From IMG/VR virus record IMGVR_UViG_3300044703_000135, positions 1-34,084 of that record: a stretch of DNA of 34,084 nt; one strand, 5' to 3'. This DNA is from a virus. This document shows, in pieces, positions 1 to 34,084 of this stretch (positions within the stretch are counted from its first letter, which is position 1; each line of letters starts with the position of its first letter). A program made the translations under genes and the position numbers. The notes beneath the pieces are model-generated. The model was not told the origin of the DNA, ran no database searches, and saw only the letters and a list, made by a program, of their open reading frames with translations.

Positions 1-258
1 CTACCCCTCCACCTTCACCGACGAGGGCACTTCGAGGATGAATCCCCGGCCATGCGCGAGATCGTCCAAGCGGCGGTCGATGCCATTGAGCCGTTCATCC
101 TGGCGGCCGAGCTCGACCAGCACGCCGGACATTTTCTTCAGTTCGTGTTCCACGGAATCCAGCCGCGTGCGCAGACTCATGGCGACGCCAAAACATCCGA
201 AGGCGAATCCGATCAGTGTCAGGATATGACCGAGGTTAATCGTGCCATCAAAGCTCAT
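1..258 (-). CDS. Small membrane protein with coiled coil, lysis cassette
   Basis: An 85-residue protein starting MSFDGTINLG. Residues about 7-28 form one hydrophobic membrane segment. The rest is charged and heptad-like (RLDSVEHELKKM, RLNGIDRRLDDL), as in a coiled coil. This topology, one N-terminal membrane anchor followed by a periplasmic coiled coil, resembles inner-membrane spanin subunits and is also common in small phage proteins of unknown role. The ATG at 258 overlaps the stop of the 53-codon gene upstream (ATGAGCTTTGA), which is why I prefer it to a TTG at 294 in the same frame. It is the last gene before the left edge. I do not recognise a named family; the spanin role is inference. 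Confidence 0.6.
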   Translation of the reverse strand: MSFDGTINLGHILTLIGFAFGCFGVAMSLRTRLDSVEHELKKMSGVLVELGRQDERLNGIDRRLDDLAHGRGFILEVPSSVKVEG

Positions 259-409
259 GGGCCACTCGTGGTCGCGCATCTTCGATGGCTTCAAGGACGG
301 CCCTTATCATTTCGGCTACCATCTCATCCGAGAGGGAGCCCATGCCATTTACATTGAACCATTCGCGACCGGCTTCCTTCGCGTCTTCGATTTGTCTGTC
401 GGTGAACAT
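248..409 (-). CDS. Small phage protein, 53 aa
   Basis: A short reading frame between the holin candidate and the coiled-coil membrane protein. It encodes 53 residues beginning MFTDRQIEDAKEAGREW, acidic and predicted helical, with no membrane segment. The ATG at 409 has a good ribosome site (AGGAAG about 7 bases upstream) that overlaps the end of the holin gene. Its own stop overlaps the start of the next gene. Tight spacing on both sides supports a real translationally coupled gene. Function unknown. Confidence 0.6.
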   Translation of the reverse strand: MFTDRQIEDAKEAGREWFNVNGMGSLSDEMVAEMIRAVLEAIEDARPRVAHEL

Positions 410-413
410 GCCG

Positions 414-821
414 TCACTTCCTATTCAGCCACTGAGCCAGGGCGTTGATCCCGGTCTGCACCGGCATGACGAGAAAGAACGACTGCACGATCGCCCATTG
501 ATAGGTGTCGTAAGGCGCCGGCAGCCGCGGCACGCCCCAACTGCCGAACGGCGGAATGAGGGTGTCGAGGAACACCGCGGCGAAATGCAGCGATGCCGGG
601 ATGCCGGTCGTGAGGATGATCAGCTTGGCGCCCCACCAGGCGCTCTGCGCGAGCTTCATCCGGTTCAATTCGATCTGCGCCGCCATATAGGCCTTGAAGG
701 CTTCGAGGTCCGCGCCGGTCGCCGTGGTGAAACCCTGCAATTCGCGATCGGCCTTGGCCTCGAAATGCTTCAGCACGGCGCCCGCGAGCCCGGGCAGCAC
801 GGAGAGCAGCAAGCTCCACAT
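414..821 (-). CDS. Putative holin, 135 aa
   Basis: Residues 66-90 and 107-123 are two clear membrane segments. Residues 1-18 form a hydrophobic, possibly amphipathic, N-terminal stretch, and a charged helix (residues 38-58) lies between. The size and membrane pattern, together with placement directly after a cell-wall hydrolase gene, suggest a holin that permeabilises the inner membrane at lysis. The ATG at 821 overlaps the stop of the lysozyme-like gene (TGATG), fixing the start; longer readings of the frame run antisense through that gene's proline-rich linker. No specific holin family motif was recognised, so the role rests on topology and context. Confidence 0.55.
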   Translation of the reverse strand: MWSLLLSVLPGLAGAVLKHFEAKADRELQGFTTATGADLEAFKAYMAAQIELNRMKLAQSAWWGAKLIILTTGIPASLHFAAVFLDTLIPPFGSWGVPRLPAPYDTYQWAIVQSFFLVMPVQTGINALAQWLNRK

Positions 822-1732
822 CACGCGTCTCCCATCAGCCGCGACAGGATCGGGCCTTTGATAAGATCGCCCTTCTTCAGCCGCTCGCGGACGATCAACC
901 AGGTAAAGACCGCCACAACGAGGACGATGGCGAGCGCCACCCGCCAATCCAATCCGCCGAAGATCGCCAAGCCCCCGGCGCCGCCGCCGGTGAACAGGAA
1001 TTCGCTGATCTTCATCCACAAGGTCTTGCTCTGGCTCGCCGGCTTCTGCGTTTGCTCCTCTTCGCCGGCGGGCTCGACGTCCGGTGGCGCCGGGGGCGCC
1101 GGCGCGCGCGGCGGCACGGCGACCGGCGGCGCGGCCGGTGCGGCGCTCACATTCGCCTTGCCGAAGCCGATGGACGGATCCAGCACCATCATGCGCTTGA
1201 GCAGCGGCATGATGCCGGCCTGCTGGTCGCGGGCCGACGACGACCAGACATGATCGGCGACATATTTGCCGCCCTCATAGATATTGGAGAAGCTCCAGAG
1301 GTAAGCGGACGGCACGCCCTTTGAGCGATAGCCCCAGCCGTTGAAGCGCTCGCCCTCGTAGCAGAGGCGCTCGATCGACCAGTCGTCGATGCGTTGCAGG
1401 CCCTTCAAGGTCAGCGCGTCGATCGCGGCTTCCTCCCAGCTCTCGAACGGCCCGCGCCCTGCGGGCACCAGCCGCGTCTTGCGGCCGGTGCCGATGATGT
1501 GCTCGCCGTTATGCAGCACGCCAGCAAAGTTGGCGCTCGATTCCCGGTTGTGCAGCACGGCGATGAAGAACCACGGCACGCCGAGCCTAGCTTCGACCTT
1601 TTGATAGACCGGTTTCTTGCCGATGAGTTTGCGGGCGACGGCGTCGAGCACCGGCACCTTGCCCGGCTCGATCTGCATTTGCGCCCATTGCTCGGCATAG
1701 TCGTCGGCGATGTCGGAAAATTTCGCGGGCAT
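821..1732 (-). CDS. Endolysin: lysozyme-like domain with C-terminal membrane anchor
   Basis: A 303-residue protein. Residues 1-185 resemble the lysozyme-like/peptidoglycan-hydrolase domains found in phages. The segment PWFFIAVLHNRESS (residues 53-66) has the form of a muramidase active-site region, with Glu64 as probable catalytic acid. A proline/alanine-rich linker follows at about residues 195-225. A membrane segment lies at about 262-285, with a basic tail. No N-terminal signal is seen, so the C-terminal segment may tether the enzyme to the membrane until the holin acts. It lies between the 48-aa membrane protein and the holin candidate. The exact bond cleaved cannot be told from sequence alone. 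Confidence 0.7.
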   Translation of the reverse strand: MPAKFSDIADDYAEQWAQMQIEPGKVPVLDAVARKLIGKKPVYQKVEARLGVPWFFIAVLHNRESSANFAGVLHNGEHIIGTGRKTRLVPAGRGPFESWEEAAIDALTLKGLQRIDDWSIERLCYEGERFNGWGYRSKGVPSAYLWSFSNIYEGGKYVADHVWSSSARDQQAGIMPLLKRMMVLDPSIGFGKANVSAAPAAPPVAVPPRAPAPPAPPDVEPAGEEEQTQKPASQSKTLWMKISEFLFTGGGAGGLAIFGGLDWRVALAIVLVVAVFTWLIVRERLKKGDLIKGPILSRLMGDA

Positions 1733-1740
1733 GATGCGCC

Positions 1741-1887
1741 TCAGATCAAGAACGAGAGGGCGAGCGCGGCGAGAAAACCCGCCAGCGCGCTGTTGGGATG
1801 TTCCTTGATCTTATCGGCGGTCCACAGCCAGCCGGCCGCGAGCGCGCCGGCGGCCAGGCGGCCGCCGTCTTTCAGCGTGTTCCACAT
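1741..1887 (-). CDS. Small membrane protein, 48 aa
   Basis: A 48-residue frame starting MWNTLKDGGRLAAG. It has an alanine-rich stretch at residues 11-22 and a hydrophobic C-terminus (ALAGFLAALALSFLI). The ribosome site is excellent: AGGAGG six bases before the ATG at 1887. It lies between the tiny lipoprotein and the lysozyme-like gene, so a role in lysis or holin regulation is plausible. It is too short for family assignment. Confidence 0.55.
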   Translation of the reverse strand: MWNTLKDGGRLAAGALAAGWLWTADKIKEHPNSALAGFLAALALSFLI

Positions 1888-1896
1888 GATGTCCTC

Positions 1897-1977
1897 CTAA
1901 CAGGGCCAGAGATGACCGCAGGGCGGAAAGCCGCAGCCGCTCAGCAGCAGCGGGAGAAGCAGGACCAGACGGATCAT
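1897..1977 (-). CDS. Tiny lipoprotein, candidate outer-membrane spanin-like peptide
   Basis: A 26-codon frame: MIRLVLLLPLLLSGCG, then ten more residues ending in Cys. LLSGC is a canonical lipobox, so signal peptidase II would leave a mature lipopeptide of about 12 residues containing three Cys. Its ATG (1975-1977) overlaps the TGA of the M15 peptidase gene (ATGA), suggesting coupled translation. Rz1-like o-spanins are small lipoproteins in this position, but this would be unusually short. The gene is inferred from lipobox and overlap alone. Confidence 0.5.
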   Translation of the reverse strand: MIRLVLLLPLLLSGCGFPPCGHLWPC

Positions 1978-2597
1978 GTGCGCCTGCCATTCCGGCGGGC
2001 GTAGCGATGCTTGCCGCGCCGCGCGTATTGCGTCGTCCCGTGATTGAAGCGCGCGCCCCACTCGCCGCTGCCCGGCGCATAGCTGACATGGATGTGCGCG
2101 ACGCGATGCGCGTCCATGCTCACGCCGCCGGGGAATCCCCGCAGGACGGCGTAGGCGCAGGCATAGTTGCCGACCTGGAAATCCGCCGCGCGGCAGCTCG
2201 CATGCAGAGAAGTGCGATTTGTTCCCGCCACCGTGGCGCCCGGACGGCAGGCGGAGGTGACGCGAAAGCCGGCGCAGGCGGCGGCCACTTGATGCAGGAT
2301 GTTTTGAAGCTGCGAGGGCAGCGCCGAGCTAGTTACACCGGCCAACCTCCTAGCGCCGTCCACGACCGCCTCAACGGCCTTGATCGGCAGGGCGAATGGG
2401 TGGGTCTTGACCGCCTTTTGTTTGACGACCCGTCGCCAAACAACTCGCGCCTTGGCGACATTATGCCTTCGAATCTGTACGGCCTTGACCTTCTGCGGGG
2501 CGAAATAGCTTGGGCTATCCCAAGGGTGCTGAAACCCCGCACTCGCAGGCGTTAAAGCAAATAGACACAGGAGTGACGCAGCGAGAAATGCTCGCAT
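1974..2597 (-). CDS. Secreted M15-type peptidase (endolysin)
   Basis: A 207-residue protein with a Sec signal peptide (residues 1-20, ending TPASA). A basic linker follows, then a C-terminal domain resembling peptidase M15 (D-Ala-D-Ala carboxypeptidase type) zinc enzymes. The segment TSLHASCRAADF (residues 129-140) supplies His132 and Asp139 of the family's SxHxxGxAxD motif, with Cys where Gly is usual. HIHVSY (168-173) supplies the C-terminal zinc His. It would cut peptide cross-links or stems of peptidoglycan in the periplasm. It is the first gene of the lysis block and is followed by an overlapping lipoprotein gene. A second wall hydrolase lies just downstream, so this phage appears to use two. 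Confidence 0.75.
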   Translation of the reverse strand: MRAFLAASLLCLFALTPASAGFQHPWDSPSYFAPQKVKAVQIRRHNVAKARVVWRRVVKQKAVKTHPFALPIKAVEAVVDGARRLAGVTSSALPSQLQNILHQVAAACAGFRVTSACRPGATVAGTNRTSLHASCRAADFQVGNYACAYAVLRGFPGGVSMDAHRVAHIHVSYAPGSGEWGARFNHGTTQYARRGKHRYARRNGRRT

Positions 2598-2651
2598 GTT
2601 TAGTTCCCCGTGCTTGTTGAAAGTGACGCTTTACAAGGGTAGGTTGGGCGG

Positions 2652-3461
2652 ATGATCCCACAGACGCCTGGGGCGTTCTTTTCTTGGTGCCTCCGCAACG
2701 CAGATTCGGAGCTGACACCCTTCCGCAAGAATTATCCGAAGTATGCCGCGCTCAACGGAAGCGGCGACTATCTCTGGCGGCAATACGACCGCCGGACCTC
2801 TGACCTTCAAGAGCTTGTCCACCCCGGCATTCGCGCCCTAGAAATTGGCTGCGGACTTTCCGCCGATAGTCATTGGATGGCGCTGCGGGGCGCGAGCGTG
2901 TTAGCGATTGACGCGAACAGCCGGTGGATTAGTGGCGCAAAAGCACTATCAGATATTGTCCGCTCTCGTTTCTCAGCGCCGCTCGATATCGAGATTAGAA
3001 AGGAGAACGTTTTTAACGTGACCGGCTCTTTCGATCTGATCTACATGAAGGAGGCTCTACACCACATCGAACCACGCTCCGAAATCGCCGGGAAGCTTGC
3101 TTCGCTTCTCGCGCCAGGCGGCAGCGTCGTTGTACTGGAACCAAACGCAATAAACCCGATCATTCAGGCCGCAATGATCAAGAGGCGCGGTGGGTTCAAC
3201 ACCGTGATTTGCAAGCGCGACCCCATTACCAACGAGCGATTCATTTACGGCAACGAGCGCATTTTGCTACCAAGCTCGATCCGCAAGCTTTTTTCCACGG
3301 CTGGCATTGAAGGACGGACGCGACTGTTTCGTATACTGCCAACAGCGCTCAGCAACGTCCGTCCGTTGACGGCAATCGCCTCTTGGCTGGAAAGCAAGGC
3401 CGAGCGTATTATGGCTCCGCTCTGCATTCATTGCGTCTACCGAGGCAACAAGCCAACCTAA
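2652..3461 (+). CDS. SAM-dependent methyltransferase (cargo gene)
   Basis: A 269-residue class I methyltransferase. Motif I is ALEIGCGLS (residues 62-70), the acidic SAM-ribose-binding residue is Asp87 in VLAIDAN, and post-motif FDLIYMKEALHHI follows near residues 126-138, as in the Methyltransf_11/25 families. The substrate cannot be predicted. It lies on the opposite strand to all neighbours, between the tail fibre and lysis genes. Its TAA overlaps the fibre gene's TAG on the other strand (CTAA at 3458-3461). The start at 2652 is preceded by AGGGTAGG. Codon use looks less GC-rich than the phage core, suggesting independent acquisition (moron), possibly expressed in the lysogen to modify surface polymers or a metabolite. 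Confidence 0.8.
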   Translation: MIPQTPGAFFSWCLRNADSELTPFRKNYPKYAALNGSGDYLWRQYDRRTSDLQELVHPGIRALEIGCGLSADSHWMALRGASVLAIDANSRWISGAKALSDIVRSRFSAPLDIEIRKENVFNVTGSFDLIYMKEALHHIEPRSEIAGKLASLLAPGGSVVVLEPNAINPIIQAAMIKRRGGFNTVICKRDPITNERFIYGNERILLPSSIRKLFSTAGIEGRTRLFRILPTALSNVRPLTAIASWLESKAERIMAPLCIHCVYRGNKPT

Positions 3462-4474
3462 AGAATCCGAAGGATAAACGGCAGAACAATTGCGGGCGGC
3501 ATTTTGTTGACCGCAGTACCAGAGCCGCCGAGGGGCGTGGTACCGGTCATCGCGGGCAGCGTTGCCGCATCTATGTTCACGGTAGAGGCAGTGATGTACT
3601 GTGGACTTACGTTGCCGGTTTCTCCGATATTTGCCTTTACCCCAGCGCTCTGCGGCAGCCCACCGTGGACATGCGACCCCTGCCCCGATGCAATCGACGT
3701 GGTCAACGTGACGCTTGGTAGGTTCGCTTGCAGGACCGTGACATTCTGTGCGCCGCCGACCGCGCCATACGCGGCCCCGTCGATTCCGCTGCCGGCGGTC
3801 GTTATCCGGCCCGCCGCCACTCCGCCCATATCATCCGGGCCAAAGATCGCGCGTCCCCTCAAGTCTGGAATGTTGAACGTTGTTGACCCATCGCCCGTGC
3901 CATAGGTCGTGCTGACCAGCGCAAAGTAGGCGGAATAAGTCGTCCGCGAGATTGCTTGACCGTAGGTAAAAACAAAGTTGCTGTTTGGGGCTGTGCCGCC
4001 CGTGAAAGGGAGTATTCCGCCGATCGGGATGCCGTATGGATTGCTAAAGAAGGCATGTAAAATCCACTCAGCGGTCGAGTTGTTGTAGGTCGCAACATAC
4101 GGCGTACCTTGAACTAGAACGCCAGCGCCTAGCGCAGTAGAGGGAGCACTCCGCAGTGGCTTGGCTCCAAGACCGTCAACGTTCAATGTCGGCGCGGCTC
4201 CGCTTGTCGTGTGCGGGACAAAGGCCACCATATGCCCGCTCATCAAAGCGAGTGACGCGAAAACCTGATTGGTAGTCAGGGTGTATGCCGTCGAACTGCC
4301 GCCGGTAGCGAGCGTGCCAGCGATATCATCCCGATACATCGCAGCGGATGCCATCAATGCCCGCGCGGAATCGTTCAGGCTCGACGGCGCCTGGCCCTCG
4401 GCAAAGTTGACATTGCTGTCGGCGGTGGCGTTGCTCGCCGCCGCTTTCGACCAGGAAACAACGCCTGTCGGCAT
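3458..4474 (-). CDS. Tail fibre protein with phage tail collar domain
   Basis: 338 residues. The N-terminal region has FAEGQAPSSLNDSARALM (residues 24-41), a motif seen at the start of many podovirus tail proteins. A Thr/Ser/Ala-rich middle follows. From about residue 150 there is a tail-collar/MdpB-like domain: GGILPFTGGTAP, then FNIPDLRGRAIFGPDDMGG, with conserved GDGSTTFNIPDLRGR. The C-terminus ends MPPAIVLPFILRIL, typical of the family. It probably forms the distal receptor-contacting fibre or a cap on it. It is followed by the lysis genes and meets the methyltransferase gene tail to tail with overlapping stops. Confidence 0.8.
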   Translation of the reverse strand: MPTGVVSWSKAAASNATADSNVNFAEGQAPSSLNDSARALMASAAMYRDDIAGTLATGGSSTAYTLTTNQVFASLALMSGHMVAFVPHTTSGAAPTLNVDGLGAKPLRSAPSTALGAGVLVQGTPYVATYNNSTAEWILHAFFSNPYGIPIGGILPFTGGTAPNSNFVFTYGQAISRTTYSAYFALVSTTYGTGDGSTTFNIPDLRGRAIFGPDDMGGVAAGRITTAGSGIDGAAYGAVGGAQNVTVLQANLPSVTLTTSIASGQGSHVHGGLPQSAGVKANIGETGNVSPQYITASTVNIDAATLPAMTGTTPLGGSGTAVNKMPPAIVLPFILRIL

Positions 4475-4565
4475 GGCTCATGTCCTTGATAAGTTTCGGG
4501 CTGGCCGCTTGTCACTTATGAACTGCGCTGGCGAACCCTTGGAGGCTCGGCGCAAGCGCACGTGC

Positions 4566-5594
4566 CTATTCGTCCGCGCCTTCAGTGCGGTAGCGATAAT
4601 CGCGGTCGTGGGCGTTCAAACGCTGCCTACCGACTTCCACCGCCATGCTGGCTAGGGCAGACTCCTTCGCTGCTTCCCAAAGCCCCGGATCGTGCCTTGC
4701 CATGCCTGGCGTCACGCGGATGCGCAGAGGCAGGTGAGAGATAGTCTTCTCTATGGCGCGAACGCCGCCGGCTGCCCCGACTCCACCTAGAGTACCGCCG
4801 ACGATGTGAGCAGCGGGCTCCCAGCCTGTTCCCTCAGCAAGTTGGCCCAAGGCCTCCGAGGCGAGGCCAGCCCCGACCCCCATCAGCAAACTTCGGCCCC
4901 AAGAGGCGGGACCTAGCAGTGCAAAGGGGAGGTGCTCGCCGACAGCTTTTCCGTACTGGCCATAGACAGTTCTCGGCTCGTAGAATTTCCCGGTAACCGA
5001 TTGAACACCGCTTAGGACTTCGTCGGATGTTGGTAGAAGGCTCAGCGGAGAAATCGGACGGATATAGCGCGAAACCGGACCTATTCCGAGTTTGTTGCCC
5101 AGCCAATCGTATCCGCCGAATGTCAATTCCCTGAGATCGCCCGGGAATCCGAGCAGTTGCACCCCGGCGGTCGGAAGACCATTCCCGGCCACGCTATAAA
5201 GAGCGTCTAGAACCGGATCTTCCTCTGGAGCCGCCGCAACCGGCTTCCGCTCTTCGAACGGCCCGCCCCTGAACCGCTCGTCAAAATTATCGGGGCCGGC
5301 TTGGGCATTCAGCGGTTTAACGGGGAAGGGATTTTTCCCCCACGGCATGGGCGCAACGGCAGCCACGTCGAATACGGCGCGTCTGCCAAGCGGCGCCGAC
5401 ACGCGTTGGCTGGGCGGCACCGCCTCGTGCTGGTAACCGGCAAACGGCGCGTAGCCTGGAGGGAAGTCGGCACTCTGATAAGCGGGATCGCCCAATTGAC
5501 CGAGCAAACCGCCGGCGCCTTCGCCCGGTGGAAACCAGGACGGATGCGGATAGCGTTGCAGCGGGTTGAAATAATCGTCGAAGAGTCCGGGCAT
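4566..5594 (-). CDS. Probable internal virion / DNA-injection-like protein, 342 aa
   Basis: A 342-residue protein. The first 125 residues are Pro/Gly/aromatic-rich and probably disordered. Residues about 215-275 are Gly/Ala-rich and hydrophobic (LLMGVGAGLASEALGQL, HIVGGTLGGVGAAGGV), as in membrane-interacting ejection proteins. The C-terminus is charged and helical. No enzyme motif is seen. It sits between another Gly/Ala-rich virion-type protein and the tail fibre, where podoviruses often carry ejected proteins. The assignment is from composition and position only. Confidence 0.55.
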   Translation of the reverse strand: MPGLFDDYFNPLQRYPHPSWFPPGEGAGGLLGQLGDPAYQSADFPPGYAPFAGYQHEAVPPSQRVSAPLGRRAVFDVAAVAPMPWGKNPFPVKPLNAQAGPDNFDERFRGGPFEERKPVAAAPEEDPVLDALYSVAGNGLPTAGVQLLGFPGDLRELTFGGYDWLGNKLGIGPVSRYIRPISPLSLLPTSDEVLSGVQSVTGKFYEPRTVYGQYGKAVGEHLPFALLGPASWGRSLLMGVGAGLASEALGQLAEGTGWEPAAHIVGGTLGGVGAAGGVRAIEKTISHLPLRIRVTPGMARHDPGLWEAAKESALASMAVEVGRQRLNAHDRDYRYRTEGADE

Positions 5595-5715
5595 GGATTT
5601 TGTCCCAGTTCTGGAAAATTTGTTGGTCGGTTTGCGCCTGCGACGGGCGTAGCTGGCGATACCAAAGGCTCATCTAAACCGTCATCCTGAGATGCACCGC
5701 AACGCGGGCCTCTCA

Positions 5716-6606
5716 CTATTTGCTCCCGCCGGAACTCTCGCCGCCGCCCCCGCCAAACGCGCCGAAAATCGGCAGCAGGTTCTTGAAGGCTTGCGAATAT
5801 CCCAAGGCCAGCTCCATCGGGCTAGCATTGGACGTCACCGTCGATTGTCCGCTCGACTGGTTGCCGAGCGCAGCGATCGGCGTCGCGATACCGGCAAGCT
5901 GCGCAAGCAGGCTCGTCGTGATGCTGCGCTTCTGCGCTTCGGTGAGAAGCTCTGCATTCGGGCCATAGTTCTGCGCTTGCAGGGCGGCATTGGCGGCGGC
6001 GATTCCGGCCTGCCGGTTGCCGAGCGCGGTCCGATCGAGCCCGGAAAGAAGACCCGCTGTCTGGCCGCCGGCGCCATAAAGCTGATCGATCGCGGAGCGC
6101 TGACCGGCGAGCGCCTGGTTATAGGCGTCGAGCATCACCGGCGCGGTGCCCTGGGTAAGCCCTCTCGATAGGGCCTGGACATGGGCGGGCGACAGATCGC
6201 GCCCGGCGCCGGCGAACATGGAGTTGACGCTGTTGGAAACGTCATTCTGGATCGTATCGAGATAGGGCTGCAGGGCCGGATTGGCATTGGGGTTGACGTA
6301 ATCGCCGCGCGCGAACGGCGTCAGCGAATATCTGTAATCGTCGTAAGCGCCGGACACCGCGCCGCTGCGGTCGGGCCCGCCCGCGAAAAGATCGGTCGTG
6401 AGCCGCGCGATGTTCGGAGCATAGGGATTCCCCGCTTGCGCGCTTTGCTGCAAGGTATTGAAGGCGGCGTTTTCGGTATCGGTCAGGCCTACATGGCCGA
6501 GCTGGTTGCCGATCTGCCCGAGGATCCCCGTCAAGACCGGCTTGGCTTCCGCCCACGGCTCGGTCTGCGATTTTTGCGTCGTTTCCTTGCTGGATGTTCC
6601 GCCCAT
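5716..6606 (-). CDS. Virion-associated protein, injection-protein-like, 296 aa
   Basis: A 296-residue protein rich in Ala, Gly, Gln and Asn, starting MGGTSSKETTQKSQTEPWAE. Its helical repeats have the character SAGRDLSPAHVQAL and GLLSGLDRTALGNRQAGIA, and it ends in a Gly/Ser tail (FGGGGGESSGGSK). Similar low-complexity helical proteins downstream of the tail-tube genes of rhizobial podoviruses are commonly annotated as tail or injection proteins. Its ATG at 6606 overlaps the stop of the acetyltransferase-like gene. Function is not demonstrated by any motif. Confidence 0.6.
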   Translation of the reverse strand: MGGTSSKETTQKSQTEPWAEAKPVLTGILGQIGNQLGHVGLTDTENAAFNTLQQSAQAGNPYAPNIARLTTDLFAGGPDRSGAVSGAYDDYRYSLTPFARGDYVNPNANPALQPYLDTIQNDVSNSVNSMFAGAGRDLSPAHVQALSRGLTQGTAPVMLDAYNQALAGQRSAIDQLYGAGGQTAGLLSGLDRTALGNRQAGIAAANAALQAQNYGPNAELLTEAQKRSITTSLLAQLAGIATPIAALGNQSSGQSTVTSNASPMELALGYSQAFKNLLPIFGAFGGGGGESSGGSK

Positions 6607-7025
6607 CAGTGCAGTTCCTTTTCCAGGACGAGGCTCGTGGTCCGATAGCCGGCAAGGACGCGCCGCCAGCCCGGACGCCCGATGATGAGCGTCGCGTCGC
6701 AGCCTTCATCCTTGGCGAATGTCTCCAAGTCGCGGATCAGTGGGAGCCAGAGTTTCATATGCCGGCCGCCGCATGCGACGATGGTGCAGAATTTCCGGCC
6801 GTTGGCGCGATGCAATTCGGTCACCGCCGCGGCATGCACTGCGTTGCCGTCCCATGCGAGCCACAACAGCGCGCCGCCGCGGTGGACTTTACGTTCGATC
6901 TCGCGATAGTCGCTGAAACCGACGCGTTCCATGGCGCTCTTGATGCGCTGGGAGACGGTCGGCCAGATCTCGGCAACGCGCTTGGGATCGACGCAGACCG
7001 CGCGGCACTCACCCGCGGACTTCAT
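6606..7025 (-). CDS. GNAT-like virion-cluster protein, 139 aa
   Basis: Start chosen at 7025 (MKSAGECRAV); an in-frame ATG at 7061 would add 12 residues inside the upstream gene. The pattern resembles a GNAT acetyltransferase fold: an N-terminal helical region, then paired strands GALLWLAWDG and AVHAAAVTEL, then CTIVACGGRHMKLWLPLIRDLETFAKDEGCDATLIIGRPGW (residues about 80-120, described here in parts), ending with a strand VLEKEL. The AcCoA P-loop (Q/RxxGxG/A) is not clear. Such proteins recur beside the tail-tube genes of podoviruses, including the T7 gp13 region, where the role is structural. It overlaps both neighbours. Confidence 0.55.
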   Translation of the reverse strand: MKSAGECRAVCVDPKRVAEIWPTVSQRIKSAMERVGFSDYREIERKVHRGGALLWLAWDGNAVHAAAVTELHRANGRKFCTIVACGGRHMKLWLPLIRDLETFAKDEGCDATLIIGRPGWRRVLAGYRTTSLVLEKELH

Positions 7026-7323
7026 AGGAGAAAGTCCGGTCGGCCTGGGCGTTGTTGGCATGGGTGACGATGAACTGGCCGGCCGTCACGTTGGCCGCGA
7101 GGACGTAGGTGGTCGCCAGCGCCTCCGCGGCATTGGCGGTTTCCGGCGCGAACAGGATCTTCGATCCCGCGCCGCAGGTCGGCGCTGCGACCGTAGTCGT
7201 CGTCGCGCCGGCGGCGAGGGTGAAGCTGCCGGCCGCGTTGGAGCGGCCTTCGCACAACGCGCGCACCACCGAGACGATCTTGCGCAGATCGTTCTCGCCG
7301 GAATGCGGGCTGGCGACGCTCAT
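7009..7323 (-). CDS. Small phage structural-type protein, 104 aa
   Basis: 104 residues with short beta-prone Ala/Thr/Gly-rich segments (GSFTLAAGATTTTVAAP, YVLAANVTAGQFIVTHANN), a composition typical of small head- or tail-decorating proteins. Its ATG (7321-7323) overlaps the TGA of the tail-tube-B-like gene, and its end overlaps the next gene by 17 bases. No named family was recognised. Confidence 0.6.
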   Translation of the reverse strand: MSVASPHSGENDLRKIVSVVRALCEGRSNAAGSFTLAAGATTTTVAAPTCGAGSKILFAPETANAAEALATTYVLAANVTAGQFIVTHANNAQADRTFSYEVRG

Positions 7324-8777
7324 CGCAACCCCGTCACCACGAAGTCCGGCTCGACGCCGGAGATGTAGCTCCAGTTCGTGCCCACCGGAATGCGCGACAC
7401 CGCTTTGGCCAGGCGCGTCTCGCGCCGCTGCGGACAGAAGCCGGTGGCGTTGACCGGCGTTTCGGCCGTCGCCACAGCGGTCGCCTGCGCGGTGGCGCGA
7501 TGCTCGATCGAGCCATAGACCGCCGTGGCGTCGGTGATCGGACGAAAGCCGCGCACGAAGATGCGGCTGCCTTCGGCGCCCTGCTCCGGCGTCTTCAGGA
7601 TGGCTTCCAGGTTCGCGCCGCTATAGAGCCCGAGCTTATGCGTTGCATCGACGCCGGCGATCTGCGGCACCGAGGCGGTGGAGACATCGTCAAGGGAAAA
7701 AGTGAGCGCATCGATCGACCCGCTGATGGCGTCGAGGTTTTCCAGGGTCAGCCCCGGCCGCGAAATCGGCGCGATATACTCGCCGGAGACTGAGATCGGC
7801 GGGCCCCAGCGGTCGATCCCCCAGTCGTAGGTGATGATGCGGTCGAACACCGGCCCCGAGCCGGAGCTGGAACGATAGGCCCAATAGACCCGGCTCTCGC
7901 GGGGATCCGACGCGCCGACGAACAATTGCAGCGCGCCGGTATCGAGCGAGGCCTTGAATGTACGGTCGACCCGTTCCTTGCCGATCGCCACCGGCTGGCC
8001 GGTCGGGACCATCATCATGAATCCCTTGGACGAGTAGAACAGGAACCGGTCGCCGCTCCGGGTCAGCGACAGCGGACCGAGGATGCCGATATCGTCCGAC
8101 ACGCGGTCGATGTCGAAGATGGTGGGCGAGCCGCGGGAATAGACCATGCGGCGGATGGCGCCCTCCTGCACGATCAGGCCGAACTCGCCGCCCGCCACCC
8201 CGCGCACCACCCCGCCGTCGGGGAAATCCTGGAAATCGCTCTGGTTGGTGCCGGAAGCCCAGGTGCCGGGCGCATTCAGCCCCGACCACTGCACGCGGTA
8301 GGGATCGTTCAACAGCCCGGACAGCACCACAAAGCGCAGCACGATCGCGACATAGCGCGCCTGCGGCGGCGAGCCGCCGAGGTCGGCGAATTGCGTGCTC
8401 GCATTCAGCACATAGACCTGCGGCACGGTATTGGCCTGCACCGCGATGACATTGTTGCCGTGCTGGGCGAACTGCCATTGATCGGTCGAGGTGACCGCGG
8501 AATAGGACCCGAGCGCCTTGGAGACGTCGGTCCAGGTGAAATCGGTATTGCTGAGCAGATAGAGCTTGCTCGCGGTGGCGGCGAAGATCGAAACCGAGCC
8601 GTCCGGCCTGCGGGCGATGAAGAAGCCGCGGCAGGCCGCCGGCAGCGCCGCGGTCAGCACGCTGAGCGAGGGAAACGGCCCCCAGCCGTCGGCGCGCGGC
8701 AGCACGTTGCTCAGCGATGCGGAATGGGCGCCGTGATAATCCGAGACGTCCGGCTTGTACTCGCCGAAGGGAATCAT
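7320..8777 (-). CDS. Tail nozzle / tail-tube B-like protein, 485 aa
   Basis: 485 residues from the ATG at 8777 (MIPFGEYKPDVSDY), whose codon overlaps the TGA of the upstream adaptor gene. The protein is beta-rich throughout, with repeated blade-like segments (SKLYLLSNTDFTWTDVSKAL, RFVVLSGLLNDPYRVQWSGL, GDRFLFYSSKGFMMMVPTG). This matches the beta-propeller type nozzle proteins of short-tailed phages (T7 gp12/P22 gp10 functional class). YRVQWSGLNAPGTWASGTNQ is a motif commonly seen in this class. It follows the tail-tube-A-like gene, the usual order in podoviruses. The frame continues open upstream of 8777, but that extension is antisense to the adaptor reading and is not used. Confidence 0.7.
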   Translation of the reverse strand: MIPFGEYKPDVSDYHGAHSASLSNVLPRADGWGPFPSLSVLTAALPAACRGFFIARRPDGSVSIFAATASKLYLLSNTDFTWTDVSKALGSYSAVTSTDQWQFAQHGNNVIAVQANTVPQVYVLNASTQFADLGGSPPQARYVAIVLRFVVLSGLLNDPYRVQWSGLNAPGTWASGTNQSDFQDFPDGGVVRGVAGGEFGLIVQEGAIRRMVYSRGSPTIFDIDRVSDDIGILGPLSLTRSGDRFLFYSSKGFMMMVPTGQPVAIGKERVDRTFKASLDTGALQLFVGASDPRESRVYWAYRSSSGSGPVFDRIITYDWGIDRWGPPISVSGEYIAPISRPGLTLENLDAISGSIDALTFSLDDVSTASVPQIAGVDATHKLGLYSGANLEAILKTPEQGAEGSRIFVRGFRPITDATAVYGSIEHRATAQATAVATAETPVNATGFCPQRRETRLAKAVSRIPVGTNWSYISGVEPDFVVTGLR

Positions 8778-9373
8778 ACGACCGTTCCCATGACTTTGAT
8801 CGCGCCGCCGCCTTGGGTCTTTTTGCTCAAGCTTTCGATCTCGGCGAAGATCTCGTCGCGCCGCGCCTTCCACAGCGCGAGCTTCTCGGTATCGAGATTG
8901 AAGCCCTGCGCCTCGGTGAGCGCCCCGAACAGATAGATGTCGGGATGCGCGGCATAGAGCCAGTTCACCGCCGTGCTGAGCGGGGCGACCTTCTGGAAAT
9001 AGTTGAATTCCAGCGCGCCGGCGTCGGCCGGCCGGATCTTCAGCGTGCCGCCTTCGATGGTGAAGACCCGCGGCCTGCCTGCCGGCGTGTCGGGATAAGC
9101 CGCCTGCAGCCAGGACGGCTCCACATAGTCGAGCTCGACCCGGGTCGATGCGATCGAGGTCACCCGCCGCCACGACAGATAATCCGACGGCAAGGCCGCC
9201 GACCCGGCCGCGGGCACCAGCGTGGCCGTGGTTTCCATCTGCCGCACCCGCAGCTTGCGATTGGCGCAAGCCTCGAACAGCGTGATGAAGTCCGGGACGG
9301 AAGCCGTGAGATCGTCGCGGGCGAGCCAATTGGCGATGGCCGATTGCAGCTCGGCATAGGTGGTGAGCGCCAT
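8774..9373 (-). CDS. Head-tail adaptor / tail-tube A-like protein
   Basis: 199 residues from the ATG at 9373 (MALTTYAELQSAIANWLARDD). This N-terminus, with LTASVPDFITLFEACANRKL next, is characteristic of the phage adaptor/tail-tube A class (T7 gp11-like), helical proteins that join portal and nozzle. Later features are LPSDYLSWRRV and LNYF-type strands, and a helical C-terminus (KLALWKARRDEIFAEIESLS). The ATG overlaps the TAA of the 96-aa gene (TAATG), and its stop overlaps the nozzle gene start. Longer readings to 9532 would run antisense through the upstream gene and are rejected. Confidence 0.75.
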   Translation of the reverse strand: MALTTYAELQSAIANWLARDDLTASVPDFITLFEACANRKLRVRQMETTATLVPAAGSAALPSDYLSWRRVTSIASTRVELDYVEPSWLQAAYPDTPAGRPRVFTIEGGTLKIRPADAGALEFNYFQKVAPLSTAVNWLYAAHPDIYLFGALTEAQGFNLDTEKLALWKARRDEIFAEIESLSKKTQGGGAIKVMGTVV

Positions 9374-9663
9374 TATCGATCGGTCCTCAAATGCCGCCAG
9401 TCGGGATCGTTGAGCTTGCGCCGGATGAAGGCGCCGAATTCCTGCGAGGACATGCGCCAGACGTTGGCGCCCTCCTCGTTCAGCCACTTCACCAGCACGA
9501 CATTGGGGATGGTGGCGATGTGCCGCCCCCAATCGCTTTGCACCGGCCCGGCATTCTGCCGCGCCTTGTTCAGCTCGAGGATCGGCTCGACGTCTTGCAC
9601 GGTCTCGGCCGTGATGGTGCGCTCGCCGCGGTCGAGAAGCAGTCGTGTGACCGTGCCGCTCAT
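9373..9663 (-). CDS. Conserved-type phage protein, 96 aa
   Basis: A 96-residue charged protein. It begins MSGTVTRLLLDRGERTITAE and contains WGRHIATIPNVVLVKWLNEE and WRMSSQEFGAFIRRKLNDPDWR. It lacks membrane segments and low complexity. It lies between two small structural-type genes and the tail adaptor, with 1-base-shifted stop/start overlaps at both ends. This shape is common in rhizobial podovirus-like prophages, but I know no function for it. Confidence 0.65.
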   Translation of the reverse strand: MSGTVTRLLLDRGERTITAETVQDVEPILELNKARQNAGPVQSDWGRHIATIPNVVLVKWLNEEGANVWRMSSQEFGAFIRRKLNDPDWRHLRTDR

Positions 9664-9977
9664 CAGGCGAGCTCGGTCACCCAGAGCGTGCCGTCCGTCG
9701 CCGTGATGAGACCGCCGGTCGCGGCGCGGATGGCCGCGATCCGCTGGCCGGGACTGACCGTGACATATTCCGCGCTGCCGGCGGGCAGGAACGGATCGCC
9801 GGCGGTGGCGGTCTGCGCCCCGTCGCCGATCTTGATGTGACAGGCCGAGTTGGCGACCACGCGGATCTGGTAGGTCTGCGCGCCGAACGCAGTGGCGGCC
9901 GCCGCCGACGCGGCGGTATAGGCGACGGTCTGCGTCGTGCCGAACCGGCCGGATTTGACGCCGGATGTGACGCTCAT
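9663..9977 (-). CDS. Small head/tail protein, 104 aa
   Basis: 104 residues: a Ser/Thr/Ala-rich N-terminus, then beta strands YQIRVVANSACHIKIG, PAGSAEYVTVSPGQRIAAIRA and a C-terminal DGTLWVTELA. This is a jelly-roll-like small phage structural protein of the kind often found near the capsid gene. Its stop overlaps the start of the 96-aa gene. The exact role, decoration or head completion, is not determinable. Confidence 0.6.
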   Translation of the reverse strand: MSVTSGVKSGRFGTTQTVAYTAASAAAATAFGAQTYQIRVVANSACHIKIGDGAQTATAGDPFLPAGSAEYVTVSPGQRIAAIRAATGGLITATDGTLWVTELA

Positions 9978-9981
9978 GGCC

Positions 9982-10347
9982 TTAGCTCTTCCGGATCACG
10001 GCGAAGAACATCGCCGGACAGACGGTGGAGGACGCGCCGTCGGAGATGAATTCGATGACCTGGTCTTCGACCACCGTGTTGGCGGCGGTCGGGAGCGCGG
10101 TATCGACGTCACCGGCGACGGCGCCGGATTGGGAGATGGTCCAGGATCCGCCGGTGATTGCCGTTCCCGCGATCTTGCTGGTGACGGCGGAGTCGGCGAC
10201 GGTGATGGCGTTGTAGATCACCGAGCCGAGCTTGATGATCTTGCCGCGCACGGGCGCGACGGCAAAGGCGGAGCTTGGGGTGCTGACATCGGCCAGATGC
10301 GCCCAGACCACGACTTCGTTGAGAGGATGGTATTCGGGAAGTGCCAT
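9982..10347 (-). CDS. Head-decoration-like structural protein, 121 aa
   Basis: 121 residues, all beta-prone, with alternating hydrophobic strands (LNEVVVWAHLADVSTP, VRGKIIKLGSVIYNAITVA, SGSW-type segments and FFAVIRKS at the end). The position directly after the major capsid protein suggests a capsid decoration or minor structural role. The ATG at 10347 has GGAG eight bases upstream. It is separated from the capsid gene by 487 bases of repeat-rich sequence, unusual in this otherwise tightly packed block. Confidence 0.6.
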   Translation of the reverse strand: MALPEYHPLNEVVVWAHLADVSTPSSAFAVAPVRGKIIKLGSVIYNAITVADSAVTSKIAGTAITGGSWTISQSGAVAGDVDTALPTAANTVVEDQVIEFISDGASSTVCPAMFFAVIRKS

Positions 10348-10523
10348 GAGGGTGGCTCCAAAAAAGCGAGGGCGGCCCGATCAGGAGCCGCCCTCAGTTG
10401 GGGAGGAGGAGAAAGATTGAATCGAACGTGTCCCGGGCGCGGAGCAGCACGAGCCCATAAGCGCGCTGACGCGCGTCTTCGACGCACTAGGGGCGAAGTG
10501 ATGCGCTGCAGACCCAGTATCCC

Positions 10524-10615
10524 GGTTGCTTGATCAAAAGAAACCGGGGTCCCGGATCAGCAGTGCAGCGTTCCGCTATCGCTTCACGCTGCATTGCATC
10601 CGGGAAACGAGCGGA
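10524..10615. repeat. Palindromic intergenic repeat
   Basis: A short repeat with GC-rich inverted arms: CCGGGGTCCCGGATCAGCAG, then CAGTGCAGCG and CGCTGCATTGCATCCGGGA on the other arm. It resembles dispersed palindromic elements in bradyrhizobial intergenic regions. It sits between capsid and decoration-like genes. Confidence 0.5.
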
Positions 10616-10636
10616 GATGGACTGGGGTCGCTGCCC

Positions 10637-10755
10637 CCTTCTTCACCTCTCCCGCTTGCGGGGGAGGTCGCCGCGTAGCGGCGGGAGGGGGCATGTATAT
10701 TATGTGTGGCGTGCCCCCTCCCCACCCCTCCCCCGCAAGCGGGGGAGGGAGAAGA
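10637..10755. repeat. Large inverted repeat (CTCCCCC/GGGGGAG arms)
   Basis: The outer arms CTCCCGCTTGCGGGGGAG and CTCCCCCGCAAGCGGGGGAG enclose inner arms GGGAGGGGGCA and TGCCCCCTCCC around a short AT-rich loop (TGTATATTATGTGTGG). It could form a very stable hairpin in RNA on either strand. This is a host-type intergenic repeat inside the phage head operon. Confidence 0.65.
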
Positions 10756-10834
10756 AGAGCGCGCCGCTGCGCGATGCCAAACTCTTTACCTCCCCTGAAA
10801 GGGGGAGGGATGCACTCTGGATCGGCGGTGCTGA

Positions 10835-11791
10835 CTACGACACCGTCAGGTCGAACACGCCGCCGGAGGCCTTTTCGTTGCGGCTGACGAGGGCATATTC
10901 CGACAGCAGCTGCCGGCGTTCGCTGTCGCCGGTCTTGGCGAGCGGGACCGACACCATCTTGCGCCCGTTGAGATAGGCCACCGCCCACATGTCGCTTTGC
11001 AGCACCAGCGCGTCGCGCGCGCGCTGGAAGCGGTTCGGCACGACTTTGAGCGTGCCGAAATCCGATTCATAGGCGTCGACCGCAGCGGTGATCTTCCGCC
11101 GCTTGGTGTCCTCCGTCTGGGTGCCGCGGCCGGTGAACAGCGAGAACGCCTGCTTGTTGAAGCCGCCGACCATGACGGTGTCGGGCTTGCCGCCGGCATT
11201 CCATACTTTTTGCAACACGTCCTTGAGCTGGGATTCGGTAAACGCCCGCTGGGTGCCGTCGGTGCGCGTGCCGGTGCCGTCCGCCGCCGCCGGATCGACG
11301 CCCGACGCGCCTTTCGACGTGTTGGTCTTGAGCCAGGAGAGCACGGAAGCCGTGACACGCGCGGTCGCCGCCGCGCCGGCGTTCTTGGCCTGGTTGGTGC
11401 CAATGAGGATGCTTTCCATGTCCCGTTTCAATTCGAGACCCTTGAGCATTTCCTGATAGGCCAGCTCGTCGTCGCGGCCGGAATGCTCGACCGCCTGCTG
11501 CGTGCCGGTGACGCGCGCCACCTTGTCGGAGATCTGGCAGACATTGCCGAGCCGGACCGCGGCGGTGACCGCATCGGTGGTGGCGTCGTCGCCTTCCAGC
11601 ACCGCGTTCGCGGTGTCGACCGCGGCGAGCGCCTGGGTCTGCCATTCGTGCGAGACCGCCGTCGCCTTCTCGCGCTCGGCGGCGGTGATGAACGGCGTGT
11701 CGGAAGGATCGATACGATAGATGTCATCGGACAGGTCTTCCCTGTTGCCGACGGCCGAGTAGGTAGTGAAGGTATTGGTCGGAAGCGCCAT
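10835..11791 (-). CDS. Major capsid protein, SU10/DUF5309-like
   Basis: 318 residues starting MALPTNTFTTYSAVGNREDL. Further landmarks are LSDDIYRIDPSDTPFITAAE (residues 19-38), a sequence typical of the DUF5309/SU10 major capsid family with HK97 fold. NVCQISDKVARVTGTQQAV and GTNQAKNAG-like segments follow, and a C-terminal portion with FGTLKVVPNRFQRARDALVL and MWAVAYLNGRKMVSVPLA. It forms the icosahedral head. The scaffold gene lies just upstream (13 bases), the usual order. Translation is likely strong. The start at 11791 matches the family N-terminus; upstream reading is inside the scaffold gene. Confidence 0.85.
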   Translation of the reverse strand: MALPTNTFTTYSAVGNREDLSDDIYRIDPSDTPFITAAEREKATAVSHEWQTQALAAVDTANAVLEGDDATTDAVTAAVRLGNVCQISDKVARVTGTQQAVEHSGRDDELAYQEMLKGLELKRDMESILIGTNQAKNAGAAATARVTASVLSWLKTNTSKGASGVDPAAADGTGTRTDGTQRAFTESQLKDVLQKVWNAGGKPDTVMVGGFNKQAFSLFTGRGTQTEDTKRRKITAAVDAYESDFGTLKVVPNRFQRARDALVLQSDMWAVAYLNGRKMVSVPLAKTGDSERRQLLSEYALVSRNEKASGGVFDLTVS

Positions 11792-11804
11792 CTGAGTGCC
11801 TTTC

Positions 11805-12974
11805 TTACCGGCCCGCGCGCAGGCGTGCGGCGCGTAGCGCCGCCGCGTCCCGCAGGCTTCCGGTGTTGGTGAGTTTCTGGGTGAGGGCTTGGATCCTGGC
11901 GTCCTGCGCAGCCCCTTTGGACTGCGCGACGCCGGGCCGCTGCGGCGCCGGCAAGGATTTCTTCTCCGCCGCTCTGGCCTTTTCCTGTGCGTCGCGGAAC
12001 TTGATCCCGTCGCGGATGAGAAGCTGGAGCCTGTGGTCGTGAAGCGAGACGCCCCGCTCCCCGCGCCACATCGCGCCCAGCTCCGCATCCTTGAAACCAA
12101 GGTCCCGCAGCACCGTCACGGCGGAGCTTTGCAACTTGCTCCGCTGGGTGTCGTCTGCAATCTCCGGGGCCCTTTCGGCGAACAGCTCGGACTCGCGCTT
12201 GACGAACTGCGCGAGCCTTTGCTGCTGGTCGAAATACTGCCGGCCTTGCGCCTGGCGCAGCTCCTGCTGGACGGCAGCGATCTTCTTTTGCTGCGCGTCC
12301 CATTGGGCATAGCGGGAGGCGTCTTCGCGGGACATCTTCTCGACGTCCGCCATGGTGCGGATGTCGCCGAACTCGCCCGCTTGCTGTTGCTGGAGGGTTT
12401 GCAGAAGGACAGGCAAAGCGGACTCATACTGCTGCCTTGCTTGCACCACCATTCCGCGCTCGGCATCGAGTTCCTTGCGCTTCTCGGCGGCCTCGTTCTG
12501 ACTGCGGCGGAGCTCGCGGTCCCGTTCCTGTTCGCGCTCAGACAAGTAGGCCTGTAATTCGCGAGGCAAGGTTTTGAACCGTTCCTTCTCGTCCTTCGTC
12601 CAAGACCTCGGCGGCTCGATGGGCGGCATTTCTGCCGGTTCGGCTTCCTGCGTCTCGCCGGGCGCCTCGGGATTGCGAGGGTCGGCGTCCGCCACAGCTC
12701 CATCGGGAGCGGCGGCGGATTCGGGTGGCGGCTCGGCCGCGGCGGCCTCGAAGGCGCCGGCGGGCTCTGCCGTCTGATCTGGCTGATGCTGTTCTGGTTG
12801 TGCGTGTTGGTGGTGCTGCTGCGGCCGCTTTGAGCGCTCCGATCGCGTCTTGACGAGCGAGCGCGCGGCATCGCGCGTGGAAATCGGCGTCGTGTCGGTA
12901 GCAGCCGGGGTGGTGACCGGCGCGGGCGCAAGCGCGCCCTCGCCGCCGCCAGGGGCGTCGTTGTTCAGGTCCAT
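11805..12974 (-). CDS. Capsid scaffolding-type protein
   Basis: 389 residues. The first 120 residues are disordered (Pro/Ala/Glu/His/Gln-rich). A charged helical, coiled-coil-rich segment follows at about 125-270 (SWTKDEKERFKTLPRELQAY, then long Glu/Arg/Gln helices). It ends in a basic tail (SLRDAAALRAARLRAGR). An acidic, helical protein with a basic C-terminus immediately before the capsid gene is the standard profile of an internal scaffold, whose C-terminus binds the capsid subunit. The start at 12974 has GAGGAC upstream. Accessory DNA begins right behind it. Confidence 0.75.
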   Translation of the reverse strand: MDLNNDAPGGGEGALAPAPVTTPAATDTTPISTRDAARSLVKTRSERSKRPQQHHQHAQPEQHQPDQTAEPAGAFEAAAAEPPPESAAAPDGAVADADPRNPEAPGETQEAEPAEMPPIEPPRSWTKDEKERFKTLPRELQAYLSEREQERDRELRRSQNEAAEKRKELDAERGMVVQARQQYESALPVLLQTLQQQQAGEFGDIRTMADVEKMSREDASRYAQWDAQQKKIAAVQQELRQAQGRQYFDQQQRLAQFVKRESELFAERAPEIADDTQRSKLQSSAVTVLRDLGFKDAELGAMWRGERGVSLHDHRLQLLIRDGIKFRDAQEKARAAEKKSLPAPQRPGVAQSKGAAQDARIQALTQKLTNTGSLRDAAALRAARLRAGR

Positions 12975-13171
12975 GATGTCCTCGGTGGGGTGGGGAGAGT
13001 CTCAAAGGCGCTCAGCTTACGTATCGGCCGACTCACTAGGCCCGATTTCAGTCACGGCGCTAGCGGGCTTATCCGCTGAAATCATTGGAAGCGACCTCGC
13101 AAGACGCGTCGGACGCCTCGATTCGTGCAATATTGGCAATCGCCGAAGCAAATCACACGGGGAGGAAAACT

Positions 13172-13351
13172 ATGGCTGATAAAATTGACGTTGAAGTCAC
13201 AGGGCGCTCAAAGTACGAAATCGCGCACCAAATCGCGATAAATATCATCAGCGGCTGTGAAGACAGCTCCATTAGCAAGGTCGGGCGGAAGCACTACTTA
13301 AATGCTGTTGCGGATGCGATTGATGCACTTCATTCAATTCGCCCGAAATAA
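13172..13351 (+). CDS. Small accessory protein, 59 aa
   Basis: Encodes MADKIDVEVTGRSKYEIAHQ and a further 39 residues containing KVGRKHYLNAVADAIDALHS. The ribosome site is strong (GGGGAGGAAAACT before the ATG at 13172), which sets the start against a longer frame to 13085. It resembles small proteins of rhizobial prophages with no known function. It lies on the opposite strand to the head genes, just behind the scaffold gene. Its last 80 bases overlap, antisense, a small gene on the minus strand. The composition is less GC-rich than the virion genes. Confidence 0.65.
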   Translation: MADKIDVEVTGRSKYEIAHQIAINIISGCEDSSISKVGRKHYLNAVADAIDALHSIRPK

Positions 13352-13445
13352 AACGCCAATAGCGTTCTGCCTCTTGCACGCGATCTGCTCCAGGAGGGCT
13401 TGCTTGGGCGAGCCGCAGGCATTCCAGCTTTAGTTCACGCTCCAT
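13272..13445 (-). CDS. Small accessory protein, 57 aa
   Basis: A 57-residue frame: MERELKLECLRLAQASPPGA, then DRVQEAERYWRFISG and a variable tail. The ribosome site GGAGGTCAT directly precedes the ATG at 13445. The sequence pattern LECLRLA...AERYWRF resembles a family of small proteins frequent in alphaproteobacterial prophages. Its 3' half overlaps the plus-strand 59-aa gene by 80 bases, and the pair is convergent. A strong hairpin (13459-13485) lies just upstream. Function unknown. Confidence 0.55.
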   Translation of the reverse strand: MERELKLECLRLAQASPPGADRVQEAERYWRFISGELNEVHQSHPQQHLSSASARPC

Positions 13446-13458
13446 ATGACCTCCAATT

Positions 13459-13485
13459 AAAAGCCCGGCTCAACGCCGGGCTTTT
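13459..13485. terminator. Bidirectional intrinsic terminator
   Basis: Perfect 11-bp inverted repeat AAAAGCCCGGC / GCCGGGCTTTT around a five-base loop (TCAAC), with A and T tracts on the outer sides, so it can terminate on both strands. For the plus strand it ends the 59-aa gene's transcript. For the minus strand it ends the PLD-like/membrane-protein unit before the 57-aa gene. Confidence 0.85.
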
Positions 13486-13712
13486 GCTTGTAGCTTTCGA
13501 CGCTCTTGGCCTTCGTTTGGCTCTTGCCCAAGCCTCATACCTCATGCGCTTCAGGGCATGCGACTTAGAACGTCAACTTTGCAGCGGACATCGCGCGCTG
13601 GCGCAAGAAATACTGCAAGCCGAAGCGCCTTCGCAATTCCCAATGGCGAAATCCAGATGGATAGCACCGGTAGTACTGCAGCGATCCGCCTAGACGATTA
13701 TCCCCTCGCGGC
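13486..13712. other. Gap without a supported gene
   Basis: Between the terminator and the 5-TM gene. A minus-strand frame ending LRQRAMSAAKLTF is open here (13565-13786) but overlaps the membrane-protein gene and has no ribosome site. I see no supported feature. Confidence 0.4.
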
Positions 13713-14726
13713 TTAGCGGCGTTTCCCACGCTTGTTCGTCGCCGGTGATGGGTCGACGCCCGGGGGAGGATCATCTGGATCGGCAACCCGTGTTGCGGCT
13801 TTCGCTCTCAGGTCCTCCACAAGGGCCTCTGACCTACTGGCCAACCATCCTACTACCGCTGGCTTCTGTTCCGTTGCCCACTTCTTAATAATATCGCGGA
13901 CCGCCGCCTCGCTAACGTGCACTCCAACCGCGAGGGAAATTATCAGATAGGCGATGACAAAATTTACACACACAAGAAGAACGATTACGCTGAATTCAAC
14001 AGGATTAAAAAACTCCTGTGAAATCCCAAAATAGCGCCAAAACAAACACAGCAGTCCCATGCCAATGGCGAAAGCGATGCAATACAAACACATCCTTACC
14101 CAAGCATCGTCTAAATGTTCGTCCGCATAACGGGCAAAACGCCTCCAAACATCCGCGCCGACGGCTTCGTTAAAGTCTTCGACTTTCAGAAGATACCATC
14201 CGCCGACCACATCGCGTGGCGAGAGCAGCCCATATAACAATTTACGAGCTGGCGTCTTCTCTGGGAGCGGCAATGCCTCATACCAATGTGCGTAACTTTC
14301 AGCCTCTATACCAAACGATAGCAACGTATCCTTGGTCATAGCAGCAACGCGCATTTCGGCGCGATCACTGGGCAAGCAGAGATATGCAAAACCGGCGCTG
14401 GCTGTCAGCGCACTTATGGTTAGGAGATTAACGATAAGGTCAGGCCCTGAAACAGTGCCTGCACCATGCTGCTGGGGAAGTTTCGTTCCAAGCTCGATCG
14501 CGTCGCTTATGATGGCAGCGCTAAAGGCGATAAGAAAGCATCCGCCGAGCCAAAGGATGGGCTTTATGCGATCCCAACACCAACCACCGAAAGGCGGTGA
14601 ATTCCGAAAAAACCGGGCTATGAAAATAATCAAAGTGGTCACCACAAACGGCGCCCACACGAAATAGTTTAGCCAAGCACGAAGTAGTTGCACGGGGAAA
14701 ATCCGGAACACCGCCTGTGGAAACAT
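13713..14726 (-). CDS. Multi-pass membrane protein, accessory pair partner
   Basis: 337 residues with about five membrane segments: 21-41, 57-76, 95-116, 213-233 and 245-269. A cytosolic or periplasmic domain of about 95 residues lies between segments 3 and 4 (contains AMTKDTLLSFGIEAESYAHW). The C-terminal tail is basic. I do not recognise the family. It is the second gene of a two-gene unit, 25 bases after the PLD-like gene, and ends near a strong terminator. Codon use is less GC-rich than the virion genes. The pair looks like cargo; an immunity, exclusion or defence role with a membrane effector is inference. Confidence 0.6.
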   Translation of the reverse strand: MFPQAVFRIFPVQLLRAWLNYFVWAPFVVTTLIIFIARFFRNSPPFGGWCWDRIKPILWLGGCFLIAFSAAIISDAIELGTKLPQQHGAGTVSGPDLIVNLLTISALTASAGFAYLCLPSDRAEMRVAAMTKDTLLSFGIEAESYAHWYEALPLPEKTPARKLLYGLLSPRDVVGGWYLLKVEDFNEAVGADVWRRFARYADEHLDDAWVRMCLYCIAFAIGMGLLCLFWRYFGISQEFFNPVEFSVIVLLVCVNFVIAYLIISLAVGVHVSEAAVRDIIKKWATEQKPAVVGWLASRSEALVEDLRAKAATRVADPDDPPPGVDPSPATNKRGKRR

Positions 14727-14751
14727 AGCCGGCGTGAGCTAGAATTTCTAA

Positions 14752-15288
14752 CTAGGCCGTGAGCTTAGGACCGCGGTCCACTTTCGCCCATAGCGTTTCG
14801 AATATTCGAGTCATATTCGGCCCGAGATCTTGGCTGTCGCCAAATGTCACCGATGCCTCATGAGTCCGCTGTAATGCTTCCAACCTAATATGCTTCGAGT
14901 CGACGACACAAAGGTGGGTGCCAAGCGGCTGGACTAGTCGGCGCACCTGTAGGCGTTCATCCGCGGGAACGTCTGACAGCGCCGACCCTTTGGGAATTTC
15001 GTTTTCCGTTAGCTCGTCCAAAATAATACGACACCGCACGCCGGCGTTCCGCCGGTCAAGCAGCCTACGAATATTTTCTGCCTTCCAAACCGTCTTATCT
15101 AGAAAACCAGATATAATTTCGACGCTGCGCTCGGCACAAGAAAGCATCACGTCAAGGACAATAGCCGCGTGAGCGGGCCCGGTGTTTCCAAAAATCACGG
15201 GTTGGCCACTTTGATTGGCTTGCTGCATGGCCGCTAATACCATGGCGCGATAAGCATGCAGGTCGAGATTGGTCACCATGAGGGCCAT
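14752..15288 (-). CDS. PLD-like fold protein, accessory pair partner
   Basis: 178 residues. ERSVEIISGFLDKTVW (53-68) and GVRCRIILDELTE look like the strands of a phospholipase-D-like lobe. The C-terminal portion THLCVVDSKHIRLEALQ resembles the HKD strand but lacks the catalytic Lys and second-half signature, so it is probably a non-catalytic PLD-like domain. An alternative start is the ATG at 15279. Directly upstream of the multi-pass membrane gene, likely one transcript. It could be a sensor or binding module for that partner. Family assignment is tentative. Confidence 0.5.
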   Translation of the reverse strand: MALMVTNLDLHAYRAMVLAAMQQANQSGQPVIFGNTGPAHAAIVLDVMLSCAERSVEIISGFLDKTVWKAENIRRLLDRRNAGVRCRIILDELTENEIPKGSALSDVPADERLQVRRLVQPLGTHLCVVDSKHIRLEALQRTHEASVTFGDSQDLGPNMTRIFETLWAKVDRGPKLTA

Positions 15289-15738
15289 AATCCATTGTCG
15301 CAGACCGCCCTTACCGAACCGTAACGTTCAGGGGTGCCATGTGGTTCGAGGTACGGACGGCCGATTCGCGGATAAATTGCATTGGGCGGCTGTTCTACCT
15401 TGATTTGGGCGACGCCGCAATAGCTTACATCGGCTTTTCCAAGCCCAGGTCAAGATGAGCGGTGCTCTCCTCCATAGGAAAAATACCGCACAGACTACAA
15501 GACCATATCCGCTTCCCGCTACCGATCCGAGCGGAGCTGTCGACCCTCCCTATGGCTACGTGACCAAAATCTCCTACCCCGAAAACATGACAGAAATTAA
15601 GTTCACTATGTTTGACGTCCGTCAACTAGGGAAAAAGCGGTTCTTTTCGCTCAGTGTCGTTAAAACAACACGCGAATTTTTGCGCCCGAATGCAATTGGG
15701 GACATCGCACTGCCCGTAGCTCGGCAAAGAAAACTGAA
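15289..15738. other. Gap without a clear gene
   Basis: Between the PLD-like gene and the 96-aa phage gene. Open frames exist on both strands (plus 15455-15832; minus 15425-15625), but neither has a convincing ribosome site or recognisable protein. The promoter of the PLD-like/membrane pair should lie near its left part. It may be a decayed insertion. Confidence 0.4.
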
Positions 15739-16029
15739 TCACAAACCCTTATCCCATCGCCTCGCCTTCCCGGCCAGATCGTTCAACTCCCGCTGCGCCA
15801 GCTTGCCATCATTGACGATTCTGCTCAGGTGATTGTGAACCAAGCCGACCACCTGCACGGCTTGCCAGAGCCGTTCGCGCGCATCGGTGTCGCGCGCGGG
15901 CGTCACCCGCCACGCTTTGATGTAGTCGGCTTCCAGCCCGGCGAAGGCGCCGGTCAAGAGCTCATGCCGCAGCAGCGCTTCCGCCTGCGCGCCTTTGCCG
16001 ATGGCGGATTGCAGCTTGTCGTCGCTCAT
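15739..16029 (-). CDS. Small phage protein, 96 aa
   Basis: A 96-residue helical protein: MSDDKLQSAIGKGAQAEALL, then HELLTGAFAGLEADYIKAWR, then ARERLWQAVQVVGLVHNHL and a basic end. The ATG at 16029 overlaps the stop of the repeat-containing protein. Similar small helical proteins precede the scaffold or capsid gene in related prophages. Function unknown. It is the last virion-region gene before the accessory block. Confidence 0.65.
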   Translation of the reverse strand: MSDDKLQSAIGKGAQAEALLRHELLTGAFAGLEADYIKAWRVTPARDTDARERLWQAVQVVGLVHNHLSRIVNDGKLAQRELNDLAGKARRWDKGL

Positions 16030-16991
16030 GCCGCCAACAGAAGCGCGATCGCTTCTTCCTCGTCGCGCATGTCCTGCTCGGCCTTGGCCGCCAGGGCGAG
16101 AGCCATGACCGCTCGCGAATGACGCATCGCATCGGCGGTGCCGTGCGCGCCGGCCATGGCGCGCAGGGCATCGGCCAGCGCGCGCCTGTTCGCATCGGCG
16201 GCGTTCGTTCGGTCTTCGGCAAGCCGCGCCGTTTCGATCGCCGCCTTGGCCTGCCGTGCCGCGGCGAGCGCTGCTTCGCGCGCGGCCTTGCGCTTGCGTT
16301 CCTGTGCCCGCTGCTCCGCCTGCTCCTGCGCCGCGGCCGCGTCGACGATCGCGCGATAGCGCCGCTTGCTGAACGGCGTGCCGGAGCGGCGTTCATCCCC
16401 GGCATGGTGGACAATGATCGTCCCGCCGCCGCCAAGGAATTCCGAGCTGAGATTGGCCTCGATACCGGTGAGGGTGTAGGCGCCCGGCTCAGATACGAAC
16501 GTAACCTTGAATTTGGTCCCGCCGGCACGGGATATGACCGAACCAATACCCGATCCTGTCCCGCCGCCGATCCCACCGAGATATCCGATGGAATCGGCAT
16601 TGAGGCTGTACGCGCCAACCGAGCCGGCAAGCTGCGTCGAGAACAGCGCGCTTTGGCCGGTAAGGGCGAATGAGCCCGCGGCAATGACTGCCGATACCCG
16701 AAACGTCGCGGCCTGGCCCGAAAGCAGAAGGCTGCCTGCGCCTTCCGCCATGCCGACTCGGAACGCCGCGCTTTGCCCGGTCAGGGCAAGCGAGCCGGCC
16801 ACACTCACTATCGATGGGCGAAAAACCGCATCCTGTCCGGCCAGGACAAACGACCCGGCAGAATTTGCCAGCGTGGTATTGAACGTCGCCGCTTGGCCGG
16901 CAAGAGCAAACGACCCCGCATCTAAAGCAAGCTCAAATGAACCAGATCTGATTATCCCGCCGATGGGAAAACCGATAGGGTTGCCGATCAT
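16026..16991 (-). CDS. Tail/structural protein with five 20-residue repeats
   Basis: 321 residues in three parts. Residues about 25-124 hold five consecutive 20-residue repeats, each starting AGS(F/L)xL(A/T/S)GQxAxF, followed by a degenerate sixth. A Gly-rich stretch and further strands come next (about 135-200, including KFKVTFVSEPGAYTLTG, itself echoing the repeat). The C-terminal 120 residues are a charged Ala/Arg/Glu-rich helix (AAAQEQAEQRAQERKRKAAR). The repeats suggest a beta-solenoid or fibre-like stalk, and the helix an assembly domain. The ATG overlaps the stop of the 59-aa gene. Its exact virion role is unknown. Confidence 0.65.
   Translation of the reverse strand: MIGNPIGFPIGGIIRSGSFELALDAGSFALAGQAATFNTTLANSAGSFVLAGQDAVFRPSIVSVAGSLALTGQSAAFRVGMAEGAGSLLLSGQAATFRVSAVIAAGSFALTGQSALFSTQLAGSVGAYSLNADSIGYLGGIGGGTGSGIGSVISRAGGTKFKVTFVSEPGAYTLTGIEANLSSEFLGGGGTIIVHHAGDERRSGTPFSKRRYRAIVDAAAAQEQAEQRAQERKRKAAREAALAAARQAKAAIETARLAEDRTNAADANRRALADALRAMAGAHGTADAMRHSRAVMALALAAKAEQDMRDEEEAIALLLAA
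16680..16920 (-). repeat. 60-bp coding tandem repeats
   Basis: Inside the 321-residue protein, about five units of 60 bp encode a 20-residue motif with AGS, GQ and an aromatic at fixed places. Third positions and inter-motif residues differ between units, so the repeats are old and kept by selection on the protein. Boundaries are approximate. Confidence 0.6.
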
Positions 16992-17167
16992 TTATTATCT
17001 TCTCGTGGTTTTGGCGGAGCGGCTTGCAGTTCGAGTGCGCCGTTGGCCACCGCTGTCAGCGTGCTCATCATCGGATTGCTGGTAATGGCGCTGTAAAACA
17101 TCGGCGGCACGAACGGATAAACCGCATTGATGGCATTGATGAGGGCCTTGGCTTGGTCGCTATTCAC
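16988..17167 (-). CDS. Small phage protein, 59 aa (GTG start)
   Basis: 59 residues from a GTG at 17167: (M)NSDQAKALINAINAVYPFVP, then PMFYSAITSNPMMSTLTAVA and a Pro-rich charged tail. A perfect AAGGAGG lies five bases before the GTG, which also overlaps the upstream gene's end (GTGAATAG), so I reject longer starts in frame up to 17302. Function unknown; probably a small tail or head-region protein. Confidence 0.6.
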   Translation of the reverse strand: MNSDQAKALINAINAVYPFVPPMFYSAITSNPMMSTLTAVANGALELQAAPPKPREDNK

Positions 17168-17480
17168 CGGCGCCTCCTTGCGCCTTTTCATCGGTGGCAC
17201 GTCGCCGCAGCGCGTAACCCAGCGCGCGGATCGGGCCGAACAGGTCAGACACTTTTCCGCCGCTCGGCAGCGGCAAGTTCTTGATCGCGCCATAAGTGAC
17301 ATCGACGCGTTCAGACCCGAAGGTCGGGTCGGTCACCCGCTCGGCAGCGGCATACAGCGCATCCTGGAAATGCACGACGATACGCCAGTCGTCGCGATTT
17401 TCGCCTTCTGAAAATACTTCCAGGCGCGCGATATTGCGGTCCAGCTCTGCCGGTCCGAATGTCTTGACTGTGACGCCCAT
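17160..17480 (-). CDS. Phage protein, 106 aa
   Basis: 106 residues from the ATG at 17480 (MGVTVKTFGPAELDRNIARL), chosen for the AGAGGTC site six bases upstream. The sequence (DDWRIVVHFQDALYAAAERV) is a mixed alpha/beta fold with a basic C-terminus. It lies between the fibre-like gene and the 59-aa gene. No named family was recognised. Confidence 0.6.
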   Translation of the reverse strand: MGVTVKTFGPAELDRNIARLEVFSEGENRDDWRIVVHFQDALYAAAERVTDPTFGSERVDVTYGAIKNLPLPSGGKVSDLFGPIRALGYALRRRATDEKAQGGAGE

Positions 17481-17508
17481 TGTTTGACCTCTGATTACCA
17501 AGGCGGCG

Positions 17509-18573
17509 CTACGCGAGCAAGACGCCTTTCCATGTGGTGCCGGACGTGTTGAACCACAGCTTATTGTTGGTGGTGTCGTAGATCATCGGCAAGCGGCCAG
17601 TGTAATCGGCCGAGTCCCCGGTTGGAGCGCCTGCGCAGGTTGGGATGTAGAGGAAGCCCTTGGTTGCGTTCGTAGCGAGAGCGGCGGTCCCTACGATAAC
17701 GTTGCTATCCTCGACCTTAAATTCTTGGACGCCAGCATCGCCGGATATGACGGCGTAGTTGAAGCCGAGCGCAATGAAGCTCTGATCGGATACGTCCGTC
17801 GTGCGCTGAATGCGATGTTCGAGCTTGTCATGCGTCGTTCCCGCAGCGACTCTGTATTGAAGGAACCGTAGGTTTTCACCGTTCGTGTCAACTGTCAGAA
17901 GTCTTGCGAGTTCGGTGGCGTTTCCGACTGACGAGCCAACAGTCGCACCCGCAACGTCACACTTGGAATGCGTATTGGCCATCCCAATGCCGACGCCGCC
18001 ATTGATGTTAGCGACACCAGCAATACCAGCACCGCCAGCAACGGTAACCGCCCCGTTGGTGTAGGTCGTGGAGGCGGTCGTGGCGGACACCGCAAGGATG
18101 CCGCCGGCCAACGTCAAAGTATCGGCGGAGTGAGTAAGTGTAACGTCCCCGTTGTTGAAATTGATAACCGCGCCGGAGGCAAGGAACAGGTCGGACCACA
18201 TGAGGGAGGCGCTGCCCAGCGGCGCGCCGTCATTGCTGAACGGAAATGCACCCGACGACGTATCAACCTGCTTTCCGGCCGGGATGTCGTTGGTGACATC
18301 CTTGGTTCCGGCCGAGAAATTCACCGCATTGTTGCCGTTGGTGCTTTCGATCACCGTATCGCGGACCAGCGTGGTCGCGTTGCTCATGTGCCCGGTGCCG
18401 CGCTCGTATTCGGCCGCATCGCGGTTGGAGACGAAATAGTCGAAGACGTTGGTTGTCGCCCCGTTCCCGAAAGCGGTATTGAACGACTGCTTGCCGTTGA
18501 CGGCGGCCAGCGTCAGGTTTCCTGTCCCGGTCCCGGTTGTCGTTTGGTGGACAAGGTTAGCATGCGAGGCCAT
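17509..18573 (-). CDS. Tail fibre/appendage-like protein
   Basis: 354 residues. The N-terminal 90 residues (MASHANLVHQTTTGTGTGNL, then NVFDYFVSNRDAAEYERGTG and LVRDTVIESTNGNNAVNFSA) form a module seen at the N-terminus of many phage tail or fibre proteins. Gly/Thr/Val-rich beta repeats follow (TTYTNGAVTVAGGAGIAGVA, residues about 165-190), then a C-terminal beta domain ending with TNNKLWFNTSGTTWKGVLLA, a common terminal strand motif in phage fibres. It may attach to the tail or the capsid. It lies far from the collar-domain fibre, so this phage may have two appendage types. Confidence 0.65.
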   Translation of the reverse strand: MASHANLVHQTTTGTGTGNLTLAAVNGKQSFNTAFGNGATTNVFDYFVSNRDAAEYERGTGHMSNATTLVRDTVIESTNGNNAVNFSAGTKDVTNDIPAGKQVDTSSGAFPFSNDGAPLGSASLMWSDLFLASGAVINFNNGDVTLTHSADTLTLAGGILAVSATTASTTYTNGAVTVAGGAGIAGVANINGGVGIGMANTHSKCDVAGATVGSSVGNATELARLLTVDTNGENLRFLQYRVAAGTTHDKLEHRIQRTTDVSDQSFIALGFNYAVISGDAGVQEFKVEDSNVIVGTAALATNATKGFLYIPTCAGAPTGDSADYTGRLPMIYDTTNNKLWFNTSGTTWKGVLLA

Positions 18574-18577
18574 CGGA

Positions 18578-18997
18578 CTAGACCAGCGTCAACACGCCGG
18601 CGGAGGCGTCGAAGTCCACGAGGAAGCTATTGCCGCTCGTTATCGTGAGATTGGTCCCGTAATCCCAATAAGCGATCAGCTCGTCATTGGTCGCGGTGTC
18701 GTTGTAGAGCACGACGTAGCGGAACGGCCCGATCGAGCCCGGGGAAGCGGTGAACGTCACGTCGGCCAGGACCAGCTTGTAGGTGCCGGCGGTCTGCGCC
18801 GACGATGAAATCGTCGCCGTGGCGCCGCCTGTCGTGTAGCCGTTGCCGCTCGCGATCTGGGTGATATCCGCGAGCACCGTGTTGGAAGCCGACGGCGCGG
18901 AATTGGTCAGGACCACTTTGAGCGTGTCCGATCCGAGATTGTGGACCTTCTCCGCCAAGGCTTCGACGAAGGAATTGAATTTCGTGAACGTGGCCAT
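18578..18997 (-). CDS. Phage structural-type protein, 139 aa
   Basis: 139 residues, beta-rich and Thr/Ser/Ala-rich: MATFTKFNSFVEALAEKVHN, KVVLTNSAPSASNTVLADIT, GPFRYVVLYNDTATNDELIA and WDYGTNLTITSGNSFLVDFD. This pattern (start, AEKVHNLGSDTLKVVLTN) is widely seen in phage head-tail regions as a conserved protein of unknown function. It lies between portal and the fibre-like gene, 422 bases of repeats behind the portal. Confidence 0.65.
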   Translation of the reverse strand: MATFTKFNSFVEALAEKVHNLGSDTLKVVLTNSAPSASNTVLADITQIASGNGYTTGGATATISSSAQTAGTYKLVLADVTFTASPGSIGPFRYVVLYNDTATNDELIAYWDYGTNLTITSGNSFLVDFDASAGVLTLV

Positions 18998-19419
18998 CGT
19001 TGATTCCTAAGGTGTCATCCACGCGAGCGCGCGGATTGAAGCGCCTGCTTGTCACGGCACGCCGGCGCGCTCCCTCTCCCCTGTGGGGAGAGGGTTGGGG
19101 TGAGGGGGTTCCGGCCTATCGATAGACCGTACGCCCTCACCCGCCTCGCCATAAGACATTATGGCGAGGCGACCTCTCCCACCGAACTCGGTTTACCCGA
19201 GTTCGGTGTATTGATTGCCGAAGTCGGATACATCCGACTTCGGCTGGAGAGGTGAAGTGCGATCGTGCGCTTGCTTGTTACGGCACGCTGGCGCGCTCCC
19301 TCTCCCCGGTGGGGAGAGGGTTGGGGTGAGGGGGTTCCAGCCTATCGATAGTCCGTACGCCCTCACCCGCCTCGCCATAAGACGTTATGGCGAGGCGACC
19401 TCTCCCACCGAACTCGGGT
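18998..19419. other. Gap filled by two copies of a host-type repeat
   Basis: No gene is supported here. The gap between the portal stop and the 139-aa gene is almost wholly made of two tandem copies of a repeat containing nested palindromes; the second copy runs on into the portal gene. Confidence 0.7.
19047..19257. repeat. Intergenic repeat unit, copy 1
   Basis: A 211-bp unit with several nested inverted repeats: CCTCTCCC...GGGAGAGG, CTCGCCATAAGACATTATGGCGAG, CCGAACTCGG...CCGAGTTCGG and CCGAAGTCGGATACATCCGACTTCGG (quoted in parts). It is nearly identical to copy 2, 226 bp to its right. Confidence 0.8.
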
Positions 19420-19484
19420 TTACCCGAGTTCGGAGTATTGATTGCCGAAGTCGGATACATCCGACTTCGGCTGGAGAGGTGAAG
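19273..19484. repeat. Intergenic repeat unit, copy 2, entering the portal gene
   Basis: A 212-bp second copy with the same nested palindromes, differing from copy 1 by scattered substitutions and one inserted G in CTCGGGTTTACCCGAG. Its right-hand 65 bases encode the last residues and the stop codon of the portal protein. Confidence 0.8.
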
Positions 19485-21690
19485 GGACCGGCTCGACGCC
19501 GATGACGCGGTTCTGGGCGTCGCGGATGACGCGTTTCGGTCCGCTGACCTGGCGCAGGGCGGCAAGCAACTCGCCGAACAGCGGCGACGGATCGAAGCCG
19601 GCCGCCGGCGGGGCGTCGGCGCCCTCGCCTTCCGCCGCGCTCTGTCCAGCCGCGGCGTGCATCGGCCGCGGCTTGAACACCTCGCCGATCAGCTTGCGGT
19701 CGTGCTCCTGCTTCTTCAGCTCGGCATCGAGCAGCTTGAGCTGGCGCTCGAGCTCGAAGCGCTGCTGCGCCAGCGCCATCTCCGATTCCACTTTCTTGTT
19801 CTGGGTCGCGATGTCGGTCTGCGCCTGCAGCTTCTCGAGCTCGGCGCGGAACTGCATTTCCGTGAGCCGCGGGTCCTGCTGCGGCGCCGGCGGCGGCTGG
19901 CCGGCGGGGTCGGTGAAGAACATGTCGGTGTTCTTCAGCTCCAGGATCTTCGCCACTTCTTTCGCCGAGTTATAAAGATTGTTGGGCGAGACTAGGTTGC
20001 TCATGCCCGCCGCCACCGCTTCCTTCTGCAGCCCGATCAGCGCCATGATCTGCGCCAAGCGCTCGGAGCGGCTGCCGGTGCCGAGCCCGACATTGATGGT
20101 CATGTCGTTGCGGGATTTCCATTCCCGCGGATCGACCGACACCCAGGTGTTGCGGAGGCGGACAGAGGCGGGCTTGGTTCCGTGCTTTCTAATGGTCCCG
20201 TGAAGGAGCGAGAACAAGTCCCGTATGCCCGTCTCCGCAAAGATGCGCGCGATCAGCTTCACCCGCGCCTGAGCCGCCGAGAATAATTGGTTGACCGCCG
20301 TGGCCGACTGGTTCTGCAGGGCGTTGGCGTCAATGCCCTGCCCCTGCCGGGTGACGCCGGTGCGCCATTCCCGCGTCATGTCCTGGTATTCGAGCAGCGG
20401 ATAGACATGGTTGCCGATGGTCGGCACCACCTGCCACTGGATGCCGCCCGGCTGCTTGGTGCGCACCACGCCGCCCGGGCGCGAGACCAACAGATCGTCA
20501 AGCGTCTGCTCGCTGGCGTGGGATTCCGCCACTTCCACGCGCGGATTGTTGGCGAGATAGGCGTTGTCCAATAGCGCGCGCAGCAGCGCGGTCTTGATGC
20601 GCTGGATATCCATCACCAGGTCGGCGATCGAGCGGCCGAAGAAGCGATGGGTGATGATCACCGGCGTCATGGCCGCGAACGGCACCATGTCCTGCCGCAC
20701 CACGTCGTCCTCGCCGTTGCGTCGCAGGATCTCGCTTTGGTCGCCGCCGGTGGTGACGCGATAGAGCGCCGGCTTGTCGTCGCCGTCGTAATCCAGCCGC
20801 ACATAATGTTCGGTGATGCGGATCAGGCGGTTGGAGCGGTTGGCGCCGTCATCGGCTTCCGCGCGCGCGCCTTCGTCCACCGTATCGCGCGCCTGGGATT
20901 CGCTGTTGCCGCTCGCGCTATCGGACGGCAGCCGCTTGACCTGCGCCGGCTCATAGCCCTGGCCGATCAGCTCGGCCTGCTCGCGCAGCACCTCGTGGAA
21001 GCAATAGCCGGCGTCGCAGATGCGCCGGGCATTGCGCGCGATGCCGAATTCCTCCGGCGGCACGCCTTCGACCCTGGCGCATTCGTAGGTGCGGCGCGTG
21101 ACCAGGGTCACGTCGTGCAGCTTCGCCTGCGGCGCATCCGGATCGTCCGGTGGGGCGCGCCAGTCCGGGTCGGGCCGTTCGCTGTGCTCGACGATCTCGA
21201 CTTCGGGATCGGAAAGCAGCAGCGCAAAGGCGTCGTCGGGCTGGTCGAAATAGGTCTCGCGCTCTTCCTCCTCTTTCGTCTCCCACCAGACCTTGACGAT
21301 GCCGACCTTGGAGAGGAGCGCATCCTTGATGAAGGAATAGAGCGTGAGGAAGCCCGGGTTCTTCTGCATGAAGACGTGGTTGACGTATTCCGTTTCCTGC
21401 AGGGCGGCGGCGACGTCCTCCGGCCCGACCGGCTCGAACTGCACCACCTCGTCGGAGCCGCAGAAGATCTCCATCAGCGGCGGCATCAGCCCTTCGATGG
21501 TGTCGGCCACATCGGTGGACACCGCCTTGGAGCGCCCATCCACCGGCGGCATGTCCTTCGACATGTCGCCGAGATAGTAGTCCATGGCGTCGCCGCGCTC
21601 CGCGGACAGCGTCGAGGAATTGGCCGACAGCGCAGCCTGCTTCTCCACCGCAAGCATGGCCTTGAGCGTGGACGACGAGATGCGGGGCAT
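19420..21690 (-). CDS. Portal protein
   Basis: 756 residues. The N-terminal two thirds match P22/SU10-type portal proteins: YYLGDMSKDMPPVDGRSKAV (residues 38-57), TDVADTIEGLMPPLMEIFCG, SFIKDALLSKVGIVKVWWET, ITHRFFGRSIADLVMDIQRI and ALLRALLDNAYLANNPRVEV. A Gln/Glu-rich coiled-coil C-terminus follows (about 620-690), typical of the barrel or crown. Twelve subunits form the DNA channel and dock terminase and tail adaptor. The last 20 or so residues (PLQPKSDVSDFGNQYSELG) are encoded by an intergenic repeat that replaced the native end. It follows the metallopeptidase-like gene by 3 bases. Confidence 0.9.
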   Translation of the reverse strand: MPRISSSTLKAMLAVEKQAALSANSSTLSAERGDAMDYYLGDMSKDMPPVDGRSKAVSTDVADTIEGLMPPLMEIFCGSDEVVQFEPVGPEDVAAALQETEYVNHVFMQKNPGFLTLYSFIKDALLSKVGIVKVWWETKEEEERETYFDQPDDAFALLLSDPEVEIVEHSERPDPDWRAPPDDPDAPQAKLHDVTLVTRRTYECARVEGVPPEEFGIARNARRICDAGYCFHEVLREQAELIGQGYEPAQVKRLPSDSASGNSESQARDTVDEGARAEADDGANRSNRLIRITEHYVRLDYDGDDKPALYRVTTGGDQSEILRRNGEDDVVRQDMVPFAAMTPVIITHRFFGRSIADLVMDIQRIKTALLRALLDNAYLANNPRVEVAESHASEQTLDDLLVSRPGGVVRTKQPGGIQWQVVPTIGNHVYPLLEYQDMTREWRTGVTRQGQGIDANALQNQSATAVNQLFSAAQARVKLIARIFAETGIRDLFSLLHGTIRKHGTKPASVRLRNTWVSVDPREWKSRNDMTINVGLGTGSRSERLAQIMALIGLQKEAVAAGMSNLVSPNNLYNSAKEVAKILELKNTDMFFTDPAGQPPPAPQQDPRLTEMQFRAELEKLQAQTDIATQNKKVESEMALAQQRFELERQLKLLDAELKKQEHDRKLIGEVFKPRPMHAAAGQSAAEGEGADAPPAAGFDPSPLFGELLAALRQVSGPKRVIRDAQNRVIGVEPVPSPLQPKSDVSDFGNQYSELG

Positions 21691-21693
21691 GAT

Positions 21694-22584
21694 CTAATCG
21701 AAAAATATCGGAGGCATTGGAGACGGAATCCGGAGTGGATAAAGCGGTTCGAAAGTATCGGAATCCAAGATGATTTGCCGTTCGTCCGGAACTTCCTGGT
21801 CGAGCCAAGGTGGACGCTCAAGGCGCTGCGCAGGGGACATTTTCAAGCGGCGTTCGGTAAGCGTTGCTTCTTCCTCCCCGGCCAGCTCCCGATATGCGGC
21901 TTCCGCATTCCTTTGCCGGGCTGGACCGACCGCGCGGTCCCGGTCGATAAAGTACTGCATCAAATTGACGCTACCCCCTGGTGCAAAACCTTCTCGATAT
22001 TGAACGGCGTGGCCCAATTCGTGAACTACTGCTTTGAGACGCTCTTCGGGATCAAGCGCTGCCGAGATCTCGATTGTTTCAGGTTCGTCCCTATACGGCC
22101 GTATATAGCGAGCCGAAGCACCGGACATGCCTGCTACAATCCGGACCTGAATCTTCGCCAGGTCGGGATGAGCTTTGAAAAGACGTGGATGGTTGAGCAG
22201 TTCGCCGATCGTATTGCCGCCGGGATTCAGCGTCGCGTCATGATCTGAAACCTCGAACCGCGGTTTCCCGTCCGCAAGTCGCAACCATCCCGTCGACGAC
22301 AGGACTCTATCGCGGGGAAGGCCCTTACTTTCCATCTCCTCGGCCCGCTCGAGCGCTGCATGATCGGCCGTTTGAGCATTACGGCCCACAAAGGTTACCG
22401 GTGTGAAGCGCAGGAGATTGTCGCTCCATGCCACTGCCGGGTTGACCGTCGGCTGGCCAAAGTCACCCCGTCCCATTTCAAAGCGAGAGCTTTCATTTTG
22501 TAGCGGCACGCGCTCCCACGACTCCGGTTCGGGCGCTTTCCTCATCAGAGATTCGAGCAACAGCGGATTGCTAATTATCGTCAT
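21694..22584 (-). CDS. Metallopeptidase-like phage protein (HELGH), copy 1
   Basis: 296 residues. AVVHELGHAVQYREGF (residues 185-200) is a zinc-metallopeptidase HExxH motif. Around it are ETIEISAALDPEERLK upstream and a conserved helix GEEEATLTERRLKM downstream that could supply a third ligand. It resembles the LPD23-like domain of large polyvalent phage proteins (family name from memory). The C-terminus ends with a conserved acidic/Pro strand (RQIILDSD...PPIFFD). It is a diverged paralog of 24970-25794, with shared GGNTIGELLNHP-type segments. It lies between the portal gene and the secreted-protein array. It may process a virion protein; substrate unknown. Confidence 0.7.
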   Translation of the reverse strand: MTIISNPLLLESLMRKAPEPESWERVPLQNESSRFEMGRGDFGQPTVNPAVAWSDNLLRFTPVTFVGRNAQTADHAALERAEEMESKGLPRDRVLSSTGWLRLADGKPRFEVSDHDATLNPGGNTIGELLNHPRLFKAHPDLAKIQVRIVAGMSGASARYIRPYRDEPETIEISAALDPEERLKAVVHELGHAVQYREGFAPGGSVNLMQYFIDRDRAVGPARQRNAEAAYRELAGEEEATLTERRLKMSPAQRLERPPWLDQEVPDERQIILDSDTFEPLYPLRIPSPMPPIFFD

Positions 22585-22789
22585 GGCATTATTCCTAATA
22601 GCGGATCGTGAACCGCGCTTTGGAGCAGCATGCGGCGGTACCGCGCTCGGCGCATTACACCATCACGCAGGGCCGGCAGGCACGTCGTCTCACGGGCGAC
22701 CAAGTCCGTGTCCGCTGCACCGGCTTGGCGCCTGCTGACCGCGGCCGGACGACCGCGTATTTTCAAAAGCAGGATGTCGGCCCGCCATA

Positions 22790-22818
22790 TTGCAACCGAA
22801 ATTGTCCGGGCAAATAAG
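22790..22818 (+). promoter_or_regulatory. Candidate promoter of PAN gene 1
   Basis: TTGCAA (22790-22795), a 17-base spacer and AATAAG (22813-22818), 24 bases before the start codon. The surrounding bases (CATATTGCAACC) recur before three other PAN genes. Confidence 0.45.
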
Positions 22819-22841
22819 CCGCTTTACGCAGGGAGGGTGTC

Positions 22842-23237
22842 ATGAATTCGAAGTGTCTGGCTTTTGCTACCAGCCTGCTTTTATTGAACGCCGTTCCGTC
22901 CGCTGCCGAGCGCGGACGCGACTACATGTGGTTGCCCGAGACGTCACTCACGTTCGAGCGTAATTTCGAGCCGTTCGCACGTGTCGATACAATGGACGCT
23001 TGCCGGGACATTTGTCTGAAAGATGAGCGTTGCAGCGGCTGGACCTATTATCATTCCGACTTCGTCGGAGCCGGGCCGCGCGAAACCTGGGAGCCGTTGC
23101 GCCGCACGTGCGTGGTCGGCGCGGGTATCAAAGAGCGCAATTTCAGGGGTGCGCCCGGCCGCACCTCCGGTGTAATCACGCTATCCCGCGAGTGCGCGCC
23201 GCTTCCCGGAGTCGATCCCCGTTCCTACATGTGTTGA
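22842..23237 (+). CDS. Secreted PAN/Apple-like protein, copy 1
   Basis: 131 residues with a signal peptide (1-22, ending PSAAE). The mature part has a PAN/Apple-like core: TSLTFERNFEPFARVD, then CRDICLKDERCSGWTYY (Cys54, Cys58, Cys64), RETWEPLRRTC (Cys90) and GRTSGVI, with Cys118 and a C-terminal Cys131. Six mature Cys suggest three disulfides. PAN domains bind proteins or glycans outside the cell. The start at 22842 has GGAGGG five bases upstream. It points away from the metallopeptidase-like gene and is the first of three tandem plus-strand paralogs. A role in lysogen surface properties is inference. Confidence 0.75.
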   Translation: MNSKCLAFATSLLLLNAVPSAAERGRDYMWLPETSLTFERNFEPFARVDTMDACRDICLKDERCSGWTYYHSDFVGAGPRETWEPLRRTCVVGAGIKERNFRGAPGRTSGVITLSRECAPLPGVDPRSYMC

Positions 23238-23298
23238 GCGCACATCCGCGTCCGCTTTGCTTCTTAAGCGTCGCGCGATGATTGCCCCGGAATCAAAA

Positions 23299-23324
23299 GC
23301 CCGGCTCGGTGTCACCGGCCGGGC
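23299..23324 (+). terminator. Hairpin, possible terminator after PAN gene 1
   Basis: GCCCGGCTCGGT / ACCGGCCGGGC can form a long, strong stem after the stop codon of the first PAN gene. It is followed by only a weak T-run (GCAATTCTT), so terminator strength is uncertain. Near-identical hairpins occur at 24115-24140 and 28403-28427. Confidence 0.5.
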
Positions 23325-23436
23325 GCAATTCTTGGATTTGTATTTCCCGAATTATCCGCGTCGCGCGGTTTCGTCAAACGCGAAGTCTTCGCCCCTGTGA
23401 ACTTCTGTCGATGAATGACGTATGCGCTGCACTTCG

Positions 23437-23560
23437 CGTCATTCCGGGGCGCGAGCGCAGCTCGCGAACCCGGAATCCATCACGGCGATGTACCACAATC
23501 ACAACGACACGGAGTTATGGATTCCGGCTCTCGGGCATTCCTGCCCTCGGCCGGAATGAC
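23437..23560. repeat. Bradyrhizobial-type palindromic repeat, copy 1
   Basis: The arms CGTCATTCCGGGGCGCGAGC and GGCCGGAATGAC, with inner arms ACCCGGAATCCAT and ATGGATTCCGG, form a large imperfect palindrome. This is a well-known type of dispersed repeat in Bradyrhizobiaceae, supporting the host guess. It recurs at 24253-24376. Confidence 0.7.
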
Positions 23561-23605
23561 AGCTCGACGCGTATTTGCACAAGGGACGGATATTGCTCCG
23601 CCTTA

Positions 23606-23634
23606 TTGCAACCTGAATTGTGCGGATCGATAGG
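23606..23634 (+). promoter_or_regulatory. Candidate promoter of PAN gene 2
   Basis: TTGCAA (23606-23611), 17-base spacer, GATAGG (23629-23634). The block TATTGCAACCTGAATTGT is shared with the promoter regions of PAN genes 3 and (nearly) 4. Confidence 0.45.
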
Positions 23635-23660
23635 CCGGGTATTCAAGCGGGGAGGATGCC

Positions 23661-24053
23661 GTGATCTCCAAGCGCCTTGCTGTTACCTGCCTTCTGGTTT
23701 CTTTGAAAAGCATCTGTCCGGCGGATGCGCAGGATCTCTTTGACCCCTCATGGCAGCCCGACACCTCATTCATTTTTGAGCGGACTTTTGAGCCATTCGC
23801 CCGTGTCGACAACCCGCAAGCCTGCCGGGAAATCTGCCAAAAGGATAGGCGCTGCACCCGCTGGACTTACTACCACCCGGACTTCGTCGGGATAGGTCCG
23901 CGGGAGACCTGGGAACCGTTGCGGACAACGTGTGTCATTGGAGCAGGTCTGAAGGAACGGATTCCGGGTCACGCTGGTCGCACGTCGGGCCAGATCGCTC
24001 GTCGCGAGTGCCCGCCGCTATCCGGAGTAGACCCCCGTTCCTACGTGTGTTGA
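23661..24053 (+). CDS. Secreted PAN/Apple-like protein, copy 2 (GTG start)
   Basis: 130 residues with a signal peptide (1-23, ending ADAQ). The core is CREICQKDRRCTRWTYY (Cys55, Cys59, Cys65), RETWEPLRTTC (Cys91), GRTSGQI, Cys117 and C-terminal Cys130. It is the closest paralog of copy 1, with start-to-start distance 819 and stop-to-stop 816. The GTG at 23661 has GGGGAGG five bases upstream; an ATG just before it gives only a two-codon frame. Tandem duplication followed by divergence is clear. Binding partner unknown. Confidence 0.75.
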   Translation: MISKRLAVTCLLVSLKSICPADAQDLFDPSWQPDTSFIFERTFEPFARVDNPQACREICQKDRRCTRWTYYHPDFVGIGPRETWEPLRTTCVIGAGLKERIPGHAGRTSGQIARRECPPLSGVDPRSYVC

Positions 24054-24114
24054 GCGCACATCCGCGTCCGCTTCGCTTCTTAAGCGCTGAGCGATGATTG
24101 CCTCGGAATCAAAA

Positions 24115-24140
24115 GCCCGGCGCGGTGTCACCGGCCGGGC
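24115..24140 (+). terminator. Hairpin, possible terminator after PAN gene 2
   Basis: GCCCGGCGCGGT / ACCGGCCGGGC stem with a short loop, 62 bases after the stop codon. It is the duplicate of the hairpin at 23299-23324. Confidence 0.5.
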
Positions 24141-24252
24141 GCAATTCCTGGATTTGTATTTTCCGAATTATCCGCGTCATGCAGTTCTGTCAAAGGCGAA
24201 GTCTTTGCACCTGTGAACTTCCTGCCGATGAATGACGTATGCGAAGCACTTC

Positions 24253-24376
24253 GCGTCATTCCGGGGCGCGAGCGCAGCTCGCGAACCCGGAATCCATAAT
24301 CATCGGCAATCCGAAATCGGAAAGACCGCGATCTGGATTCCGGCACTCGGGCACTTCGTGCCCGCAGCCGGAATGA
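24253..24376. repeat. Bradyrhizobial-type palindromic repeat, copy 2
   Basis: The outer arms CGTCATTCCGGGGCGCGAGC and GCCGGAATGAC match the element at 23437-23560, but the centre differs. It is part of the tandemly duplicated unit. Confidence 0.7.
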
Positions 24377-24414
24377 CAGCTCGGCGCGTATTATTCATGG
24401 ATTATGCAGCCATA

Positions 24415-24443
24415 TTGCAACCTGAATTGTACGCATCAATAGG
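24415..24443 (+). promoter_or_regulatory. Candidate promoter of PAN gene 3
   Basis: TTGCAA (24415-24420), 17-base spacer, AATAGG (24438-24443), preceded by CATA as in the others. Confidence 0.45.
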
Positions 24444-24513
24444 CGGCGTTCAGGGAGGGAGGCACACGATGATCGCGGTGCGTTTTCGTGCTGAAACGTC
24501 GACGGAGGACGAT

Positions 24514-24933
24514 ATGAGGCTGACATACACTGCTTTCGCCTGCGTCTTGGCTCTCTCAACATCTTTTCTTCCGGCCGGCGCAGAGCACAGGGGAGGCTCC
24601 CGCTGGCTGCCCGACACCGCCCTGACATTCGATCAAGAACTTGAACCGGCTGCGCCTGTGGATGCGCTGCTAGATTGCAAAAGGATCTGCGAGAAGGACG
24701 AGCGTTGTGACGGCTGGACTTTTTTTCCTCGCAACTTTGTCCGCGCCGACGGGCGTCCGGAGAGGTGGGAAGCGTTGCGCGGGGCCTGTGTCATGGGATC
24801 CGGCGTGAGAGAGTGGAGTCGGGACTCCGGCCTGCGCAAGGGCATTTTGTACAGTGCTCCCGGCCGCATCTCGGGGGTGATCATCCCCCCGCTCGGCTGC
24901 CCGGAGAACCTCGAGCCAGGAGCCATGTGCTGA
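24514..24933 (+). CDS. Secreted PAN/Apple-like protein, copy 3
   Basis: 139 residues from the ATG at 24514, with GGAGGACGAT before it and a good signal peptide (1-23, ending PAGAE). An upstream ATG at 24469, also with a GGAGGGAGG site, would add MIAVRFRAETSTEDD, which is homologous to copy 4's start but spoils the signal. The core is CKRICEKDERCDGWTFF (Cys55, Cys59, Cys65), ERWEALRGAC (Cys92), then an inserted segment (EWSRDSGLRKGILY), GRISGVI, Cys129 and terminal Cys139. It is the most diverged six-Cys copy and meets the second metallopeptidase-like gene tail to tail, 36 bases apart. Confidence 0.7.
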   Translation: MRLTYTAFACVLALSTSFLPAGAEHRGGSRWLPDTALTFDQELEPAAPVDALLDCKRICEKDERCDGWTFFPRNFVRADGRPERWEALRGACVMGSGVREWSRDSGLRKGILYSAPGRISGVIIPPLGCPENLEPGAMC

Positions 24934-24969
24934 ACCATATGCGCATGACGCAACGTCGACCTGGGTGGC

Positions 24970-25794
24970 CTATTCGAAAAACACGGGCGGTTTGGGAAAC
25001 GGAATAGGCAGAGTCGAGCCGTCGCGCGACCGCTCCAAAACGATTTGGCGCTCACGCGCGATCGGCTCGTCGTTCCATGGGCTAACTCGGAGCCTATCAG
25101 CCGGAAGCATGTCCAAACGCTTTGCGGCAGTTTGTGCTTCGACCTCACCAGCGATCATATTATAGACTCCTAGCGCTTCTTCAGGGCCGAATGGGCCGAG
25201 TCTGCCCACGCGAGCGATTTGCCGGCGCATCCAATCCGGACCGGTGCCTGGTGAAAAGCCTTCTCTGTTCTGGATCACGTGTTGCACTTCATGGATCAGA
25301 TTCGAATGGAGCTCATCATCGGTGCTGTGCGGCGAAAGCTCGATTCTTTCTGGCCCACCGCTGCCGGACTGGTAATAGGCCGCGTGCCCGCGAGGCAGTC
25401 TATCGTTGTACACAATGGGAATATCCGCGATGTCATAATTGGCGTGGAGTTCTGGATGGTGGAGGGATTCTCCCAAGGTTCTGCCCCCTCGGGTAAATTT
25501 TGAGGTGTCGTCCGAAATCTCCCATCTCCAGTGGCGGTCGCGCCCCCTTCCCCATCCCGTGTCCTCCAAAATATAATCGGCGATATCGCCAGCGGCCTCC
25601 CTCTCCTTGGCGCTCCGTAGCGCATCCATGTTGGCGTTCTTGGCTTTGCGGCCGGCAAAAAGAGCTTGGGCCATCAGGTCGGACAGGCGGAAACCCTCTG
25701 AGGCGGTAAACTGGGCCGTCTCGGGTTGTCCCGCAGGAAACTCTTCGTCCGGCAGTCCGGCCGATTCCCACGGGTTGGGCAAAAATGGAATCAT
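24970..25794 (-). CDS. Metallopeptidase-like phage protein (HEVQH), copy 2
   Basis: 274 residues from the ATG at 25794 (MIPFLPNPWESAGLPDEE), which overlaps the terL stop (TGATG). NLIHEVQHVIQNREGF (165-180) keeps the HExxH pair and downstream NREGF of copy 1. RTLGESLHHPEL, ERIELSPHSTDDELHS and GEVEAQTAAKRLDMLPADRL match copy 1 in order, as does the end (RQIVLERS...PPVFFE). The pair is clearly paralogous but well diverged, with copy 1 between the array and portal. The order terL, this gene, then portal is probably ancestral; copy 1 now occupies the portal-side place. Substrate unknown. Confidence 0.7.
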   Translation of the reverse strand: MIPFLPNPWESAGLPDEEFPAGQPETAQFTASEGFRLSDLMAQALFAGRKAKNANMDALRSAKEREAAGDIADYILEDTGWGRGRDRHWRWEISDDTSKFTRGGRTLGESLHHPELHANYDIADIPIVYNDRLPRGHAAYYQSGSGGPERIELSPHSTDDELHSNLIHEVQHVIQNREGFSPGTGPDWMRRQIARVGRLGPFGPEEALGVYNMIAGEVEAQTAAKRLDMLPADRLRVSPWNDEPIARERQIVLERSRDGSTLPIPFPKPPVFFE

Positions 25795-27362
25795 CACACG
25801 GCTCCTGTTTGCGGATATTGGATCGTGCGGGCAAAGCCCGCGTCGGGGGACACCGGCTCGGCAAAGGTCAAAGCCACCGCGTCCCACTCGTCGGGGCTCG
25901 GCACGCCGCGCCGTCGCATGTCGTCCTTGCGTTCCAGCACCAGCCGCGTCTGGCTGTCCCAGCGGTAGCTCGGGCCGCAGGCGTCGGCCTGCAAACTGTC
26001 GGAATCCGGGATCTGCGCGCCGGCGGGATCTTCCAGCCACTCTTTCGATTTCATCCACATCTCGGCGCGGCGGTTGAGCGGACCGCCGTTCGGCTTGCCG
26101 TGTTGGTCGCGCGGCGGCGGCTCGACCGGCGCGGAGCCGAAATTCACCGGCCGCACGATGCCGCCGTAGCCCTGCTCCTTCAGCCGGTCATAGACGCCGG
26201 CGCCGACGCCGCCGACGTCGACGAACACGCGCTTGGGATCGTCCTTGTCGATCACCTGCCGCAGCCAGCCGGCCGCCTGCATGGTATCGAGCTTGCTGCG
26301 GCTCTCGACCTGCAACAGCTTGCGCCCGCGCCGCCATGCCATCGCGGCGCGATCGGTTCCCATCCAGGCCGGATCGAAGCCGATTACCAAAGGCCCGGAC
26401 GGCTCGCAGGTGAACTTGCGCGCGCGCGCGACCAGCGCCGGCGCGATGTAGCTGTCGTGCCCGCTCATCTGGAACGCCTCGGCCGCGCTTGCGGGATATT
26501 CCTGCTTGAACAGGACCGGGTCCTTCAGCTCGCCGATCTTGCCGCGGCGCCAGGCGAGCTGCGCGCGATCGAGCCCGTAGAGCCGCGCGTATTCGCGCTC
26601 CTCCTCGTCGGGCGCAAAATCCGTCGGCGGCGGCTTGCGGTATTCCTCCTGCCAGTACCAGGGCACGAAGATCGCGATGTAATCGTTGCGGCCGGTCTCG
26701 GCGTCGCGCCACATCTGGTGGAAGAAATTGCCGACGCCGTTGGCGGTGCTTTCCAGCACGATCTCGCTGCCCGCTTCGTCCGGCACCGCCTGCAGCACGC
26801 CGGCGGCGTGGGTGTCGGCATAGGGCCAGAACGCCACTTCCGAGCCGTGAAACAACTGGATGGTGGAGGAGCGCCCGACCCCGCGGGTGCGCGCGGTGCC
26901 GACCTTGTAGCCGCTGTCGAGCCGGTCGAAATTCAGCTCCTTGGCATTGGCCGCGCCGGTGGAAGGCTTCAGCGGCGCGGGGCAATGCTCGTGAAAGCGA
27001 TTGACCATCTCGAACAGGTTCTGCGTCGCCGCGTCCTCATGGGTGAGGATGAAAGTGCGCAGGCCGAAACTGTGGCTGGTGCGGTGATAGAACCGCCCGC
27101 CGACATAGGTGGAGCAGCCCTGCTGCCGGCCCTTGAGGATGAGCGCGCGCACTTTGCCGAGCGCGGCCTTCTGCCGCTCGAGCTGTTCGTGGATGTGCCG
27201 CTGCGCCTTGTTCAGAATGAGCGGCGCGATCTCGCCCGCTTTGCTCCTGATCCGCAGGCAGGCGGCGGCGTAGTACGGGAAGTCAGCGCGCAGGCTCTGC
27301 CGGATGTCGCGCTCGCGGTCCGTCAAGCTGCGCAAGGGTGTCCTCGTGTCGCAAGCCCGCAT
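25794..27362 (-). CDS. terL: Terminase large subunit
   Basis: 522 residues. The ATPase part has a Walker A-like KGRQQGCST (77-85), a Walker B region near GSEVAFWP (173-180) and a coupling motif ESTANG (204-209). The nuclease part (RNase H-like) has Asp330 in IGFDPAWMGTD and Asp382 in VFVDVGGVG, and late acidic residues in SPDEWDAVAL. It packages DNA into the procapsid through the portal. The start is uncertain: the ATG at 27362, or a TTG about 30 bases downstream (before RSLTDRERD) with GAGGAC upstream, a site also kept in the terL remnant near 28.1 kb. The complete gene follows only a 3' fragment of terS. Confidence 0.9.
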   Translation of the reverse strand: MRACDTRTPLRSLTDRERDIRQSLRADFPYYAAACLRIRSKAGEIAPLILNKAQRHIHEQLERQKAALGKVRALILKGRQQGCSTYVGGRFYHRTSHSFGLRTFILTHEDAATQNLFEMVNRFHEHCPAPLKPSTGAANAKELNFDRLDSGYKVGTARTRGVGRSSTIQLFHGSEVAFWPYADTHAAGVLQAVPDEAGSEIVLESTANGVGNFFHQMWRDAETGRNDYIAIFVPWYWQEEYRKPPPTDFAPDEEEREYARLYGLDRAQLAWRRGKIGELKDPVLFKQEYPASAAEAFQMSGHDSYIAPALVARARKFTCEPSGPLVIGFDPAWMGTDRAAMAWRRGRKLLQVESRSKLDTMQAAGWLRQVIDKDDPKRVFVDVGGVGAGVYDRLKEQGYGGIVRPVNFGSAPVEPPPRDQHGKPNGGPLNRRAEMWMKSKEWLEDPAGAQIPDSDSLQADACGPSYRWDSQTRLVLERKDDMRRRGVPSPDEWDAVALTFAEPVSPDAGFARTIQYPQTGAV

Positions 27363-27438
27363 CGCCGTCGTGATCGACGGCGCTGAGATCGGGCAGCGTC
27401 TTCTTCAGCAGCGCCAGGCTGGCGGTGACCTGCGCCGA
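27263..27438. repeat. Direct repeat of the terS-terL junction, copy 1
   Basis: About 176 bp nearly identical to 28061-28237. It carries the start of terL and, in the overlapping frame, the last 50 or so codons of terS. The right boundary is near GCGCCGA, after which the two sites differ completely. Confidence 0.75.
27283..27438 (-). pseudogene. 3' fragment of terminase small subunit gene
   Basis: Translates as a truncated terS end (AQVTASLALLKKTLPDLSAV, then DHDGDAGLRHEDTLAQLDGP and a stop at 27283). It lacks the N-terminal DNA-binding half and any start codon. The intact gene is at 28082-28363. The fragment overlaps the start of terL and marks the edge of a duplication that now has PAN gene 4 in its centre. 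Confidence 0.7.
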
Positions 27439-27502
27439 GACTCTTACGGCTGAAATGCCGCCAAGCGCGCCGCCTCATGTCAACGGGTGGATAATCGCCA
27501 TA

Positions 27503-27531
27503 TTGCAACCTGAATTCTACGCACCAATAGG
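27503..27531 (+). promoter_or_regulatory. Candidate promoter of PAN gene 4
   Basis: TTGCAA (27503-27508), 17-base spacer, AATAGG (27526-27531), within the shared block ATATTGCAACCTGAATTCTA, closely matching that of PAN gene 3. Confidence 0.5.
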
Positions 27532-27556
27532 CGGTGTATTCAGGAGGGTGGATACC

Positions 27557-27946
27557 ATGATCGCGAAGCGCTTCGCTTTGGCCTTCGTTTCAGTTCTTTC
27601 CGGTATCTCCATGGCCGATGCTCAGAAACGGCTCTCGGGTTGGGAGCCTGACACCTCCTTGAGATTTGAACGAACTCTTGAACCGTCCGTCTATGTAGAG
27701 ACACCGGAGGCGTGCCGAGAGATTTGCTTGAAGGACAAGCGTTGTACCGGATGGACTTATTATCACCCGGAGTTCACCGGTGAGGGAGCGCGGGAGACTT
27801 GGGAACCGCTGCGGGGCGCCTGTTTCATGGGAACGGCCATAGGGCGGAATATGGAGAAAGCTCCCGGACTTACCTCCGGCATGGTCAGGGAGGTTTGGGA
27901 CTGCGCGCCGCCGAGCATCAAAGGACACCAGCAATATGTGTGTTGA
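27557..27946 (+). CDS. Secreted PAN/Apple-like protein, copy 4
   Basis: 129 residues with a signal peptide (1-22, ending MADAQ). The core is CREICLKDKRCTGWTYY (Cys53, Cys57, Cys63), RETWEPLRGAC (Cys89), LTSGMV, Cys116 and terminal Cys129. The ATG at 27557 has AGGAGGGTGG upstream. It lies between the two copies of the terS-terL junction repeat, divergent from terL and convergent with the terL remnant and terS. So it sits inside the packaging operon, on the opposite strand. Function beyond probable extracellular binding is unknown. Confidence 0.75.
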   Translation: MIAKRFALAFVSVLSGISMADAQKRLSGWEPDTSLRFERTLEPSVYVETPEACREICLKDKRCTGWTYYHPEFTGEGARETWEPLRGACFMGTAIGRNMEKAPGLTSGMVREVWDCAPPSIKGHQQYVC

Positions 27947-28010
27947 GGAGTCCTCCGCTTCAACTCGCTCAAAGTGCGATCCATCCGGCGAGCGACCATC
28001 CGCAATTTAA

Positions 28011-28130
28011 TCGGGCGAAGCCCGCGTCGGGGACGCCGGCTCGGCAAAGGTCAAAGCTAGACGGCGACGTCGTGCGGGAAGTCAGCGCGCAGTCTTTGCC
28101 GGATGTCGCGCTCGCGGTCCGTCAAGCTGG
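28011..28130 (-). pseudogene. terL remnant with large internal deletion
   Basis: The right part reads SLTDRERDIRQRLRADFPHD then a stop, matching the terL N-terminus. The left part (28011-28058) matches the terL 3' end (ALTFAEP...). The roughly 470 codons between them are missing. It still follows terS exactly as terL should, with the same GAGGAC-CTTG start context. This is direct evidence for a second, deleted terL copy. Confidence 0.75.
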
Positions 28131-28237
28131 GCAAGAGTGTCCTCGTGCCGCAAGCCCGCGTCGCCATCGTGCTCGACGGCGCTCAGATCGGGCAGCGTCT
28201 TTTTCAGCAGCGCCAGGCTGGCGGTGACCTGCGCCGA
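28061..28237. repeat. Direct repeat of the terS-terL junction, copy 2
   Basis: The 177-bp partner of 27263-27438, containing the 3' half of the intact terS gene and the start of the terL remnant. Scattered substitutions show that the duplication is not recent. Confidence 0.75.
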
Positions 28238-28363
28238 TTCCATCTCGCATTCGCCGTGGATGAAGGATTGCAGCCGCCGGATGATGCGGGCGGTCTGGAT
28301 GCCGGCGCGTACCTGTTTGTTGTTGTCGTTTTTGCGTCTGACCGGCTTGCTGCGTCTTGCCAC
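28082..28363 (-). CDS. terS: Terminase small subunit
   Basis: 93 residues from a GTG at 28363 with GAGGAG upstream. The N-terminus is basic (MARRSKPVRRKNDNNKQVRA), a helix-rich middle follows (TARIIRRLQSFIHGECEMES) and then a helical oligomerisation-like part (QVTASLALLKKTLPDLSAV). It would bind the packaging start site and activate terL. The identification rests on position directly before terL (and its remnant) and general features of small terminases. Its 3' half is repeated at 27263-27438. Confidence 0.65.
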   Translation of the reverse strand: MARRSKPVRRKNDNNKQVRAGIQTARIIRRLQSFIHGECEMESAQVTASLALLKKTLPDLSAVEHDGDAGLRHEDTLAQLDGPRARHPAKTAR

Positions 28364-28402
28364 GTCGCTCCTCGGTGGATGGCGGCCGCTCCGGAATCAA
28401 AA

Positions 28403-28427
28403 ACCCGGCGCGGTGTCCCGGCCGGGC
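28403..28427 (+). terminator. Third copy of the PAN-type hairpin
   Basis: ACCCGGCGCGGTGTCCCGGCCGGGC can fold as the hairpins after PAN genes 1 and 2. The flanks (CCGGAATCAAAA before; GACGCAATTTTCGGATTTG after) also match. It now lies upstream of terS with no PAN gene directly before it, so it is probably a relic of another duplication. Confidence 0.45.
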
Positions 28428-28617
28428 AACTGTTGGACGCAATTTTCGGATTTGCATTGTCCGAATTATCGGCGCCGCTCCATTCTGTCAAACGCGATGT
28501 GCCCGCGCCTGTGAATGTGGAGGGTCAATGTTGGTGAAGGAATATGGCGCGAGCGGCGAATACCGGATACGCTCTTGTTCGTCTCGGTTTTACTCAATAG
28601 AAAACAGGGAGATGAAA

Positions 28618-28974
28618 ATGTCCCGTCAAAAAAGGTCCATCGGCGTCGCCTTTTCCCTCTTTAGTTTTTTGTCCGTCCTCACCGTTATCGGTTTGAGCGC
28701 GGAACGGCTTAAAGCAGACAGCCCGGTCGTGGCGGCAGCAGCCGCAACCACCCCTGCGTCGATGGAAATTCAAGCGATCGCGGACGATTTCGCCATGCGG
28801 CACCCTGGCGTTCGCGAATATCATCCGGTGGCGCCCGCCGCGCGGCAACGGTTCGCGCAGACGCGCGAGCAATGCATTGAGGCTTGCTTGGGACCTTACG
28901 GGGATTGCATGAGAGCCGGCCACTCGCAAGCACAGTGCAATCAGGTTATCAGATCGTGTCGCGCTGCTTGTTAG
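28618..28974 (+). CDS. Secreted six-cysteine protein
   Basis: 118 residues from the ATG at 28618 (AGGGAG six bases upstream). The signal segment lies at about 12-33 (VAFSLFSFLSVLTVIGLSAE). A linker region follows, then a C-terminal domain with six Cys spaced C-x3-C-x6-C-x9-C-x6-C-x3-C, a symmetric pattern that suggests a disulfide-stapled helical hairpin. It is not a PAN domain. It lies on the plus strand, divergent from terS, among the PAN genes, so it probably belongs to the same secreted cargo. I do not recognise a named family. Confidence 0.6.
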   Translation: MSRQKRSIGVAFSLFSFLSVLTVIGLSAERLKADSPVVAAAAATTPASMEIQAIADDFAMRHPGVREYHPVAPAARQRFAQTREQCIEACLGPYGDCMRAGHSQAQCNQVIRSCRAAC

Positions 28975-29106
28975 CAATCACCTTCGTGAGATTGCGCCAA
29001 TCCTAGAAAGCCGGCCGCGGACTGCCGGGCCGAGCAGTGGCGCTGAATTCGTGGAAGCTGCAGGCATCGCGCTGAGAGCTAAGCGTATCAGAACGGGATG
29101 CGAACC

Positions 29107-29421
29107 ATGAATCCGCGCGGCTTTGCATTTGCGTTTGCCTTGTTGCCAGCGTTTGCGACAGCCGTCCTTCCGGCCCAGGCCCAGGGCGTCCGAACCTCCA
29201 CATGGGAGGCGGATACGTCGATGCGTTTTCAGGACAACATCATGGTGCTTTCCCGCAGCGTCAAGACGGCGGAGGCCTGCCGCGACATCTGCCTGGGAAA
29301 CAGGCTCTGCACGGCGTGGAGCTATTTCGGCGCATTCCCGGACGCCCATTGCTTCATCGGCGCGGGCGTTAAGGGCCGGACGTCGGGCGCCGCCGGCAAA
29401 ACGTCGGGAGAGATCAAGTAG
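29107..29421 (+). CDS. Secreted PAN/Apple-like protein, copy 5 (short form)
   Basis: 104 residues from the ATG at 29107 (an ATG at 29098 would add three residues). Signal peptide 1-26 (ending PAQAQ). The core is CRDICLGNRLCTAWSYF (Cys58, Cys62, Cys68), then a short FPDAHCFIGAG (Cys82) and GKTSGEIK at the end. It lacks the RETWEPLR segment and the two C-terminal Cys, so it resembles a minimal PAN_4-type domain with two disulfides. The preceding sequence VRTSTWEADTSMRF is shared with copy 6. No TTGCAA promoter block is evident here. Confidence 0.7.
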   Translation: MNPRGFAFAFALLPAFATAVLPAQAQGVRTSTWEADTSMRFQDNIMVLSRSVKTAEACRDICLGNRLCTAWSYFGAFPDAHCFIGAGVKGRTSGAAGKTSGEIK

Positions 29422-29502
29422 CGCAAGCTGCGCGAGGGAGCGGGGCGTAACCCTGGCTATGTGCGGCGCGTCTCGAACCCTCATGGTGAGGAGGGTCGCC
29501 AC

Positions 29503-29615
29503 TACCGCATTTCGAAATACTCACGAGACACCAAGCTCGCGCTTGCGGTCCGCAAGCCTGCCGCGCGGGCATGGCTCGCCATGCGCGGCGACACGCGCCA
29601 CCGCCCGCGCCTGTG
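29503..29615 (-). pseudogene. Duplicated 3' fragment of the 175-aa gene
   Basis: About 110 bp that aligns with the 3' end of the gene at 30134-30661; CCGCGCGGGCATGGCTCGCC is identical at both sites, followed by GCGCCACCGCCCGCGCC. It has no start and no full frame. PAN gene 6 lies exactly between fragment and intact gene. Confidence 0.65.
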
Positions 29616-29626
29616 CACTTGGATGT

Positions 29627-29655
29627 TTGCAACCCGCCTCGCGCGAGCTAAGATT
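29627..29655 (+). promoter_or_regulatory. Candidate promoter of PAN gene 6
   Basis: TTGCAA (29627-29632), 17-base spacer, AAGATT (29650-29655). The hexamer, spacing and distance to the start (25 bases) match the other PAN genes, though the spacer sequence differs. Confidence 0.4.
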
Positions 29656-29680
29656 GTGCACTCTGCGCATGGAGGGTGGC

Positions 29681-30043
29681 ATGAGCCGGAAGCATTTCGC
29701 CTTCGCCTTCATCTCGATGCTTGCAATCAGCCATTGGCCCGCCGGTGCGCAGGAGGTGCGAACGTCGACGGTGGAGCCCGACACCTCGCTGACTTTCAAC
29801 CGATATTTCGAGCCGTTTGCTCGCGTCGACACCCCGCAGGCCTGCCGCGACATCTGCCTGAAGGACCGACGCTGCACCGGCTGGACTTACTATCATCCGA
29901 GCTTCGTCGGCTCGGGACCGCGGGAGACCTGGGAAACGTTGCTGCGCACCTGCGTTATCGGAGCCGGCCTCAAGCATCGGTGGTCGGGCGATGCGCGCGG
30001 CCGCACAGCCGGAGAGATCAGGTCGCGCCCCGGAGGCGTGTGA
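29681..30043 (+). CDS. Secreted PAN/Apple-like protein, copy 6
   Basis: 120 residues from the ATG at 29681 (GGAGGGTGGC before it). Signal peptide 1-24 (ending PAGAQ). The core is CRDICLKDRRCTGWTYY (Cys55, Cys59, Cys65), RETWETLLRTC (Cys91) and GRTAGEI. It ends without the two C-terminal Cys of copies 1-4. An overlapping frame on the same strand runs on far upstream but codes only for Arg-rich noise there. It meets the 175-aa phage gene tail to tail. Confidence 0.75.
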   Translation: MSRKHFAFAFISMLAISHWPAGAQEVRTSTVEPDTSLTFNRYFEPFARVDTPQACRDICLKDRRCTGWTYYHPSFVGSGPRETWETLLRTCVIGAGLKHRWSGDARGRTAGEIRSRPGGV

Positions 30044-30133
30044 ACCATCGGCAACCGACCGTGCGGATGAAAACCTGAACGATCTGCGATCACGGCCAGG
30101 CCGCCGGCGCCGTGACTGAGCAAGGCTGTGCGC

Positions 30134-30661
30134 CTACCGCAGCCCGAAATGCTTCACCAGCGCGCTGAGCCCGCGCTTGAGATCGGCCAGCCCGCCGCGC
30201 GGGCATGGCTCGCCATGCACGGCGACCCGCGCCACCGCCCGCGCCGCCTTCTGTCCCGCTTCGAACACCGCCGCGACGGCCGTGTCGTAGCGCTCCTTGC
30301 GCTTGCGGCATTCGCATTCGATTGCCGTGCCCGGCGGAGGCCGCCGGCAGATCTCCGGCGCGCAGGGATAGCCCTTGCCGGAGCCCGACATGATCGAGGG
30401 CGTGCCGATGGATGCGCGATATTGCCCGACGATGTAAGCGTAGCGCTGCCCGGCTTCGTACTGCGCATCGGTGATGACGTTGATCAGGTTGAGCGCGCCG
30501 AACGGCGTGTCGGCCTTCTGGTCGAGCCGCACCGGCTCGGGCAGCCAGCGGCGGTGCGGCTGCTGCGCGGCGAGCGCGCGGTAATCGACCTTGACCCGCA
30601 CCAGCTCTCCGCTCGGATGGCGGGGGCCGGCCAGTCGCTTGCGGCCTCGTCGTCGTGCCAT
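30134..30661 (-). CDS. Phage protein of unknown function, 175 aa
   Basis: 175 residues with a basic N-terminus (MARRRGRKRLAGPRHPSGEL). Middle segments follow (NLINVITDAQYEAGQRYAYI) and a Cys-containing basic part CECRKRKERYDTAVAAVFEA. It ends LADLKRGLSALVKHFGLR. It lies between the replication-organiser-like gene and terS, where rhizobial prophages often carry such a gene; I know of no function. Its start is at the stop of the upstream gene. Its last 110 bases are duplicated at 29503-29615. Confidence 0.6.
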   Translation of the reverse strand: MARRRGRKRLAGPRHPSGELVRVKVDYRALAAQQPHRRWLPEPVRLDQKADTPFGALNLINVITDAQYEAGQRYAYIVGQYRASIGTPSIMSGSGKGYPCAPEICRRPPPGTAIECECRKRKERYDTAVAAVFEAGQKAARAVARVAVHGEPCPRGGLADLKRGLSALVKHFGLR

Positions 30662-31588
30662 TCAGCCCTCCCCTGCGTGGATGGAATCCGGACCGGCGTC
30701 GCGCTCAGCCGGCCGCGGCGGCTGCGCCGGCGACTGGGACGCCTGCGGCGGCCATTGCGCCGGAAAGCGCCAGCCGCCATTGCGATCGCGCGGGCAATTC
30801 CTGCCCCGCGTCGCGCGCGCATGGGCATCCCAGGCCGCAAGCTCCGCGCTGTCGGCGGCGGCATAGAAACCAAAGGCGTGCACGGCCGCCGGCATCTCGG
30901 TATTGGGCTCGCGGCCCAAAAGCTCCACCGCCTTCAGGCACCAATTGTCCCAGGCCGCACCCCAATTGGCCGAGCGGCGGCCGCTGCTGAGCGCATGGTT
31001 CTTGCAGCGATCCCACTCGCGCGCGATTTCGGAATCCAGGAGCCCGCGCTTGCGCGCCGCCGCGCGGCGCTCATCGGTGAGCGCAAGATCGGCCGGCCAC
31101 GGTGCAGTCTGCCTTCGGCTCGGTCTTGTTTCGCCCGCCATCCCCTCCGAGCGAAGCGAGGAATCTGGACTCTGGAGTCTGGTTTCTGGACTCTGGGCTT
31201 TATCCGGCGGGTTAACCCCCGCGCTGTCGGGCGCGCTCAGCTGCGGATTACCCCCCGCGCGGCCGTTCCTGGCATCGCGCTCGGCCTTGGCCTTATCCCG
31301 CACCATGCGCCGGGAATAGATCGCGCCGCTCGCCGCGCGGCTAAACACATGGCGCGCTTGCAGTTCGTTCAGCGCCCGCTTTACTTCCGGCACAGGGCGG
31401 CCGACCAGCGCGGCAATGCCCTGCGGATCGGGCTGCGCGCCGTCGATGGTCAGGTAGCCGTAGGGCTCGCCTTCATGCATGTAGCTCATGAGATCGATCC
31501 ATAATCCGCGCGCCGTGAGCGAGCACAGGCGCAGGCGCGGATCGCCGCGCCAGTCGGCGGGGTAGAATTTCATCCAGGGGCGGCTCAT
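30662..31588 (-). CDS. Replication-organiser-like protein (DUF1376-like N-terminus)
   Basis: 308 residues from the ATG at 31588 (MSRPWMKFYPADWRGDPRLR). The N-terminal 110 residues resemble the DUF1376/winged-helix domains of phage replication proteins: KFYPADW, LTARGLWIDLMSYMHEGEP, PEVKRALNELQARHVFSR. A low-complexity linker follows (with a repeat, QSPETRLQSPDSSL). A C-terminal region has EIAREWDRCKNHALSSGRRS and WGAAWDNWCLKAVEL, as in DnaT-like helicase-loading parts. It probably works with the DnaA-like protein just upstream to start phage replication. A start at 31573 (MKFYPAD) is possible. Confidence 0.65.
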   Translation of the reverse strand: MSRPWMKFYPADWRGDPRLRLCSLTARGLWIDLMSYMHEGEPYGYLTIDGAQPDPQGIAALVGRPVPEVKRALNELQARHVFSRAASGAIYSRRMVRDKAKAERDARNGRAGGNPQLSAPDSAGVNPPDKAQSPETRLQSPDSSLRSEGMAGETRPSRRQTAPWPADLALTDERRAAARKRGLLDSEIAREWDRCKNHALSSGRRSANWGAAWDNWCLKAVELLGREPNTEMPAAVHAFGFYAAADSAELAAWDAHARATRGRNCPRDRNGGWRFPAQWPPQASQSPAQPPRPAERDAGPDSIHAGEG

Positions 31589-31616
31589 TTCGTCTACCAG
31601 GACGCGCGTGCGACAT

Positions 31617-32147
31617 TCACTTCGGCGCGCCCGCGAGCGAGTGTTCAAGCTCGGTCAGCTCCTGCGCCAGGTCGCGATCCTCCGCGCGCAGCTTGGCGAT
31701 TTTCTTTTTCGCATTGAGAATGGTGGTGTGATCGCGCCCACCGAAGCCGCGCCCGATCTCCGGCAGGGATTTCAGCGTGAGACGATGCGCCAGATACATG
31801 GCGATGTGGCGCGGCCGCACCAGCTTGGCGTCGTGCTGAGGCGAGTCGATCTCGCCCATGGTCACGCCATAGCGGCGGCAGATCGCATGCTTGATGTCGA
31901 GGATCGAGGGCGCGCGCGTGCGCCCGTCCTGCCGCGCCACCGCGGCGGCCGCCAGGCTTTGCGACAATTGCGAAAACAAACGCTCGAGCGTGTCGAGCTT
32001 GTCCTTGATCTGCCGCAGCTCCGCGCGCGTGCCGTCCGTCGCGGCCGCATCGGCGGCCGTCTGCTCGGGCGCCGGCAACGGAGTCGCAGCCGATTGCAGC
32101 TTCGGGCTCAGACGCGCTTTGGCGATGGCGACTTGCAACGATTCCAT
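31617..32147 (-). CDS. Stand-alone DnaA domain IV-like protein
   Basis: 176 residues. The C-terminal part (about 85-165) is a DnaA DNA-binding domain: DIKHAICRRYGVTMGEIDSP, then LVRPRHIAMYLAHRLT and the signature GRGFGGRDHTTILNAKKKI. No AAA+ ATPase domain is present; the N-terminal part is Ala-rich with one coiled coil (ELRQIKDKLDTLERLFSQLS). It may bind DnaA boxes and direct host DnaA or replication proteins to the phage origin, or act as a regulator. The ATG at 32147 has GGGAG seven bases upstream. It heads the minus-strand block before the replication-organiser gene. Confidence 0.8.
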   Translation of the reverse strand: MESLQVAIAKARLSPKLQSAATPLPAPEQTAADAAATDGTRAELRQIKDKLDTLERLFSQLSQSLAAAAVARQDGRTRAPSILDIKHAICRRYGVTMGEIDSPQHDAKLVRPRHIAMYLAHRLTLKSLPEIGRGFGGRDHTTILNAKKKIAKLRAEDRDLAQELTELEHSLAGAPK

Positions 32148-32158
32148 GCAGCGCTCCC

Positions 32159-32281
32159 TTACCAGCGGACGATCAGCAGCGCCGCGCCGAGCGACAGGCA
32201 AAAGATCAGCGCGAACGCGCCCAGGAAGGCACCGAAGAAGCGCGTGGCGAATTCATCTTCGGCTTCGGCGTCATCGTTCAT
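32159..32281 (-). CDS. Small membrane protein, 40 aa
   Basis: 40 residues: an acidic start MNDDAEAEDEFATRFF, then one membrane segment (FGAFLGAFALIFCLSLGAAL) ending LIVRW. The ATG at 32281 has GGAAA upstream. It precedes the DnaA-like gene by 11 bases, on the same strand. Function unknown. Confidence 0.5.
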   Translation of the reverse strand: MNDDAEAEDEFATRFFGAFLGAFALIFCLSLGAALLIVRW

Positions 32282-32550
32282 GGCGAGTTTCCGTTTGCGG
32301 ATGGCGCCGCCGGCGCAAGACCGGCATGCGCGGAATCGAACGAGTTGCCGCTGGGGTTTGCGGGGCACGGCAACTCGCCGGAGCGGCCGATGGATGAAGC
32401 GGCACCGGCGCTCTGTCCGCGCGGGCCGCGGGCGGGCGCGCGGGGTTGGATGACGGAGGGGCGGGCAGGATAAACCGATGCAAGCGGTCGGCCGGCTGGG
32501 CGGGACTTCTTGCTAGAATCGGGGCGCTGTTTTGCCCGGCGCTTTGGCAA
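32278..32550 (-). CDS. Possible small basic protein (weak)
   Basis: A 90-codon frame from a TTG, whose stop overlaps the start of the 40-aa gene (ATGA). It is Pro/Ala/Ser/Arg-rich (MPKRRAKQRPDSSKKSRPAG) and has no ribosome site. The coupling overlap is the only argument in favour. Otherwise 32282-32693 holds no supported gene apart from the promoter-like region near 32.6 kb. Confidence 0.25.
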   Translation of the reverse strand: MPKRRAKQRPDSSKKSRPAGRPLASVYPARPSVIQPRAPARGPRGQSAGAASSIGRSGELPCPANPSGNSFDSAHAGLAPAAPSANGNSP

Positions 32551-32606
32551 GTCAAGAAGCGGCCTGTCGGTTGTCCCCGATATCCTCTGCTACAACTTAT
32601 TGATGC

Positions 32607-32628
32607 TATATTGGGCAGCACCGCCCAA
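32607..32628 (+). promoter_or_regulatory. Extended -10-like site with inverted repeat
   Basis: TGCTATATT (extended -10 form, TATATT at 32607-32612) overlaps a perfect inverted repeat TTGGGC-AGCACC-GCCCAA (32611-32628). It lies 66 bases before the plus-strand 92-aa gene. It could be a promoter with an operator or an early hairpin. No good -35 is seen. Confidence 0.35.
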
Positions 32629-32693
32629 AAATTGCGGGTTTTCCGGCGTCCCCTTCCGGCATAGCGGCATCCCGCCGTGTGACAGGGGCTTTC

Positions 32694-32972
32694 ATGATTA
32701 TCCGGCCGGTCCGCACGATGATCGAGCCTGTGCCCATTCAGGAATTCCATTGCGACGGCATCGGGCTGATCGTCGTCAGCAACGCCATCGTTCAAATCGT
32801 GCTCTATGCCGAGGAATCGGTGCTGGAATCTCCCGACCATTGCCCGGTCTATGTCGCCAAACTGCGGATCCGGGCGCCGCTCTGCCGCCTGCCCTTGGCG
32901 GCCGAGCAGTTGACGGACTGCGTGGCCCGCTCGGCGGTGCGCCGGATTGCCAGTCCGAGCCTGATGCAATAG
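32694..32972 (+). CDS. Phage control-region protein, 92 aa
   Basis: 92 residues from the ATG at 32694 (AGGGG five bases upstream; a GTG at 32679 is possible). It starts MIIRPVRTMIEPVPIQEFHC and is beta-rich (GIGLIVVSNAIVQIVLYAEE, PVYVAKLRIRAPLCRLPLAA), with a short basic C-terminus. It lies beside the repressor gene on the same strand. Not a recognised family; similar small proteins occur beside repressors in rhizobial prophages. Confidence 0.6.
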   Translation: MIIRPVRTMIEPVPIQEFHCDGIGLIVVSNAIVQIVLYAEESVLESPDHCPVYVAKLRIRAPLCRLPLAAEQLTDCVARSAVRRIASPSLMQ

Positions 32973-33049
32973 CGCGCTCATTCGTCTACCGCCGCCGCTG
33001 CGAGGATTCGTCCGGTCATTGCGCCTGGGAAAGCCATCGTGGCGCTGTC

Positions 33050-33089
33050 TGTACATCCAGCGCACAAACGGAGTCAAGCCTTTTGTACA
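33050..33089. promoter_or_regulatory. TGTACA operator-like sites before the repressor gene
   Basis: TGTACA palindromes at 33050-33055 and 33084-33089 (in TTTTGTACACCGGG). A third at 33130-33135 touches the repressor start codon. The spacing and place suggest autoregulatory operators. Confidence 0.5.
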
Positions 33090-33134
33090 CCGGGTGATAT
33101 TTACCGCGGAATCCGCACGGTGCATCCTGTGTAC

Positions 33135-33470
33135 ATGGCCAAGAAAGTGACGCCGCGCTTCCGCAAGCCGCAATACCGGCGGACCTTCATCCGGGAATGG
33201 CGCCAGCACCGGAACAAGACGTTGCAGCAATTGGCCGAGGCGGTCGGCACCACCCATGCCAGCCTGTCGCGGCTGGAGCGCGGCAAGCAGCCCTATAGCC
33301 AGGCCCTGCTCGAGGCCCTGGCGGAGGCTTTGCAGACCGACGTAGCCAGCCTGTTGATGCGCGATCCCTCCGACCCGGAGGCGATCTGGTCGGTCTGGGA
33401 TCAGGCCAAGCCGGGCGTGCGCCGGCAGATCGTGGAAATCGCCAAAACTCTGACCAAGACCGGCACCTGA
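33135..33470 (+). CDS. XRE-family transcriptional regulator
   Basis: 111 residues from the ATG at 33135. An HTH_3/XRE domain lies at about 20-75 (TLQQLAEAVGTTHASLSRLE, then RGKQPYSQALLEALAEALQT). A short C-terminal part (WDQAKPGVRRQIVEIAKTLT) has no S24 peptidase, so it would not be inactivated by RecA-type self-cleavage. It could be the lysogeny repressor or a Cro-like switch protein. TGTACA sites lie upstream, one across its start, and again before the next gene, so it probably controls itself and the 157-aa gene. The frame extends further upstream, but the ATG at 33135 gives the natural domain boundary. Confidence 0.8.
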   Translation: MAKKVTPRFRKPQYRRTFIREWRQHRNKTLQQLAEAVGTTHASLSRLERGKQPYSQALLEALAEALQTDVASLLMRDPSDPEAIWSVWDQAKPGVRRQIVEIAKTLTKTGT

Positions 33471-33532
33471 GTCGCCACTGAAGCCGGCGGCTGGCCGGTT
33501 TTTCCGCCCAGGGCCCGCTGCTCATGCGATTT

Positions 33533-33585
33533 TGTACACATCAAGAACAATCAGCGCTTGACCCCATATGTGCACTACATGTACA
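33533..33585. promoter_or_regulatory. TGTACA operator-like sites before the 157-aa gene
   Basis: TGTACA at 33533-33538 (TTTTGTACACATC) and 33580-33585 (ACATGTACATTT), in the 140-base gap between repressor and 157-aa gene. The first matches the upstream site TTTTGTACAC closely. Confidence 0.5.
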
Positions 33586-33610
33586 TTTCAACGTCAACCA
33601 GGGACGAGCC

Positions 33611-34084
33611 ATGGCGGATACGCCTCGCCGCTCCGAGCGGGATCTCGCCCGCGCCGCCTCGGCGCGCGTCGCGGATAGCGGTGGATCGGCGGTGGCCGCC
33701 GCGCTCGCCGCCATCGATGCCGCGTTCAACCAGGCAGCGGTTCACAACCGCTTCAAGCAACGGGTGGAAACCCTGCTGGCGCTCGGCCCCGCGCATCCGG
33801 AGGTCAAGGCGCGATTCCGCGAGCGGGCGCGCCGCATGACGGAGCGGCGGCTCGATCTTCCCGCCGCCATCGCGATGATCGAAGACGCAGTGAAAGAGGA
33901 ACGTCGGCTGTTTCACTTCTGCCAGGCGCTCTCGCTCAACCGCCCGCGGCTGTCGCTGATGGCACTGGCGGAAGCCCATCTGCTGCTGCGCTTCCTGCGC
34001 CGGAAAGGCATGGCGAGACAGTTCCCGGATATCCTGGAGACTTTATGTGAACCGGTGCCGCATCTGGCGCGGGCGGCGGAATAG
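33611..34084 (+). CDS. Phage early-region protein, 157 aa
   Basis: 157 residues from the ATG at 33611 (GGGACGAG upstream), ending at the last base of the window. It is helix-rich: MADTPRRSERDLARAASARV, AAALAAIDAAFNQAAVHNRF, KARFRERARRMTERRLDLPA and LMALAEAHLLLRFLRRKGMA. No catalytic or HTH motif was recognised. Its promoter region carries two TGTACA sites, so it may be repressor-controlled, possibly an early or anti-repressor gene; that role is inference. Confidence 0.6.
   Translation: MADTPRRSERDLARAASARVADSGGSAVAAALAAIDAAFNQAAVHNRFKQRVETLLALGPAHPEVKARFRERARRMTERRLDLPAAIAMIEDAVKEERRLFHFCQALSLNRPRLSLMALAEAHLLLRFLRRKGMARQFPDILETLCEPVPHLARAAE

Follow-up and report, generated by a model that had tools for sequence, protein, structure and literature searches.

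The window analysed here, the whole of a linear virus record of 34,084 bases (IMG/VR, IMGVR_UViG_3300044703_000135), carries six open plus-strand genes for cysteine-containing proteins, in agreement with the original prediction made for this DNA (Table 1). Read from the sequence, all six N-termini are signal-peptide-like, each ending in an AxA-type site and having no lipobox, as expected from the secretion that had been proposed for these proteins. Six-frame translation of the window yields precisely six instances of the core motif C[KR]xIC-x5-C-xx-W[TS][YF], one in each copy, and the previously described G-x-[TIA]-[SA]-G end is likewise present in all six. Chance matches to the core motif were ruled out, as none appeared in 200 codon-block shuffles. 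The mature proteins contain six cysteines in copies 1–4 and four in copies 5 and 6, exactly as had been counted before, and the four core cysteines (C54, C58, C64 and C90 in the numbering of copy 1), situated in the helix–strand hairpin region, are invariant throughout the family. For copy 5, an alternative start at 29098 would yield a protein of 107 aa.

All copies run against the late operon. They had been described as sitting opposite and between the terS, terL and portal genes; the opposite strand holds for all of them, and the position between these genes holds for copies 1–4, but copies 5 and 6 lie upstream of terS. More specifically, copies 1–3 are placed between the portal gene and terL, along with two LPD23-type genes, and copy 4 between terL and terS. 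The copies also differ in composition from the surrounding phage genes, with GC3 values of 0.64–0.71 in copies 1–4 and 0.79–0.80 in copies 5 and 6 versus 0.87–0.88 in the terL, portal and capsid genes. A conserved leader precedes copies 2–4 (three matches, with zero expected by chance), the vicinity of the copies yielded no sigma-70-like promoter, and terminator matches are at chance level. Palindromic repeats are present between the copies, and a search for the intergenic palindrome in 397 Rhizobiales genomes and in viral contigs was negative. Two further features of the locus had been overlooked: a seventh plus-strand gene for a secreted Cys-rich protein, located between terS and copy 5, and the pair of LPD23 paralogues, which flank copies 1–3.

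Table 1. Features of the PAN array and of the adjoining packaging genes (positions in the window).
Feature	Position	Strand	Remarks
Portal protein, SU10-type	19420–21690	-	PF23899, E 1.6e-200
LPD23 and metallopeptidase-like protein, paralogue a	21694–22584	-	PF18838, E 3e-16; weak DUF6782
PAN copy 1, 131 aa, signal peptide, six mature Cys	22842–23237	+	PAN_4 30.5 bits, passes
Leader upstream of copy 2	23605–23635	+	Likewise 24414–24444 (copy 3) and 27502–27532 (copy 4)
PAN copy 2, 130 aa, GTG start, six mature Cys	23661–24053	+	PAN_4 31.5 bits, passes
PAN copy 3, 139 aa, six mature Cys, most diverged	24514–24933	+	PAN_4 23.4, below cut-off; aligns with the others
LPD23 and metallopeptidase-like protein, paralogue b	24970–25767	-	PF18838, E 2e-16; weak DUF6782
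terL, terminase large subunit, open frame	25794–27362	-	phrog_2, E 7.5e-32
Duplicated terS/terL junction, left copy	27260–27438		92% to right copy
PAN copy 4, 129 aa, six mature Cys	27557–27946	+	PAN_4 32.5 bits
Scrap of terL 3′ end, 46 nt, beside copy 4	28012–28057		94% to 25828–25874
Duplicated terS/terL junction, right copy	28059–28237		92% to left copy
terS-like gene, upstream of terL	28082–28363	-	Relatives match at the terS/terL junction; no family match
Further small secreted Cys-rich protein, signal-peptide-like N-terminus	28612–28974	+	No Pfam, PHROG or NCBIfam match
PAN copy 5, 104 aa, four mature Cys	29107–29421	+	PAN_4 24.3, below cut-off; PAN_2 21.2 of 21.1
Scrap of orf30134 3′ end, downstream of copy 5	29502–29611		83% to 30134–30245
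PAN copy 6, 120 aa, four mature Cys, modelled	29681–30043	+	PAN_4 32.0 bits; PAN/apple fold (predicted)

The proteins had been likened to PAN/apple domains on the basis of their motif, and profile and structure searches bear this out. Four copies (1, 2, 4 and 6) pass the Pfam PAN_4 cut-off of 27 bits, with copies 3 and 5 falling just under it; copy 3 is under every PAN cut-off, and copy 5 exceeds that of PAN_2 by 0.1 bit. When a profile of the six sequences was searched against the PDB, apple domains and a PAN module were the sole matches. A fold model of copy 6 in its mature form, for which all six sequences served as input and whose confidence is moderate (mean pLDDT 64.5), points to the same superfamily: the PDB matches listed for it are all PAN/apple or PAN-like, the best alignment covering 86 residues with Z 8.9 and 3.9 Å. 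A first model that included the signal peptide was discarded for its low quality (pLDDT 55). In a viral structure library, the top named matches of the copy 6 model are PAN/apple proteins of giant viruses; some matches in this library are unnamed, so a phage protein may be among them. No PHROG family was matched by copies 1, 5 or 6. Taken together, Pfam, the PDB profile search and the predicted fold support the assignment of the six proteins to the PAN/apple superfamily.

That the array is embedded in a phage packaging module, as first proposed, is evident from the SU10 portal and the terL gene (phrog_2) identified beside it. The capsid family is also SU10-type (PF17236, E 2.1e-99), the scaffold protein follows in the usual gene order, and phage proteins additionally match phrog_1328 and phrog_1216, so that portal and capsid families and both of these PHROGs are held in common with SU10-like podoviruses; the SU10-like relatives examined are, however, devoid of a PAN array. 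To the right of the array lie a protein with a DnaA C-terminal domain and, at 33039, an XRE-type regulator. The proteins scanned, from what is a linear fragment, included no recognisable integrase. Relatives of this terL are common in metagenomes, and only six were found among 84,980 species genomes, with the nearest relatives in genomes spanning Hyphomicrobium, Mesorhizobium and Xanthomonadales. Several of these six sit within long bacterial contigs, which suggests a temperate group, and the available evidence thus suggests that the virus belongs to a temperate SU10-type podovirus group.

Within this group, the array is an addition to the packaging region without a counterpart in the relatives examined. 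We surveyed 86 terL loci, including six taken from species genomes, and 46 portal loci, with four overlapping the terL set, and saw no PAN gene at any of them; the terS/terL junction is unbroken in relatives (L007, L012 and L031). In 9 of 23 distinct contigs of relatives, terL lies within about 15 bp of the portal gene, and in the remaining contigs the gap is filled by 0.08 to 4.8 kb of other sequence; the site thus takes cargo generally. We also screened opposite-strand ORFs in relatives for signal peptides, but the crude method gave results too noisy for use. The lack of PAN genes in relatives bears on a possible virion or late lytic role, in which the PAN proteins would decorate particles or work at lysis. 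Such a role would be in keeping with the location of the genes amid packaging genes, but their strand opposite to the late operon, their secretion signals and their being missing from all relatives render it extremely unlikely.

The array had been presented as undescribed, and we found no counterpart in phage records, IMG/VR relatives or the open literature. With copy 1 and a rhizobial PAN protein as queries, tblastn returned zero matches in 50,697 phage records; degenerate-pattern PAN scans of viral contigs and genome contigs, whose reach is confined to close relatives, found nothing; and a full-text search of the open literature retrieved no paper linking PAN domains with phages. Because PAN_4 proteins are common in rhizobial genomes, the novelty does not lie in the protein type. 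What is new is the phage location and the amplification of PAN genes, seen in one record, and the kinds of protein and of cargo are known.

The sequences between the copies contain traces of how the array was formed. The region of copies 1 and 2 (22754–23655 versus 23568–24462) is duplicated in tandem at an interval of about 0.82 kb, and on either side of copy 4 the terS/terL junction occurs as a direct repeat of 179 nt, the two repeats being 92% identical. A scrap of the terL 3′ end lies beside copy 4, and orf30134 stands downstream of copy 6 just as its scrap does of copy 5. The duplicated gene ends lying between the copies show that local tandem duplication expanded the array. In the simplest history, in which the order of events is inferred, terL and the PAN gene at its end would have been duplicated in tandem, followed by an internal deletion of one terL. 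These scraps of terL, terS and orf30134 had escaped notice in the earlier reading of the locus.

Units 1 and 2 are unevenly diverged, with 64% identity over the first 345 nt of coding sequence (42% at third codon positions) and 91% over the 294 nt starting at the last codons (Fisher p about 4e-17). One reading of this pattern, which we regard as improbable, is that PAN coding sequences are swapped as cassettes between near-identical flanks, constituting a phage-borne diversification system. Gene conversion homogenising the flanks of units 1 and 2 accounts for the same pattern. If cassette exchange were true, the locus would be a phage counterpart to a variable surface-protein locus.

The copies have remained intact. 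None of the six is frameshifted, and the portal, terL, terS and capsid frames are all still open. Among the copies, of which 3 and 5 are the most diverged, dN/dS amounts to 0.17–0.65, values that are rough with synonymous sites near saturation; the 53 to 72% difference at these sites also indicates that the copies are old. Decay of the PAN genes, named at the outset as an outcome that would speak against the proposal, was rejected on the strength of this purifying selection, which implies that the genes are not decaying.

As to where the genes came from, the PAN domain class has been reported from bacteria and viruses (PMC9249922), and the secretome of Rhizobium etli includes an apple-domain protein (PMC2964644). 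We found PAN_4 domains in 113 of 297 genomes of Rhizobiales, the likely host order. Many of these domains reside in open reading frames of some 1,850 residues; we examined one of these, in a Mesorhizobium genome that also carries a terL relative, and it encodes an alpha-2-macroglobulin bearing a PAN domain at its N-terminus. Other rhizobial PAN_4 proteins are smaller and secreted, with one to five PAN domains, and PAN_4 was also seen together with a trypsin-like peptidase. The secreted proteins of Rhizobiales (two-domain in L093 and L147, five-domain in L168) resemble the phage copies in that a signal peptide is followed by PAN_4, and the CxxxC...CxxW core and the SG end are shared. However, most of the Rhizobiales PAN_4 proteins seen have at least two PAN domains or extra domains, whereas the phage copies consist of one domain, carry an ETWEPLR-type insert and, in four cases, an extra C-terminal Cys pair, and form a separate tree group. 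On the tree, which is weakened by long branches and limited sampling, the six phage domains constitute one group (100/100) apart from 32 host domains, and this single group fits one capture followed by amplification. An alignment search of 397 genomes of the order of Mesorhizobium and 385 of its class yielded two weak matches, a number that is an underestimate, since no more than about ten candidates are scored in each genome.

These data also address the reading that the record represents a degraded prophage containing host PAN genes through insertion or misassembly, genes that would have no phage role. Although the host-type composition, the palindromic repeats between the copies and the occurrence in a single record would be compatible with it, the copies span 7 kb between open phage genes and are flanked by duplicated phage gene ends, the portal, terL and capsid genes are open, and the PAN genes are under purifying selection and share one common origin. 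We therefore consider an origin as inserted or misassembled host DNA unlikely.

Animals, plants and parasites provide the best-known examples of PAN/apple domains, which serve as extracellular binding modules and in the studied cases bind proteins and carbohydrates. The signal peptides, the Cys-stabilised fold, the orientation and the foreign composition of the genes lead us to read their products as secreted binders that would modify the surface or surroundings of the lysogen. We thus favour, as fairly probable, the explanation that the six genes are lysogenic-conversion cargo encoding diversified secreted binders that stem from one bacterial capture. A single ancestral gene for a secreted one-domain PAN_4 protein would have been captured, probably from a Rhizobiales-like bacterium, and then multiplied by tandem duplication along with the ends of the adjoining packaging genes; selection would have retained the copies, and their sequence and Cys number would have diverged. 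The prophage would express these genes in the lysogen, and the proteins would be exported via the general secretion pathway, undergo disulfide-linked folding in the periplasm or outside the cell, and bind glycans or proteins there, most likely altering the adhesion of the lysogen surface or its surroundings.

Binding at the cell surface could instead serve superinfection exclusion, with the PAN proteins occupying surface receptors or glycans and thereby blocking related phages, several copies catering for several receptors. The location in a prophage of several diverged copies that share one binder fold would suit such a role, as would the glycan binding proposed for PAN domains, exemplified by the lectin activity suggested for those of the oomycete protein CBEL (PMC3532174); nevertheless, the proteins have no tie to a known exclusion family and no PADLOC match, and we deem this function unlikely. 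A known defence system was rejected separately, the PADLOC search having returned no match.

Alternatively, the PAN proteins might be targeting or regulatory subunits for the LPD23 metallopeptidase-like proteins or for a host macroglobulin, given that copies 1–3 are flanked by the two LPD23 paralogues and that rhizobial PAN_4 occurs N-terminally on alpha-2-macroglobulin as well as with a trypsin-like peptidase. Yet the LPD23 genes are on the opposite strand with no signal peptide seen in their sequence, and one relative (L067) has LPD23-like cargo near terL in the absence of PAN, so that a protease-related role seems very unlikely.

Considered as lysogenic-conversion cargo, the array is comparable to phage morons, which are likewise extra genes that are opposite to the late operon, distinct in composition and missing from relatives. 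It differs from them in that a single fold is represented by six paralogues, which multiplied locally together with scraps of packaging genes, and in that promoters of its own were not recognised. Virus-borne PAN/apple proteins are also found in giant viruses (Pandoravirus, Marseillevirus LCMAC and mimivirus relatives), but these have eukaryotic hosts and about 13–20% identity, and we know of no gene neighbourhood common to the giant-virus proteins and the phage array.

If a temperate phage indeed carries and multiplies PAN domains, phages can supply their hosts with a ready-made family of secreted binders. The array also offers a compact system for studying what single bacterial PAN domains bind, a subject that has received little study so far. 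Finally, the terL and terS scraps constitute a readable record of cargo multiplying within an essential phage module that has stayed intact.

The secreted-type PAN/apple genes are interspersed with repeats and further coding sequences. The GC-rich hairpin of one repeated element is more stable than in shuffled sequences at 23284-23401 and 24100-24217 only, not at 28388-28515. One copy of this hairpin-bearing element lies immediately upstream of terS, and could there serve as a promoter, terminator or packaging site. The palindromic core of a second repeat was not found in searches of 397 Rhizobiales genomes and IMG/VR.

Additional features of the window
Feature	Position	Strand	Remark
Repeated element containing GC-rich hairpin	23284-23401; 24100-24217; 28388-28515
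GC-rich repeat with palindromic core	23405-23480; 24222-24297		96% alike between both sites
Cys-rich protein, predicted secreted	28612-28974	+	Between PAN copies 4 and 5
Methyltransferase	2652-3461	+	Partial match to PADLOC model mad2; neighbours are tail and lysis genes
Two paralogous LPD23 + metallopeptidase-like genes	21694-22584; 24970-25767	-	Either side of PAN copies 1-3

The Cys-rich product, for which no family was matched, carries six cysteines within its final 35 residues. A distant relative of the LPD23 + metallopeptidase-like genes is found close to terL in L067, a related locus. Separately, a rhizobial genome locus (L168:1000-2265, minus strand) encodes a protein, predicted to be secreted, in which five PAN_4 domains are arrayed in tandem, and more PAN genes reside on the same contig.

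In many relatives (L073, L116, L121-L128, L132 and others), inserts ranging from ~50 bp to 1.7 kb break the portal-protein match around residues 170-189, and other ORFs lie within some of these inserts. In the relative L020, the terL-portal gap holds a gene (9384-11387, plus strand) for a protein of 667 aa whose N-terminus resembles a signal peptide, and because of this gene the gap appears to accept other, predicted secreted, cargo.

Follow-up and report, generated by a model that had tools for sequence, protein, structure and literature searches.

A direct repeat of the terS–terL junction brackets a PAN-domain gene (PAN4) in the window, that is, the whole 34,084-base record IMGVR_UViG_3300044703_000135, leaving an intact terS beside a broken terL on one side and a broken terS beside an intact terL on the other. 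We read this arrangement, with a probability of about 0.58, as a mosaic joint of two related phages or prophages, produced by recombination at mismatched positions and followed by a later deletion.

Genome context

The window is an IMG/VR-type virus contig and comes from a soil-type bacterial virus. The minus strand carries late genes in a P22-type order (tail, scaffold and portal families, terL), and DnaA-like and repressor-like genes lie at the right end. The plus strand contributes six PAN-domain genes scattered among these, together with a single Cys-rich gene of secreted type (Table 1). A plus-strand methyltransferase gene (PF08242) at 2652–3461 also stands amid opposite-strand genes and is likely a further cargo gene. 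At the 3' end of the portal gene, a 218-nt tandem repeat with 96% identity was observed (19041–19257 and 19267–19484), the copies of which are closer to each other than those of the terS–terL repeat.

Table 1. Features of the packaging region and its PAN genes (window coordinates).
Feature	Position	Strand	Evidence or remark
Portal, one frame in the window	19420–21690		
LPD23 peptidase-like gene 1, abuts portal	21694–22584	−	37% identical to gene 2
PAN1	22842–23237	+	PF14295
PAN2	23661–24053	+	PF14295
Module copies downstream of PAN1 and PAN2	23284–23401 and 24104–24217		
Ghost PAN start (leader plus first codons) ahead of PAN3	24409–24485	+	84% to PAN4 leader
PAN3	24514–24933	+	PF14295, under curated cut-off
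LPD23/DUF6782 peptidase-like gene 2, overlaps terL stop	24970–25794	−	PF18838, 2.5e-16
terL, intact, 522 aa	25794–27362	−	phrog_2, 7.5e-32; 80 relatives kept
Repeat copy A: terS 3' fragment into intact terL	27260–27438	−	Match to copy B
Joint, mid-terS (copy A side)/PAN4 leader	27438/27439		Identity to copy B stops at 27438/28237
PAN4 leader	27439–27556	+	Core 27497–27573 like the PAN2 leader and the leader of the ghost start ahead of PAN3
PAN4, 129 aa, signal-peptide-like N terminus, PAN_4 domain	27557–27946	+	PF14295, 8.9e-8
terL 3' remnant, codons 497–512, one frameshift, fused to 5' remnant	28012–28057	−	94% to 25828–25874
Repeat copy B: terS 3' end and 34 codons of dead terL, start ACG	28059–28237	−	92% to 27260–27438
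terS, intact copy, 93 aa, GTG start	28082–28363	−	Open frame; 3' end is junction copy B
terS upstream module (TTGACA-N15-GATAAT followed by a T-run hairpin)	28388–28515	−	
Cys-rich secreted-type gene	28615–28974	+	
PAN6	29107–29421	+	
3'-end remnant of gene 30134–30661	29502–29611	−	83% to 30134–30245; brackets PAN7
PAN7	29681–30043	+	

Structure of the terS–terL repeat

Self-BLAST aligned 27260–27438 with 28059–28237 as an ungapped direct repeat of 179 nt (92.2% identity, 14 mismatches, E 3e-70), the last 34 nt of which were identical between the copies. PAN4, on the plus strand, sits between them. A second match (25828–25874 with 28012–28057; 47 nt, 94%, one gap) corresponded to the 3' end of terL. 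On the copy A side, in-frame stops lie upstream of codon 43 of the terS fragment, and the terL that follows (27362–25794) is full length, with relatives aligning across residues 4–520 at approximately 75% and a match to the PHROG terminase large subunit (phrog_2). On the copy B side, the terS frame (28363–28082) is open and shares 36–40% identity with terS-like frames in the related contigs L064 and L047. Its terL is dead: ACG replaces the ATG start, the 5' part spans approximately 34 codons from the ATG position (23 if counted from the likely TTG start at 27329), and the sequence resumes only at codon 497 (25874) and ends at codon 512, with a one-base deletion that shifts the frame. Approximately 1,385 nt of the terL interior and the final 11 codons are gone. 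No remnant of the peptidase-like gene was found beside the terL remnant in the window self-comparison.

The repeat and its intact and broken copies are thus confirmed as real and homologous, as the preliminary description had proposed for a 176-bp repeat around PAN4 with intact terS on one side and a 3' terS fragment followed by intact terL on the other. Its view of a duplicated junction in which the second terL lost its interior, leaving one working copy of each gene, is likewise supported. The terL remnant was indeed a fusion of 5' codons to the 3' end of the gene, but the 5' part comprises about 34 (or 23) codons rather than the 25 given, and the 3' part stops short of the gene end.

Divergence between the copies

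Across the 38 terS codons compared (43–80), we counted 8 mismatches between the two copies. One of these was non-synonymous and 7 were synonymous, compared with 27% synonymous expected (P 0.0006). We also derived a 40% null, in which the truncated copy drifts freely (25% synonymous) and the constrained copy adds its synonymous changes; against this null, the window alone gave P 0.0085. Two related contigs carry comparable pairs. L050 has terL over query residues 33–520 and a second 3' part, with 18 of 27 mismatches synonymous over 215 codons. In L068, a second terS–terL comes after a terS-like frame and associated terL pieces, and the terL pieces of this contig had 11/15 and 7/12 synonymous mismatches. 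We excluded the terS part of L068 (12/22 synonymous) from the pool on account of a 7-nt deletion that disturbs it. Pooling the window, L050 and the L068 terL pieces yielded 43 synonymous mismatches out of 62 (P 2.8e-6 against 40%). Codons 12–34 of the dead terL in copy B had 1 synonymous and 5 non-synonymous differences and look unconstrained. A further contig, L016, was rejected as a clean parallel, since its second terL end was too decayed for the test and its signature was unclear.

Since the differences are mostly synonymous, the truncated copies would have diverged mainly while still functional, before truncation. Although the counts are small, the data fit better with copies that diverged as working genes, as if they came from different phages. 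Alternatively, copy A could have been frozen by a constraint at the DNA level, such as a pac site inside terS, with copy B evolving as a terS gene. The pac site of P22 is located within terS (PMC9611059).

PAN genes

In a Pfam search, PAN1, PAN2 and PAN4 scored 30.5–32.5 bits against PF14295 (cut-off 27), PAN6 was barely over the PAN_2 cut-off, and PAN3 was below all cut-offs. Ratios of dN/dS among the PAN genes were 0.17–0.65, with high and often saturated dS, suggesting divergence under purifying selection. Between PAN4 and all other PAN genes of the window, pS was 0.53–0.72; judged by this divergence, none of them gave rise to PAN4 by recent copying, and PAN4 is much older than the repeat. 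The units of PAN1 and PAN2 are arranged in tandem (922 nt, 75%), and their identity rises from approximately 68% in the coding part to approximately 90% in the 3' flank, a step that appears to mark blocks with different histories, as in recombined blocks.

The PAN genes had no match in IMG/VR (searched with a single sequence and with an alignment), INPHARED or PLSDB, and 397 genomes of the order of a host MAG returned generic PAN domains only (best E 8e-6). The structure model was poor (pLDDT 58.8). A literature search turned up no publication linking PAN domains to phages that carry terminase genes. No consensus promoter of the PAN cargo was found, and terminator-like sites were about as frequent as expected (9 vs 8.4). 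A strong long palindrome lies between PAN genes at 23435–23580 and 24250–24385 (fold z-score −4.7) and resembles the intergenic repeats of chromosomes. A 43-nt piece of it was absent from 297 genomes of that MAG's order, so that the palindrome did not identify the host.

Other brackets and the terS upstream module

The 3' end of gene 30134–30661 is repeated across PAN7, which is enclosed by an end-duplication bracket of a similar kind. PAN1–3 are probably enclosed likewise, by the two LPD23 peptidase-like genes, of which one overlaps the terL end and the other abuts the portal gene; an LPD23 tree left their sister status unresolved. The brackets vary by site in size (110–179 nt) and identity (83–92%). 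In L016, a bracket surrounds a gene whose amastin-like match is weak and falls below the cut-off.

The minus-strand module of the terS upstream region recurs 3' of PAN1 and PAN2, and was not found ahead of terS in relatives. Its pattern (TTGACA-N15-GATAAT and a T-run hairpin), which was chosen post hoc, had 4 matches against 0.8 expected, and 2 of 100 shuffles had as many.

Gene order in relatives

Relatives (80 kept) shared at most 78% terL protein identity with the window. terS overlaps terL in L006, L011, L086 and Pseudoalteromonas phage H6/1, and terL lies within 10 nt of the portal gene in L006, L007, L010, L013 and L046. In H6/1, the nearest named record, terS, terL and portal are contiguous. 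A profile built from the window's own PAN genes detected none in the relatives. The comparison with relatives lacking PAN4 that had been suggested earlier showed a contiguous, PAN-free terS–terL–portal order. In other relatives, 0.2–4.8 kb separate terL from the portal gene, which marks this interval as a cargo site in the group; in the window it holds 4.1 kb. No close relative was found in IMG/VR, GTDB genomes, INPHARED or PLSDB, where sampling is thin, and neither parent of the proposed joint was found.

Several relatives differ in ways of their own. The terL–portal interval of L019 encodes a PKD/Ig-domain protein of 667 aa that has a signal-like start (9384–11387). Region 3082–8019 of L050 contains cargo 3' of terL, then the second terL 3' part, and finally frames that resemble, by eye, an FkbM-type methyltransferase and a glycosyltransferase; this order suggests another cargo-bearing joint. 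Approximately half of 58 relatives have a portal gene broken into two frames near residue 172–190 (numbering of the window portal), among them L011, L020, L022, L025, L073, L118, L132, L133, L136, L138, L141, L143, L144 and L151. The N part (approximately 160–210 aa) ends in a stop and the C part has possible starts of its own; the halves meet in a stop–start overlap in L011, L136, L141 and L151, and can lie as much as 1.7 kb from each other, separated by other frames. A literature search found no paper on split portals.

Origin of the joint

In the proposed sequence of events, recombination at mismatched positions would have joined two related phages or prophages. Parent A would have contributed the left side, at 27438 and below (the terS 3' half, terL, peptidase-like gene 2 and the late genes), and parent B the right side, at 27439 and above (PAN4, the terL remnant, terS and the upstream module). 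The product would take its terS from B and its terL from A, and the overlap would be visible as the diverged direct repeat around PAN4. From the redundant terL of B, the 1.4-kb interior would have been deleted, before or after the joining. The B terL remnant has more neutral-looking changes than the copy A terS fragment, a weak hint that the B terL was perhaps the first to break, as could have happened in a defective prophage. The recombinant would be viable, with the terS of B and the terL of A whole and the remainder redundant. Since viability needs one whole copy of each essential gene, partial duplications would survive such events and deletions would not. From this pattern we infer that there were two parents, in what order the events took place and that the split terS/terL pair is functional.

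A joint of two phages is preferred over duplication within one genome because the copies seem to have diverged mainly before truncation. It also agrees with the age of PAN4, the missing peptidase remnant, the contiguous order in relatives, the other brackets and the step in the PAN1/PAN2 units. Against it stand the small number of informative mismatches in the window (8), the alternative of a DNA-level constraint on copy A, the unconstrained look of the first terL codons in copy B, the failure to find either parent, the unclear signature of L016 and the 12/22 of the L068 terS part. The preliminary description had instead proposed a tandem duplication that included PAN4 and the peptidase-like gene, a version that the divergence of PAN4 and the lack of a peptidase remnant do not support. 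A broader form, in which a PAN–terL–terS unit was duplicated in one phage and then underwent reciprocal loss, perhaps as one of several such events that built the PAN array, seems rather unlikely to us. The tandem PAN1/PAN2 units speak for it, as does the uniform polarity of every bracket. The 3' flanks of PAN1 and PAN2 carry the terS upstream module, so that an old unit could have been PAN–terL–terS–module, and the 84% identity of the PAN4 leader to the ghost leader before PAN3 is the sole hint of the unit first proposed. However, the parts of such a unit diverged unequally (the pS values among PAN genes far exceed 8 mismatches in 38 terS codons), and the decayed copy retains terS, terL ends and PAN but nothing of the peptidase-like gene. 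If the terS fragment of copy A were as old as the repeat, it should also have gathered neutral changes, which it lacks. Moreover, recombination should collapse long direct repeats within a genome before they become 8% diverged.

PAN4 might also have entered together with the terL ends and the terS 3' end as one cassette that replaced the 3' end of terS with its own, through homologous or site-specific recombination there. The whole target gene, with its displaced 3' end left on the far side, would suit such an entry, as would the same bracket at gene 30134/PAN7 and in L016. We nevertheless regard it as improbable: no integrase or att core was seen between the repeat copies (though the contig may be incomplete at its ends), the brackets differ in length and identity from place to place, and the terL deletion would require a separate step. 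An assembly chimera of two metagenome strains is more improbable still, even though this is an IMG/VR-type contig, two copies at 92% could represent two strains, and the end of the repeat is identical. The terS fragment gives way to non-terS sequence at 27439, and at 28057 the two terL ends meet directly. Both joints therefore call for a real molecule and would not arise from k-mer switching alone, and like structures occur in the separate contigs L050 and L068.

The case is one of known phage mosaicism with cargo genes, unusually legible, rather than a novel type of element. Such mosaicism is mostly inferred from genome comparisons after the joints were tidied, whereas here the joint, which lies in the virus's most essential pair of genes, is untidied and still shows the origin of each half. 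With related contigs sharing the pattern, it becomes testable that survivors of random recombination keep overlapping copies and that cargo genes ride on the overlaps. As a tentative and rather speculative extension, the group may repeatedly capture cargo at terS–terL–portal through end-duplicating joints that never break essential genes, and the retained terS 3' half may add a second pac site.

Comparison with known systems

The window shares with the P22-type packaging locus of H6/1 the gene order, the terS/terL overlap and the portal and scaffold families. It differs in that its terS and terL are parted by PAN4 and remnants, and in its 4.1-kb terL–portal insert. The e14 element integrates at icd and replaces the 3' end of the gene. 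As there, a gene end is duplicated on either side of the insert, but no integrase or att core was seen in the window insert.

Morons are extra genes inserted between phage genes (Juhala et al. 2000, as described in PMC3029335). Like them, the extra PAN genes lie on the strand opposite to the late genes and between genes that are contiguous in relatives; L006, L007, L010, L013, L046 and H6/1 have no extra gene at the locus. Unlike morons, the PAN genes of the window are bracketed by diverged copies of neighbouring phage genes and form an array of six paralogues, with promoters and terminators of their own as a candidate feature only. Mosaic joints made by illegitimate recombination are known from tailed phages (PMC3029335). 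The window breakpoint resembles these in having no extended homology that we could see, with unrelated DNA on one side, but its joint overlaps, leaving a truncated and an intact copy of both terS and terL.
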